DNA of 37,106 bases, from NCBI GenBank assembly GCA_003249795.1, contig QKHZ01000126.1:1-37106 (forward strand). Direction: 5' to 3'. Origin of the DNA: a bacterium (GTDB lineage: Bacteria > Planctomycetota > SZUA-567). The position numbers and the translations under genes were made by a program. How positions within the stretch are numbered: the first letter of the stretch is position 1; each line of letters opens with the position of its first letter. The notes under the pieces were generated by a model. It searched no databases. It saw only the letters and a program-made list of their open reading frames with translations, and was not told the DNA's origin. Shown piece by piece: positions 1-37,106 of this stretch.

Positions 1-900
1 ACCCACAGCGCGATGCGGCCGGATGAATCGCCCGACTATATCCGGTACCTTCCGGCACACGCCACCTGCCAGCTCAGTTACCGGTTCACCCCGACAACGC
101 GCGGGCTGTATGACCTGCCCGGGCCTCTTGCCCTCAGCGCGTTTCCCTTCGGGATGTACCATCAGGCCCAGCGCATCAAACAACAGCAACAGATCCATGT
201 GTACCCGTCCTATCATCCTCTCACGCATATGAAATTACCGTCAGGACGAAAACACCAACCCGGCGGCGTCGAGTTCGTCAGCCAGATCGGTGATTCGGAA
301 GAATACCATGGCAGCCGCGAATACCGCCCGGGCGACCCGTTGCGTGACCTTGACTACCGTGCGTGGGCGCGTGTGGGCCAGCCGATCGTGAAGGAATACA
401 AGCAAGAGTATCTCTGCCGCGTGGCATTGACCGTCGATACCTGCACAAACCAGAAACCGTTTTATCCGGATCTTGAAGCGGCGCTGTCACTGACGGCCTC
501 GATTGCCGATTATCTCTGCCGTGACAACCTGATTGTTGACCTGTTCGCCGCAGGCCCTGACCTCTACTACCTGCAGGCAGGACGCAGCCTCGCATCCCTT
601 GAACAGATCCTCGACATCCTCGCGTGCATCGAACCGTCGAAAAAAACGACATTCGACCGCTTGGCACCCGAGATCATGACCCAGTCAGAAGAGATGAGCG
701 CGATCATCATGATCCTGCTGGACTGGGACAAAAACCGGCAGCATTTTGTCGAGCAACTCGGCCAGTCGGGACTGGTCCCTCGCGTTTTTGTCGTTCGCAG
801 AGGGGAAACGACCATTCCGCTCGACGGCGCGGCGACCGGCGCAGGAATGATTGAACACCTGACCCCGGAAATGATCGAGATGGGGATCGGCAGCATATGA
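1..900 (+). CDS. DUF58 domain protein, 5' end outside window
   Basis: The reading frame is open from the first base, so the true start lies upstream of the window and the ATG at 13 is probably internal. The C-terminal part holds the hallmark DUF58 block at 301-410, with G-x-REYRPGDPLRDLDYRAWAR followed by VKEY. This family has a von Willebrand A-like fold and usually sits beside a MoxR AAA ATPase and a transglutaminase-like membrane protein. The stop overlaps the start of the TgpA-like gene by four bases (ATGA), as expected for that operon; a MoxR gene may lie to the left. The biochemical role of DUF58 proteins is not settled, although a part in cell-envelope or peptidase complexes is often suggested. 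The family call is firm. Confidence 0.9.
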   Translation, partial: THSAMRPDESPDYIRYLPAHATCQLSYRFTPTTRGLYDLPGPLALSAFPFGMYHQAQRIKQQQQIHVYPSYHPLTHMKLPSGRKHQPGGVEFVSQIGDSEEYHGSREYRPGDPLRDLDYRAWARVGQPIVKEYKQEYLCRVALTVDTCTNQKPFYPDLEAALSLTASIADYLCRDNLIVDLFAAGPDLYYLQAGRSLASLEQILDILACIEPSKKTTFDRLAPEIMTQSEEMSAIIMILLDWDKNRQHFVEQLGQSGLVPRVFVVRRGETTIPLDGAATGAGMIEHLTPEMIEMGIGSI

Positions 901-2993
901 ATAAAAAGCGGATCTCAGCCCTCTCGGAATTCATCGCCGCAGCCCTGCTGTTTCTGATCTCTGCCGCCCTCGGCTTGTGCAGCCAGGAGGATAATGATCC
1001 CGACGGGCGCTGGGTTCTTGTCGCACCGCTACTGGCACTGATTGTCGGCTACCCGCTGATCCGCAGCCGCAACCGTCCGAATGTCCGCTTTATCCATTAC
1101 GCTCTCATGGCGATTCCTTATGCATTCTGCGCACGCGAGTGGCCGGTTCTGGGGCACGGGATGTTGCCGTCGATCAACTTCGGTTTTTACGCGTCGCTCT
1201 TTGCGCAACTTGTCGGCATCGCGCAACTTTACCAGACACCGTCGCCACGGCGTATTCCGCTACTTTGCGCGTGCCTGCTGATGGGGATGAGTGTCTGCGG
1301 CGTCGAACTTTCGTGGGAAATTTTCCTGCCGTTATTCGGTGCGTGCATGGCAGGCATCCTGCTTCTCTTGCGGCAAAATCTGACGCGTCCTGTGTACGCG
1401 CCCAACGTGTCGAAACGATGGCCAAATATTGTAATTGCGACAATCTTTATTCTGATCTTTACGTTCTCGGCCGCCTCGACAGTCGGCGCCGGAATCATGA
1501 TCAAGCATTTCAGCATCCGCGCACAGCAGTGGCTGATGCAGCGCTGGATTGTCCGCGGCGGCATCGGTTTCAGCAATAACGCGCGGATCGGCAGCATCAA
1601 CACGTTGCGCAACAGCGCGGACAATCAGGACATCAGCGTCGTCGTCTTCTCGAACCAGTCACCCGGTTACCTGCGCGGCAAAGCATTCTGGACCTATAAC
1701 AAATCAGAGTGGAAAGAGCCGAATGAGCGCGAAGAGGAACTCTTTCCGGACGATACCATCGCACCACTGACGGTGCTTCCCGGTCGTCCCATGCCGGAGG
1801 TCGGAGCGCCTGCGGACATGATCGTCATTCCATCCTCGATCTACCGGCACAATTTGTTTATGCCGCTGTCGACCTGCGCGTTTGATTTTAACGGCGCGAT
1901 CACGCTCCGCCATTTCGGCAACAGCATCTCATCCCGCCGTGAACGGTCTTCGCAAGGATACAGCGTTTATACGACACCATCCGGTGTAATCGAGGCCAAA
2001 ACAGACACAACAGATACATCCATTATTCCGCCGATCCCCTCAGATCTGGTCAAAGCAATCGCGGAGGTCTGCAGACAGCTTCCGGTCAAGCGCGGCGATT
2101 CCTCTGAAAAAATCGTCCAAGCCGTCTCCGGCTACTTTTTCAAAAACTACTCCTACCGGATCGGCATTTACTTCAGCGATCAGGGCGATCCTCTGGCTGA
2201 GTTTCTGGATTTGTCACAACACAACACCGGCCACTGCGAACTATTTGCCTCCGCCGGTGCATTGATCCTGCGCGCTTACGGGATCAAGACGCGTTATGTC
2301 ACCGGTTTTGTCTGTCAGGAACACAACCCGTACGGGAACATGTGGGTCGCACGACAAAAAGACGCCCACGCATGGGTGGAGTATCAGGACTCGCTCGGCT
2401 ACTGGCACATCGCCGAGTTTACGCCGGGAGGCGCCGGACGCGCAGAGGGCGACTTCGTCGAACCGTCACCGCTCTATGACTATCTCAAAGCAATGGCCCG
2501 GAGGATCTGGGGGTCGCTGATGCAACGCGGCGCAACCGGCCTCACCGATATTTTCCTGCAATACCTGAGTGATCTGGGGCACTGGATCATCGACTCGTGG
2601 TATCGCCTGACGGCCCTCATGGTGGCAATTGCCATCTATCTTTCGCTGACGATGTTCTCGTACCACCGCAAGTTGATGATCCGATACCGTTCGCGCAATC
2701 TTCACGCCGCTATCCGCGTTCTGAAAAAAGAGTTCAACCGCTGCGAACGGCGTCTGCGCCGCCACGGCCTCGGCAAAGGCGAAAACGAAACGCTGCATGA
2801 ATACGCAACCCGCCTGCGCGCGTTTGAATTCCCCGGCAAAGAAGAGATCATCCGGATTTTAGCGGTTTACGAACGCATCCGTTATCAGCGCACGCTGCAC
2901 GTTCCGTTGCGGCTGGTAGAGCAATTGCCCACGCGCGCGCGAATGCGTTTTCTTAAAACATGGATCGCCAGCGATGAATCTGAAAAGCGGTAA
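897..2993 (+). CDS. TgpA-like membrane transglutaminase (DUF3488/transglutaminase-core)
   Basis: This 698-residue protein has several hydrophobic helices in its first 200 residues, a large soluble region, a transglutaminase core, another membrane helix near residues 568-587 and a cytoplasmic tail with a DUF4129-like look. The core shows the catalytic Cys447 in HCELFA and His491 in DAHAWVEY. Where the family normally has the third catalytic Asp (W-x-x-x-D-P-T-P), this protein has Glu507 in the segment AEFTPG. The active site is expected in the periplasm. The start overlaps the DUF58 stop by four bases, so the two are probably translated together. By family knowledge it may be a transglutaminase or a protease; the substrate is unknown. 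Confidence 0.9.
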   Translation: MNKKRISALSEFIAAALLFLISAALGLCSQEDNDPDGRWVLVAPLLALIVGYPLIRSRNRPNVRFIHYALMAIPYAFCAREWPVLGHGMLPSINFGFYASLFAQLVGIAQLYQTPSPRRIPLLCACLLMGMSVCGVELSWEIFLPLFGACMAGILLLLRQNLTRPVYAPNVSKRWPNIVIATIFILIFTFSAASTVGAGIMIKHFSIRAQQWLMQRWIVRGGIGFSNNARIGSINTLRNSADNQDISVVVFSNQSPGYLRGKAFWTYNKSEWKEPNEREEELFPDDTIAPLTVLPGRPMPEVGAPADMIVIPSSIYRHNLFMPLSTCAFDFNGAITLRHFGNSISSRRERSSQGYSVYTTPSGVIEAKTDTTDTSIIPPIPSDLVKAIAEVCRQLPVKRGDSSEKIVQAVSGYFFKNYSYRIGIYFSDQGDPLAEFLDLSQHNTGHCELFASAGALILRAYGIKTRYVTGFVCQEHNPYGNMWVARQKDAHAWVEYQDSLGYWHIAEFTPGGAGRAEGDFVEPSPLYDYLKAMARRIWGSLMQRGATGLTDIFLQYLSDLGHWIIDSWYRLTALMVAIAIYLSLTMFSYHRKLMIRYRSRNLHAAIRVLKKEFNRCERRLRRHGLGKGENETLHEYATRLRAFEFPGKEEIIRILAVYERIRYQRTLHVPLRLVEQLPTRARMRFLKTWIASDESEKR

Positions 2994-3014
2994 CAACCGC
3001 ATGGAGCGATGCCG

Positions 3015-3791
3015 ATGATCTACTCCGCAAGCCGCCGCACCGACCTCGTCGCGTTCTATCCGGACTATATCGCCGAGAAAGTCCGCCGCTCAAGAAAACT
3101 GGAGGCGCTCGTTCTCTGGACAAAAGACCCGCGAAACCTTGTCCAACACACGGGACTTTTTCTGACCATTCAGGCGGTGCCGACGATTGTGCAACTAACG
3201 CTGACCGGGCTTGCCGGTAGCGTGTGGGAACCGGATGTGCCGCGGCCTGAATTATTCACTGACACATTGCAGCGGTTATCCGAAGTCTTGCCGCATAACG
3301 CGGTGCAATGGCGCTTCGACCCGATCCTTGCAGATGATACGGTTTTCACCCGTTTCGACGAGATGAAAGAGCTGTTGGATCAGACGGGAATCTGTCCCGA
3401 CGGCGTAACGGTCAGCTTTCCCGATGCGTACGCGAAAGTGATCAAGCGGCTTGCCAAGGACGGGCTGCTGCTGCCAGTGCTGTCATTTGAAAAAAGGCTG
3501 ACGTTGTTGCGGAAACTTTATGAGCGCAGCAACCTGACGATCCGGCTGTGTTGTGAAAATAATCTGCTGCTGGCCGCGCGCGGTGTCGGGGATGTCAGGA
3601 AAATCGAACAGAGCCACTGCGTTGACGGCGCGTTAATTGACCGGTTGTACCACACAAACCTTGCGACACTTCCCCACGACCGCAGCCAGCGCGAACACTG
3701 CGGTTGCAGCCAAAGCACAGACATCGGAAGCTACGAACAACGCTGCCGCCACAACTGCCGCTACTGTTATGCCCGCCCCGAGCGCGACTGA
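3015..3791 (+). CDS. DUF1848 family protein, likely Fe-S binding
   Basis: The protein opens with MIYSASRRTD, typical of DUF1848, and contains the LWTKDP and QWRFDPI blocks of that family. It ends with a cysteine-rich stretch, CGCSQSTDIG then CRHNCRYCYA, which looks like an iron-sulfur ligand set related to radical-SAM proteins. An in-frame ATG exists at 3009, but GGAG at 3003-3006 lies eight bases before the ATG at 3015, so 3015 is the better start. It follows the TgpA-like gene by 21 bases and could be cotranscribed with it. It converges on hydE with only 40 bases between them and no clear terminator. The function of the family is not known to me; the name rests on sequence motifs. Confidence 0.85.
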   Translation: MIYSASRRTDLVAFYPDYIAEKVRRSRKLEALVLWTKDPRNLVQHTGLFLTIQAVPTIVQLTLTGLAGSVWEPDVPRPELFTDTLQRLSEVLPHNAVQWRFDPILADDTVFTRFDEMKELLDQTGICPDGVTVSFPDAYAKVIKRLAKDGLLLPVLSFEKRLTLLRKLYERSNLTIRLCCENNLLLAARGVGDVRKIEQSHCVDGALIDRLYHTNLATLPHDRSQREHCGCSQSTDIGSYEQRCRHNCRYCYARPERD

Positions 3792-3831
3792 TTTTTCACC
3801 GAGTTTCACCACCACGGTAAACGGAAAATTT

Positions 3832-4896
3832 CTATTCACCGGTATGTTTTCTGCTGCCATAACCGGTGCCGGCGCTGCGACCAAGAGCGGCAAGCTGCGC
3901 ACGGATAGCGTCCATTCCGATCTCCGCGGTCTCATGAATCCCCGCCTTTGACGGATAGATTTCGTACAGCACTCGGTACTGCTGCGGCGTCAGGTTCGGC
4001 ATCACGACATTCGCCCCGCGCGACAACCCGTGCGCCCGTCCCGCTTCGCGGTTGATCGTCGCAAGCGCGGTGGTGCTGGGAAGATTCGCCTCAGGACATA
4101 AAAGCCGCGCCAACGCCAGCACCTTGCAGACCGTCGTCTCGTCCGAAAGCGCCTGCACGCCTTTTACCAATTCAGGAAACAGTGAACGGTCGGCCAGCGG
4201 AGTCGCCGGATGCGGAATGTACGGGCCGATACCGATCATGTCAAGATCCAACTGCCGCATCAGCATCAGGTCGTCGGCCAGCGTATCGTACGACTGCCCC
4301 GGAATTCCAACCATCACCCCGCCGCCGATTTCATACCCCATCCCGCGCAAGCGTTTCAGCTGCTCGATCCTGTTACTGACGCGTGCGCCACGGTCGGGAT
4401 GAATTTTTTTATACAGTGTTGCGTCTGAGGTTTCAAACCGCAACAGATACCGGTTTGCTCCCGCTTCTTTCCAAAGCCCGGTATCCTCGTCCGAGCGCTC
4501 GCCCAGACTGAGCGTCACCGCCAGATCGCCTAGCGTTTTTATCTTTTCAATAATTCCGGCGACAAATTTTCCGGACAGGCCTTCATCCTCGCCCGCCTGC
4601 ATAACGACCGTGCCGAATCCATACTCGGCAGCACGCTTTGCACACGAAAGGATTTCGTCCTCCGTCATCCGGTAACGTTCAACCGCTTTATTTTCCGCAT
4701 TCACCCCACAGTAGCGGCATGTGCGCGCACAGTGATTGGAAACTTCAATCAACCCGCGCAAATGCACCGCATCACCAACCACTTCATGCCGGACACGGTC
4801 AGCCGTGTCCCACAGCATCTGCAACTTTTCCTCATCCGGTTCATGAAGCCAACGCAGGATATCGTCGCGCGTCAGGTTCTCGCCTGTTGGAATCAT
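3832..4896 (-). CDS. hydE: [FeFe]-hydrogenase maturase HydE (radical SAM)
   Basis: HydE is a radical-SAM enzyme that helps assemble the diiron subcluster of [FeFe]-hydrogenase, with the HydG product as its iron-cyanide substrate. The protein is 354 residues, the usual length. The radical-SAM cysteines are Cys56, Cys60 and Cys63 in CARTCRYCG. Family blocks MQAGEDEG, SLGERSDED, RFETSD, IGIGPYIPHPATPL and TINREAGRAHGLSRGANVVMPNLTP (read in parts) support HydE over BioB or PylB. The C-terminal three-cysteine motif found in some HydE proteins is absent; it is known to be dispensable. Its start overlaps the hydF stop by one base, and a strong GGAGGTGAGG ribosome site lies inside the end of hydF, so the two genes are translationally coupled. 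Confidence 0.95.
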   Translation of the reverse strand: MIPTGENLTRDDILRWLHEPDEEKLQMLWDTADRVRHEVVGDAVHLRGLIEVSNHCARTCRYCGVNAENKAVERYRMTEDEILSCAKRAAEYGFGTVVMQAGEDEGLSGKFVAGIIEKIKTLGDLAVTLSLGERSDEDTGLWKEAGANRYLLRFETSDATLYKKIHPDRGARVSNRIEQLKRLRGMGYEIGGGVMVGIPGQSYDTLADDLMLMRQLDLDMIGIGPYIPHPATPLADRSLFPELVKGVQALSDETTVCKVLALARLLCPEANLPSTTALATINREAGRAHGLSRGANVVMPNLTPQQYRVLYEIYPSKAGIHETAEIGMDAIRAQLAALGRSAGTGYGSRKHTGE

Positions 4897-6167
4897 CAGA
4901 CCTCACCTCCGGCGCGAAGCGTTTTGTAGAGTTGAAGCGCAGCCGGAAACGGTTCAAGCGCGCGTTCGAAAATTCCAAGGCTGTACGCAATCACAAGGCC
5001 GTAATTGGTGATCGGCACGTTCTGCTGGCGACAGCGCAAGATCCGCGACAGCATCGCGCGGCGGTTTGTGGTGCACGCGCCGCAGTGGATCACGAGCTTG
5101 TATCCGGACAAGTCGGTATCGAAATCGTGTCCCTGCACATGCTCGAACTTCAACTCGCCGCCAACATACTGCGTCAGCCACCGCGGAATTTTCACGCGGC
5201 CAATATCATCGGTAATCGGGTGATGACTGCAGGACTCGGCAACCAGAATCCTGTCACCGGGCTTCAGGTTTTCCACCGCCATCGCACCGCGCACCTGCTC
5301 GGTAAGATCGCCTTTAAACCGGCTGAAGAGGACGGAGAATCCTGTCAGTGGAATTTCGCGCGGCGTATCTGCTGCGACTTTTAAAAACGCCTGCGAGTCG
5401 GTCACAACCAGCTTCGGTTTCTTGCTTAGGCTCTGAAGCGCATGTGCCAACTCCCGTTCCTTAACGACAAGGCAGTAGCTGTCGCCATCGAGCAGATCGC
5501 GGATCGTCTGCACCTGCGGCAAAATCAGACGACCTTTCGGCGCCTCCTTATCGATCGGAACCACCAGCACCGCAAACTCGCCGGGGCCGACCAAGTCCGC
5601 CGCAATTGCCGGTTCATTTAAAAAATCATCAGGAGCTGCGGCAAGCATCGCGTGACGCAAGCGCTGGATATCCTCCGTCGGCGCACCGTCAGAAAGGCTG
5701 CCACCGCTGGCCGCACAAACCGAGACATAACTGATCTTGTCACGATCAAGCCGTCCGCACAGCTCAGCCGACGCCGGAGCGATATCGCGTTTATTCAGCA
5801 CGACCACGACAGGAATCTTTTTTGAAACAAACTCCTGCAGCAGTCCTTCTTCAAAGTCTCCCCAGTCACCTGCGCCCACCACCAGCAGCGCCAGATCCGT
5901 GCGGTCAATCACCTGCCGCGACTTCTCTACCCGCATCTTCCCCAACGCGCCCTCGTCGTCGACACCGGCGGTATCGATAAACAACACCGGCCCCAGCGGC
6001 AGCATCTCCATCGGCTTTTCGACAGGATCAGTCGTCGTGCCCGCCGTGTTGGAAACGATTGAAATCGCCTGCCGCGTAATCGCATTCAGCAAGCTGGATT
6101 TGCCGACGTTGCGCCGCCCGAAAATCCCGATATGCAACCGCAGCCCTTTGGGTGTGTTCATTGCCAT
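4896..6167 (-). CDS. hydF: [FeFe]-hydrogenase maturation GTPase HydF
   Basis: HydF is the GTPase scaffold that receives the diiron subcluster precursor from HydE and HydG and passes it to apo-hydrogenase. The 423-residue protein has an N-terminal GTPase domain with the P-loop GRRNVGKS at residues 17-24, a switch with TTTDPVEK, FIDTAGVDD and the specificity motif NKRD. The C-terminal iron-sulfur domain shows SCSHHPITDDIGR and the ligand pair HCGAC, the HydF version of HCGGC. The start at 6167 is supported by AAGGA six bases upstream. It lies 66 bases downstream of the aspartase and is directly followed by hydE. No hydG is visible in the window. Confidence 0.95.
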   Translation of the reverse strand: MAMNTPKGLRLHIGIFGRRNVGKSSLLNAITRQAISIVSNTAGTTTDPVEKPMEMLPLGPVLFIDTAGVDDEGALGKMRVEKSRQVIDRTDLALLVVGAGDWGDFEEGLLQEFVSKKIPVVVVLNKRDIAPASAELCGRLDRDKISYVSVCAASGGSLSDGAPTEDIQRLRHAMLAAAPDDFLNEPAIAADLVGPGEFAVLVVPIDKEAPKGRLILPQVQTIRDLLDGDSYCLVVKERELAHALQSLSKKPKLVVTDSQAFLKVAADTPREIPLTGFSVLFSRFKGDLTEQVRGAMAVENLKPGDRILVAESCSHHPITDDIGRVKIPRWLTQYVGGELKFEHVQGHDFDTDLSGYKLVIHCGACTTNRRAMLSRILRCRQQNVPITNYGLVIAYSLGIFERALEPFPAALQLYKTLRAGGEV

Positions 6168-6233
6168 GTTCTATCCTTTTAAAGCGCATGCCCCTCACCA
6201 GACAAACGCCTCAGTTTTTTTGATTCGGAGAAA

Positions 6234-7673
6234 TCAGCGCGAAAAACTTCCAGGCATTCCGAGACGACACACCGCTTCCGGCGTCAGTAGAGCCATGAGC
6301 GACGACTCGTCCAGATCCGTCTCGGACAAGACGAGTTCACGAAACGGGGTTCCGGTTTCTTTTGCCTGACGTGCAAGCCGGCTTGTGGTGTCATAGCCCA
6401 GCACAGGCACAAGCGCCGTCACCAGCGCCGTCGTATTGTGCAGCGACCGTGCGCAGACCTCTTCATTTGCCGTCATCCCCTCGACACAATACTCGCGGAA
6501 AATTTTGCACGCATTCGTTAACAACCGGATACTGCCCAGAAGATTTTCCGCCACCAGCGGCAGAAACGGATTCAGCTCAAGCGTCCCGTTTGCACAAGCC
6601 TGCGTCAGCACCGCATCAAAGCCAAACACCTGCATCGCCGCCTGCATCACCGCCTCAGGGATGACCGGATTCACCTTACCCGGCATGATCGACGACCCCG
6701 CCTGCCGTGCCGGAAGCGTAATCTCGGCGAGTCCTGCTTCGGGGCCGGAACTCATCAGGCGCAGATCGTTTGCAATTTTATAAAGCGACGTCGCCAGCGC
6801 CTTCAGGATGCCGGAGACTTCGACAAACACATCCGCGTTCTGTGTCGCTTCAACCAGATTTTCCGCGCGGGCAAAACCGATGCCGGTCAACTCGCGCAAA
6901 GTTTCAACGACCTGGAAAATATATTGCCGCGGTGCCGCCAGACCCGTTCCGATTGCCGTGCCGCCGAGATTGACGACGCGCAGACGCTCTTCGCATTTAT
7001 AAATCCGCCAGCGGTCGCGCCCGATGCTTTCGGCGTACGCACCCATCTCGCGGCCGAGTGTTGTCAGCACCGCGTCCTGCATCTCGGTGCGCCCGACCTT
7101 GACGATCCGCGCAACCGCCTGCTCTTTCTGCTGAAACAATTCCTGCAGGGCGACGACGGCTTCTTCCAGATCCTTGATCATCCGGATCGCAGCCAGTCGC
7201 AGCGCAGTCGGATACGTGTCGTTTGTCGACTGATGCAGGTTCACATCATCCAGCGGAGAGACCGCGGCATAATCACCACAAGCCTTTGCCAAAATCTGCA
7301 GCGCGCGATTGGCAACGACTTCGTTGACATTCATATTCGTACTGGTACCCGCACCACCCTGCAGCGCGTCAACCTGACAGCTCTCATCAAGCAAGCCGTC
7401 GGCCAGCTCACGGCAGGCGCGTTCAATCGCATCCGCTTTTTCAGGATTATCTTTCCACGCCCCGAGGATACGACTGGTTTGCGCGCAGGCAAGTTTGACA
7501 GTCCCGTATGCACGGAACAACTCGATGTGAATATTTTTTTCTGCTAAAGGAAAGTTAACAATCGCGCGTTGCGTGTGCACACCCCACAGGACACCCGCAG
7601 GCACAGCGACTTGCCCCAGCGCGTCCTGCTCGGTACGGGATTGTTGTTGGTTTGTTTCACGAGATCTGTCCAT
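6234..7673 (-). CDS. aspA: Aspartate ammonia-lyase (aspartase/fumarase superfamily)
   Basis: The enzyme is expected to convert aspartate to fumarate and ammonia. The 479-residue protein carries the superfamily signature GSSIMPGKVNPV at about 326-337, with the catalytic Ser and Lys333, and the aspartase-type block GTSTNMNVNEVVANRA near 109-123, which favours aspartase over fumarase C. GGGAG sits just before the ATG at 7673. The gene lies immediately upstream of hydF and hydE on the same strand. From memory, aspartase genes occur in or beside [FeFe]-hydrogenase maturation operons of several anaerobes, so a link to maturation, for example through nitrogen supply, is plausible. A purely catabolic role is the alternative. 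No cap or missing catalytic residue was noticed. Confidence 0.92.
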   Translation of the reverse strand: MDRSRETNQQQSRTEQDALGQVAVPAGVLWGVHTQRAIVNFPLAEKNIHIELFRAYGTVKLACAQTSRILGAWKDNPEKADAIERACRELADGLLDESCQVDALQGGAGTSTNMNVNEVVANRALQILAKACGDYAAVSPLDDVNLHQSTNDTYPTALRLAAIRMIKDLEEAVVALQELFQQKEQAVARIVKVGRTEMQDAVLTTLGREMGAYAESIGRDRWRIYKCEERLRVVNLGGTAIGTGLAAPRQYIFQVVETLRELTGIGFARAENLVEATQNADVFVEVSGILKALATSLYKIANDLRLMSSGPEAGLAEITLPARQAGSSIMPGKVNPVIPEAVMQAAMQVFGFDAVLTQACANGTLELNPFLPLVAENLLGSIRLLTNACKIFREYCVEGMTANEEVCARSLHNTTALVTALVPVLGYDTTSRLARQAKETGTPFRELVLSETDLDESSLMALLTPEAVCRLGMPGSFSR

Positions 7674-7756
7674 CGGCTCTCCCGATGCCGTTTACGTTAT
7701 CGGAGACAATAATCCCAGCGGTGGCTCGCCGCACACGTTTAAGGGAATAGCAGCAG

Positions 7757-8971
7757 CTACTCTTGGGGCTGAATCTCGCTGAGCGTCTCTTCCAGCTTTC
7801 GCGCGTTCTCGGTCAATTCCTGCGCCTCTTCCGCCGCATCGGCCGCCACTTTTTCAGCCTGCTCATCTGCCTGTTCGCCACCACCCTCACCACCAGCGTC
7901 CGTCGCGGCGGCGGCATCAGCAGCGGGTTCATCATCATCAACAACACGATCGCCGTGAATCAGATCGCCAAGCAGTTCTTCCTTAAGCTCATCCAGCGTC
8001 GGCGTACTGATCCGGGCAATCGCGTCGCGATGGCGTTCTTCCTCTTCAATCATTTTGCACAACGGATGCTCGCGCATTTTATTCAGCAGCTGTTGTGGTG
8101 TGCGCGGACGCTTTTCGCGGTCTTTTGCCATCATCCACCCAATCAGCGCACTCGTTGCCGCCGACAATCGTGGATCAAGATCACGCGGACTCGGAAGATC
8201 GGCTTCCTCATCCAGATGTTTCTGCATCACCTGCTGCGCGGTTTCGCCCCGATACGGAGGCTGCCCCGTAATCATATGAAACCACGTGCAGCCGAGACCA
8301 TAAATATCGGCGCGGATATCGATATCGCAGTCACCGCGAACCTGCTCGGGCGACGCGTATGAGGGGCTGCCCATCACGACAGCCTCGGGCGTTGCAAACG
8401 CCACTTCCCGCGCGATGCCAAGATCACATAACTTCACGTCACCGTTATTGCCAAGCAGAATATTGCCTGGTTTCACGTCGCGGTGTACAAGCCCGGTTTC
8501 GAACACGCATTGCAATGCTTTCAGAATTTCGCGGACAATCCGGAACGCTTCCTTTTCCTGCAGGCGATGGCGGTCAAGCCGGTCGAGCTTCACGCCCAAC
8601 GACTCGCCGCGCACGAACTCCATCACAAAATAGAAGTACGTCCCCGTCCGCCCCACGTCATACCCGCGCACGATATTCGGATGGCGCAGGCGAGCGACAT
8701 TGCGCGCTTCGTTGAAAAACAGGTCGACCGCATTTTCATTACTCTGCAGATCCGGCGTCAATGCCTTGATCGCGACATCGCGACCGAGACGCTCGTCACG
8801 CGCCAGAAACACCGCACCCGATCCGCCCTGCGCAATTTTATCATACACCTTATATCCGGCAAACGGCTGTTCCCAGATCTCTTTCTGCCCGGACTTCGGT
8901 TCTTCATCCTGGCCGTCTTTGCGTTCTTTGCGATTCCAAAACGCAGGCCGCTTCGGATTTTCATCAGCCAT
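7757..8971 (-). CDS. Hanks-type Ser/Thr protein kinase, cytosolic
   Basis: The 404-residue protein is a complete eukaryotic-like kinase. It shows the glycine loop AQGGSGAVF (47-55), VAIK with Lys69, catalytic HRDVKPGN (Asp165), a DLG in place of DFG (Asp183) and YASPEQ as the activation-segment end. A charged N-terminal leader of about 35 residues precedes the kinase fold. The C-terminal 80 residues are rich in Ala, Glu and Asp and could form a coiled coil. No membrane helix or PASTA repeat is present, so it is likely soluble. It lies between trpE and aspA on the same strand with 73 and 83 bases on either side. Its substrates cannot be told from sequence; an operon link with the metabolic neighbours is only positional. 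Confidence 0.93.
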   Translation of the reverse strand: MADENPKRPAFWNRKERKDGQDEEPKSGQKEIWEQPFAGYKVYDKIAQGGSGAVFLARDERLGRDVAIKALTPDLQSNENAVDLFFNEARNVARLRHPNIVRGYDVGRTGTYFYFVMEFVRGESLGVKLDRLDRHRLQEKEAFRIVREILKALQCVFETGLVHRDVKPGNILLGNNGDVKLCDLGIAREVAFATPEAVVMGSPSYASPEQVRGDCDIDIRADIYGLGCTWFHMITGQPPYRGETAQQVMQKHLDEEADLPSPRDLDPRLSAATSALIGWMMAKDREKRPRTPQQLLNKMREHPLCKMIEEEERHRDAIARISTPTLDELKEELLGDLIHGDRVVDDDEPAADAAAATDAGGEGGGEQADEQAEKVAADAAEEAQELTENARKLEETLSEIQPQE

Positions 8972-9044
8972 GTTTCACTCACACCTTTATTTTGATTTCA
9001 TCAATAATTTTCGTTCAAACAACACCACGTCAAACGCAGAACAA

Positions 9045-10526
9045 TTACTGCGCCGTCGCCTGAATCGCCTTCAGTACGGCGCGCGCCTTGTTGCGCGTTT
9101 CCTGATACTCCATCTCCGGCACGGAGTCTGCCACAATCCCGGCACCAGCCTGCACGTACGCCATGCCATCATGCAGCACCAGCGTGCGGATGGCGATGCA
9201 TGTATCGAGATTTCCAGAGAAGTCGACATAGCCAACCGCTCCCGCATAGGGGCCGCGAACATCAGGCTCGAGTTCGTCGATAATCTGCATCGCACGAACC
9301 TTCGGCGCACCGCTGACGGTACCGGCAGGAATACACGCCTTGAACGCTTCAAGCGAACTTAAATCTTCACGCAACGTTCCTTCCACATTCGACACGATAT
9401 GCATAACGTGCGAGTAGCGTTCGACCACCATCTTGTCCGTGATCTCAACGGTTCCGTACTCACTGACGCGACCGACATCGTTGCGGCCGAGGTCAAGCAG
9501 CATCGTATGCTCTGCGCACTCTTTCGGGTCATTCAGCATCTCAGCTGCGAGCGCCGCGTCTTCGGTTTCATTCTTGCCGCGCTTGCGCGTTCCGGCAATC
9601 GGGCGCACGGTGATCTTTCTTTCCTCAACCCGAACCATGACCTCAGGACTTGAGCCGACAAGCTGCAACTCCGGAAACTGCAGATAAAACATGTACGGAC
9701 TCGGATTGATCACACGCAGGTTGCGGTAAATTTTCATTGGCGAAAGATCGCACTTCATCCCGAGACGCTGCGAAAGAACGACCTGGAAAATATCGCCGGC
9801 GGTAATGTATTCCTTGCACTTCTCCACCGCCTTCTTGAACTCTTCCTTTTCAAAGTTGCTGGAGACGTCCGGCTCTTCGTCCGGAATCTTCGGCGCGTCC
9901 TCAACAGGAAGGGTAAACGGCTCTTTCAGTTTTTTGACAATCGCGTCCACGCGCGCGCACGCGTCCTGATAAGCCTCGTCCACCTCCCCGTCGCGGCAGT
10001 CAGCGTGCGCAACCACCTTGACGAGTTTATTGACATGATCAAAGATCAGCATCGTATCGTACAAGCCAAGATACACATCCGGCAGCTTCAAATCACGCGC
10101 GGGAGCGTTTGGCAAATTTTCAATCTGACGGATCACGTCATAGCCGAAGTAACCGACCGCACCGCCACAGAAACGCGGCAGCCCCGACAGATGCACCGAT
10201 TCGTAGTTAGATAAAAACTCGGTCAGCGTATCCATTGACGAAGGCGTCACTGCATCCAGTTCGACCTGATCGGCATTCGGATCAAAGATCGTAACGTGGT
10301 TGCCATGCGCGCGGAAAATCCGCGACGGGTGAACACCTAAAAATGAATAGCGGCTGATTTTCTCGCCACCGGCGACACTTTCCAGAAGAAAAACATACGG
10401 GCTTCCGGACAGTTTTTCCAGCGCCAGCACCGGCGTCAGTGAGTCACTCATCAGCTGCCGGTAAACAGGAACCAGCTTCTTTTCCTTGGCCAGCGTTTCG
10501 AATTCTGCTTTGTTTGGTACGTACAT
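9045..10526 (-). CDS. trpE: Anthranilate synthase component I
   Basis: TrpE makes anthranilate from chorismate, using ammonia delivered by a glutaminase subunit, as the first step of tryptophan synthesis. The 493-residue length and motifs fit: LLESVAGGEKISRYSFLG near the N-terminus, the chorismate-binding core with VVLSQRLG, PSPYMFYLQF, GSSPEVMVRV and RPIAGTRKRG, and the C-terminal block GAPKVRAMQIIDELEP followed by QAGAGIVADS. The RPIAGT and GAPK blocks are shared with PabB, but overall form favours TrpE. No trpG or other trp gene lies next to it, which is unusual. It follows bioB by 60 to 80 bases and has only a weak GAGAG ribosome site. Confidence 0.92.
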   Translation of the reverse strand: MYVPNKAEFETLAKEKKLVPVYRQLMSDSLTPVLALEKLSGSPYVFLLESVAGGEKISRYSFLGVHPSRIFRAHGNHVTIFDPNADQVELDAVTPSSMDTLTEFLSNYESVHLSGLPRFCGGAVGYFGYDVIRQIENLPNAPARDLKLPDVYLGLYDTMLIFDHVNKLVKVVAHADCRDGEVDEAYQDACARVDAIVKKLKEPFTLPVEDAPKIPDEEPDVSSNFEKEEFKKAVEKCKEYITAGDIFQVVLSQRLGMKCDLSPMKIYRNLRVINPSPYMFYLQFPELQLVGSSPEVMVRVEERKITVRPIAGTRKRGKNETEDAALAAEMLNDPKECAEHTMLLDLGRNDVGRVSEYGTVEITDKMVVERYSHVMHIVSNVEGTLREDLSSLEAFKACIPAGTVSGAPKVRAMQIIDELEPDVRGPYAGAVGYVDFSGNLDTCIAIRTLVLHDGMAYVQAGAGIVADSVPEMEYQETRNKARAVLKAIQATAQ

Positions 10527-10606
10527 TTGTCTCTCGCTTTTTTGCTTTTGCGCAAATCAAACTGCGCGCGTTTTCGCGTTTTCAATTCATTCAATCAAAC
10601 TGGGGG

Positions 10607-11587
10607 TTATCGTATCTGCAGGCCGAGAGACTCGACCCAACGGCGATCCTCATCCGGGCTCATGCCGGCGGTTGTCAGATAATTGCCCGTCATCAAAGCA
10701 TTCGCGCCACACGCAAACATCTCGACCTGACGATCCCCCAAAACCGCAGGACGCCCGCCGCACACCCGCAACGTCGCCTTCGGCATAAGATACCGCAAAA
10801 CCGCCAGAATACGCAAGGCTTCATCTGCCGTCAGAGGCGTTTGATTCTCCAATGGCGTGCCTTGAACAGGATTCAGAAAATTCACCGGAACGCTACTGAC
10901 GCCGAGATCACGCAACGCCAGCGCGAGGTCAATCCGGTCGTCCCAACTCTCACCCAACCCGAACAGTCCGCCGGAACAAACCTCCAGCCCCGCTTTGATC
11001 GCATTGCGCATGGTCTGCACGCGGCTTTCATAACTATGCGTGGTGCAGATCTGCGGGAAAAAGTTTTCTGACGTTTCAAGGTTATGATGAAAACGCTTCA
11101 GCCCCGCCGCCTTTAACGCACTGAGCTGCTCGACCGTCAACGCGCCCAGCGACGCACACGGGTTTACGTTTCCGCTGCTCGCAATCAATCCGCACGCACG
11201 GCCGATTTCAGCCAGTTCATCGTCACTGACTGTCGGGCCGCTGGTGACGATGCCGTAATGCGAAGCGCCGCTCTGCTGCCTGCGTTCTGCATCCAGCGCA
11301 ATCTTCTCAGCCGAAAACAGATCGTATGTCTGCGCTTCGGTATTGTGATGCGCACTCTGCGCACAGTAGCGGCAGTTCTCCGAACACGAGCCGCTGCGAG
11401 CGTTCAGGATCATGCAGAAGGATACGGTACTGCCGAAAAACGTTTCACGGATGCGGGTGGCGCCGGGGACGAGCGAAGCCAGCGGTAGACGCGTCAGCGC
11501 ACGCGCCTCTTCTGCCGTGCAGCCACGTCCTGCAACCGCAGCATCAGTAACCTCCGCCAAGAATGACTCTGTCACCATTTCCTGCAT
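10607..11587 (-). CDS. bioB: Biotin synthase (radical SAM)
   Basis: BioB inserts sulfur into dethiobiotin in the last step of biotin synthesis. The radical-SAM triad lies in CSENCRYCAQS (Cys73, 77 and 80 if counted from the upstream GTG at 11602). The blocks NARSGSCSENC, GIVTSGP, HNLETSENFFP and SGGLFGLGE, and the NFLNPVQGTPL region, are characteristic of BioB. The reading frame can start at GTG 11602, but the ATG at 11587 is the likelier start and gives about 326 residues. No other bio gene is adjacent. The gene sits between the pseudouridine synthase and trpE on the same strand, so it may belong to a long mixed operon. Confidence 0.94.
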   Translation of the reverse strand: MQEMVTESFLAEVTDAAVAGRGCTAEEARALTRLPLASLVPGATRIRETFFGSTVSFCMILNARSGSCSENCRYCAQSAHHNTEAQTYDLFSAEKIALDAERRQQSGASHYGIVTSGPTVSDDELAEIGRACGLIASSGNVNPCASLGALTVEQLSALKAAGLKRFHHNLETSENFFPQICTTHSYESRVQTMRNAIKAGLEVCSGGLFGLGESWDDRIDLALALRDLGVSSVPVNFLNPVQGTPLENQTPLTADEALRILAVLRYLMPKATLRVCGGRPAVLGDRQVEMFACGANALMTGNYLTTAGMSPDEDRRWVESLGLQIR

Positions 11588-11648
11588 GAACGTCTTTCTC
11601 ACACACTACGCGACAACAACATCGCTGTCATTACATCAACTACATCAT

Positions 11649-13682
11649 TTACATCAGAGGATGCGACGGCCCTGACGGACGCGGCTTCTGTCCGCCACGC
11701 GACGGACTTTTCTTTCCGCCGCCTTTGATCCCGCCTTTACCGCCACCCTTTGCACCACCCTTGCCGCCGAAACCTTTGCCGCCTGTTTTCGGCCGCTCAG
11801 GGCGGAGTGTCTTGCTGCCGCTGTAGGAGCCGGATCGTCCAGCGCCGCCTCTACTTTTTTCATTTCCACGTCCGCCGCCTGCACCGTCGCCACTTCCGCC
11901 ACTTCCGCCACTTCCGCCACTTCCGCCACGGCTACCGCTGCGATGTTCCTGCGACTGGCCACGCGTGAAGGGTTTGCCTGACCTGTCCGGCCGATCTTGT
12001 CTGTCCGATCTGTTCGGACGGTCTGCTCTCTCCGATCTTCCGCCACGATCCGACCGGTCATTGCCCAGGCGTTCGCTTGAATACCCACCACGACCATTAT
12101 CTGAACGACCACGTTGTTCAGATTGATCACGGAAATCGCGCCGCTCATTTTTGCCACCCCGACCGCCAGAATATTGGCCGCCACGGGATGGCCTCTGATC
12201 ACCGCGACGTTCGTCCGAAAAGCCACCACGTCCGCCAGCGTTTTTGTTTCCACGAACCGGCCTCTCGTCACTCCGGCGTTCCTCCGAGGAACCGCCGCGT
12301 CCGAATGCGCTGGAGAATTCCCCGCGACCACTGCCGCTGCGACTACGCTGTTCCGATTGATCACGGAAATCGCGACGCTCATTTTTACCACCCCGACCGC
12401 CAGAATATTGGCCGCCACGGGATGGCCTCTGATCACCGCGACGTTCGTCTGAAAAGCCACCACGTCCGCCAGCGTTTTTGTTTCCGCGAACCGGTCTCTC
12501 GTCACTCCGGCGTTCCTCTGAATAACCGCCGCGCCCGCCATCACTTTTACCACCGCGAGACGGTCTTGACGAAGAACGCGATTCATACACATCAGGCCGT
12601 TCGAAGTCTCGGTATCCGCCCGAGCGTCCCCCCGGTTTTCTGGCACCGCCTCCGCCTGCACCACCTGAGCCACCGCGTCCACCGCGAACATCACGGGATG
12701 CGGGACGGTCTGACGCACGGCCAGCAGATTGGCCACCTGCATATTTAGCAGGGTCAGGCTTGCCCATGCGCTTGAACGCCTGCACTTCCGCACTCGCCCG
12801 GTGCTGGTATTTTCCGTTTCCGCGCGCCTGTGGGCGGCTCTGCGGGCGTCCCTTGCCTTGCGGTTTGCCCCGTCCTCCGCGCTTTGACGCGCCGAAGTCG
12901 TTGCCGTTGTCATCCGGCACATATTCAGAATCACCGGCGTTTTCCATATTCACCGCCAGCATCATCTTCTGCAGACGCTTCAGTTCCTGCGGGGTCATGT
13001 ACCGCATCCGGCCTTTGGGAAGCCCCTTGAGCGACAGCGGCCCCACTTCAAGTCGCACCAGTTTTTTGACTTCATGGCCGACGGCCGCAAACATCCGCCG
13101 CACTTCGCGGTTGACGCCTTCTGTGACCAGAATCTCCAGCGTCGTCGCTTCTTTATACCGACGGATCAGCTTGACCATCAGCGGACGGATCAGGACAGGC
13201 CCGAGGCGCACGCCCTTCTCGGTCATCGATGCAATGGTGTGGTCATCCACTTCGCCTTCGACGCGCACATGATAGCGTTTTTTCACGCCGCAGCTGGGGT
13301 GGGTCAGGAAGAACGCGAGGTTGCCGTCATTCGTCAGAACCAGCAACCCTTCCGAGTCGCGGTCAAGACGGCCGACGGGATACACGCGCTCACGCACCTG
13401 CTCGTCAACCAGATCCATCACGGTCTTGCGGCCGAGTTCGTCCGATGCGGTCGTCGTGCAACCTGCGGGCTTGTGCATCAGATAATAGACCTTCTTCTCC
13501 GCATGCACGGGCTTACCGTCAACCGTGATCTTGTCGGACTCAGGATCAATCTTGACGCCGAGTTCATTCACAGTGCGGCCGTTGACCGCGATGCGGCCTT
13601 CTAAAATCATCTCCTCACACTTGCGACGCGACGCGACTCCGCAGTGGGCGAGGTATTTGTGGATCCGTTCAAGCTGGCTCAT
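11649..13682 (-). CDS. RluB/RsuA-family pseudouridine synthase with long Arg/Gly-rich tail
   Basis: Residues 1-250 hold an S4 RNA-binding domain (IHKYLAHCGVASRRKCEEMI) and a pseudouridine synthase domain with catalytic Asp107 in GRLDRDSEGLL and the block EGVNREVRRMFAAVGH. This fits the RluB/RluE/RsuA family, which modifies 23S or 16S rRNA. The start at 13682 overlaps the manA stop by four bases (ATGA); a longer frame to 13769 would run back into manA. The remarkable part is a tail of about 420 residues, mostly Gly, Arg, Ser, Asp and Lys, built partly of two 78-residue-period repeats and GGS runs, ending in Lys/Gly-rich sequence. The tail is probably disordered and RNA-binding. Which rRNA base is modified cannot be read from sequence. 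Confidence 0.9.
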   Translation of the reverse strand: MSQLERIHKYLAHCGVASRRKCEEMILEGRIAVNGRTVNELGVKIDPESDKITVDGKPVHAEKKVYYLMHKPAGCTTTASDELGRKTVMDLVDEQVRERVYPVGRLDRDSEGLLVLTNDGNLAFFLTHPSCGVKKRYHVRVEGEVDDHTIASMTEKGVRLGPVLIRPLMVKLIRRYKEATTLEILVTEGVNREVRRMFAAVGHEVKKLVRLEVGPLSLKGLPKGRMRYMTPQELKRLQKMMLAVNMENAGDSEYVPDDNGNDFGASKRGGRGKPQGKGRPQSRPQARGNGKYQHRASAEVQAFKRMGKPDPAKYAGGQSAGRASDRPASRDVRGGRGGSGGAGGGGARKPGGRSGGYRDFERPDVYESRSSSRPSRGGKSDGGRGGYSEERRSDERPVRGNKNAGGRGGFSDERRGDQRPSRGGQYSGGRGGKNERRDFRDQSEQRSRSGSGRGEFSSAFGRGGSSEERRSDERPVRGNKNAGGRGGFSDERRGDQRPSRGGQYSGGRGGKNERRDFRDQSEQRGRSDNGRGGYSSERLGNDRSDRGGRSERADRPNRSDRQDRPDRSGKPFTRGQSQEHRSGSRGGSGGSGGSGGSGDGAGGGRGNEKSRGGAGRSGSYSGSKTLRPERPKTGGKGFGGKGGAKGGGKGGIKGGGKKSPSRGGQKPRPSGPSHPLM
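11889..11924 (-). repeat. Four 9-base repeats coding for GGS triplets
   Basis: Four perfect copies of the unit gccacttcc (plus strand) lie in tandem inside the pseudouridine synthase tail and encode repeated Gly-Gly-Ser on the minus strand. Such a tract can change length by slippage in steps of three residues without breaking the frame. Confidence 0.85.
12110..12302 (-). repeat. Tandem repeat unit 1 in pseudouridine synthase tail
   Basis: This segment matches 12344-12536 almost base for base, with a period of 234 bases (78 codons). It encodes the run containing NKNAGGRGGFSDERR and NERRDFRDQSEQR. The period is a multiple of three, so the duplication keeps the frame. High DNA identity suggests a fairly recent internal duplication. 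Confidence 0.85.
12344..12536 (-). repeat. Tandem repeat unit 2 in pseudouridine synthase tail
   Basis: Second copy of the 234-base-period repeat within the coding region. It differs from the first copy by scattered single-base changes, many at third codon positions or exchanging Ser, Arg and Gly codons. Confidence 0.85.
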
Positions 13683-14671
13683 TGGGCATCCGGTATATAA
13701 AAGACCAAAAGTTCGGCGTCCTTGCTCGGACGAACCGTATAAGAACCGGCTGCCGCCGGAATCAGACAACTATCCCACTTGCCGCGTTCAACACTGGCGC
13801 CACCCGCTTCAATCAGGCAGCTGCCTTTGGCGACCGTGATCAGGTGGAACCGCTCGCCGCCGGTTGTGAAGTTGCAGGGCTTACCGGCAAACTCCTTCAG
13901 CCGCTCCATGCGGAACTTCGGCGAATCAACCAGACGCTCCAGCACATATGCGACTGTCGGCAGGATTTTTCCTTCCACCGTCGTAATCCCGTCAGCCGAG
14001 AAGTCCGACACCGCCATCGCATGCTCAACATGCAGCTCACGGGGCTTTCCGTCAAGGCCGACGCGATTCCAGTCGAACACACGGTAGGTCGTATCACTGT
14101 TCTGCTGGATCTCGGCGATCCGTACGCCTGCACCGAGTGCGTGGATTGTTCCCGAAGGTACATACACCACATCACCCTCACGCACGCTGAACGCGTTCAG
14201 GCAATCTGCGACGGTTCCTTCTTCCAGCGCCTTGGCAAAGCTCTCTTTGGTCACGCCCGGTTTCAGGCCGCGGTAAATCTTGCCACCGGCTTCGGTTTCC
14301 AGCACAATCCACGCTTCGGTCTTGCCAAGTTCACCGGCCTTTTGCTTGCCTGCATATTCATCATTCGGGTGAACCTGCACAGACAAGTCCTGCACCGGAT
14401 CAATCAGCTTGAGCATCAGCGGAAACACGTTCGGGTTTGACGGGTCAACCGCCTTGCCGCAAAGCTCTTCCTTATTTTCAGTAAACAGCTCGTGCAGCGT
14501 TTTACCGGCATAGGCTTCAGTCAAACAAACGGTGGAGTCGGCGTCGTGATCGGACAACTCCCAGCTCTCACCGATCGGCTCAGCCGGAACATCGCCCGGA
14601 CGGTCGGCCAAGACCCGCCCACCCCACACGCGGACTTTCAGCAATGGTTTAAAAATCAAAGGTTGCTGCAT
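13679..14671 (-). CDS. manA: Class I mannose-6-phosphate isomerase
   Basis: The enzyme interconverts mannose-6-phosphate and fructose-6-phosphate with a bound metal ion. The protein of about 330 residues is the short class I form common in Firmicutes and anaerobes. Metal-ligand blocks are visible: VQVHPNDEYAG, KTEAWIVLE, then GDVVYVPSGTIHALGAG and EIQQNSDTTYRVFDW. The frame can extend to 14716, but the ATG at 14671 has AGGAG five bases upstream and gives the usual MQQPLIFKP start, so it is preferred. The stop overlaps the pseudouridine synthase start by four bases. Its leader carries a 78-base repeat also found before the LysM gene at 18937. Confidence 0.94.
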   Translation of the reverse strand: MQQPLIFKPLLKVRVWGGRVLADRPGDVPAEPIGESWELSDHDADSTVCLTEAYAGKTLHELFTENKEELCGKAVDPSNPNVFPLMLKLIDPVQDLSVQVHPNDEYAGKQKAGELGKTEAWIVLETEAGGKIYRGLKPGVTKESFAKALEEGTVADCLNAFSVREGDVVYVPSGTIHALGAGVRIAEIQQNSDTTYRVFDWNRVGLDGKPRELHVEHAMAVSDFSADGITTVEGKILPTVAYVLERLVDSPKFRMERLKEFAGKPCNFTTGGERFHLITVAKGSCLIEAGGASVERGKWDSCLIPAAAGSYTVRPSKDAELLVFYIPDAQ

Positions 14672-14687
14672 AATTTCTCCTGTTTTG

Positions 14688-14765
14688 CTTGTCGCAGCGC
14701 GGTAATGAAACCGCATTCATTCTCGTAACGTTTATTTCTTTTATTCTCTTCTCGCATTATCTGAC
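14688..14765 (-). repeat. 78-base leader repeat, copy A (before manA)
   Basis: This stretch aligns without gaps to 18954-19031; I count 66 of 78 identical bases. It ends 17 bases before the manA start, directly before the ribosome site. On the minus strand both copies contain AGATAATGCG, a possible -10 element, the shared run AAGAAATAAACGTTA, and a hairpin GCGGT-loop-ACCGC. Flanking sequence on either side is not alike. It could be a duplicated promoter with leader, a regulatory RNA, or a dispersed repeat. Confidence 0.8.
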
Positions 14766-14936
14766 TGCGCGGCGGACATTGCCCTCAGAGACAGACACAT
14801 GTATTTCACGTTAACAGGTGCAGCAGCATGCTGCCACATGCGATGGATCAGAACAAACAAATCCATAAGCTGTTTGATTATAACGGACTTTGACAGGGAT
14901 ACAACAGAAGATTAGCTGAGTGCAGAGAAAGAAAGA
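14766..14936. other. Intergenic region queE-manA
   Basis: No gene is supported here. The stretch holds a perfect 12-base palindrome GCAGCATGCTGC at 14823-14834 and a nearby GTTAAC. There is no T-run that would make a convincing terminator for queE. The sequence next to 14765 would be the upstream part of any manA promoter; no good -35 hexamer was seen. Confidence 0.4.
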
Positions 14937-15599
14937 TCAGACGCCGCGATCCTGCCCAGGCCAGATCCAGCGATGAAGCTGCAACTGTAAGCGTACGTTG
15001 AGGTTATCGAACAAAATCCATTCAGCCAGATCCGCCGGACGAAGCTCGGTGACAATCGGGCTCAGCAAAACCGCGCAAGTATCACTAAAATTACGCGTTT
15101 CGATCACGTGGCGGGCAAATTCATAGTCTGCGCGATCGGCCAGAACGAACTTGACTTCATCCGTCCCGCGCAGCTTGGCGAAATTCGCCGCGTTCATCCG
15201 CCTGTCCATCCGGCTTGAGGGACATTTGACATCCATCACGCGGATCACACCGTCCGGAAGGCTTCCGATATCCTCAGCGCCGTTTGTCTCGACGCCGACG
15301 GTAAAACCGGCCGCCAGCAGCCGACGAGCCAACTCCGGCGTCGCTTTCTGCTCCAGCGGCTCGCCTCCGGTAATCGTCACGTACCGCGGGCCCATCTCAT
15401 TGACTTTTTCAACGATCTCGTCCAGCCCCATCGTCGTACCCGACTCTTCAGACGCATAGCGTGTATCGCACCAGCGACAGTTCAGTGAACAGCCAGACAG
15501 CCGCACAAACACGCACGGCATCCCCGCACGCGTACTTTCGCCCTGAATACTGGAAAAGATCTCGTTGACATTCAATGATTCTTCACGCACGGAGAACAA
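14937..15599 (-). CDS. queE: 7-carboxy-7-deazaguanine synthase QueE (radical SAM)
   Basis: QueE makes 7-carboxy-7-deazaguanine from 6-carboxytetrahydropterin on the route to queuosine in tRNA. The protein has the family start NEIFSSIQGES, the radical-SAM triad in CSLNCRWCDT (Cys37, 41 and 44 in the longest form), the SAM-binding TITGGEPLEQ and VETNGAEDI blocks, and MDVKCPSS. Start choice is uncertain. The longest form begins with TTG at 15599, inside the upstream gene. A TTG at 15575 overlaps the upstream stop as TTGA and would give the compact N-terminus common in this family. No other queuosine gene is adjacent. It lies downstream of dprA and a small membrane gene. Confidence 0.93.
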   Translation of the reverse strand: MFSVREESLNVNEIFSSIQGESTRAGMPCVFVRLSGCSLNCRWCDTRYASEESGTTMGLDEIVEKVNEMGPRYVTITGGEPLEQKATPELARRLLAAGFTVGVETNGAEDIGSLPDGVIRVMDVKCPSSRMDRRMNAANFAKLRGTDEVKFVLADRADYEFARHVIETRNFSDTCAVLLSPIVTELRPADLAEWILFDNLNVRLQLQLHRWIWPGQDRGV

Positions 15600-16012
15600 C
15601 TTTCTTTCGTTTTACAATCTTCTGTATGCTCATCATTGAGGTAGGGCAAATCCCATCTCGGATGTGTCAGATAATCCCATAAAGAAAAGACGTTAAACAA
15701 ATTCGGCTGAAAACATCGGTACAAAGTCATGTTCTGATCTGGATGTTCTTTTTTCCATTCATCAAAATCCGACACCACATGATCATAATGCACACCTTTA
15801 AATTCGCACTCAAACGAGCGGAACTGACCGTCATATGTCTGATAACAGCGCAAACCGGCTTCCTGAAAGAAAAGTTCTGACAGCCAAAAGACAACCAGAA
15901 CAACTGCTGAAATGATACACGCATAACGACAGCACTTCAACGGTGTTATCAGGATTGGAGGATTTACATTCGTCTCAGGAAGAGAATTATCACGAGTCGG
16001 GGAATCAGACAT
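15572..16012 (-). CDS. Small single-helix membrane protein, unknown
   Basis: I do not recognise this 146-residue protein. It has a short polar N-terminus, one strong membrane helix at about residues 28-49 and a polar C-terminal part rich in aromatic, Asp and Glu residues with several cysteines, including CKTKESCSPC near the end. The frame opens further upstream to 16132, but that would run into dprA; the ATG at 16012, 11 bases after the dprA stop, is preferred. By eye the region is clearly more AT-rich than the genes on both sides. It overlaps the start region of queE and could be cotranscribed with it. The base composition hints at a lineage-specific or acquired gene. Confidence 0.7.
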   Translation of the reverse strand: MSDSPTRDNSLPETNVNPPILITPLKCCRYACIISAVVLVVFWLSELFFQEAGLRCYQTYDGQFRSFECEFKGVHYDHVVSDFDEWKKEHPDQNMTLYRCFQPNLFNVFSLWDYLTHPRWDLPYLNDEHTEDCKTKESCSPCVKNH

Positions 16013-16023
16013 GCAAATGACTT

Positions 16024-17244
16024 CTAGCGCTTGGCGAAAAACTTGCCCGGCATCTGACGGATCACGCGCTTCAGTTCCAGCACCATCAAGGACGCCGACA
16101 CCTCCGCCACCGGCAAGCCCGACAACCGGCACAGTTCATCAATATGCACCGGATCACCCTCAAGCAAGTCCAGCAGGATCGCCTCCGACTCTTCCGGCGT
16201 CACCTTCCCCCGCAGAATCGCCGCATGAGGCAAGCCGTTGCCCGCTTTTGCACCAGCCGCGCCGGTCGAACCGGTCGGCCCGCCAACGTCCGCAATCCGT
16301 TTCTTGCGCGGATAGGATCTTCTGCCGCAGTCATCATCCTGTTCCATTACCGGAACCTTCTGCCCCTGCAGAAGCGGGCGCTTGACTTCATCCAGAATAT
16401 CATCGATGTCCCGCACCAGAATCGCGCCGTCTTTGAGTAATTTATTGCAGCCGCTGGCACCGGGCTGGTCGATCCGCCCAGGGATCGCGAACACGTCGCG
16501 CCCCATATCCGCAGCCTGATGCGCCGTGATCAGCGCGCCGCTGCGCTCGGGAGCCTCAACCACCAGCACGCCCGTACTCATGCCCGCGATAATCCGGTTG
16601 CGACGCGGGAAGTTCTCTTTTGCCGGAGTCGTGTCCATCGGAAATTCGCTGATCACCGCACCGCTCAGGGCGATCTCGGCAGCGAGGTCACGGTTCTCCG
16701 GCGGATACATATGAAGCAGCCCGCAGCCGATCACCGCAATCGTCCTGCCCTTGGCTTCGAGCGCTCCCTGATGCGCAAAGCTGTCAACCCCGCGCGCCAG
16801 ACCGCTGACAACCGTAAAGCCAGCCAGCGCCAGCTGCGTGCCGAACGTCCGCGCCTGCTCGCGTGCATAATTACTCGCGCGCCGCGTGCCGACAATCGCA
16901 AAGGCGTTGCCGTCGTCATACCGGATTTCGCCGCGCACATATAACACACTGGGCGGATCGAACACCGCCTCGCGCATCAAAATCGGATACGCCGGGTCGT
17001 CATACGCAATCACGGTGACGTTATTGTCCGCCGCCTTTTCAAGCTCCGGACGCGGATCAATGTCGCGGGCTTTTAAAATCCCCTGCAGTTGCGGTTTTCT
17101 GAGGTTAGTCGTTTTCTGGATCTCTTCTTCGCTTGCACCGAGAATCCGTTCACTGCAGCCGAAATGCCGGATCAGCTTGCGGATAGTGGCATTGCCCACA
17201 CCCGGGGCAAGAAGCAGACGGATCAGGTTTTCGACACGTTCCAT
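16024..17244 (-). CDS. dprA: DNA-processing protein DprA/Smf
   Basis: DprA binds incoming single-stranded DNA and loads RecA during natural transformation, but it is also widespread in bacteria not known to be competent. The 406-residue protein has an N-terminal helix-hairpin-helix-like region (LLLAPGVGNATIRKL), the Rossmann-like core with AIVGTRRAS, SGLARGVDSFAH, AVIGCGL and FPRRNRIIAG, and a C-terminal winged helix at about 335-400. Ser/Gly-rich and basic linker sequence joins the last two. It is the first gene of the long minus-strand block, with 379 bases before the next plus-strand start, so a promoter is expected upstream. Confidence 0.95.
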   Translation of the reverse strand: MERVENLIRLLLAPGVGNATIRKLIRHFGCSERILGASEEEIQKTTNLRKPQLQGILKARDIDPRPELEKAADNNVTVIAYDDPAYPILMREAVFDPPSVLYVRGEIRYDDGNAFAIVGTRRASNYAREQARTFGTQLALAGFTVVSGLARGVDSFAHQGALEAKGRTIAVIGCGLLHMYPPENRDLAAEIALSGAVISEFPMDTTPAKENFPRRNRIIAGMSTGVLVVEAPERSGALITAHQAADMGRDVFAIPGRIDQPGASGCNKLLKDGAILVRDIDDILDEVKRPLLQGQKVPVMEQDDDCGRRSYPRKKRIADVGGPTGSTGAAGAKAGNGLPHAAILRGKVTPEESEAILLDLLEGDPVHIDELCRLSGLPVAEVSASLMVLELKRVIRQMPGKFFAKR

Positions 17245-17623
17245 TGACGGTTCCCATTCTTATTTCTGCTTATCGATTTCCGGCGACCCAACAGGACAGT
17301 ATGCATATTGTATAAGACAAGTGTATTCGGTTTGTTTTTTTGCGCAAGCGTTTGTGCCGACATTTCGGCCTTTGCCCGCATTCTTTCGACTTCCTTTTCT
17401 CAAAAACATACGACACCTCCGCAAATACATACAAAACCCGCATAATCTGCTGGAAAAATCATGCCCAATCAGTCCAACGAACGGAAAAAGATTCAACGAA
17501 TTTGCCGACGAAGACACAGTTAGGATGGACGGCAACGGATTCTCATGCTAGAATCAAGACGTGACGTCGGAATGAATTTCGCTATCAGGCTATGATGCCA
17601 CTGTTATGACGGAGTTGTTGTTT
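17245..17623. other. Divergent intergenic region, dprA and unknown gene
   Basis: This 379-base stretch separates dprA (minus) from the plus-strand gene at 17624. It is AT-richer than the genes. Only one site can be proposed with any support, the plus-strand promoter at 17526-17554. For dprA, AT-rich sequence around 17295-17320 could hold a promoter, but no hexamer pair stands out. Short reading frames here lack ribosome sites and family features. Confidence 0.4.
17526..17554 (+). promoter_or_regulatory. Candidate sigma-70 promoter, extended -10
   Basis: TGGACG (17526-17531) and TAGAAT (17549-17554) are separated by 17 bases, and the -10 is preceded by TGC, the extended -10 form. It points to the gene at 17624. 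It is read by eye only. Confidence 0.4.
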
Positions 17624-18166
17624 ATGAATTTGCAGGAAGCCTGGCAGCTGGCCAGCCGCGAGACCAATATCCACCGTGCCAGAAAAAATATGCTCTATAC
17701 ATTCGGCTCGACCCGACTGCCGTATGTCTGTATCAGCCCCGCAACACAATCGGAAAGCAACGTGACTGTCCGCCGCGGGGAAGTGACTGCCGACCGGCCG
17801 AAGATCACGCTGCCGGGACAGGAACAGATTTCGTTTGAAGGCTTTGATATCGACCTGCCCGAAGGGGAAAAAACCGACGGGATGCTGCCGGTATTCCTTG
17901 CCCGACGGATCGAAATGCCCAACGCGAAATATGTCAATAAAGCCGACTCGGTCACAACAGAATCGCACAGCGTCGAAGAAGCGGTTGACCGCGAGATGAA
18001 CCGGCTGGAACAGCAGAACGATATCCGCACCGCCGTGATTCAGGCGCCAGAATCGGTCTGGCAGCTATCGATCCTGATGTATGTCGGCAGCCAGATCGTC
18101 CGCAGCGCTCCGGGCAATATCACCGAACACATGGAACACCTGCGCCTGCAGCACGGCCACGAATAA
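17624..18166 (+). CDS. Protein of unknown function
   Basis: I do not recognise this protein of about 180 residues. It has no signal peptide or membrane helix. The middle is mixed and acidic, and a Glu/Gln-rich segment near residues 115-135 (EEAVDREMNRLEQQND) looks helical. The end, WQLSILMYVGSQIVRSAPGNITEHMEHL, could be an amphipathic helix bundle. ATG 17606 is in frame, but GGAG at 17611-17614 lies nine bases before ATG 17624, so the shorter form is preferred. Codon usage resembles the neighbours. It is followed by a hairpin shared with the convergent LysM gene. Confidence 0.75.
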   Translation: MNLQEAWQLASRETNIHRARKNMLYTFGSTRLPYVCISPATQSESNVTVRRGEVTADRPKITLPGQEQISFEGFDIDLPEGEKTDGMLPVFLARRIEMPNAKYVNKADSVTTESHSVEEAVDREMNRLEQQNDIRTAVIQAPESVWQLSILMYVGSQIVRSAPGNITEHMEHLRLQHGHE

Positions 18167-18191
18167 CGCCTCTGCGACACGATAACGCTTT

Positions 18192-18233
18192 CCAATAAAA
18201 AACAGGACATGCCCCGAGCGGGAACGTCCTGTT
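18192..18233 (-). terminator. Rho-independent terminator after LysM gene
   Basis: AACAGGAC (18201-18208) pairs with GTCCTGTT (18226-18233). An inner CCC/GGG pairing extends the stem. On the minus strand it is followed by a run of Ts, giving a strong terminator for the LysM gene. On the plus strand the trailing sequence is only partly T-rich, so two-way use is possible but weaker. Confidence 0.85.
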
Positions 18234-18283
18234 TCAGTTTTCGTTAAGACTGTGGTGCAACGCCCTGAGCAGCCTTCAAACCA

Positions 18284-18937
18284 TCAGCGGTTTGAGTAAC
18301 CTGAATATGCAGTCTGTCCGAGTTCGCCTTCCGGACGCATTTGCGGAAGCTGCGGGATCACGAGATTCTGGCCCGGACGCAGAGCCGCCGGATTGACCTG
18401 CGGGTTTGCATCGCGGATCAGCGTCCACTTGTTGCCGTCGCCGTAGCACATCTTGGCGATCCGGTAAAGCGTGTCGTTCTCCTTGACCGAATACACACGG
18501 CTTGCCGTTGCCGTCGGTTCGACAGGACGCACACGTTGCTGCTGATTCTGCGGTTGTGTCTGCCCTGTCGGTGTTGAGGGCTGGGTGTTCTGGTTCTGGC
18601 CGCTGCTTCCATACTGGCCAAACGGATTCGGCTGTGGGGTTACCGGTAGCGGCGCCGCTTCAACTTCATCCTGATAATACGTCGGACGTGTCGTCTGCCC
18701 GCCAATAACGGCAACGGCCTCTTCCCTCAAGTGCATCAACTGGCTGGCCTGCCCGTCATCGGCAATTTCCTCATCCGTCTGCTGCGCTGAAAGCAAATCC
18801 TTGGTGTCAGTCAATTTACCGATCTGGCTAAGAGATCCGAAAAACAAAAGCAGGCCGACGGTCATCGTGATAAATGTCCCCACATGCGGCCGATGCGCCT
18901 CTTCCTGTTTTGTCTTACGACTAACCTTTGCCATCAT
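18284..18937 (-). CDS. LysM-domain membrane-anchored protein
   Basis: The 217-residue protein has a basic N-terminus, one membrane helix at about 20-40 (GTFITMTVGLLLFFGSL), a low-complexity Gln/Pro/Thr linker at about 95-145, and a C-terminal LysM domain (VYSVKENDTLYRIAKMCYGDG through LRPGQNLVIPQ, read in parts). LysM binds peptidoglycan, so the protein likely spans the inner membrane and touches the cell wall. ATG codons at 18937 and 18934 are both possible; AGGAG lies four and seven bases before them. The leader carries copy B of the 78-base repeat. No catalytic domain is seen, so a structural or cell-division role is a guess. Confidence 0.85.
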   Translation of the reverse strand: MMAKVSRKTKQEEAHRPHVGTFITMTVGLLLFFGSLSQIGKLTDTKDLLSAQQTDEEIADDGQASQLMHLREEAVAVIGGQTTRPTYYQDEVEAAPLPVTPQPNPFGQYGSSGQNQNTQPSTPTGQTQPQNQQQRVRPVEPTATASRVYSVKENDTLYRIAKMCYGDGNKWTLIRDANPQVNPAALRPGQNLVIPQLPQMRPEGELGQTAYSGYSNR

Positions 18938-18953
18938 CCTTCTCCTTTTTTTT

Positions 18954-19031
18954 CTTGCCGCAGCGCGGTACTGAAACCGCGTTCGTTTTTTTAACGTTTA
19001 TTTCTTTTCGACTCTCATCGCATTATCTGAC
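18954..19031 (-). repeat. 78-base leader repeat, copy B (before LysM gene)
   Basis: This is the gap-free partner of 14688-14765. In this copy the hairpin stem is CGCGGT/ACCGCG, six pairs. In copy A the outer pair is T and G, still able to pair as G-U in RNA. Another difference falls in the loop (CAGT against CATT). The repeat ends 17 bases before the first ATG, the same spacing to the start as copy A. Confidence 0.8.
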
Positions 19032-19336
19032 GGCACGACACAGCCGCCGCCGCAAATAATGCAACCCGATAACCATAAATAGGTTAGAAGGACAAAAAGA
19101 GACACAGATTCACCCGTGCGCACTTTCACCATCCTGCATGGGCAAACGTTCTTGCCCCCCTTGTCCTGTTTATCGACCCGACGGAGGCAGAATCTTCATC
19201 TTTTTCCGTATGAGTTGTCAGTACTTTATTGCCAGCTTCGCAACCTTTGGGTATCCTTGTACAAATCCTTGTGAATACTGCCGGTTTGGACAGATCCGGG
19301 CGGTAACGACAAACAGAAAAACAGCAGGAAGCAAAC
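19032..19336. other. Divergent intergenic region, LysM gene and FAD oxidase
   Basis: About 300 bases without a supported gene. Short frames in it lack ribosome sites and family features. Promoters for both flanking genes must lie here or in the repeat at 18954-19031, but no convincing hexamer pair for the oxidase was seen; TTGGAC near 19287 is a weak candidate -35. Confidence 0.35.
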
Positions 19337-20944
19337 ATGAACCGAATCCTACCGCTGCCAATCTCGTATGAAACCTGCCCGGCGGTAATCGGTGCGGAGA
19401 AAATTGCTGAGGAATATGCGGGATTTCTTGCCGACGAGTCGCGCATGCGGGCAAACCAGCTGGAGCGGCTGTATCTTCCGCAGTCAGCTGAACAGGCAGC
19501 ATTTGCAATCCGCGAGCTGCATGATATGAAAAAATCATGCCTTGTTAGCGGCGGACGTACCGGCATCACCGGCGCAACCTCGCCAATTTCAACCGATGCG
19601 ACTGTCTCTCTTGCCAAGATGAACCGGATTCTCGCCATCGGACACGATGGTGAAGGGTATTACGCCCGCGTGGAACCCGGAGTGAGCCTGCAGGAGCTGA
19701 TGAAACGGTTGCGGCTGCGGGATGTGCTGGACCTGCCCGGTGCGACAGAAGCCGAAAAAGAATCAGCTGAAGCCTTCCGGCGTGAACACAGCCGTTTCTG
19801 GTTTCCGGTTGACCCGACGGAGCTGACCGCCCACATCGGCGGCGCTGTCGCCAACAATGCCTCCGGCGCGCGCAGCTACCGGTATGGTGCGATGCGCAAC
19901 TGGGTGAAAGCACTGAAGGTGGTTCTTCCCGACGGCAGGCTGATCGCATTCCGCCGCGGGCAGATACGCGCCGACAGCGGATGTTTTTTGCTGATCCAAC
20001 CCGACGGTTCGGAATCGACAATCCCGATCGAAACGCTAACACTCCCCCGCACAAAAGCCACCCTTGGCTATCCCCTGCGCGAGGGAATGGACCTGGTCGA
20101 CCTGTTTGTCGGCAGCGAAGGCACCCTCGGCGCGATTGTCGAAATCGAACTGAGGCTTGCCAAACAACCGCAGACCATTGCCGGTGTGCTAACCGTGCTT
20201 GACCATGAGGAACAGGCACTGGAACTCGTCGAACAACTGCGACGACGCTCTGACCTGCCGCTGAACGCTGTCGAATATTTTGACGATGCGGCGATGTTGC
20301 TTCTGCAAAATCTTCAGATCAAAAATCAGGCCGACCTGCCGCCACTGGTGAAGTGGGAGGGTCCGGCACTCTACTTTGAACTCGGATGCGAGAATGACGA
20401 ACTAGACGACGCACTGAACGCACTCGAAACGTTTCTGGACAACCACGGCGTTGATCCGGCAGCGACGTGGGCGGAGGACAACGACACCGGGCTTGAGCGG
20501 ATGAAACACTTCCGCCACGCCGTACCGGAAGCGGTCAATGCGACTATCGGCCGCCACGCGGAGCGCGTTCCTGGACTGCACAAGGTCGGTACCGACATGG
20601 CTGTGCCGCCGACACAACTTCGTCAGGCGATGATCATGTACCGCGAAGGCCTGCGACAGACAGGACTGACATCAGTGGTCTTCGGCCATATCGGCGACTG
20701 CCACCTGCATGTCAATATCCTCCCCGAAACGTTGGACGAGCTCGCCCGCGCAAAAGATCTGTATCGTTCATGGGCAATGGAAGTCGCACGCAACGGCGGG
20801 GCTGTTGCGGCAGAACATGGGATCGGCCGGATCAAGAAATCGATGCTGGAGATCCAGTACGCGCCCGAGTCACTGGCGGCGCTGCGCCGTGTCCGCCACG
20901 CCCTCGACCCGAAAGGACTGTTTGCGCCGGGAGTTCTGGTCTGA
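19337..20944 (+). CDS. FAD-linked oxidase, GlcD/D-lactate dehydrogenase type
   Basis: The 535-residue protein is a PCMH-type flavoenzyme that oxidises a 2-hydroxy acid. The FAD-binding half shows SGGRTGITGATSP, VEPGVSLQELM, GGAVANNASGARSYRYG and LFVGSEGTLGAI; the C-terminal FAD-oxidase half has FGHIGDCHLHVNI, AAEHGIGRIKK and LDPKGLFAPGVLV. These fit GlcD, cytochrome-linked D-lactate dehydrogenase and relatives; the exact substrate cannot be chosen. A Glu-rich insertion lies near residues 135-150. AGGA stands seven bases before the ATG. No Fe-S partner (GlcF/LldE type) is adjacent, so it may act alone. Confidence 0.9.
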   Translation: MNRILPLPISYETCPAVIGAEKIAEEYAGFLADESRMRANQLERLYLPQSAEQAAFAIRELHDMKKSCLVSGGRTGITGATSPISTDATVSLAKMNRILAIGHDGEGYYARVEPGVSLQELMKRLRLRDVLDLPGATEAEKESAEAFRREHSRFWFPVDPTELTAHIGGAVANNASGARSYRYGAMRNWVKALKVVLPDGRLIAFRRGQIRADSGCFLLIQPDGSESTIPIETLTLPRTKATLGYPLREGMDLVDLFVGSEGTLGAIVEIELRLAKQPQTIAGVLTVLDHEEQALELVEQLRRRSDLPLNAVEYFDDAAMLLLQNLQIKNQADLPPLVKWEGPALYFELGCENDELDDALNALETFLDNHGVDPAATWAEDNDTGLERMKHFRHAVPEAVNATIGRHAERVPGLHKVGTDMAVPPTQLRQAMIMYREGLRQTGLTSVVFGHIGDCHLHVNILPETLDELARAKDLYRSWAMEVARNGGAVAAEHGIGRIKKSMLEIQYAPESLAALRRVRHALDPKGLFAPGVLV

Positions 20945-20978
20945 TCACGCGCGCTCATCTTGATCCCGCAAGCGTAGA

Positions 20979-22307
20979 TTAATCGTCAAAACCAGCCGCG
21001 CGGATTCTCTCGCGCGCAAGCTCAACCCATCGCGTAATCCGCCACGGTTCGTTGTTCAAGGTATGTACATCCTTCATAATGAATTCGAAGTTGCATCCAC
21101 CAGAACCTGCAATCTTCAGTGTCCGGTCGAGGTCTTCACAAATTGCCTTCTCGTTAAAATCCTGCGTACTGATCAACGTTGGATTGGGTTTACGGCTGTA
21201 CACATAGCTTGCACCAAGTTGCTCGGCGGAAATATTCTCATCACACCACGGAGAAACCGAGACACTCCGCAGGTTCGACAACGTTTTTAACACAGGCATC
21301 TTGTCATGCACCGGTTCGCAACAGCCGTAATAAGAAAGCCCAAACGTATCCGCCAGCTCTTTCTGATACGGAAAAACAAACTCCGAAAACTGAGCCGATC
21401 CGACACCGACCGTCTCCTGCGACTCAATCAGGCACCACAAGTCTTTGCGCGTAACCGCATCGCCCTCTTTCCACGATGCACGCGACAAATCCGGTGCATA
21501 GCCCTGTGTTCCGCTGCCGACATAATCATTCTCATTATTCAGACAAAACAGCCCCTGCCGCTCCAGTTCAACACACCGCTGCATATGATCGTCGCAGAGA
21601 AAACGCATCAGACGGTGCAGCTCGTCCGGTGCATCATACATCGCCAGCATCATCTCCTCCATCCCGATCCAGCGGATCAGCGTCGAGGTCATTCCCAGCG
21701 TCCAGAAAAAACCGCCCCGAATCCGAACCGGAACGATATCGCCAACAATCTCCTCCATCTCCTGTTTCATTGCAAGCGTCAACGCACGCTCAGCCGTAAA
21801 TATTTTCGGATGCAGCTTGGCAAAGCCCTCCTCGAACCGGTCCATATCAATAGCCGGTTCCCAGTTATACGCCCCCATCACGTCCTTTTGTTCACATTGA
21901 TGAATCTTCTCACTGACGCCATAATCGCCCCATGTCAACTGCCACGGAAGATCAATCCATGGCTCAACGACGGCATCATCCTGCAGCGTCTCAAACCGCC
22001 AGATTTTTTCCGCCAGTTGCCGCTGCAAAAGATTGACCGCATCTGAACCCTGTACCGGTTCATGAACGGTACGGTCATAAGGTGGGTTTGCATCATGTAC
22101 GCCACTATATTCACACAGGATCATCGGGCGCCGCATCTTCAGGCCGTGGCAGGCCAGCCAGTCCTGACGCCGCTGAAGATTCACCGGATCATTGGCGATC
22201 TCAAGATACCGCCACGCCATCTGCCGCAGCCGGTTTCTCTGCGCTTGTGTAATTCGTACCGTTTCTGCTGCCACAGCACTCCCGCTAACGCCATCAATCG
22301 CCATCAT
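20979..22307 (-). CDS. UroD-like (uroporphyrinogen decarboxylase superfamily) protein, not heme-related
   Basis: This 442-residue protein resembles the UroD/MtaA/CmuA superfamily only distantly. It is longer than HemE (about 350). The second half has MYDAPDELHRLMRFL, FSEFVFPYQKELADTFGLSYYGCCEP and SVSPWCDE, the arrangement seen in methyltransferase-like UroD relatives, where Cys and His residues can bind zinc. The substrate is unknown; cobalamin-dependent methyl transfer is one possibility, but no corrinoid protein is adjacent. AAGGA lies before ATGATG at 22307/22304. It is divergent from an AraC regulator, with an inverted repeat between them, so it is probably that regulator's target. No heme gene is nearby. 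Confidence 0.75.
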   Translation of the reverse strand: MMAIDGVSGSAVAAETVRITQAQRNRLRQMAWRYLEIANDPVNLQRRQDWLACHGLKMRRPMILCEYSGVHDANPPYDRTVHEPVQGSDAVNLLQRQLAEKIWRFETLQDDAVVEPWIDLPWQLTWGDYGVSEKIHQCEQKDVMGAYNWEPAIDMDRFEEGFAKLHPKIFTAERALTLAMKQEMEEIVGDIVPVRIRGGFFWTLGMTSTLIRWIGMEEMMLAMYDAPDELHRLMRFLCDDHMQRCVELERQGLFCLNNENDYVGSGTQGYAPDLSRASWKEGDAVTRKDLWCLIESQETVGVGSAQFSEFVFPYQKELADTFGLSYYGCCEPVHDKMPVLKTLSNLRSVSVSPWCDENISAEQLGASYVYSRKPNPTLISTQDFNEKAICEDLDRTLKIAGSGGCNFEFIMKDVHTLNNEPWRITRWVELARERIRAAGFDD

Positions 22308-22335
22308 CCGATCCTTTTCTTAAAAAGTTTTTCAC

Positions 22336-22376
22336 TTACAGGAGAAAGTTTCCCTTACTGCATATTTATCCTGTAA
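22336..22376. promoter_or_regulatory. Inverted repeat, candidate AraC operator
   Basis: TTACAGGA (22336-22343) and TCCTGTAA (22369-22376) are perfect inverted arms whose centres are 33 bases apart, close to three helical turns. They fill the space between the divergent UroD-like and AraC genes. The right arm overlaps TAAAAT, a possible -10 for the araC-type gene, which would allow self-control. Confidence 0.55.
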
Positions 22377-22420
22377 AATATAGAATGTCGTTCAATTTTG
22401 ATTGCAGGAGAATATTACAC

Positions 22421-23299
22421 ATGGCATCAATTCCCCTCTCACCGGATTCACGCGATTACGACTGCGGGCTGGACATGCCGCTGATTCGCCTGTACGGCGC
22501 CGGTGTCCGCCAAAGCCCATCGCCTCTCAAACTCCACCGCAATGACGGCTTTGAAATCACGTTGCTGCTGGACGGAGCCGTGCGCTGGGAAATTCCGAAC
22601 TTCCCGCCGCTATGTCTGAGCGGCGGTGACATGTGCCTGATGCAGCCGCGCGTACCGCACCGGAGCGAAAATGACATCTTCGCGCCCTGCACCCTTCTCT
22701 GGATGGTTTTTGATCCCAGGCACCCCCACGCCGAGCGCAATACCCCCTTCTCCAACGCGGAACTAAAACGCATGGACAAACGGTTGAAAACAATGGGCAA
22801 CCGCGCCTTCCGCGCCTCTGACCACCTGCTGCGACTTGCGCAGTGCTGGTGGCAGTTTATCCGTACCCATCCGCAAGCCACGCCTGAGCAGATCCCGCTT
22901 GTGCGGTGTTTTCTGTGCGGCATTATTTCGATGGTCTGGGCAGAAGCTGCAGAAGGAAGCCCAGAACAGATCAGCCCCGCGATCCGCCGTGCGCTTGACG
23001 CAATCGAAAAGAGAATTGACGCGCCGCATACAGTCCCCAATCTCGCGCGCCTTGCAGGTCTCTCTCAAAGCAGATTTTACGAACTGTTCCGGCGTGAGGT
23101 GGGCTTAAGCCCTGCCTCCTACATCCAGCAGCAGCGTTGCGCTTACGCACGCCAACTGTTGCGGACGACAACACTCGGCATCACGGAAGTCGCATTCCGT
23201 TGCGGTTTTTCCTCCAGCCAGTACTTCGCCCGCTGTTTTCAGCATTTTTCCGCCTGCACACCCTCTACCTATCGGCAATCTGTGAAAAAAGAAACGTAA
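22421..23299 (+). CDS. AraC-family transcriptional regulator
   Basis: The protein of 292 residues has an N-terminal cupin-like sensing region (GAVRWEIPNFPPLCLSGGDM, then QPRVPHRSEND) and a C-terminal double helix-turn-helix: VPNLARLAGLSQSRFYELFRREVGLSPASYI and TEVAFRCGFSSSQYFARCF (read in parts). The frame opens at 22385, but AGGAG ends ten bases before the ATG at 22421, so that start is preferred. It is divergent from the UroD-like gene and is likely its regulator. The inducer is unknown; in this family it is often a sugar or small carbon compound. Confidence 0.92.
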   Translation: MASIPLSPDSRDYDCGLDMPLIRLYGAGVRQSPSPLKLHRNDGFEITLLLDGAVRWEIPNFPPLCLSGGDMCLMQPRVPHRSENDIFAPCTLLWMVFDPRHPHAERNTPFSNAELKRMDKRLKTMGNRAFRASDHLLRLAQCWWQFIRTHPQATPEQIPLVRCFLCGIISMVWAEAAEGSPEQISPAIRRALDAIEKRIDAPHTVPNLARLAGLSQSRFYELFRREVGLSPASYIQQQRCAYARQLLRTTTLGITEVAFRCGFSSSQYFARCFQHFSACTPSTYRQSVKKET

Positions 23300-23362
23300 A
23301 TCCCCTCAATAGCCAATGCGCCAACAGCGAAGACGAAAGACTGTATTCCACGAGATTCTCGG

Positions 23363-23392
23363 ATCGTCTTGACGATTTTCGTTGTGACAACG
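23363..23392. promoter_or_regulatory. Two adjacent palindromes upstream of lolC-type gene
   Basis: ATCGTC-TT-GACGAT (23363-23376) and CGTTGT-G-ACAACG (23380-23392) are perfect dyads only three bases apart, about 60-85 bases before the permease start. Short centres make stable RNA hairpins unlikely, so DNA-binding sites are more plausible. No regulator is identified. Confidence 0.4.
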
Positions 23393-23448
23393 CCACAATC
23401 GGCGCCTTTCCAGTTGCAAGAAAAAGCGCAACCGGTACGATTGCCAAG

Positions 23449-24711
23449 ATGATGATTGTAAAACTCGCACTCCGTTATGCATTAGCCCGGCGCGTCCATG
23501 CGGTCGCGGTGATGGCCGTCGCACTCGCGCTGACGGTGCAGATCGTCGTCATGGCTGTCCTTGACGGGATGCTGGTGGATATGGAAAACCGGGTACGCGA
23601 TACAGGTGAACAGGTGACGTTCCTGTTTAAAGGCGATCTTCTCACCCAAAAGGAGTTCGACCGGCTCAGCGCCGCGTTTTTCTCCCGACCCGACGTCACC
23701 GGCCTCAGCCCAAAAATCGTCGGACTGTCTCTTGCCGAGCGCGGCGGATGGTATGCGCCGGTTGAAGTCCACGGCGTTGACCTTGCCTACGAAGCCCGTT
23801 ACGGACGGCTCTGTTCATATCTATTGCAACTCAAACTCGACCCGCTTGCGCCGAAATGGTCTGACGAAAACATCGTCTCATCCAAGCCGCCCGCGTTTGT
23901 CTCCAGCCGTGTTGCAGAACAGCTGCAGGCAAAACCGGGCGACGAAATTGTCCTCAACTTTACAAGCGACTCCGAACAGCAGAAAATCCGCCGCAAGCAC
24001 TTTGTCATCACCAGCACATTTTTAAGCGGCAACCCATACCTCGACGAAATGGGAATCTATATTCCAATCGAAGAAGCGAGACAACTGTTTTATCAGACCG
24101 ATGCGCAATTATATGAACGCGTCGGGCTGTGGCTGGACGACCCGAAACGCGCCGATGAAATCTACCAGCAACTCGGCGATATCGTTTTGGCCAGCGTCGC
24201 CGCAACGCCAGCGCGCGAAATCACCGTCAATACATGGACGCAGCGCTGGAGTTGGTATTACGAAAGCATGGTTCACGAAAACAATCTGCAGGAGATCGTG
24301 CTGACGCTGATGAATATCTCCGGCGGGTTCTGCGTGTTTGCAATTCTTGCAACGCTTGTGGCCAAGCGCGTGCGTGACGTCGGACTCCTGCGCTGTATCG
24401 GCGCAACACGCATGCAGGTCATCGGGATCTTTGTCCTTGTCGGGCTCATGACCGGAGTCGTCGGCAGCGCCCTTGGCGTTGCAGGCGGATACTTCGCCAC
24501 CCCCCGCATTGACGAATGGTACGAAGCCCTCACCGGACAACCGCTTTATCCGCCGCGGATGTTCGGAATCGCGGAACTCACAACCGTGATTTACGGATGG
24601 AAGGTCGCTATTTACGCCATAGCCGCCACACTCATCGCGACACTGGCAGCACTCTATCCGGCTCTCTGGGCAGGATGGCAGGAACCGATGGAGGCACTGC
24701 GCGATGAGTAG
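23449..24711 (+). CDS. LolC/LolE-type ABC permease
   Basis: The 420-residue protein has the MacB/FtsX-family layout: one membrane helix near residues 18-42, a large periplasmic domain, then three helices in the C-terminal third (SGGFCVFAILATLVAKRV, GIFVLVGLMTGVVG and YAIAATLIATLAALYPALWAG). The segment RDVGLLRCIGATRMQVIGIF is the typical coupling region. With the ATPase that follows, it would extract lipoproteins from the inner membrane or perform a related task. The frame is open far upstream into the AraC gene; ATG 23449 or 23452 is chosen because the preceding sequence is not membrane-permease-like. No strong ribosome site is visible. The final codons overlap the ATPase start by eight bases. 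Confidence 0.88.
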   Translation: MMIVKLALRYALARRVHAVAVMAVALALTVQIVVMAVLDGMLVDMENRVRDTGEQVTFLFKGDLLTQKEFDRLSAAFFSRPDVTGLSPKIVGLSLAERGGWYAPVEVHGVDLAYEARYGRLCSYLLQLKLDPLAPKWSDENIVSSKPPAFVSSRVAEQLQAKPGDEIVLNFTSDSEQQKIRRKHFVITSTFLSGNPYLDEMGIYIPIEEARQLFYQTDAQLYERVGLWLDDPKRADEIYQQLGDIVLASVAATPAREITVNTWTQRWSWYYESMVHENNLQEIVLTLMNISGGFCVFAILATLVAKRVRDVGLLRCIGATRMQVIGIFVLVGLMTGVVGSALGVAGGYFATPRIDEWYEALTGQPLYPPRMFGIAELTTVIYGWKVAIYAIAATLIATLAALYPALWAGWQEPMEALRDE

Positions 24712-25435
24712 CCTGTACCCGCAGCCCGCACAACCGAAACAACCCGAGCAGACGCCGCTACCGGCAGAACCTGTTTTGTTTGCAGAAGGCATCGGACACG
24801 TTTACCATGACGGCACGCGCGAGCTTGAGATTCTGCGTGAGGTCAACCTCGCGGTTGAGGAAGGCGAAAGCGTCGCGATCATCGGCCGCAGCGGAACCGG
24901 CAAAACGACGCTACTTAATATCCTGGGACTGCTCGACAACCCAACGCGCGGACAACTCATCATGGCAGGAAAAAACACCGCAGGCCTGTCCGAACGAGAG
25001 CGTACCCGCATGCGCGCTGAGCACATCGGCTTTGTCTTCCAGCAGTATCATCTGATTGCGGAATTAAACGCACTCGAAAACATCGAGCTGACCGCTGGCT
25101 TTGCCGGAACAAAGAAAATAGACGCAAGAGAACGGGCGAGAGAACTGCTTGATCAGGTCGGACTGAGTGAGCGAGCCACACACCGCCCGGCAAAACTCTC
25201 CGGCGGCGAACGCCAGCGCGTGGCTATTGCACGGGCGCTTCTCAACCGTCCGAACCTGCTGCTCTGTGACGAACCTACCGGAAACCTCGACCCGCACACC
25301 AGCGAGACGGTGATGAATATTTTCTGGGATGTCGTCCGCCAAAGCCGCACGTCCATGATTCTGGTCACACACGACCAGCAGGTCGCAAAACGCGCTGACC
25401 GCATCCTGACCCTCTCCGAAGGCCGCCTGCAATGA
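24704..25435 (+). CDS. LolD-type ABC transporter ATPase
   Basis: The 243-residue ATPase has Walker A GRSGTGKTT (61-69), the Q-loop FQQYHLIAELNALENIELT typical of LolD/MacB/FtsE relatives, the signature LSGGERQRVAIARAL (165-179), Walker B LLLCDEPTGNLD and the switch His in THD. Some 25 Pro/Gln-rich residues precede the fold. It overlaps the permease by eight bases and the hydrolase by four, so all three are translated together. LolD is the best guess because of the partner; MacB-like export of another substrate is possible. Confidence 0.92.
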   Translation: MSSLYPQPAQPKQPEQTPLPAEPVLFAEGIGHVYHDGTRELEILREVNLAVEEGESVAIIGRSGTGKTTLLNILGLLDNPTRGQLIMAGKNTAGLSERERTRMRAEHIGFVFQQYHLIAELNALENIELTAGFAGTKKIDARERARELLDQVGLSERATHRPAKLSGGERQRVAIARALLNRPNLLLCDEPTGNLDPHTSETVMNIFWDVVRQSRTSMILVTHDQQVAKRADRILTLSEGRLQ

Positions 25436-26847
25436 CGGTGCCCCACAACATGTTCCTCTCGCATCTGTCACGCGCACGCTCGATTCAAACCGCCGCTCTT
25501 TTCTTCATCGTCTTTTTATCTCTCTGTAAGCTCAGCCTGAGAGCAGAGGAAAACGCTGAGAATCAGAAAACTCCGGTAACGCCGACAGAAGAAGCGAATG
25601 AAAATGCGCCGCCCCAGCAGGAGACGTTGCCACCACTCGCGGAAAACGGAATTCCGGTCGGCCTTTCGTATTTTTTATTTAAAGACCGGCCGCAGATGGC
25701 AGACCGTTTTTTACGGGTGATGGTCTACCGCCCTGAAAAATGGACTCCGAATGATAAAATCCTGATTGTCATGCACGGGATGACCCGCAATGCACAGCGT
25801 TACCTCAACGACTGGACGGCTGCGGCAGAAAAGCAGAACTGGCTTGCTATCGCCCCTGAGTTCAATGAGACCTCATACCCCGGAAGTACTGCATATAACT
25901 TGGGTTACATGTTCGGCACATCACTCATTGCCGACACAGACATCATCAACTGGAAAAAACTGACGAAAAAACTGCGGCAGGCTTCGGAGCAAAATGAGCT
26001 GACACGGCAGGGGCGAATCTGGTGCTATCTGCCGGATTCTGCAAAAGATGCAATTCCGACAGAAGAAGACACCTGCCCGCTTGCAATTGACTGTAAAACG
26101 GTTATCCTTAGGGGTTTGAATACGCTGCTGCAAAGCGACGCATTTTTTAATGAGGCGGTTTACCACGATATCCGTCTGCCGAAACGGGTGCATGACGCAT
26201 TCATCGCCGGACCCGATAGCGTCACGATCGGAATGCTCTGGCAATTGAACCGTCAGGTGCTGGCAACGGTCTGGCCCGATGTAATCCGGACAGGCAACTT
26301 ACGACGCCAACCCGTGAGCCGGTGGACATTTACCGTTCTGGAAACCATCTTTGACGAAGTCCGCCGCCGCACGCAGGCAAAAGAAAAAAACTACCTGCTC
26401 TATGGCCATTCCGCCGGCGGGCAGTTTGTTCACCGGATGGCGATGTTTTATCCGGCTGCTCGGTTCAAGTACGCGGTCGTCGCCAATGCCGGCCGGTTTA
26501 CGCTACCGGAATTTGACGAGCCGTTTCCGTATGGTCTGGCAGGCGTGCCATACTCGAAACGCCGCCTGATGAAAGTGCTGGCCAAACCCGGATCGATTCT
26601 GGTCGGCGAAAATGATACCGGTTCGCAACTGCTCTCGGTCACACCGCGGGCAATGGAACAAGGTGAAAACCGCCGCCAGCGTGCGGAAGTGTTTTATAAA
26701 GCGATCCAAAGTTCGGCGAAAAAGAACGGTGTCCCGCTTGGATGGGAACTGCTCACAGTCAAGGATGCCGGACATTATAATGCACAGATGGTTGACGCGG
26801 CAGTTGACGCATTCAACCGCTTTCTGCAGCAGAAAACGAACCGATAA
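25432..26847 (+). CDS. Secreted alpha/beta hydrolase
   Basis: The 471-residue protein begins with a signal peptide: a basic stretch, a hydrophobic core AALFFIVFLSLCKLSL, and a likely cut after LRA near residue 38. A Glu/Thr/Pro-rich linker follows. The hydrolase fold shows VMHGMTRNAQRY (oxyanion region), the nucleophile elbow GHSAGG with Ser327, a probable Asp395 in GENDTG and His448 in AGHYN. About 90-100 residues between the HGM and GHSAGG blocks look like an insertion or lid. It resembles polyhydroxybutyrate depolymerase or feruloyl esterase relatives; the substrate is unknown. It overlaps the ABC ATPase by four bases, an unusual partner for Lol-type genes. Confidence 0.82.
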   Translation: MTVPHNMFLSHLSRARSIQTAALFFIVFLSLCKLSLRAEENAENQKTPVTPTEEANENAPPQQETLPPLAENGIPVGLSYFLFKDRPQMADRFLRVMVYRPEKWTPNDKILIVMHGMTRNAQRYLNDWTAAAEKQNWLAIAPEFNETSYPGSTAYNLGYMFGTSLIADTDIINWKKLTKKLRQASEQNELTRQGRIWCYLPDSAKDAIPTEEDTCPLAIDCKTVILRGLNTLLQSDAFFNEAVYHDIRLPKRVHDAFIAGPDSVTIGMLWQLNRQVLATVWPDVIRTGNLRRQPVSRWTFTVLETIFDEVRRRTQAKEKNYLLYGHSAGGQFVHRMAMFYPAARFKYAVVANAGRFTLPEFDEPFPYGLAGVPYSKRRLMKVLAKPGSILVGENDTGSQLLSVTPRAMEQGENRRQRAEVFYKAIQSSAKKNGVPLGWELLTVKDAGHYNAQMVDAAVDAFNRFLQQKTNR

Positions 26848-26939
26848 AAAGCAGGCAACGGCAACACCGAATTCTGTCATGGCTGCTCTTTAGGCCAAAC
26901 AGGGAATTGATAAAATCGCGACTGAAGGAGTAACTGGTA

Positions 26940-27797
26940 ATGGCGTGCAAAGTGTACATTGATGGAACGTTTTATGATGAATCCGAAGCGAAGGTCTCGG
27001 TCTTCGACCACGGCCTGCTGTATGGCGACGGCGTCTTTGAAGGCATCCGCGCGTACAACGGCAAGGTCTTTCTCTGCCAGGAGCACATCGACCGGATCTA
27101 TGAAGGCGCGAACTACATCTGCATCAACATCCCCATGACCAAAAAGGAGATGGAAAAGGCTCTCTACGCGGCGCTGAAGGAAAACGGACTCAAGGACGCC
27201 TACATCCGCCTGATCGTCACACGCGGTACCGGCTGCCTCGGCCTGAACCCGTTTAAATGCGTGAAGCCCAGCATTATCATCATCGCGTCGTCAATCGAAC
27301 TGTATCCGCCGGAACTGTATGAACAGGGACTGTCGATCATCACCAGCGCCGTGCCTGCGGTCAACCCCGAAGCGCTCAATCCGCGCGTGAAATCGCTGAA
27401 CTATCTGAACAATATCCTTGCGAAGATGGAAGCGCTCAATGCAGGCATGTTTGAAGCGATCATGCTTAACAGCCAGGGAAATGTTGCCGAATGCACCGGC
27501 GACAATATCTTTATCGTAAAAAACGGCGTTGTCAAAACCCCGCCGGTTACGGCCGGAATCCTCGAGGGCTGCACCCGCAACGCATTACTGAAACTGGCAA
27601 AGGATGCGGGCATCCCTGCACAGGAAGTCAACCTGCAGCGCTATGACCTGTACGCGGCTGACGAATGCTTCCTGACGGGAACCGCCGCCGAATTGATCGC
27701 CGTTACGAAAATTGACGGGCGCATCCTTGGCGACGGCAAACCCGGCCCCATGACCCGCAAGCTGCTGGGAATGTTCCGGGATCTGACGAAGAAATAA
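26940..27797 (+). CDS. ilvE: Branched-chain amino acid aminotransferase (class IV PLP)
   Basis: The enzyme transfers amino groups to and from leucine, isoleucine and valine. The 285-residue protein has FDHGLLYGDGVFEGIRAYNGKVF near the N-terminus, the PLP lysine Lys151 in NPRVKSLNYLNN, EAIMLNSQGNVAECTGDNIF and the phosphate-binding GILEGCTRN. The first block and length fit IlvE of the short, archaeal-like type; D-amino acid aminotransferase is the main alternative. GGAG stands nine bases before the ATG. TAAAAT at 26911 could be a -10, without a clear -35. It stands alone between the hydrolase and the FHA protein. Confidence 0.92.
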   Translation: MACKVYIDGTFYDESEAKVSVFDHGLLYGDGVFEGIRAYNGKVFLCQEHIDRIYEGANYICINIPMTKKEMEKALYAALKENGLKDAYIRLIVTRGTGCLGLNPFKCVKPSIIIIASSIELYPPELYEQGLSIITSAVPAVNPEALNPRVKSLNYLNNILAKMEALNAGMFEAIMLNSQGNVAECTGDNIFIVKNGVVKTPPVTAGILEGCTRNALLKLAKDAGIPAQEVNLQRYDLYAADECFLTGTAAELIAVTKIDGRILGDGKPGPMTRKLLGMFRDLTKK

Positions 27798-27846
27798 CCG
27801 GTATCAGAAGTGTAGAGGCAGAACAGTAAAATAAACCCGACAGGGT

Positions 27847-27867
27847 ATCCTTACTCTGGGAAAGGAT
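27847..27867 (+). promoter_or_regulatory. Small hairpin covering the ribosome site of the FHA gene
   Basis: ATCCTT (27847-27852) can pair with AAGGAT (27862-27867), which contains the AAAGGA ribosome site for the ATG at 27872. The loop is nine bases. A six-pair stem is weak, so any translational control is speculative. Confidence 0.3.
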
Positions 27868-27871
27868 CGGC

Positions 27872-29380
27872 ATGCCGCGACTCCGAATCAAAAACGGCCC
27901 GTCAAAAGGGCAGACCTTCGAGATCATGACAGAGCCTCTCTCCATCGGCCGCGATACCACGTGCGGTATTCAGGTGATGGACAAGGGCGCCAGCCGCGTC
28001 CATGCGGAAGTCTTCCGGATCGGGGAGATGTGCTTTATCCGCGACCTGCAGAGCCGCAACGGAACGTTTGTCAACGACAACCGCATCGACGAAGAACTGC
28101 TGCGCGAATCCGACCGCATCCAGATCGGCGCGACCGTACTTGTCTATGAAAGTGCGGAGGCAAAAGAAGACGGCGAAGGCGGAGTCGAGTTCGCTGACGG
28201 CGAAGAGATCGGCTCGCTTCTGGAGCTTCGTCTTGAAGACCTGTCTGCGGCAAACGTCGGTGAGGGCGACGGCTCGGAAGCCGCGCGACTCCGTGCGATC
28301 TACCGACTCGGACGCATTCTTGCAGAAGAGCGGGAAGAACGCGCACTGATCGACAAGGTGCTGCCGTTTGTGTGCGAACAGCTGCGTGCAGACGTCGGCT
28401 ACCTGTTCACACGCGACGCGCAGAAAGGGACGATCACCCCGATCGGAAACTACCAGCGCACCAACGAACGAGCGGCAAAAGTCTCGCGCAGTATTATCCG
28501 CAGGGCGATTCAGGAAAAACGGGCGCTGCTGACATCTGACGCAATGCAGGACACGCGGTTCTCGGCACAGGACAGTATCCTGCTGAAACAAATTCACAGC
28601 GTGATCTGTGTCCCGCTCTCGGTCAGTGGCGATTTGTCCGGCGTGCTGTATCTGGCAACCGACAACCCCGGTTCGAGTTTTACGGAAGAAGAACTGGAAC
28701 AGGCCGCCGCGATGGCCGACCCGATCGGTCTGGCGATTGTCCACATCCGCACGCGCAAAGCCCAGCGCGACCACTTGGTCAGTACCATCCGCGTACTGGT
28801 GCGCGCGGTTGAAATGAAAGACAAAACCGGACGCGGCCAGTCCGACCGGATTGCAAACTACGTTGTCGCCATCGCCCGAAAGCTTGAGTTGCCGAGCATG
28901 CAGATTGAACACCTGCAGATGGCAGGGCTACTGCATAACATCGGAAAACTTATCGAAGGCGCAGAGGCGTTTTACGGCTCCGACCAGCCGCTGAAAGATT
29001 TATCCGCACCGGAAAAACAGGTTCACTACGCGCTTGAAATCCTGAGCGAAATGGACGACTTCGCCCATATCGAAAAAGCGATCCGCTACCAGCTTGAACG
29101 CGTCGACGGCTCAGGCCCGCAGAAAATGACAGGCGACGATATCCCGATCGGTGCGCGGATTCTTGCTACAGCCATCGAGTTTGACTGTGTCGCCAATGCG
29201 ACGACCGGCGACGACCGGCCGGAACAGCGGCTGAAAGACGCCGTCATCGAAATGGGCCGGCAATCAGGACGGACGCTGGACAAAGAAGTGGTTCAGGCGC
29301 TCTTAGTCGCCCACCGCGACGGCACACTGCACGAGGCGACCCTCACGCAGGAAGCTGCGGAGATGGCTGCAGACGCATGA
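27872..29380 (+). CDS. FHA-GAF protein with degenerate HD-GYP domain
   Basis: This 502-residue signalling protein has an FHA phosphothreonine-binding domain at 1-95 (LSIGRDTTCGIQV, SRVHAEV, RNGTFVND), a helical linker, a GAF domain at about 150-295 and an HD-GYP-like domain at about 300-480. In the last, the usual GHS is GQS (Gln323), HDIGK is HNIGK (His355-Asn356), HHE is YQLE and GYP is GPQ, so metal ligands are lost and cyclic-di-GMP hydrolysis is unlikely. A sensing or scaffold role is more likely. FHA suggests a link to Ser/Thr kinases such as the one at 7757-8971. The stop overlaps the next gene by four bases. Confidence 0.88.
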   Translation: MPRLRIKNGPSKGQTFEIMTEPLSIGRDTTCGIQVMDKGASRVHAEVFRIGEMCFIRDLQSRNGTFVNDNRIDEELLRESDRIQIGATVLVYESAEAKEDGEGGVEFADGEEIGSLLELRLEDLSAANVGEGDGSEAARLRAIYRLGRILAEEREERALIDKVLPFVCEQLRADVGYLFTRDAQKGTITPIGNYQRTNERAAKVSRSIIRRAIQEKRALLTSDAMQDTRFSAQDSILLKQIHSVICVPLSVSGDLSGVLYLATDNPGSSFTEEELEQAAAMADPIGLAIVHIRTRKAQRDHLVSTIRVLVRAVEMKDKTGRGQSDRIANYVVAIARKLELPSMQIEHLQMAGLLHNIGKLIEGAEAFYGSDQPLKDLSAPEKQVHYALEILSEMDDFAHIEKAIRYQLERVDGSGPQKMTGDDIPIGARILATAIEFDCVANATTGDDRPEQRLKDAVIEMGRQSGRTLDKEVVQALLVAHRDGTLHEATLTQEAAEMAADA

Positions 29381-29790
29381 ACCTGATTCCCTGCATCCTC
29401 TCCCAGATCCTGATCGCAGAACAGCGGATTGCCCAGATGGTGGTTCTCTGTGAGAAAGACGGCGAGCGGACGCTGCCGATCGAGATCGGCATTATCGAAG
29501 CGATGGCGATTAACCGCTACGTGCAGGGCGAAGAAACGATCCGCCCGATGACACACGACCTGCTTCTGCAGATGATGGAGCAGATGGGCGGCGAGTTGAA
29601 GCGCGTGATTGTCAACGACCTCGTCGCCTCGCCCGACGGCACGGGCACGTTTTACGGAACGCTGGTGGTGGAGCAGAACGGCGCGGAACTTGAGATCGAC
29701 TGCCGCCCGTCAGACGGGATTGCACTCGCCACGCGCACGGGCTGTCCGATCCTCGTCGCCGAACACGTCCTCGACGCCGTCAGCGGTTAA
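29377..29790 (+). CDS. Bifunctional nuclease (BFN/DUF151) family protein
   Basis: The 137-residue protein fits the DUF151 family, with LPIEIGIIEAMAI, RPMTHDLLLQMM and the signature CRPSDGIALATRTGCPI. Plant members show RNase and DNase activity, while the bacterial role is poorly known. It overlaps the FHA-GAF gene by four bases (ATGA), so the two are probably translated together and may work in one stress or signalling pathway. It converges on a small membrane gene with 18 bases between stops. Confidence 0.9.
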   Translation: MNLIPCILSQILIAEQRIAQMVVLCEKDGERTLPIEIGIIEAMAINRYVQGEETIRPMTHDLLLQMMEQMGGELKRVIVNDLVASPDGTGTFYGTLVVEQNGAELEIDCRPSDGIALATRTGCPILVAEHVLDAVSG

Positions 29791-29808
29791 CCACTCCTTC
29801 ACAAGCAA

Positions 29809-30087
29809 TCATCCAAGCTCCCGCATTTCATCCACGTGGTCATGGCCATGCTGTTCTGAAGTTCTTAAAACATGAAAATGATAAGAAAGTCGTGCAATAC
29901 AGAAGCCCACAAGTGCGCCGATACCTCCGGCAAGAGATAGCGCAACCATATTGATTGGCAAATGCAGGGTTGTCGACAAATGAGGTGAATGATGAGTAGT
30001 CCATGCCTCGAGCCGGTAATACACCAATATAAACAACAATGCGACAGTAATCATCACTCCAAGATGCTGCAACATGTCTTTGCGCAT
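29809..30087 (-). CDS. Small two-helix membrane protein, unknown
   Basis: This 92-residue protein has two hydrophobic helices, about 10-25 (GVMITVALLFILVYY) and 45-67 (INMVALSLAGGIGALVGFCIA), joined by a His-containing loop (TTHHSPHL). The tail EQHGHDHVDEMRELG is polar with several histidines. GGGAGAG lies a few bases before the ATG, which supports a real gene. By eye it is more AT-rich than its neighbours. It lies beyond the terminator at 30142-30172 on the same strand as the ORP-like cluster, so it is probably a separate unit. I do not recognise the family. Confidence 0.65.
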   Translation of the reverse strand: MRKDMLQHLGVMITVALLFILVYYRLEAWTTHHSPHLSTTLHLPINMVALSLAGGIGALVGFCIARLSYHFHVLRTSEQHGHDHVDEMRELG

Positions 30088-30137
30088 AAATCTCTCCCTT
30101 CCCGAATTTCACTCTCACATACGGATTGAGTATACCA

Positions 30138-30172
30138 TAAAAAAACGCTTCCCCAGACAAGAGAAGCGTTTT
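30138..30172 (-). terminator. Rho-independent terminator of the DIMC/ATPase cluster
   Basis: AAAACGCTTC (30142-30151) pairs perfectly with GAAGCGTTTT (30163-30172) around an 11-base loop. On the minus strand the stem runs into a T-tract. It lies 30 bases past the stop of the last DIMC gene and marks the end of that transcript. Confidence 0.9.
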
Positions 30173-30201
30173 CATTCTTGCAGATTCTGTGCGTGAAAGA
30201 T

Positions 30202-30540
30202 TTAGTGATCGCAGGCGTTCTGTCCGCAGGTTAGTGTTCCAGCCAGATGCGCAGCGATGAGTTCTTCGGGTTCCGCAACACTTGCACCAACAGTCACGTG
30301 AATCCCCTGCTCTGCAAACAAGCCCTGCGCGCGGCCCCCCATCCCGCCGGCGATAATATGCGTTACGTTTCTTTCACCCAGCCACTTCGGCAGCAGTCCC
30401 GGTTCGTGCGGAGGAGGCGTCACGTCTTCGCGCTTCGTGATTGTCTTTGTCGCATCATCCACATCGATCAGCGCAAACTGTGCGCAATGGCCAAAGTGCA
30501 TCGTCAATTTTCCCTCTGCAAGGGGCACTGCATACCGCAT
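30202..30540 (-). CDS. DIMC/NifX-type dinitrogenase cofactor-family protein, second copy
   Basis: The 112-residue protein has the NifX/NafY/ORP fold pattern: MRYAVPLAEGKLTMHFGHCAQFALIDV, a PPPHEPGLLPKWL segment and VTHIIAGGMGGRAQGLFAEQGI. Family members carry molybdenum- or iron-containing clusters without being nitrogenase-specific; the Desulfovibrio orange protein is one. The last residues, CGQNACDH, add Cys and His ligands. GGAGG seven bases before the ATG is strong. It is the last gene of the minus-strand cluster, after Mrp. No nif structural gene is present, so nitrogen fixation is not implied. Confidence 0.88.
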   Translation of the reverse strand: MRYAVPLAEGKLTMHFGHCAQFALIDVDDATKTITKREDVTPPPHEPGLLPKWLGERNVTHIIAGGMGGRAQGLFAEQGIHVTVGASVAEPEELIAAHLAGTLTCGQNACDH

Positions 30541-30583
30541 GGTCGTTCCTCCTATAAGATACGGTTCGGGTATTCTTTTTCAT

Positions 30584-30611
30584 GACCGCAGTGTTCAAAA
30601 AAACTGCGGTC
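30584..30611. other. Intergenic hairpin between mrp and second DIMC gene
   Basis: GACCGCAGT (30584-30592) pairs perfectly with ACTGCGGTC (30603-30611) around a ten-base A-rich loop. No good T-run follows on the minus strand, so full termination is unlikely. It may tune expression or RNA stability between mrp and the last gene. Confidence 0.6.
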
Positions 30612-30627
30612 GTTTATTGTTTCAGAC

Positions 30628-31500
30628 TCAGGAGACCGGTTCAGTCGCAAGCGACAGGATCGGTCCGATTGCCTTGGAAAACGCCGCGGCTGTCGGCGTA
30701 TGCGCATAGTGGTGGACATATGCCTTGCCGCTGTCGCCGGACTCGGCAACCGACGGGTCGATCGGAATGCGGCCCAAGAACGGCACTTTCATGTCCGCCG
30801 CCATCTTCTCGCCGCCACCGGTTTTGAATATCTCGGTCACTTCGCCGCACTTGGGGCAGACAAAGCCGCTCATGTTTTCAATCACGCCCAGAACTTTCAC
30901 ATCAAGCTGACCGCAGAAGCTGATCGAACGGCGGACGTCGGCAATCGCCACCTGCTGCGGAGTCGTCACAATGACGGCGCCTGTAATCGACGGGATCGTC
31001 TGGCACACCGACAGCGGCTCGTCACCCGTTCCGGGCGGGCAGTCGACAATCAGATAATCCAACTCGTCCCACGCGACATCACTCAAAAGCTGCTGGATCA
31101 CACCCGCCTTCATCGGCCCGCGCCAGACCACCGCCGCATCACGGTCTTCGACAAGGAACCCGAGTGACATCACCTTCAACGTCCCGATCTCGACCGGCAT
31201 CAGCTTTTCGTCGCCGCCCAGAACTTTCTCTTCCGTCAGGCCGAGAATGGTCGGAATACTGGGACCGTGAAAATCAACGTCCAGCAGCCCGACATTTTTG
31301 CCTTCCATCGACAGCGACACGGCAAGGTTTGCAGAAACGGTACTTTTACCGACGCCGCCTTTGCCGGACATGACGACAATCACATTCTTGATTTTTGCCA
31401 GACTCATGCGCAACTTCTGCGCTTTCTGTTTTTCCTGATCCGAGCAGGAGGCACAGCCCTCGCCCTCGCCGCACGCGTGCGATCCACATGACTCACTCAT
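30628..31500 (-). CDS. Mrp/Nbp35-type Fe-S carrier ATPase
   Basis: This 290-residue P-loop ATPase belongs to the Mrp/ApbC/Nbp35 group that binds and transfers iron-sulfur clusters. Four N-terminal cysteines (5, 10, 16, 19) resemble the Nbp35 ferredoxin motif. The deviant Walker A is SGKGGVGKST (45-54); DVDFHGPSIP and VDCPPGTGDEPLS follow. CPKC at 215-218 is the bridging cluster site of Mrp dimers. The start overlaps the upstream ATPase by eight bases. In the cluster it may supply iron-sulfur units to the two DIMC proteins. Confidence 0.94.
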   Translation of the reverse strand: MSESCGSHACGEGEGCASCSDQEKQKAQKLRMSLAKIKNVIVVMSGKGGVGKSTVSANLAVSLSMEGKNVGLLDVDFHGPSIPTILGLTEEKVLGGDEKLMPVEIGTLKVMSLGFLVEDRDAAVVWRGPMKAGVIQQLLSDVAWDELDYLIVDCPPGTGDEPLSVCQTIPSITGAVIVTTPQQVAIADVRRSISFCGQLDVKVLGVIENMSGFVCPKCGEVTEIFKTGGGEKMAADMKVPFLGRIPIDPSVAESGDSGKAYVHHYAHTPTAAAFSKAIGPILSLATEPVS

Positions 31501-32422
31501 TGAGAAACCCTTTCACCCTGTTCCAAACAACTTCGGCTTCCGCCGCCAATTCTTTTTGTTCATCGGTCTGTGCGCACTCGGTGATGGCTTTTCCCGCGCG
31601 CAGGGCTTCGGTAAAGCCGCGCGAATACCGCACCCGCCCCGCCAGCTTCGCTCCGCGCGCTTCAGCTAACGCCTCAATCGCTTCGGTTTGCCCGGAATTC
31701 AAATCCCACTTGTTCACGCACACCGCAGCCGGAACCGAAAAGTGTTTCGCCAGATCCAGCACGCGGGCCATGTCATGCGCACCGGACACCGTCGGCTCAA
31801 TCACAACCAGCGCCAGACTCACGCCGCCAAGAGAAGCGATCACGGGACAACCCACTCCGGGCGGGCCGTCAATAATCACCATCGCGGCACCGCTTCGTCC
31901 GGCTTCATCGGCAGCCTGTTTGCGCACAAGCGAGACGAGCTTGCCGGAGTTCTCGCCTCCGGCATTCAGACGCGCATGCACCATTGTACCAGCGCTGGTC
32001 GAAGAAAGAAACCATTGACCGCATTCGGCGACAGGAAAATCGATCGCACCGACCGGACACGCGTGTACACAGACTCCACAGCCTTCGCACGCCAAGGGAT
32101 CAATTGTAAACGATGCCTGCCCCGCTCCGCCAGCACTTTTTCTCACAGCACCGAACCGGCAACGGGCATAGCATGCGCCACATTTAACGCAATCATCCGG
32201 ACGAATCACGGCTTCATGACCCGCGAGAAATTTTTCCTGTTTATTGATCGTCGGCGACAGGATCAGATGCAAGTCGGCCGCGTCCACATCGCAGTCGGCA
32301 AGAACAGACTTCGTATCCCCGCGTGAAGCGAGAATAGAAAACGCGGCAGTCAGGCTGGTTTTGCCGGTGCCGCCCTTGCCGCTGATCACGAGCAGTTCCT
32401 TCGGGGTTTGATTTTCGCTCAT
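31493..32422 (-). CDS. MinD-like ATPase with two inserted ferredoxin motifs (second)
   Basis: The protein of 309 residues has a deviant Walker A SGKGGTGKTS (14-23), then a ferredoxin insertion with two four-cysteine sets, Cys78-81-84-88 and Cys112-115-118-122, each fit for a [4Fe-4S] cluster, then DGPPGVGCPV and VVIEPTVSGAHD of the MinD fold. It is a paralog of the next gene upstream. Pairs like this occur in the Desulfovibrio orange-protein operons. The start at 32422 overlaps the upstream stop by four bases; a longer frame to 32440 would run into that gene. It may form a heterodimer with its paralog. Confidence 0.93.
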   Translation of the reverse strand: MSENQTPKELLVISGKGGTGKTSLTAAFSILASRGDTKSVLADCDVDAADLHLILSPTINKQEKFLAGHEAVIRPDDCVKCGACYARCRFGAVRKSAGGAGQASFTIDPLACEGCGVCVHACPVGAIDFPVAECGQWFLSSTSAGTMVHARLNAGGENSGKLVSLVRKQAADEAGRSGAAMVIIDGPPGVGCPVIASLGGVSLALVVIEPTVSGAHDMARVLDLAKHFSVPAAVCVNKWDLNSGQTEAIEALAEARGAKLAGRVRYSRGFTEALRAGKAITECAQTDEQKELAAEAEVVWNRVKGFLNE

Positions 32423-33318
32423 TGGTTTCCCCCACAACATGCAGCCTGCGCCAGCACTCCGATCTGCACGAGCATTTTTTCATACGCACCTGCAAGCTCC
32501 GGCATCGATGCAAGAATCGGCACCCCGCGCGAATAACCCTCAGCCACAGCACGGCTGTCGGGAATCTCCAACAGCAACGGGATTTTTTCTTTCTGACAAT
32601 ACTCGCGCACGCACAGTTCAGCGTCATCAGCGCGGTTAACGATCACGCCAAACGGAACAGACAACTCCCGCACAGTCTCAACCGCCAAAGTCAAATCATG
32701 CAGCCCAAACGGTGTCGGTTCTGTTACGAGAATGGCAAAATCCACATCACGCACAGCCGCGACCATCGGGCACGCCGTACCGGGCGGGCAGTCAACAATC
32801 ACAAGCCCGTCCGTTGCGACCATCTTTTTGACCTTGCAGATCACCGGCGTACTCATCGCCTCGCCCACATTCAACAGCCCTTCGATAAAGGTCAGGTTTT
32901 CATGAACAAACCGGTGGATTTTGCCAACGGCGCGATCAGCTTCGGTGATCGCCTGCGTAGGACAGAACAACGCACAACCGCCACACGAGTGACACAGTTC
33001 GGGAAAAATCATCGGCCCCGTTTTGGTCAATGCAATCGCGTTAAACTCACACACCGAGCTGCAACGGCCGCACTTGGTGCATTTGTCGTTATCAACCTTC
33101 GGAACCTTGACAAAGACCTGCGCAGTATCTGCGTTCGGATTAAAACCATGCTTGTCCGCCGAACCGATCTGCTCATGCAAAAAAAGCGCGGCGTTCGGCT
33201 CCTCCACGTCACAGTCAAGCAAACTGACCTTTTCTCTCGTGGCGACGGACAACGCAAGACTGACAGCGACTGTCGTCTTACCGGTGCCGCCTTTTCCAGA
33301 GGCAATGGCGATTCTCAT
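32419..33318 (-). CDS. MinD-like ATPase with two inserted ferredoxin motifs (first)
   Basis: The 299-residue protein has SGKGGTGKTT at 7-16, LLDCDVEEPN, ferredoxin sets Cys80-83-86-90 and Cys109-112-115-119, DCPPGTACP and VTEPTPFGLHD. The C-terminus ends in CCGGNQ, an extra Cys pair. Coupled overlaps with TrmO upstream and the second ATPase downstream (four bases each) show a tight operon. By analogy with the ORP complex, it could use ATP to drive electron or metal-cluster transfer; a cell-division link was also proposed for that complex. Its exact job here is inferred. Confidence 0.93.
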   Translation of the reverse strand: MRIAIASGKGGTGKTTVAVSLALSVATREKVSLLDCDVEEPNAALFLHEQIGSADKHGFNPNADTAQVFVKVPKVDNDKCTKCGRCSSVCEFNAIALTKTGPMIFPELCHSCGGCALFCPTQAITEADRAVGKIHRFVHENLTFIEGLLNVGEAMSTPVICKVKKMVATDGLVIVDCPPGTACPMVAAVRDVDFAILVTEPTPFGLHDLTLAVETVRELSVPFGVIVNRADDAELCVREYCQKEKIPLLLEIPDSRAVAEGYSRGVPILASMPELAGAYEKMLVQIGVLAQAACCGGNQ

Positions 33319-33929
33319 TGCTCACCAACCTTTCCAATTTCTACATCCTGCCCGCCATCCTGAGACGAGCGCCGGTAGTCACGCACGCCCTGTTTATCGG
33401 CAAACGCATCGCTGACGGTTTCCGACCAGCCGCCGCGCGCGGTCTGCAGAATTTCAGGCCGCAAATCAAATCGGGGAATCAGCGGCTTGATATCCAGAAG
33501 CGGTGTCCGGTCAAGGATGTCAACCTCAGAGATATGAACCACATTTTCCTCAACCCGTTCAAGACGGACGATGCTGAGACCAATCGGATTCGGCCGACGC
33601 GGGTAGCGCGTCGAAAACAGACCTCTGGCCTTTGTGTCGGTAAACGGCACGATCTGCATCTTCAATTCATCATGAACGGCCTGATGAAAATAATACAGCA
33701 GGATCAGATGGGAAAACCCGTCCAGATCCTTCAGACCATCAACAAACTCCGGCTTGATCTCAAGACGCCCTTTACACGCAGCAGCGTATTGCGGCTGAAT
33801 CGGCGTCTGCACAGGAACAGTATGCTCGCTGCGCACAACACCGATCGGTCGCAACAGGATCCCGGAATCAAACGATGCAGATGCCTCTGCGCCTGCAGAG
33901 GCATCCGGCTCAGGTGACGACAAACTCAT
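33315..33929 (-). CDS. TrmO/TsaA-family tRNA methyltransferase-like protein
   Basis: The family N6-methylates threonylcarbamoyl-adenosine at position 37 of tRNA with SAM. After about 25 Ala/Ser-rich residues the TsaA domain shows RPIGVVRSEH, LKDLDGFSHLILLYYFH and the signature FSTRYPRRPNPIGLSIVRL. The 204-residue length is typical of the short form. It overlaps both neighbours by four bases (DIMC stop and ATPase start), so it is fully part of the cluster. A tRNA enzyme inside a metal-cluster operon is curious; an alternative is a divergent SAM-dependent enzyme acting on something else. Confidence 0.88.
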   Translation of the reverse strand: MSLSSPEPDASAGAEASASFDSGILLRPIGVVRSEHTVPVQTPIQPQYAAACKGRLEIKPEFVDGLKDLDGFSHLILLYYFHQAVHDELKMQIVPFTDTKARGLFSTRYPRRPNPIGLSIVRLERVEENVVHISEVDILDRTPLLDIKPLIPRFDLRPEILQTARGGWSETVSDAFADKQGVRDYRRSSQDGGQDVEIGKVGEQ

Positions 33930-34288
33930 ACCCAGTGGCCTTCGACATCCGCAGATTCGGCAAACGTCAATTCACCGGCCTGAAACTTCTCGACCAGCTC
34001 CTTCACGCTACCCTCGGCATTGAGGACGATTCCGACCTCGGAAGCCTGCAGCACACGAAACGCCTTCGGACCGCAGTGGCCGGTGATTACTACCTCGGCC
34101 CCGAGCCCGACAACCGTCTGCGCGGCCTGAATCCCCGCGCCTTGCGCCGCATTCAGGTTCTGCGTATTCGGGTGAACCGTATACTCGCCGGTTTCGGTAT
34201 CAAACAGCTGGAACACCGCCGCACGCCCGAAGCGTCTGTCCACCGCCGAATCCGGCGTCTCTCCGTCAGAAGTCACTGCGATTTTCAT
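33926..34288 (-). CDS. DIMC/NifX-type dinitrogenase cofactor-family protein, first copy
   Basis: The protein of about 120 residues begins MKIAVTSDGETPDSAVDRRFGRAAVFQLFD (read in parts) and contains GAGIQAAQTVVGLGAEVVITGHCGPKAFRVL, which is very typical of the DIMC family that includes the Desulfovibrio orange protein ORP. Several starts are possible (GTG 34294, ATG 34291, ATG 34288); AAGGGG fits ATG 34288 best. It follows DUF5320 by about 75 bases and overlaps TrmO by four. It likely binds a metal-sulfur cluster; the HCGPK loop offers Cys and His ligands. Confidence 0.92.
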   Translation of the reverse strand: MKIAVTSDGETPDSAVDRRFGRAAVFQLFDTETGEYTVHPNTQNLNAAQGAGIQAAQTVVGLGAEVVITGHCGPKAFRVLQASEVGIVLNAEGSVKELVEKFQAGELTFAESADVEGHWV

Positions 34289-34363
34289 CATCACCCCTTT
34301 TCACTATTTCAAACTGATTAACATATAGTTCATCATATCCCAGATATTCATCTGATACCTCAC

Positions 34364-34870
34364 TTACTCCGTCTGCTCATTTCCAACGTCTTCAAGATCC
34401 GCTTCGATCGACTGGAGTGCCGCAAGCAGACGCTCTTTACGGTTCAGCAAAAACTCCTTGCGAGAGACCGAAGCCTCCGGTGTAAAACCGGTATTTTCAT
34501 CATCGCGTTCCGAACGCTCATCATGCTCATCGCGACGTCCACGACGGTCTTTGTGCCGAGGGGCACGCTCAGCAAAATCATCAAACTCCTGCCCGTAACC
34601 ACGCCCTCTATCCTTTGACATTCGGCCACCGCGTTCGCCAACTCCACGCTCATAACCTCCACCGTGTCCAGCGTGTCTGCCTTTCCCCCGGCCATCCCCG
34701 CGCCCTTCACCGCGACCGGCGCCACGGCCCATTCCGCAACCGCGACCATACCCGCCTTCAAAAACACCAGGATTATCGAATCCCGCAACATCATATCCTG
34801 CACAAAAACCGGCACACCGGCCTGTCATCGGGCCTTGTCCTCGCGGCCCTGTTCCATTTCCTCTTGGCAT
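34364..34870 (-). CDS. DUF5320 family protein
   Basis: The 168-residue protein opens with MPRGNGTGPRGQGPMTGRCAGFCAGY, here read in parts, the standard start of DUF5320. A Gly/Arg-rich middle with a few His residues (34-85) and a charged region follow. The last 35 residues (RKEFLLNRKERLLAALQSIEADL) form a probable coiled coil. AAGGA lies before the ATG. From memory, the family is found beside DIMC and DUF134 genes in anaerobes; its function is unknown. The middle is longer and more repetitive than usual. Confidence 0.85.
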   Translation of the reverse strand: MPRGNGTGPRGQGPMTGRCAGFCAGYDVAGFDNPGVFEGGYGRGCGMGRGAGRGEGRGDGRGKGRHAGHGGGYERGVGERGGRMSKDRGRGYGQEFDDFAERAPRHKDRRGRRDEHDERSERDDENTGFTPEASVSRKEFLLNRKERLLAALQSIEADLEDVGNEQTE

Positions 34871-34986
34871 TGCTTTATCCTTTCAAATTTTCTGAATGCA
34901 CGCCGCCTTTCTTCTATTATGAGGCCACGCATCCATTCAATAAGTACTCACCATTTTCTCTATCTAAAAACCCGTTTTTTCATTTC

Positions 34987-34998
34987 GTCTGGCCAGAC
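34987..34998. promoter_or_regulatory. Perfect 12-base palindrome between DUF134 and DUF5320 genes
   Basis: GTCTGGCCAGAC lies 11-22 bases past the DUF134 stop, in the 138-base gap before DUF5320. As RNA it could form only a four-pair stem without a T-run, so a protein-binding site or a weak processing hairpin is likelier than a terminator. Confidence 0.35.
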
Positions 34999-35008
34999 AT
35001 TAAACAGG

Positions 35009-35674
35009 TCACTCTTTTTCATGTTGATTATGATGTTGGTCATGATCCTGATCATGCCGCGCATCATCATCATGATGCCGATGACCGTGACGCCCATGAC
35101 CTTTTTCAACATCGTCAGTCCCTTCAGCGCCCTCAGCAGCATCACACCTCCGACCACGCCCGTGCCCGCACCCACCGCCATGACCGCCACCACCTTTTCC
35201 ATGACCATGGTCATGATGCGACCCACCCCGTCCGCCGTGGTGATGACCGTGCCCGCGCGAATCATCAAAGTCGCAACGCCGGATACGATCACTTCCGCAA
35301 TCGGGGCACCCGTTGGGTCGCCCGCCGTCAAACGGAAGCTGCCATGCACACCCGCATTCTTTACAGATAAAATCGCGGAAACCTTCAGTCACAACAACGC
35401 CGCCTTCGATCCGCAGCATTTTGCCGTTGACGATGGCATCAGCGATCTTGCGGCGGGCAACCTGCAGAATCCGGCCGACCGTCTGCCGCGACACCCCCAT
35501 CTGCTCAGCGACCTTTTCCTGATACAACCCTTCAAGATCAGCCAACCGAACCGCTTCATATTCATCCACCGTCAAAACCGATTCCTCAAGCTCACGCATG
35601 GGAAGGCCAGCTGGCTTGAAGCAGGCGCAGTCCGGTGCAGATCCTATTTTGCGGCGAAATTGTGGTCTTGGCAT
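35009..35674 (-). CDS. DUF134 DNA-binding protein with zinc ribbon and His-rich tail
   Basis: Residues 1-90 match DUF134: MPRPQFRRKIG, LTVDEYEAVRLADLEGLYQEKVAEQMGVSRQTVGRIL, a sigma-like helix-turn-helix (read in parts). Cys104, 107, 109, 123 and 126 form a zinc- or iron-ribbon. From about 141 to the end the tail is Gly-, His- and Asp-rich, with roughly 20 histidines in 80 residues plus extra Cys residues, suited to binding nickel, zinc, cobalt or copper. AAAGGA lies eight bases before the ATG. As the first gene of the cluster it is probably its metal-sensing regulator. The tail may instead store or deliver metal. Confidence 0.92.
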   Translation of the reverse strand: MPRPQFRRKIGSAPDCACFKPAGLPMRELEESVLTVDEYEAVRLADLEGLYQEKVAEQMGVSRQTVGRILQVARRKIADAIVNGKMLRIEGGVVVTEGFRDFICKECGCAWQLPFDGGRPNGCPDCGSDRIRRCDFDDSRGHGHHHGGRGGSHHDHGHGKGGGGHGGGCGHGRGRRCDAAEGAEGTDDVEKGHGRHGHRHHDDDARHDQDHDQHHNQHEKE

Positions 35675-35702
35675 GAAACTGATCCTTTCTCTTACATTGT
35701 TA

Positions 35703-35731
35703 TTATTAGCATATGCTCATAACTAATGCAA
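35703..35731 (-). promoter_or_regulatory. Candidate promoter and operator of the DUF134 cluster
   Basis: On the minus strand TTGCAT (35731-35726) and TAATAA (35708-35703) are 17 bases apart. The perfect palindrome AGCATATGCT (35708-35717) lies in the spacer and touches the -10, with one further matching pair outside it. This is a good place for a repressor such as DUF134 to act. Confidence 0.5.
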
Positions 35732-35794
35732 ACGAAATTTCCTTTTTTTGTTAAACGCCCCCTCCCATCACAAGCAACCAATTGTCAGAAATGA

Positions 35795-35803
35795 TGTTAT
35801 AAT
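35795..35803 (+). promoter_or_regulatory. Candidate extended -10 promoter for fucosidase
   Basis: TGTTATAAT contains a perfect TATAAT (35798-35803) with the TG extension. No good -35 lies 17 bases upstream. It would give a leader of about 200 bases before the ATG at 36014. Confidence 0.4.
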
Positions 35804-36013
35804 ATTCAATCATGAAACATTTCTCAGAGCAGACACTTCAGCGATGCGCCTGAATATAAAACCGAACCAACTCGAAACACCCTCTAGACAGGAAACCGCT
35901 CTAATTGCCTACATTAATTTTTATTGATTACGTTTGAAAACAAGTTCCTGTGCGGTAAAGATAAGAAATACGCTCAGACACCATTCAAAGCCGACAACCA
36001 ATTTGGAGAAAGA

Positions 36014-37106
36014 ATGACAACACCTGCCCCGCATATCCGTGACTGGTTTTCCCGCCCGCGTTTCGGTCTGTTTCTACACTGGGGCCTTTACGCCATCAAC
36101 GGCTGGCATGAACAGGAACAGTGGCGCGGCCGCGTTGAGCGCAGCGAATACGCAAAACTGGCCAAGAAGTGGAACCCGACAAAATTCTGCCCCGACCAGT
36201 GGCTGGACCTTGCGCAGGACGCGGGGATGGAATACGTTGTCCTGACCACCAAACACCACGACGGCTTCTGCCTCTTCGACTCGAAACAGACCGACTTCAC
36301 CACCATGAACACCCCCTACGGGAAAGACGTCCTCGCCCAGCTTACCGAGGCCTGCCACAAACGCGACATCCCGCTGGGACTGTATTACTCAGTCGTCGAC
36401 TGGAAACAGCCGAACTACCCGAACCAGAGCCGTCACCACGAAATTCCGGCGCAGCCTGAAGACTCTCCTGATCTGGAAAAATATATCGACTTCATGAAAA
36501 ACCAGATCCGCGAACTCTGCGGCAATTACGGGCCGATCAAACTATTCTGGTGGGACATGAATGTTGACCGGCATCAGGATCCGTCAGTCAATGACCTGAT
36601 CCGCCAACTGCAACCCGGCTGCATCATCAACAACCGCGGCATGGACGACGGCGACTTCGGTACCCCCGAGCGCGAGTGGGCGGAAGAAAACGCCATCGCC
36701 GGACGCCCAGTCGAGGCGTGCCAGTCGGTCGGAACCCAGAGCTGGGGATACCGTACAGACGAGAGCTACTACTCCGATCGACACATCATCCGCAGTATGG
36801 ACAAGTTCATGGCAAGCGGTGCGCACTATCTGCTCAACGTCGGCCCGCGCCCAGACGGAACGATTCCTGAAAAAAGCGCGGCGATGCTTCGACGGATCGG
36901 ATGCTGGTACAAGTCGATCCGCCCCGCTTTCTGCGGAACCCGTCAGAAAAATGCGTTTACCGCCATAAACGGGGCAATCGCCCGACAGGATGGCAATCTG
37001 CTTTATCTGCACCTGCCTGACGATGTCATGGGAGAAGACCTCGTGCTGAACCCGCTCAAGGCGCTGCCAAGACGTGCAATCCTGCTCAACACCGGTGATG
37101 AACTCC
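36014..37106 (+). CDS. GH29 alpha-L-fucosidase, 3' end outside window
   Basis: The frame is open from ATG 36014 to the window edge (364 residues). It shows the GH29 pattern: WFSRPRFGLFLHWGLYAINGWHEQEQW, GMEYVVLTTKHHDGFCLFDSK, LGLYYSVVDW, and the probable nucleophile Asp181 in LFWWDMN, then NNRGMDDGDFGTPEREW, QSWGYR and LLNVGPRPDGTIP (all read in parts). No signal peptide is seen, so it may act in the cytoplasm on imported fucosides. GGAG lies five bases before the start. It removes terminal fucose from glycans. It is the only clear glycan-degrading gene in the window; more of its locus may lie to the right. Confidence 0.93.
   Translation, partial: MTTPAPHIRDWFSRPRFGLFLHWGLYAINGWHEQEQWRGRVERSEYAKLAKKWNPTKFCPDQWLDLAQDAGMEYVVLTTKHHDGFCLFDSKQTDFTTMNTPYGKDVLAQLTEACHKRDIPLGLYYSVVDWKQPNYPNQSRHHEIPAQPEDSPDLEKYIDFMKNQIRELCGNYGPIKLFWWDMNVDRHQDPSVNDLIRQLQPGCIINNRGMDDGDFGTPEREWAEENAIAGRPVEACQSVGTQSWGYRTDESYYSDRHIIRSMDKFMASGAHYLLNVGPRPDGTIPEKSAAMLRRIGCWYKSIRPAFCGTRQKNAFTAINGAIARQDGNLLYLHLPDDVMGEDLVLNPLKALPRRAILLNTGDEL

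Follow-up and report, generated by a model that had tools for sequence, protein, structure and literature searches.

Why should two unrelated genes of one bacterium be preceded by nearly the same leader? In the window (the whole stretch of 37,106 nucleotides analysed here), an earlier note had matched 14688-14765, before manA, with 18954-19031, before a gene for a LysM protein. Our alignment reproduced this match, with 66 identities over 78 positions and no gaps, and both copies do lie on one strand, as had been claimed, namely the minus strand. The spacing to the start codon is likewise as described: 16 bases separate the repeat end from the ATG in both copies, the start codon beginning at the 17th base (14669-14671 for manA, 18935-18937 for the LysM gene). 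The identities of the downstream genes, a type I phosphomannose isomerase and a LysM protein, were both confirmed by Pfam. The alignment extends to 89 nt (14683-14771 and 18949-19037) at 83% identity, and in a whole-genome search one window copy recovers the other at E=1.8e-21, which excludes chance. The 78-base leader is the downstream (3′) module of a larger repeat, itself modular and some 165-215 bases long. The parts found in the window and the two genes are:

14683-14771, minus strand: leader module (L) of the manA copy, an 89-nt repeat 83% identical to 18949-19037
14683-14703, minus strand: invariant core of the manA copy, ACCGCGCTGCGACAAGCAAAA, which differs from the consensus at one position (core pattern)
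14677-14681, minus strand: AGGAG ribosome-binding site between the core and the manA start (sequence)
14757-14836, minus strand: H1 (upstream) module belonging to the manA copy (H1 profile against the genome, E=4.7e-11)
14820-14834, minus strand: H1 hairpin GCAGCA-TGC-TGCTGC, one of a family of hairpins that show compensatory changes
18949-19037, minus strand: leader module (L) of the LysM-gene copy, between divergent genes, no H1 module recognised upstream
18949-18969, minus strand: invariant core ACCGCGCTGCGGCAAGAAAAA of the LysM-gene copy (core pattern)
18942-18946, minus strand: AGGAG ribosome-binding site between the core and the LysM-gene start (sequence)
13679-14671, minus strand: manA, phosphomannose isomerase type I, downstream gene 1 (Pfam PF20511)
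18284-18937, minus strand: LysM-domain protein gene, downstream gene 2 (Pfam PF01476)

The flanks of the two copies had been described as unrelated. This holds in part: the second repeated module lies upstream of the manA copy and was not recognised at the LysM copy. The divergent neighbour of the latter is a FAD-linked oxidase gene on the other strand; not every copy is thus intercistronic.

The earlier note had offered a dispersed repeat family of the genome as one reading and had proposed a whole-genome search. In the genome assembly (3.8 Mb, 291 contigs, 82% complete), such a search found many copies, placed before genes rather than at random, and confirmed this reading. Further leader copies were already recovered from the contigs with a 131-base query. 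The nearly invariant 21-nt core ACCGCGCTGCGGCAAGCAAAA has 42 matches at ≤3 mismatches and its reversed control pattern has none, and a sequence-only leader profile built from 25 copies (R1) gives 49 matches at E<0.01, a few of them tandem or partial. Outside this genome, nothing exceeded chance for R1 in 40 relatives (best E=0.02), for the core pattern in 20 relatives, or for a profile of the upstream module (R2) in 30 relatives (best E=0.009). A degenerate core pattern hit seven unrelated contigs in 84,980 GTDB species genomes, among which the genome of the window was possibly left out; this is about the chance expectation, and none of the seven has the leader context or a start codon. Three matches in IMG/VR are all embedded in the same sequence, which differs from that of the leader. 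A wide phylogenetic distribution was therefore rejected: with about 50 copies in one bacterium and none in the relatives searched, the element is lineage-specific.

Position relative to genes is strict. For at least 29 of the 42 matches, a start codon of the same strand follows 8-15 nt after the end of the core, the distance being 11-14 nt in most cases, and every start-proximal copy is oriented as its downstream gene. These genes are unrelated and of housekeeping type (thrS, trpS, pheT, gatC, greA, frr, yebC, ruvA, hslO and phoU); others encode a FabI-like reductase, DJ-1/PfpI, a YchJ-like protein, a response regulator, GH1 and a radical SAM protein, and the list goes on. No obvious regulon is apparent among them. 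Since the copies were picked by their core, core conservation is partly selected; columns outside the searched core are also conserved, namely TAAAAGAAnTAAACGTT at -40 to -24 and GATTnCAT at -9 to -2. On the upstream side, the neighbours are co-directional in 20 cases and divergent in 12, approximate counts that rest on gene calls made by a simple ORF procedure.

Full copies run in the following order: a stop codon, the H1 hairpin, a spacer of 100-140 nt, the core, AGGAG, a few nucleotides and the start codon, with a second hairpin (H2) within the spacer in some of them. Head-to-tail tandem copies on four contigs show that the repeated unit begins at the hairpin located about 115-140 nt upstream of the core. 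The upstream module consists of this hairpin followed by (ACC/GGA)CATTAACGCGAnTGAAAtgTTATTTG..ATACAGGCATTGATTCGCCGCG, and its profile R2 has 38 matches at E<0.01 in the genome. Chimeric copies are present besides the tandem ones. At several junctions the leader gives way to GGCRTGGCAACGACAYGCC, another hairpin, and to CGCGATTnTAAAAAAAGGAG, a different 3′ end, which indicates that modules combine. This second type of junction, in which the H1 hairpin, the other hairpin and the different 3′ end precede the start codon in the absence of the ACCGCGCTGCGG core, was seen before V-ATPase E, ftsW, rnf genes and groEL.

The earlier note had also suggested a structured RNA, a reading that fails for the leader hairpins, although the upstream module does contain a covarying hairpin. 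The proposed hairpin GCGGU-UUCAUU-ACCGC is present in both window copies, but it shows no covariation in the family: the helix GCGGU-ACCGC pairs in 53% of cells over 25 members, the same as in shuffles. The leader hairpin CCGC-GCT-GCGG is nearly invariant and shows no covariation either, and the minimum folding energies of the leader are not below those of shuffles, so that the leader hairpins were rejected as a conserved RNA fold. In contrast, H1, which often lies at the stop codon of the gene before it, is a hairpin with a 6-bp stem and a 3-nt loop whose stem occurs as GCAGCA/TGCTGC, GCAGCG/CGCTGC, GCGGCA/TGCCGC, GCGGCG/CGCCGC and GTGGCG/CGCCAC. An alignment of 32 sequences, made with a structure-free model, has 90% of its cells paired, and three of the six pairs are changed on both sides; doubly changed cells number 26, versus 9.5±3.8 in shuffles and no more than 4 in slid controls. 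These compensatory changes indicate selection on base pairing, which may act in RNA or in single-stranded DNA. As for the core, its strict conservation without compensatory change points to a sequence-specific protein or RNA partner, or to a recent spread, rather than to a riboswitch-like fold.

H1 is also linked to the gene that it follows. In 13 of the matches examined it starts at most 5 nt from the stop codon of a preceding co-directional ORF, and these stop codons are TAG in nine cases, TAA in four and TGA in none. In a genome sample of 292 genes, TAG accounts for 51 stop codons and TGA for 136; by arithmetic from this sample, the probability of at least 9 TAG in 13 is near 5e-5. This excess suggests that the H1 module probably supplies the TAG or part of it. 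The anatomy shown by the copies is that of a two-sided sense junction module: next to the stop codon stands a base-paired hairpin, and next to the start codon a leader bearing a Shine-Dalgarno site.

Full copies occupy junctions within conserved operons, and the element lies between pheS and pheT, pyrH and frr, groES and groEL, mraY and ftsW, V-ATPase subunits and Rnf subunits. The pheS-pheT and groES-groEL junctions are usually short. Here, filled by the element, the gaps are 168 nt for pheS-pheT, 187 nt for pyrH-frr and 186 nt for groES-groEL. We compared the first two with their counterparts in the same-family relatives, eleven of which allowed both genes to be placed. Between pheS and pheT, eight of the eleven have 14-44 nt and the other three have 167-235 nt of unrelated sequence; between pyrH and frr, nine of the eleven have 47-98 nt. 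The groES-groEL gap varies widely among relatives, several being as long and filled with other sequence or with the relatives' own repeats. As long gaps are also found in some relatives, the length of a junction alone is no proof of insertion. Examples of the relatives' own repeats, seen in the pheS-pheT or groES-groEL gaps of three of them, are CAGTCTCCAGT in arrays that face inverted copies, GGGCAGTTGGCAGTGG opposite CCACTGCTCACAGCCCAC, and AATTAACAATTAAC opposite its own complement.

Furthermore, one contig of the genome is a prophage, as its genes for portal, terminase, capsid and protease show, and copies of the element lie between its head genes and before a gene just upstream of that for terminase. 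Over positions 2056-8900 of this contig, the head and packaging genes are spaced by gaps of 165-195 nt, several of which hold copies or fragments of the element. The presence of the family in acquired DNA argues that it has been mobile in the lineage. The idea of a mobile leader, also put forward in the earlier note, is compatible with this presence and with the occupation of junctions that are short in most relatives, but neither a mobilising enzyme nor an end signature was found.

REP, BIME and REPIN sequences are dispersed, extragenic and hairpin-forming, are often found in operons and have lineage-specific copy numbers (PMC3733652, PMC8049555). The present element is likewise dispersed, extragenic, hairpin-bearing, often in operons and lineage-specific, but it differs from them by its length (165-215 nt), its modularity, its constant sense orientation and the fixed distance from its end to the start codon. 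While REPs are palindromes of 20-40 nt with a GTAG/GTGG tag at one end (PMC3733652), H1 has 15 nt and is preceded by C/A/T-TAG or other bases. No match to a RAYT/Y1 (IS200-like) transposase (PF01797) was found in the 82%-complete assembly, where controls were detected, and a REP/RAYT system was rejected on this ground. Palindromic intergenic repeats of the REP/ERIC type act on mRNA stability (PMC2267715, PMC8049555), and those of the ERIC/NEMIS type in Yersinia and Neisseria form RNA hairpins that affect it (PMC2267715). Like ERIC/NEMIS repeats (about 100-170 nt), the element is dispersed and inserted between genes. ERIC/NEMIS repeats form one long stem-loop via terminal inverted repeats; here only the short 15-nt 5′ hairpin covaries and the 3′ end is a ribosome-binding leader. 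The ends, GCAGCATGCTGCTGC... and ...GCGGCAAGCAAAAA, do not look like inverted copies as judged by eye. With intercistronic repeats in general the element shares a location between genes of conserved operons and a base-paired part, the covarying H1. Integron-like cassettes were dropped as a model, the genes concerned being single-copy housekeeping genes in conserved order.

Taken together, we consider it probable that the leader is the downstream module of a lineage-specific dispersed repeat of gene junctions, an intercistronic repeat of the REP/ERIC kind that is not itself a REP and that is kept at junctions. Several other explanations have to be weighed against this one. Putative mobile promoters, mentioned as promoter propagation in PMC8049555 and PMC9208149, are homologous sequences before non-homologous genes of one genome, as is the case here. 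Each copy would then contain a transcription start, and its duplication would place unrelated genes under one promoter. The common strand and fixed position before unrelated genes are in line with this proposal, as are the few copies with TTGGCA-N18-TAAAAA-like pairs; in addition, some promoter must exist within 400 nt of the LysM start codon, given the divergent genes around that copy. However, the best sigma-70 scores of the 41 copies match those of shuffles (6.2 versus 5.9), four copies beat all 15 of their shuffles and the positions are scattered, although the organism may use another consensus. A scan of the minus strand of the window gave no promoter-like site at either repeat. AGATAATGCG, which the earlier note suggested as a shared -10, occurs in just a few of the copies and shows no enrichment, so that it was rejected along with any sigma-70 promoter, and the shared promoter of that note finds no support in the scan. 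Many copies also lie inside operons that are already transcribed, and the conserved part adjoins the ribosome-binding site, with a second module adjoining the preceding stop codon. A mobile promoter is consequently rather improbable. A leader RNA acting in cis, of riboswitch or protein-binding type, that would control a regulon could account for the fixed distance to the start codon, the location of the core beside the ribosome-binding site and a near-invariant 13-nt motif. The core, ATTACCGCG-CTGC-GGCA (14683-14706 and other cores), also resembles the reverse complement of the universal 530 region of 16S rRNA with two one-base gaps, a weak similarity found after the fact (score 13; shuffles mean 9.8, maximum 12 of 60). 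Against this stand the lack of covariation in the leader hairpins, the ordinary folding energy of the leader, the absence of any Rfam family at gathering score over the window (two sub-threshold matches both lie away from the element), which led us to reject a known RNA family, and the diversity of the downstream genes. Head-to-tail tandems and a coupled upstream module would also be unexpected for a simple regulatory leader, and we regard this explanation as very improbable.

The element could also be a transposon of the MITE/REP type without any effect on its host, whose strict position and sense orientation would result from purifying selection alone. Its dispersal, non-coding nature and lineage specificity, its presence in a prophage, its tandem and chimeric copies and the covarying hairpin at one end are all expected of such a transposon. 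Nevertheless, transposase, GTAG tag and inverted-repeat ends are all missing from what was seen, and the start-proximal copies, all in sense and with one spacing, are positioned more tightly than merely tolerated insertions would be; we thus hold this proposal to be unlikely. Finally, the copies might constitute a portable operon junction, that is, a mobile or gene-converted cassette inserting at stop codons in essential operons and bringing a stop codon, a 3′ hairpin and a 5′ leader with its ribosome-binding site. Such a cassette would split pheST, groESL and mraY-ftsW without gene loss and uncouple their expression. We keep this last proposal as a tentative one, of rather low probability.

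If the leader belongs to a junction repeat of the intercistronic type, as we favour, copies would have spread within the lineage via a copy-and-insert or conversion process and would persist at junctions because they are harmless there, providing a benign 3′ end on one side and, on the other, a 5′ leader that is ready for use. With its stop codon followed by the base-paired H1, the upstream gene would have a clean 3′ end, and the next gene would be started by the A-rich leader, which carries a Shine-Dalgarno site of its own. By analogy with intercistronic REP and ERIC repeats, the likely effects at the RNA level would be an uncoupling of translation between adjacent genes of an operon and an altered stability or processing of the mRNA at H1; the spacing of operon genes by the element may be neutral or helpful. 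Should it prove to be a standard two-sided junction module, it would offer a natural route to a genome-wide rewiring of expression ratios within operons. Since some of these gaps hold other repeats in relatives, the group could lend itself to studies of the origin, spread and tolerance of intercistronic repeats.

The window holds other repeats as well. A 230-nt tandem direct repeat (12074-12303 and 12308-12537, 89% identical) lies within a long ORF on the minus strand (11649-13769), and at 30628-33318 three consecutive ORFs of the minus strand (290, 315 and 299 aa) have repeated segments of 23-27 nt in common, as expected of tandem paralogues.
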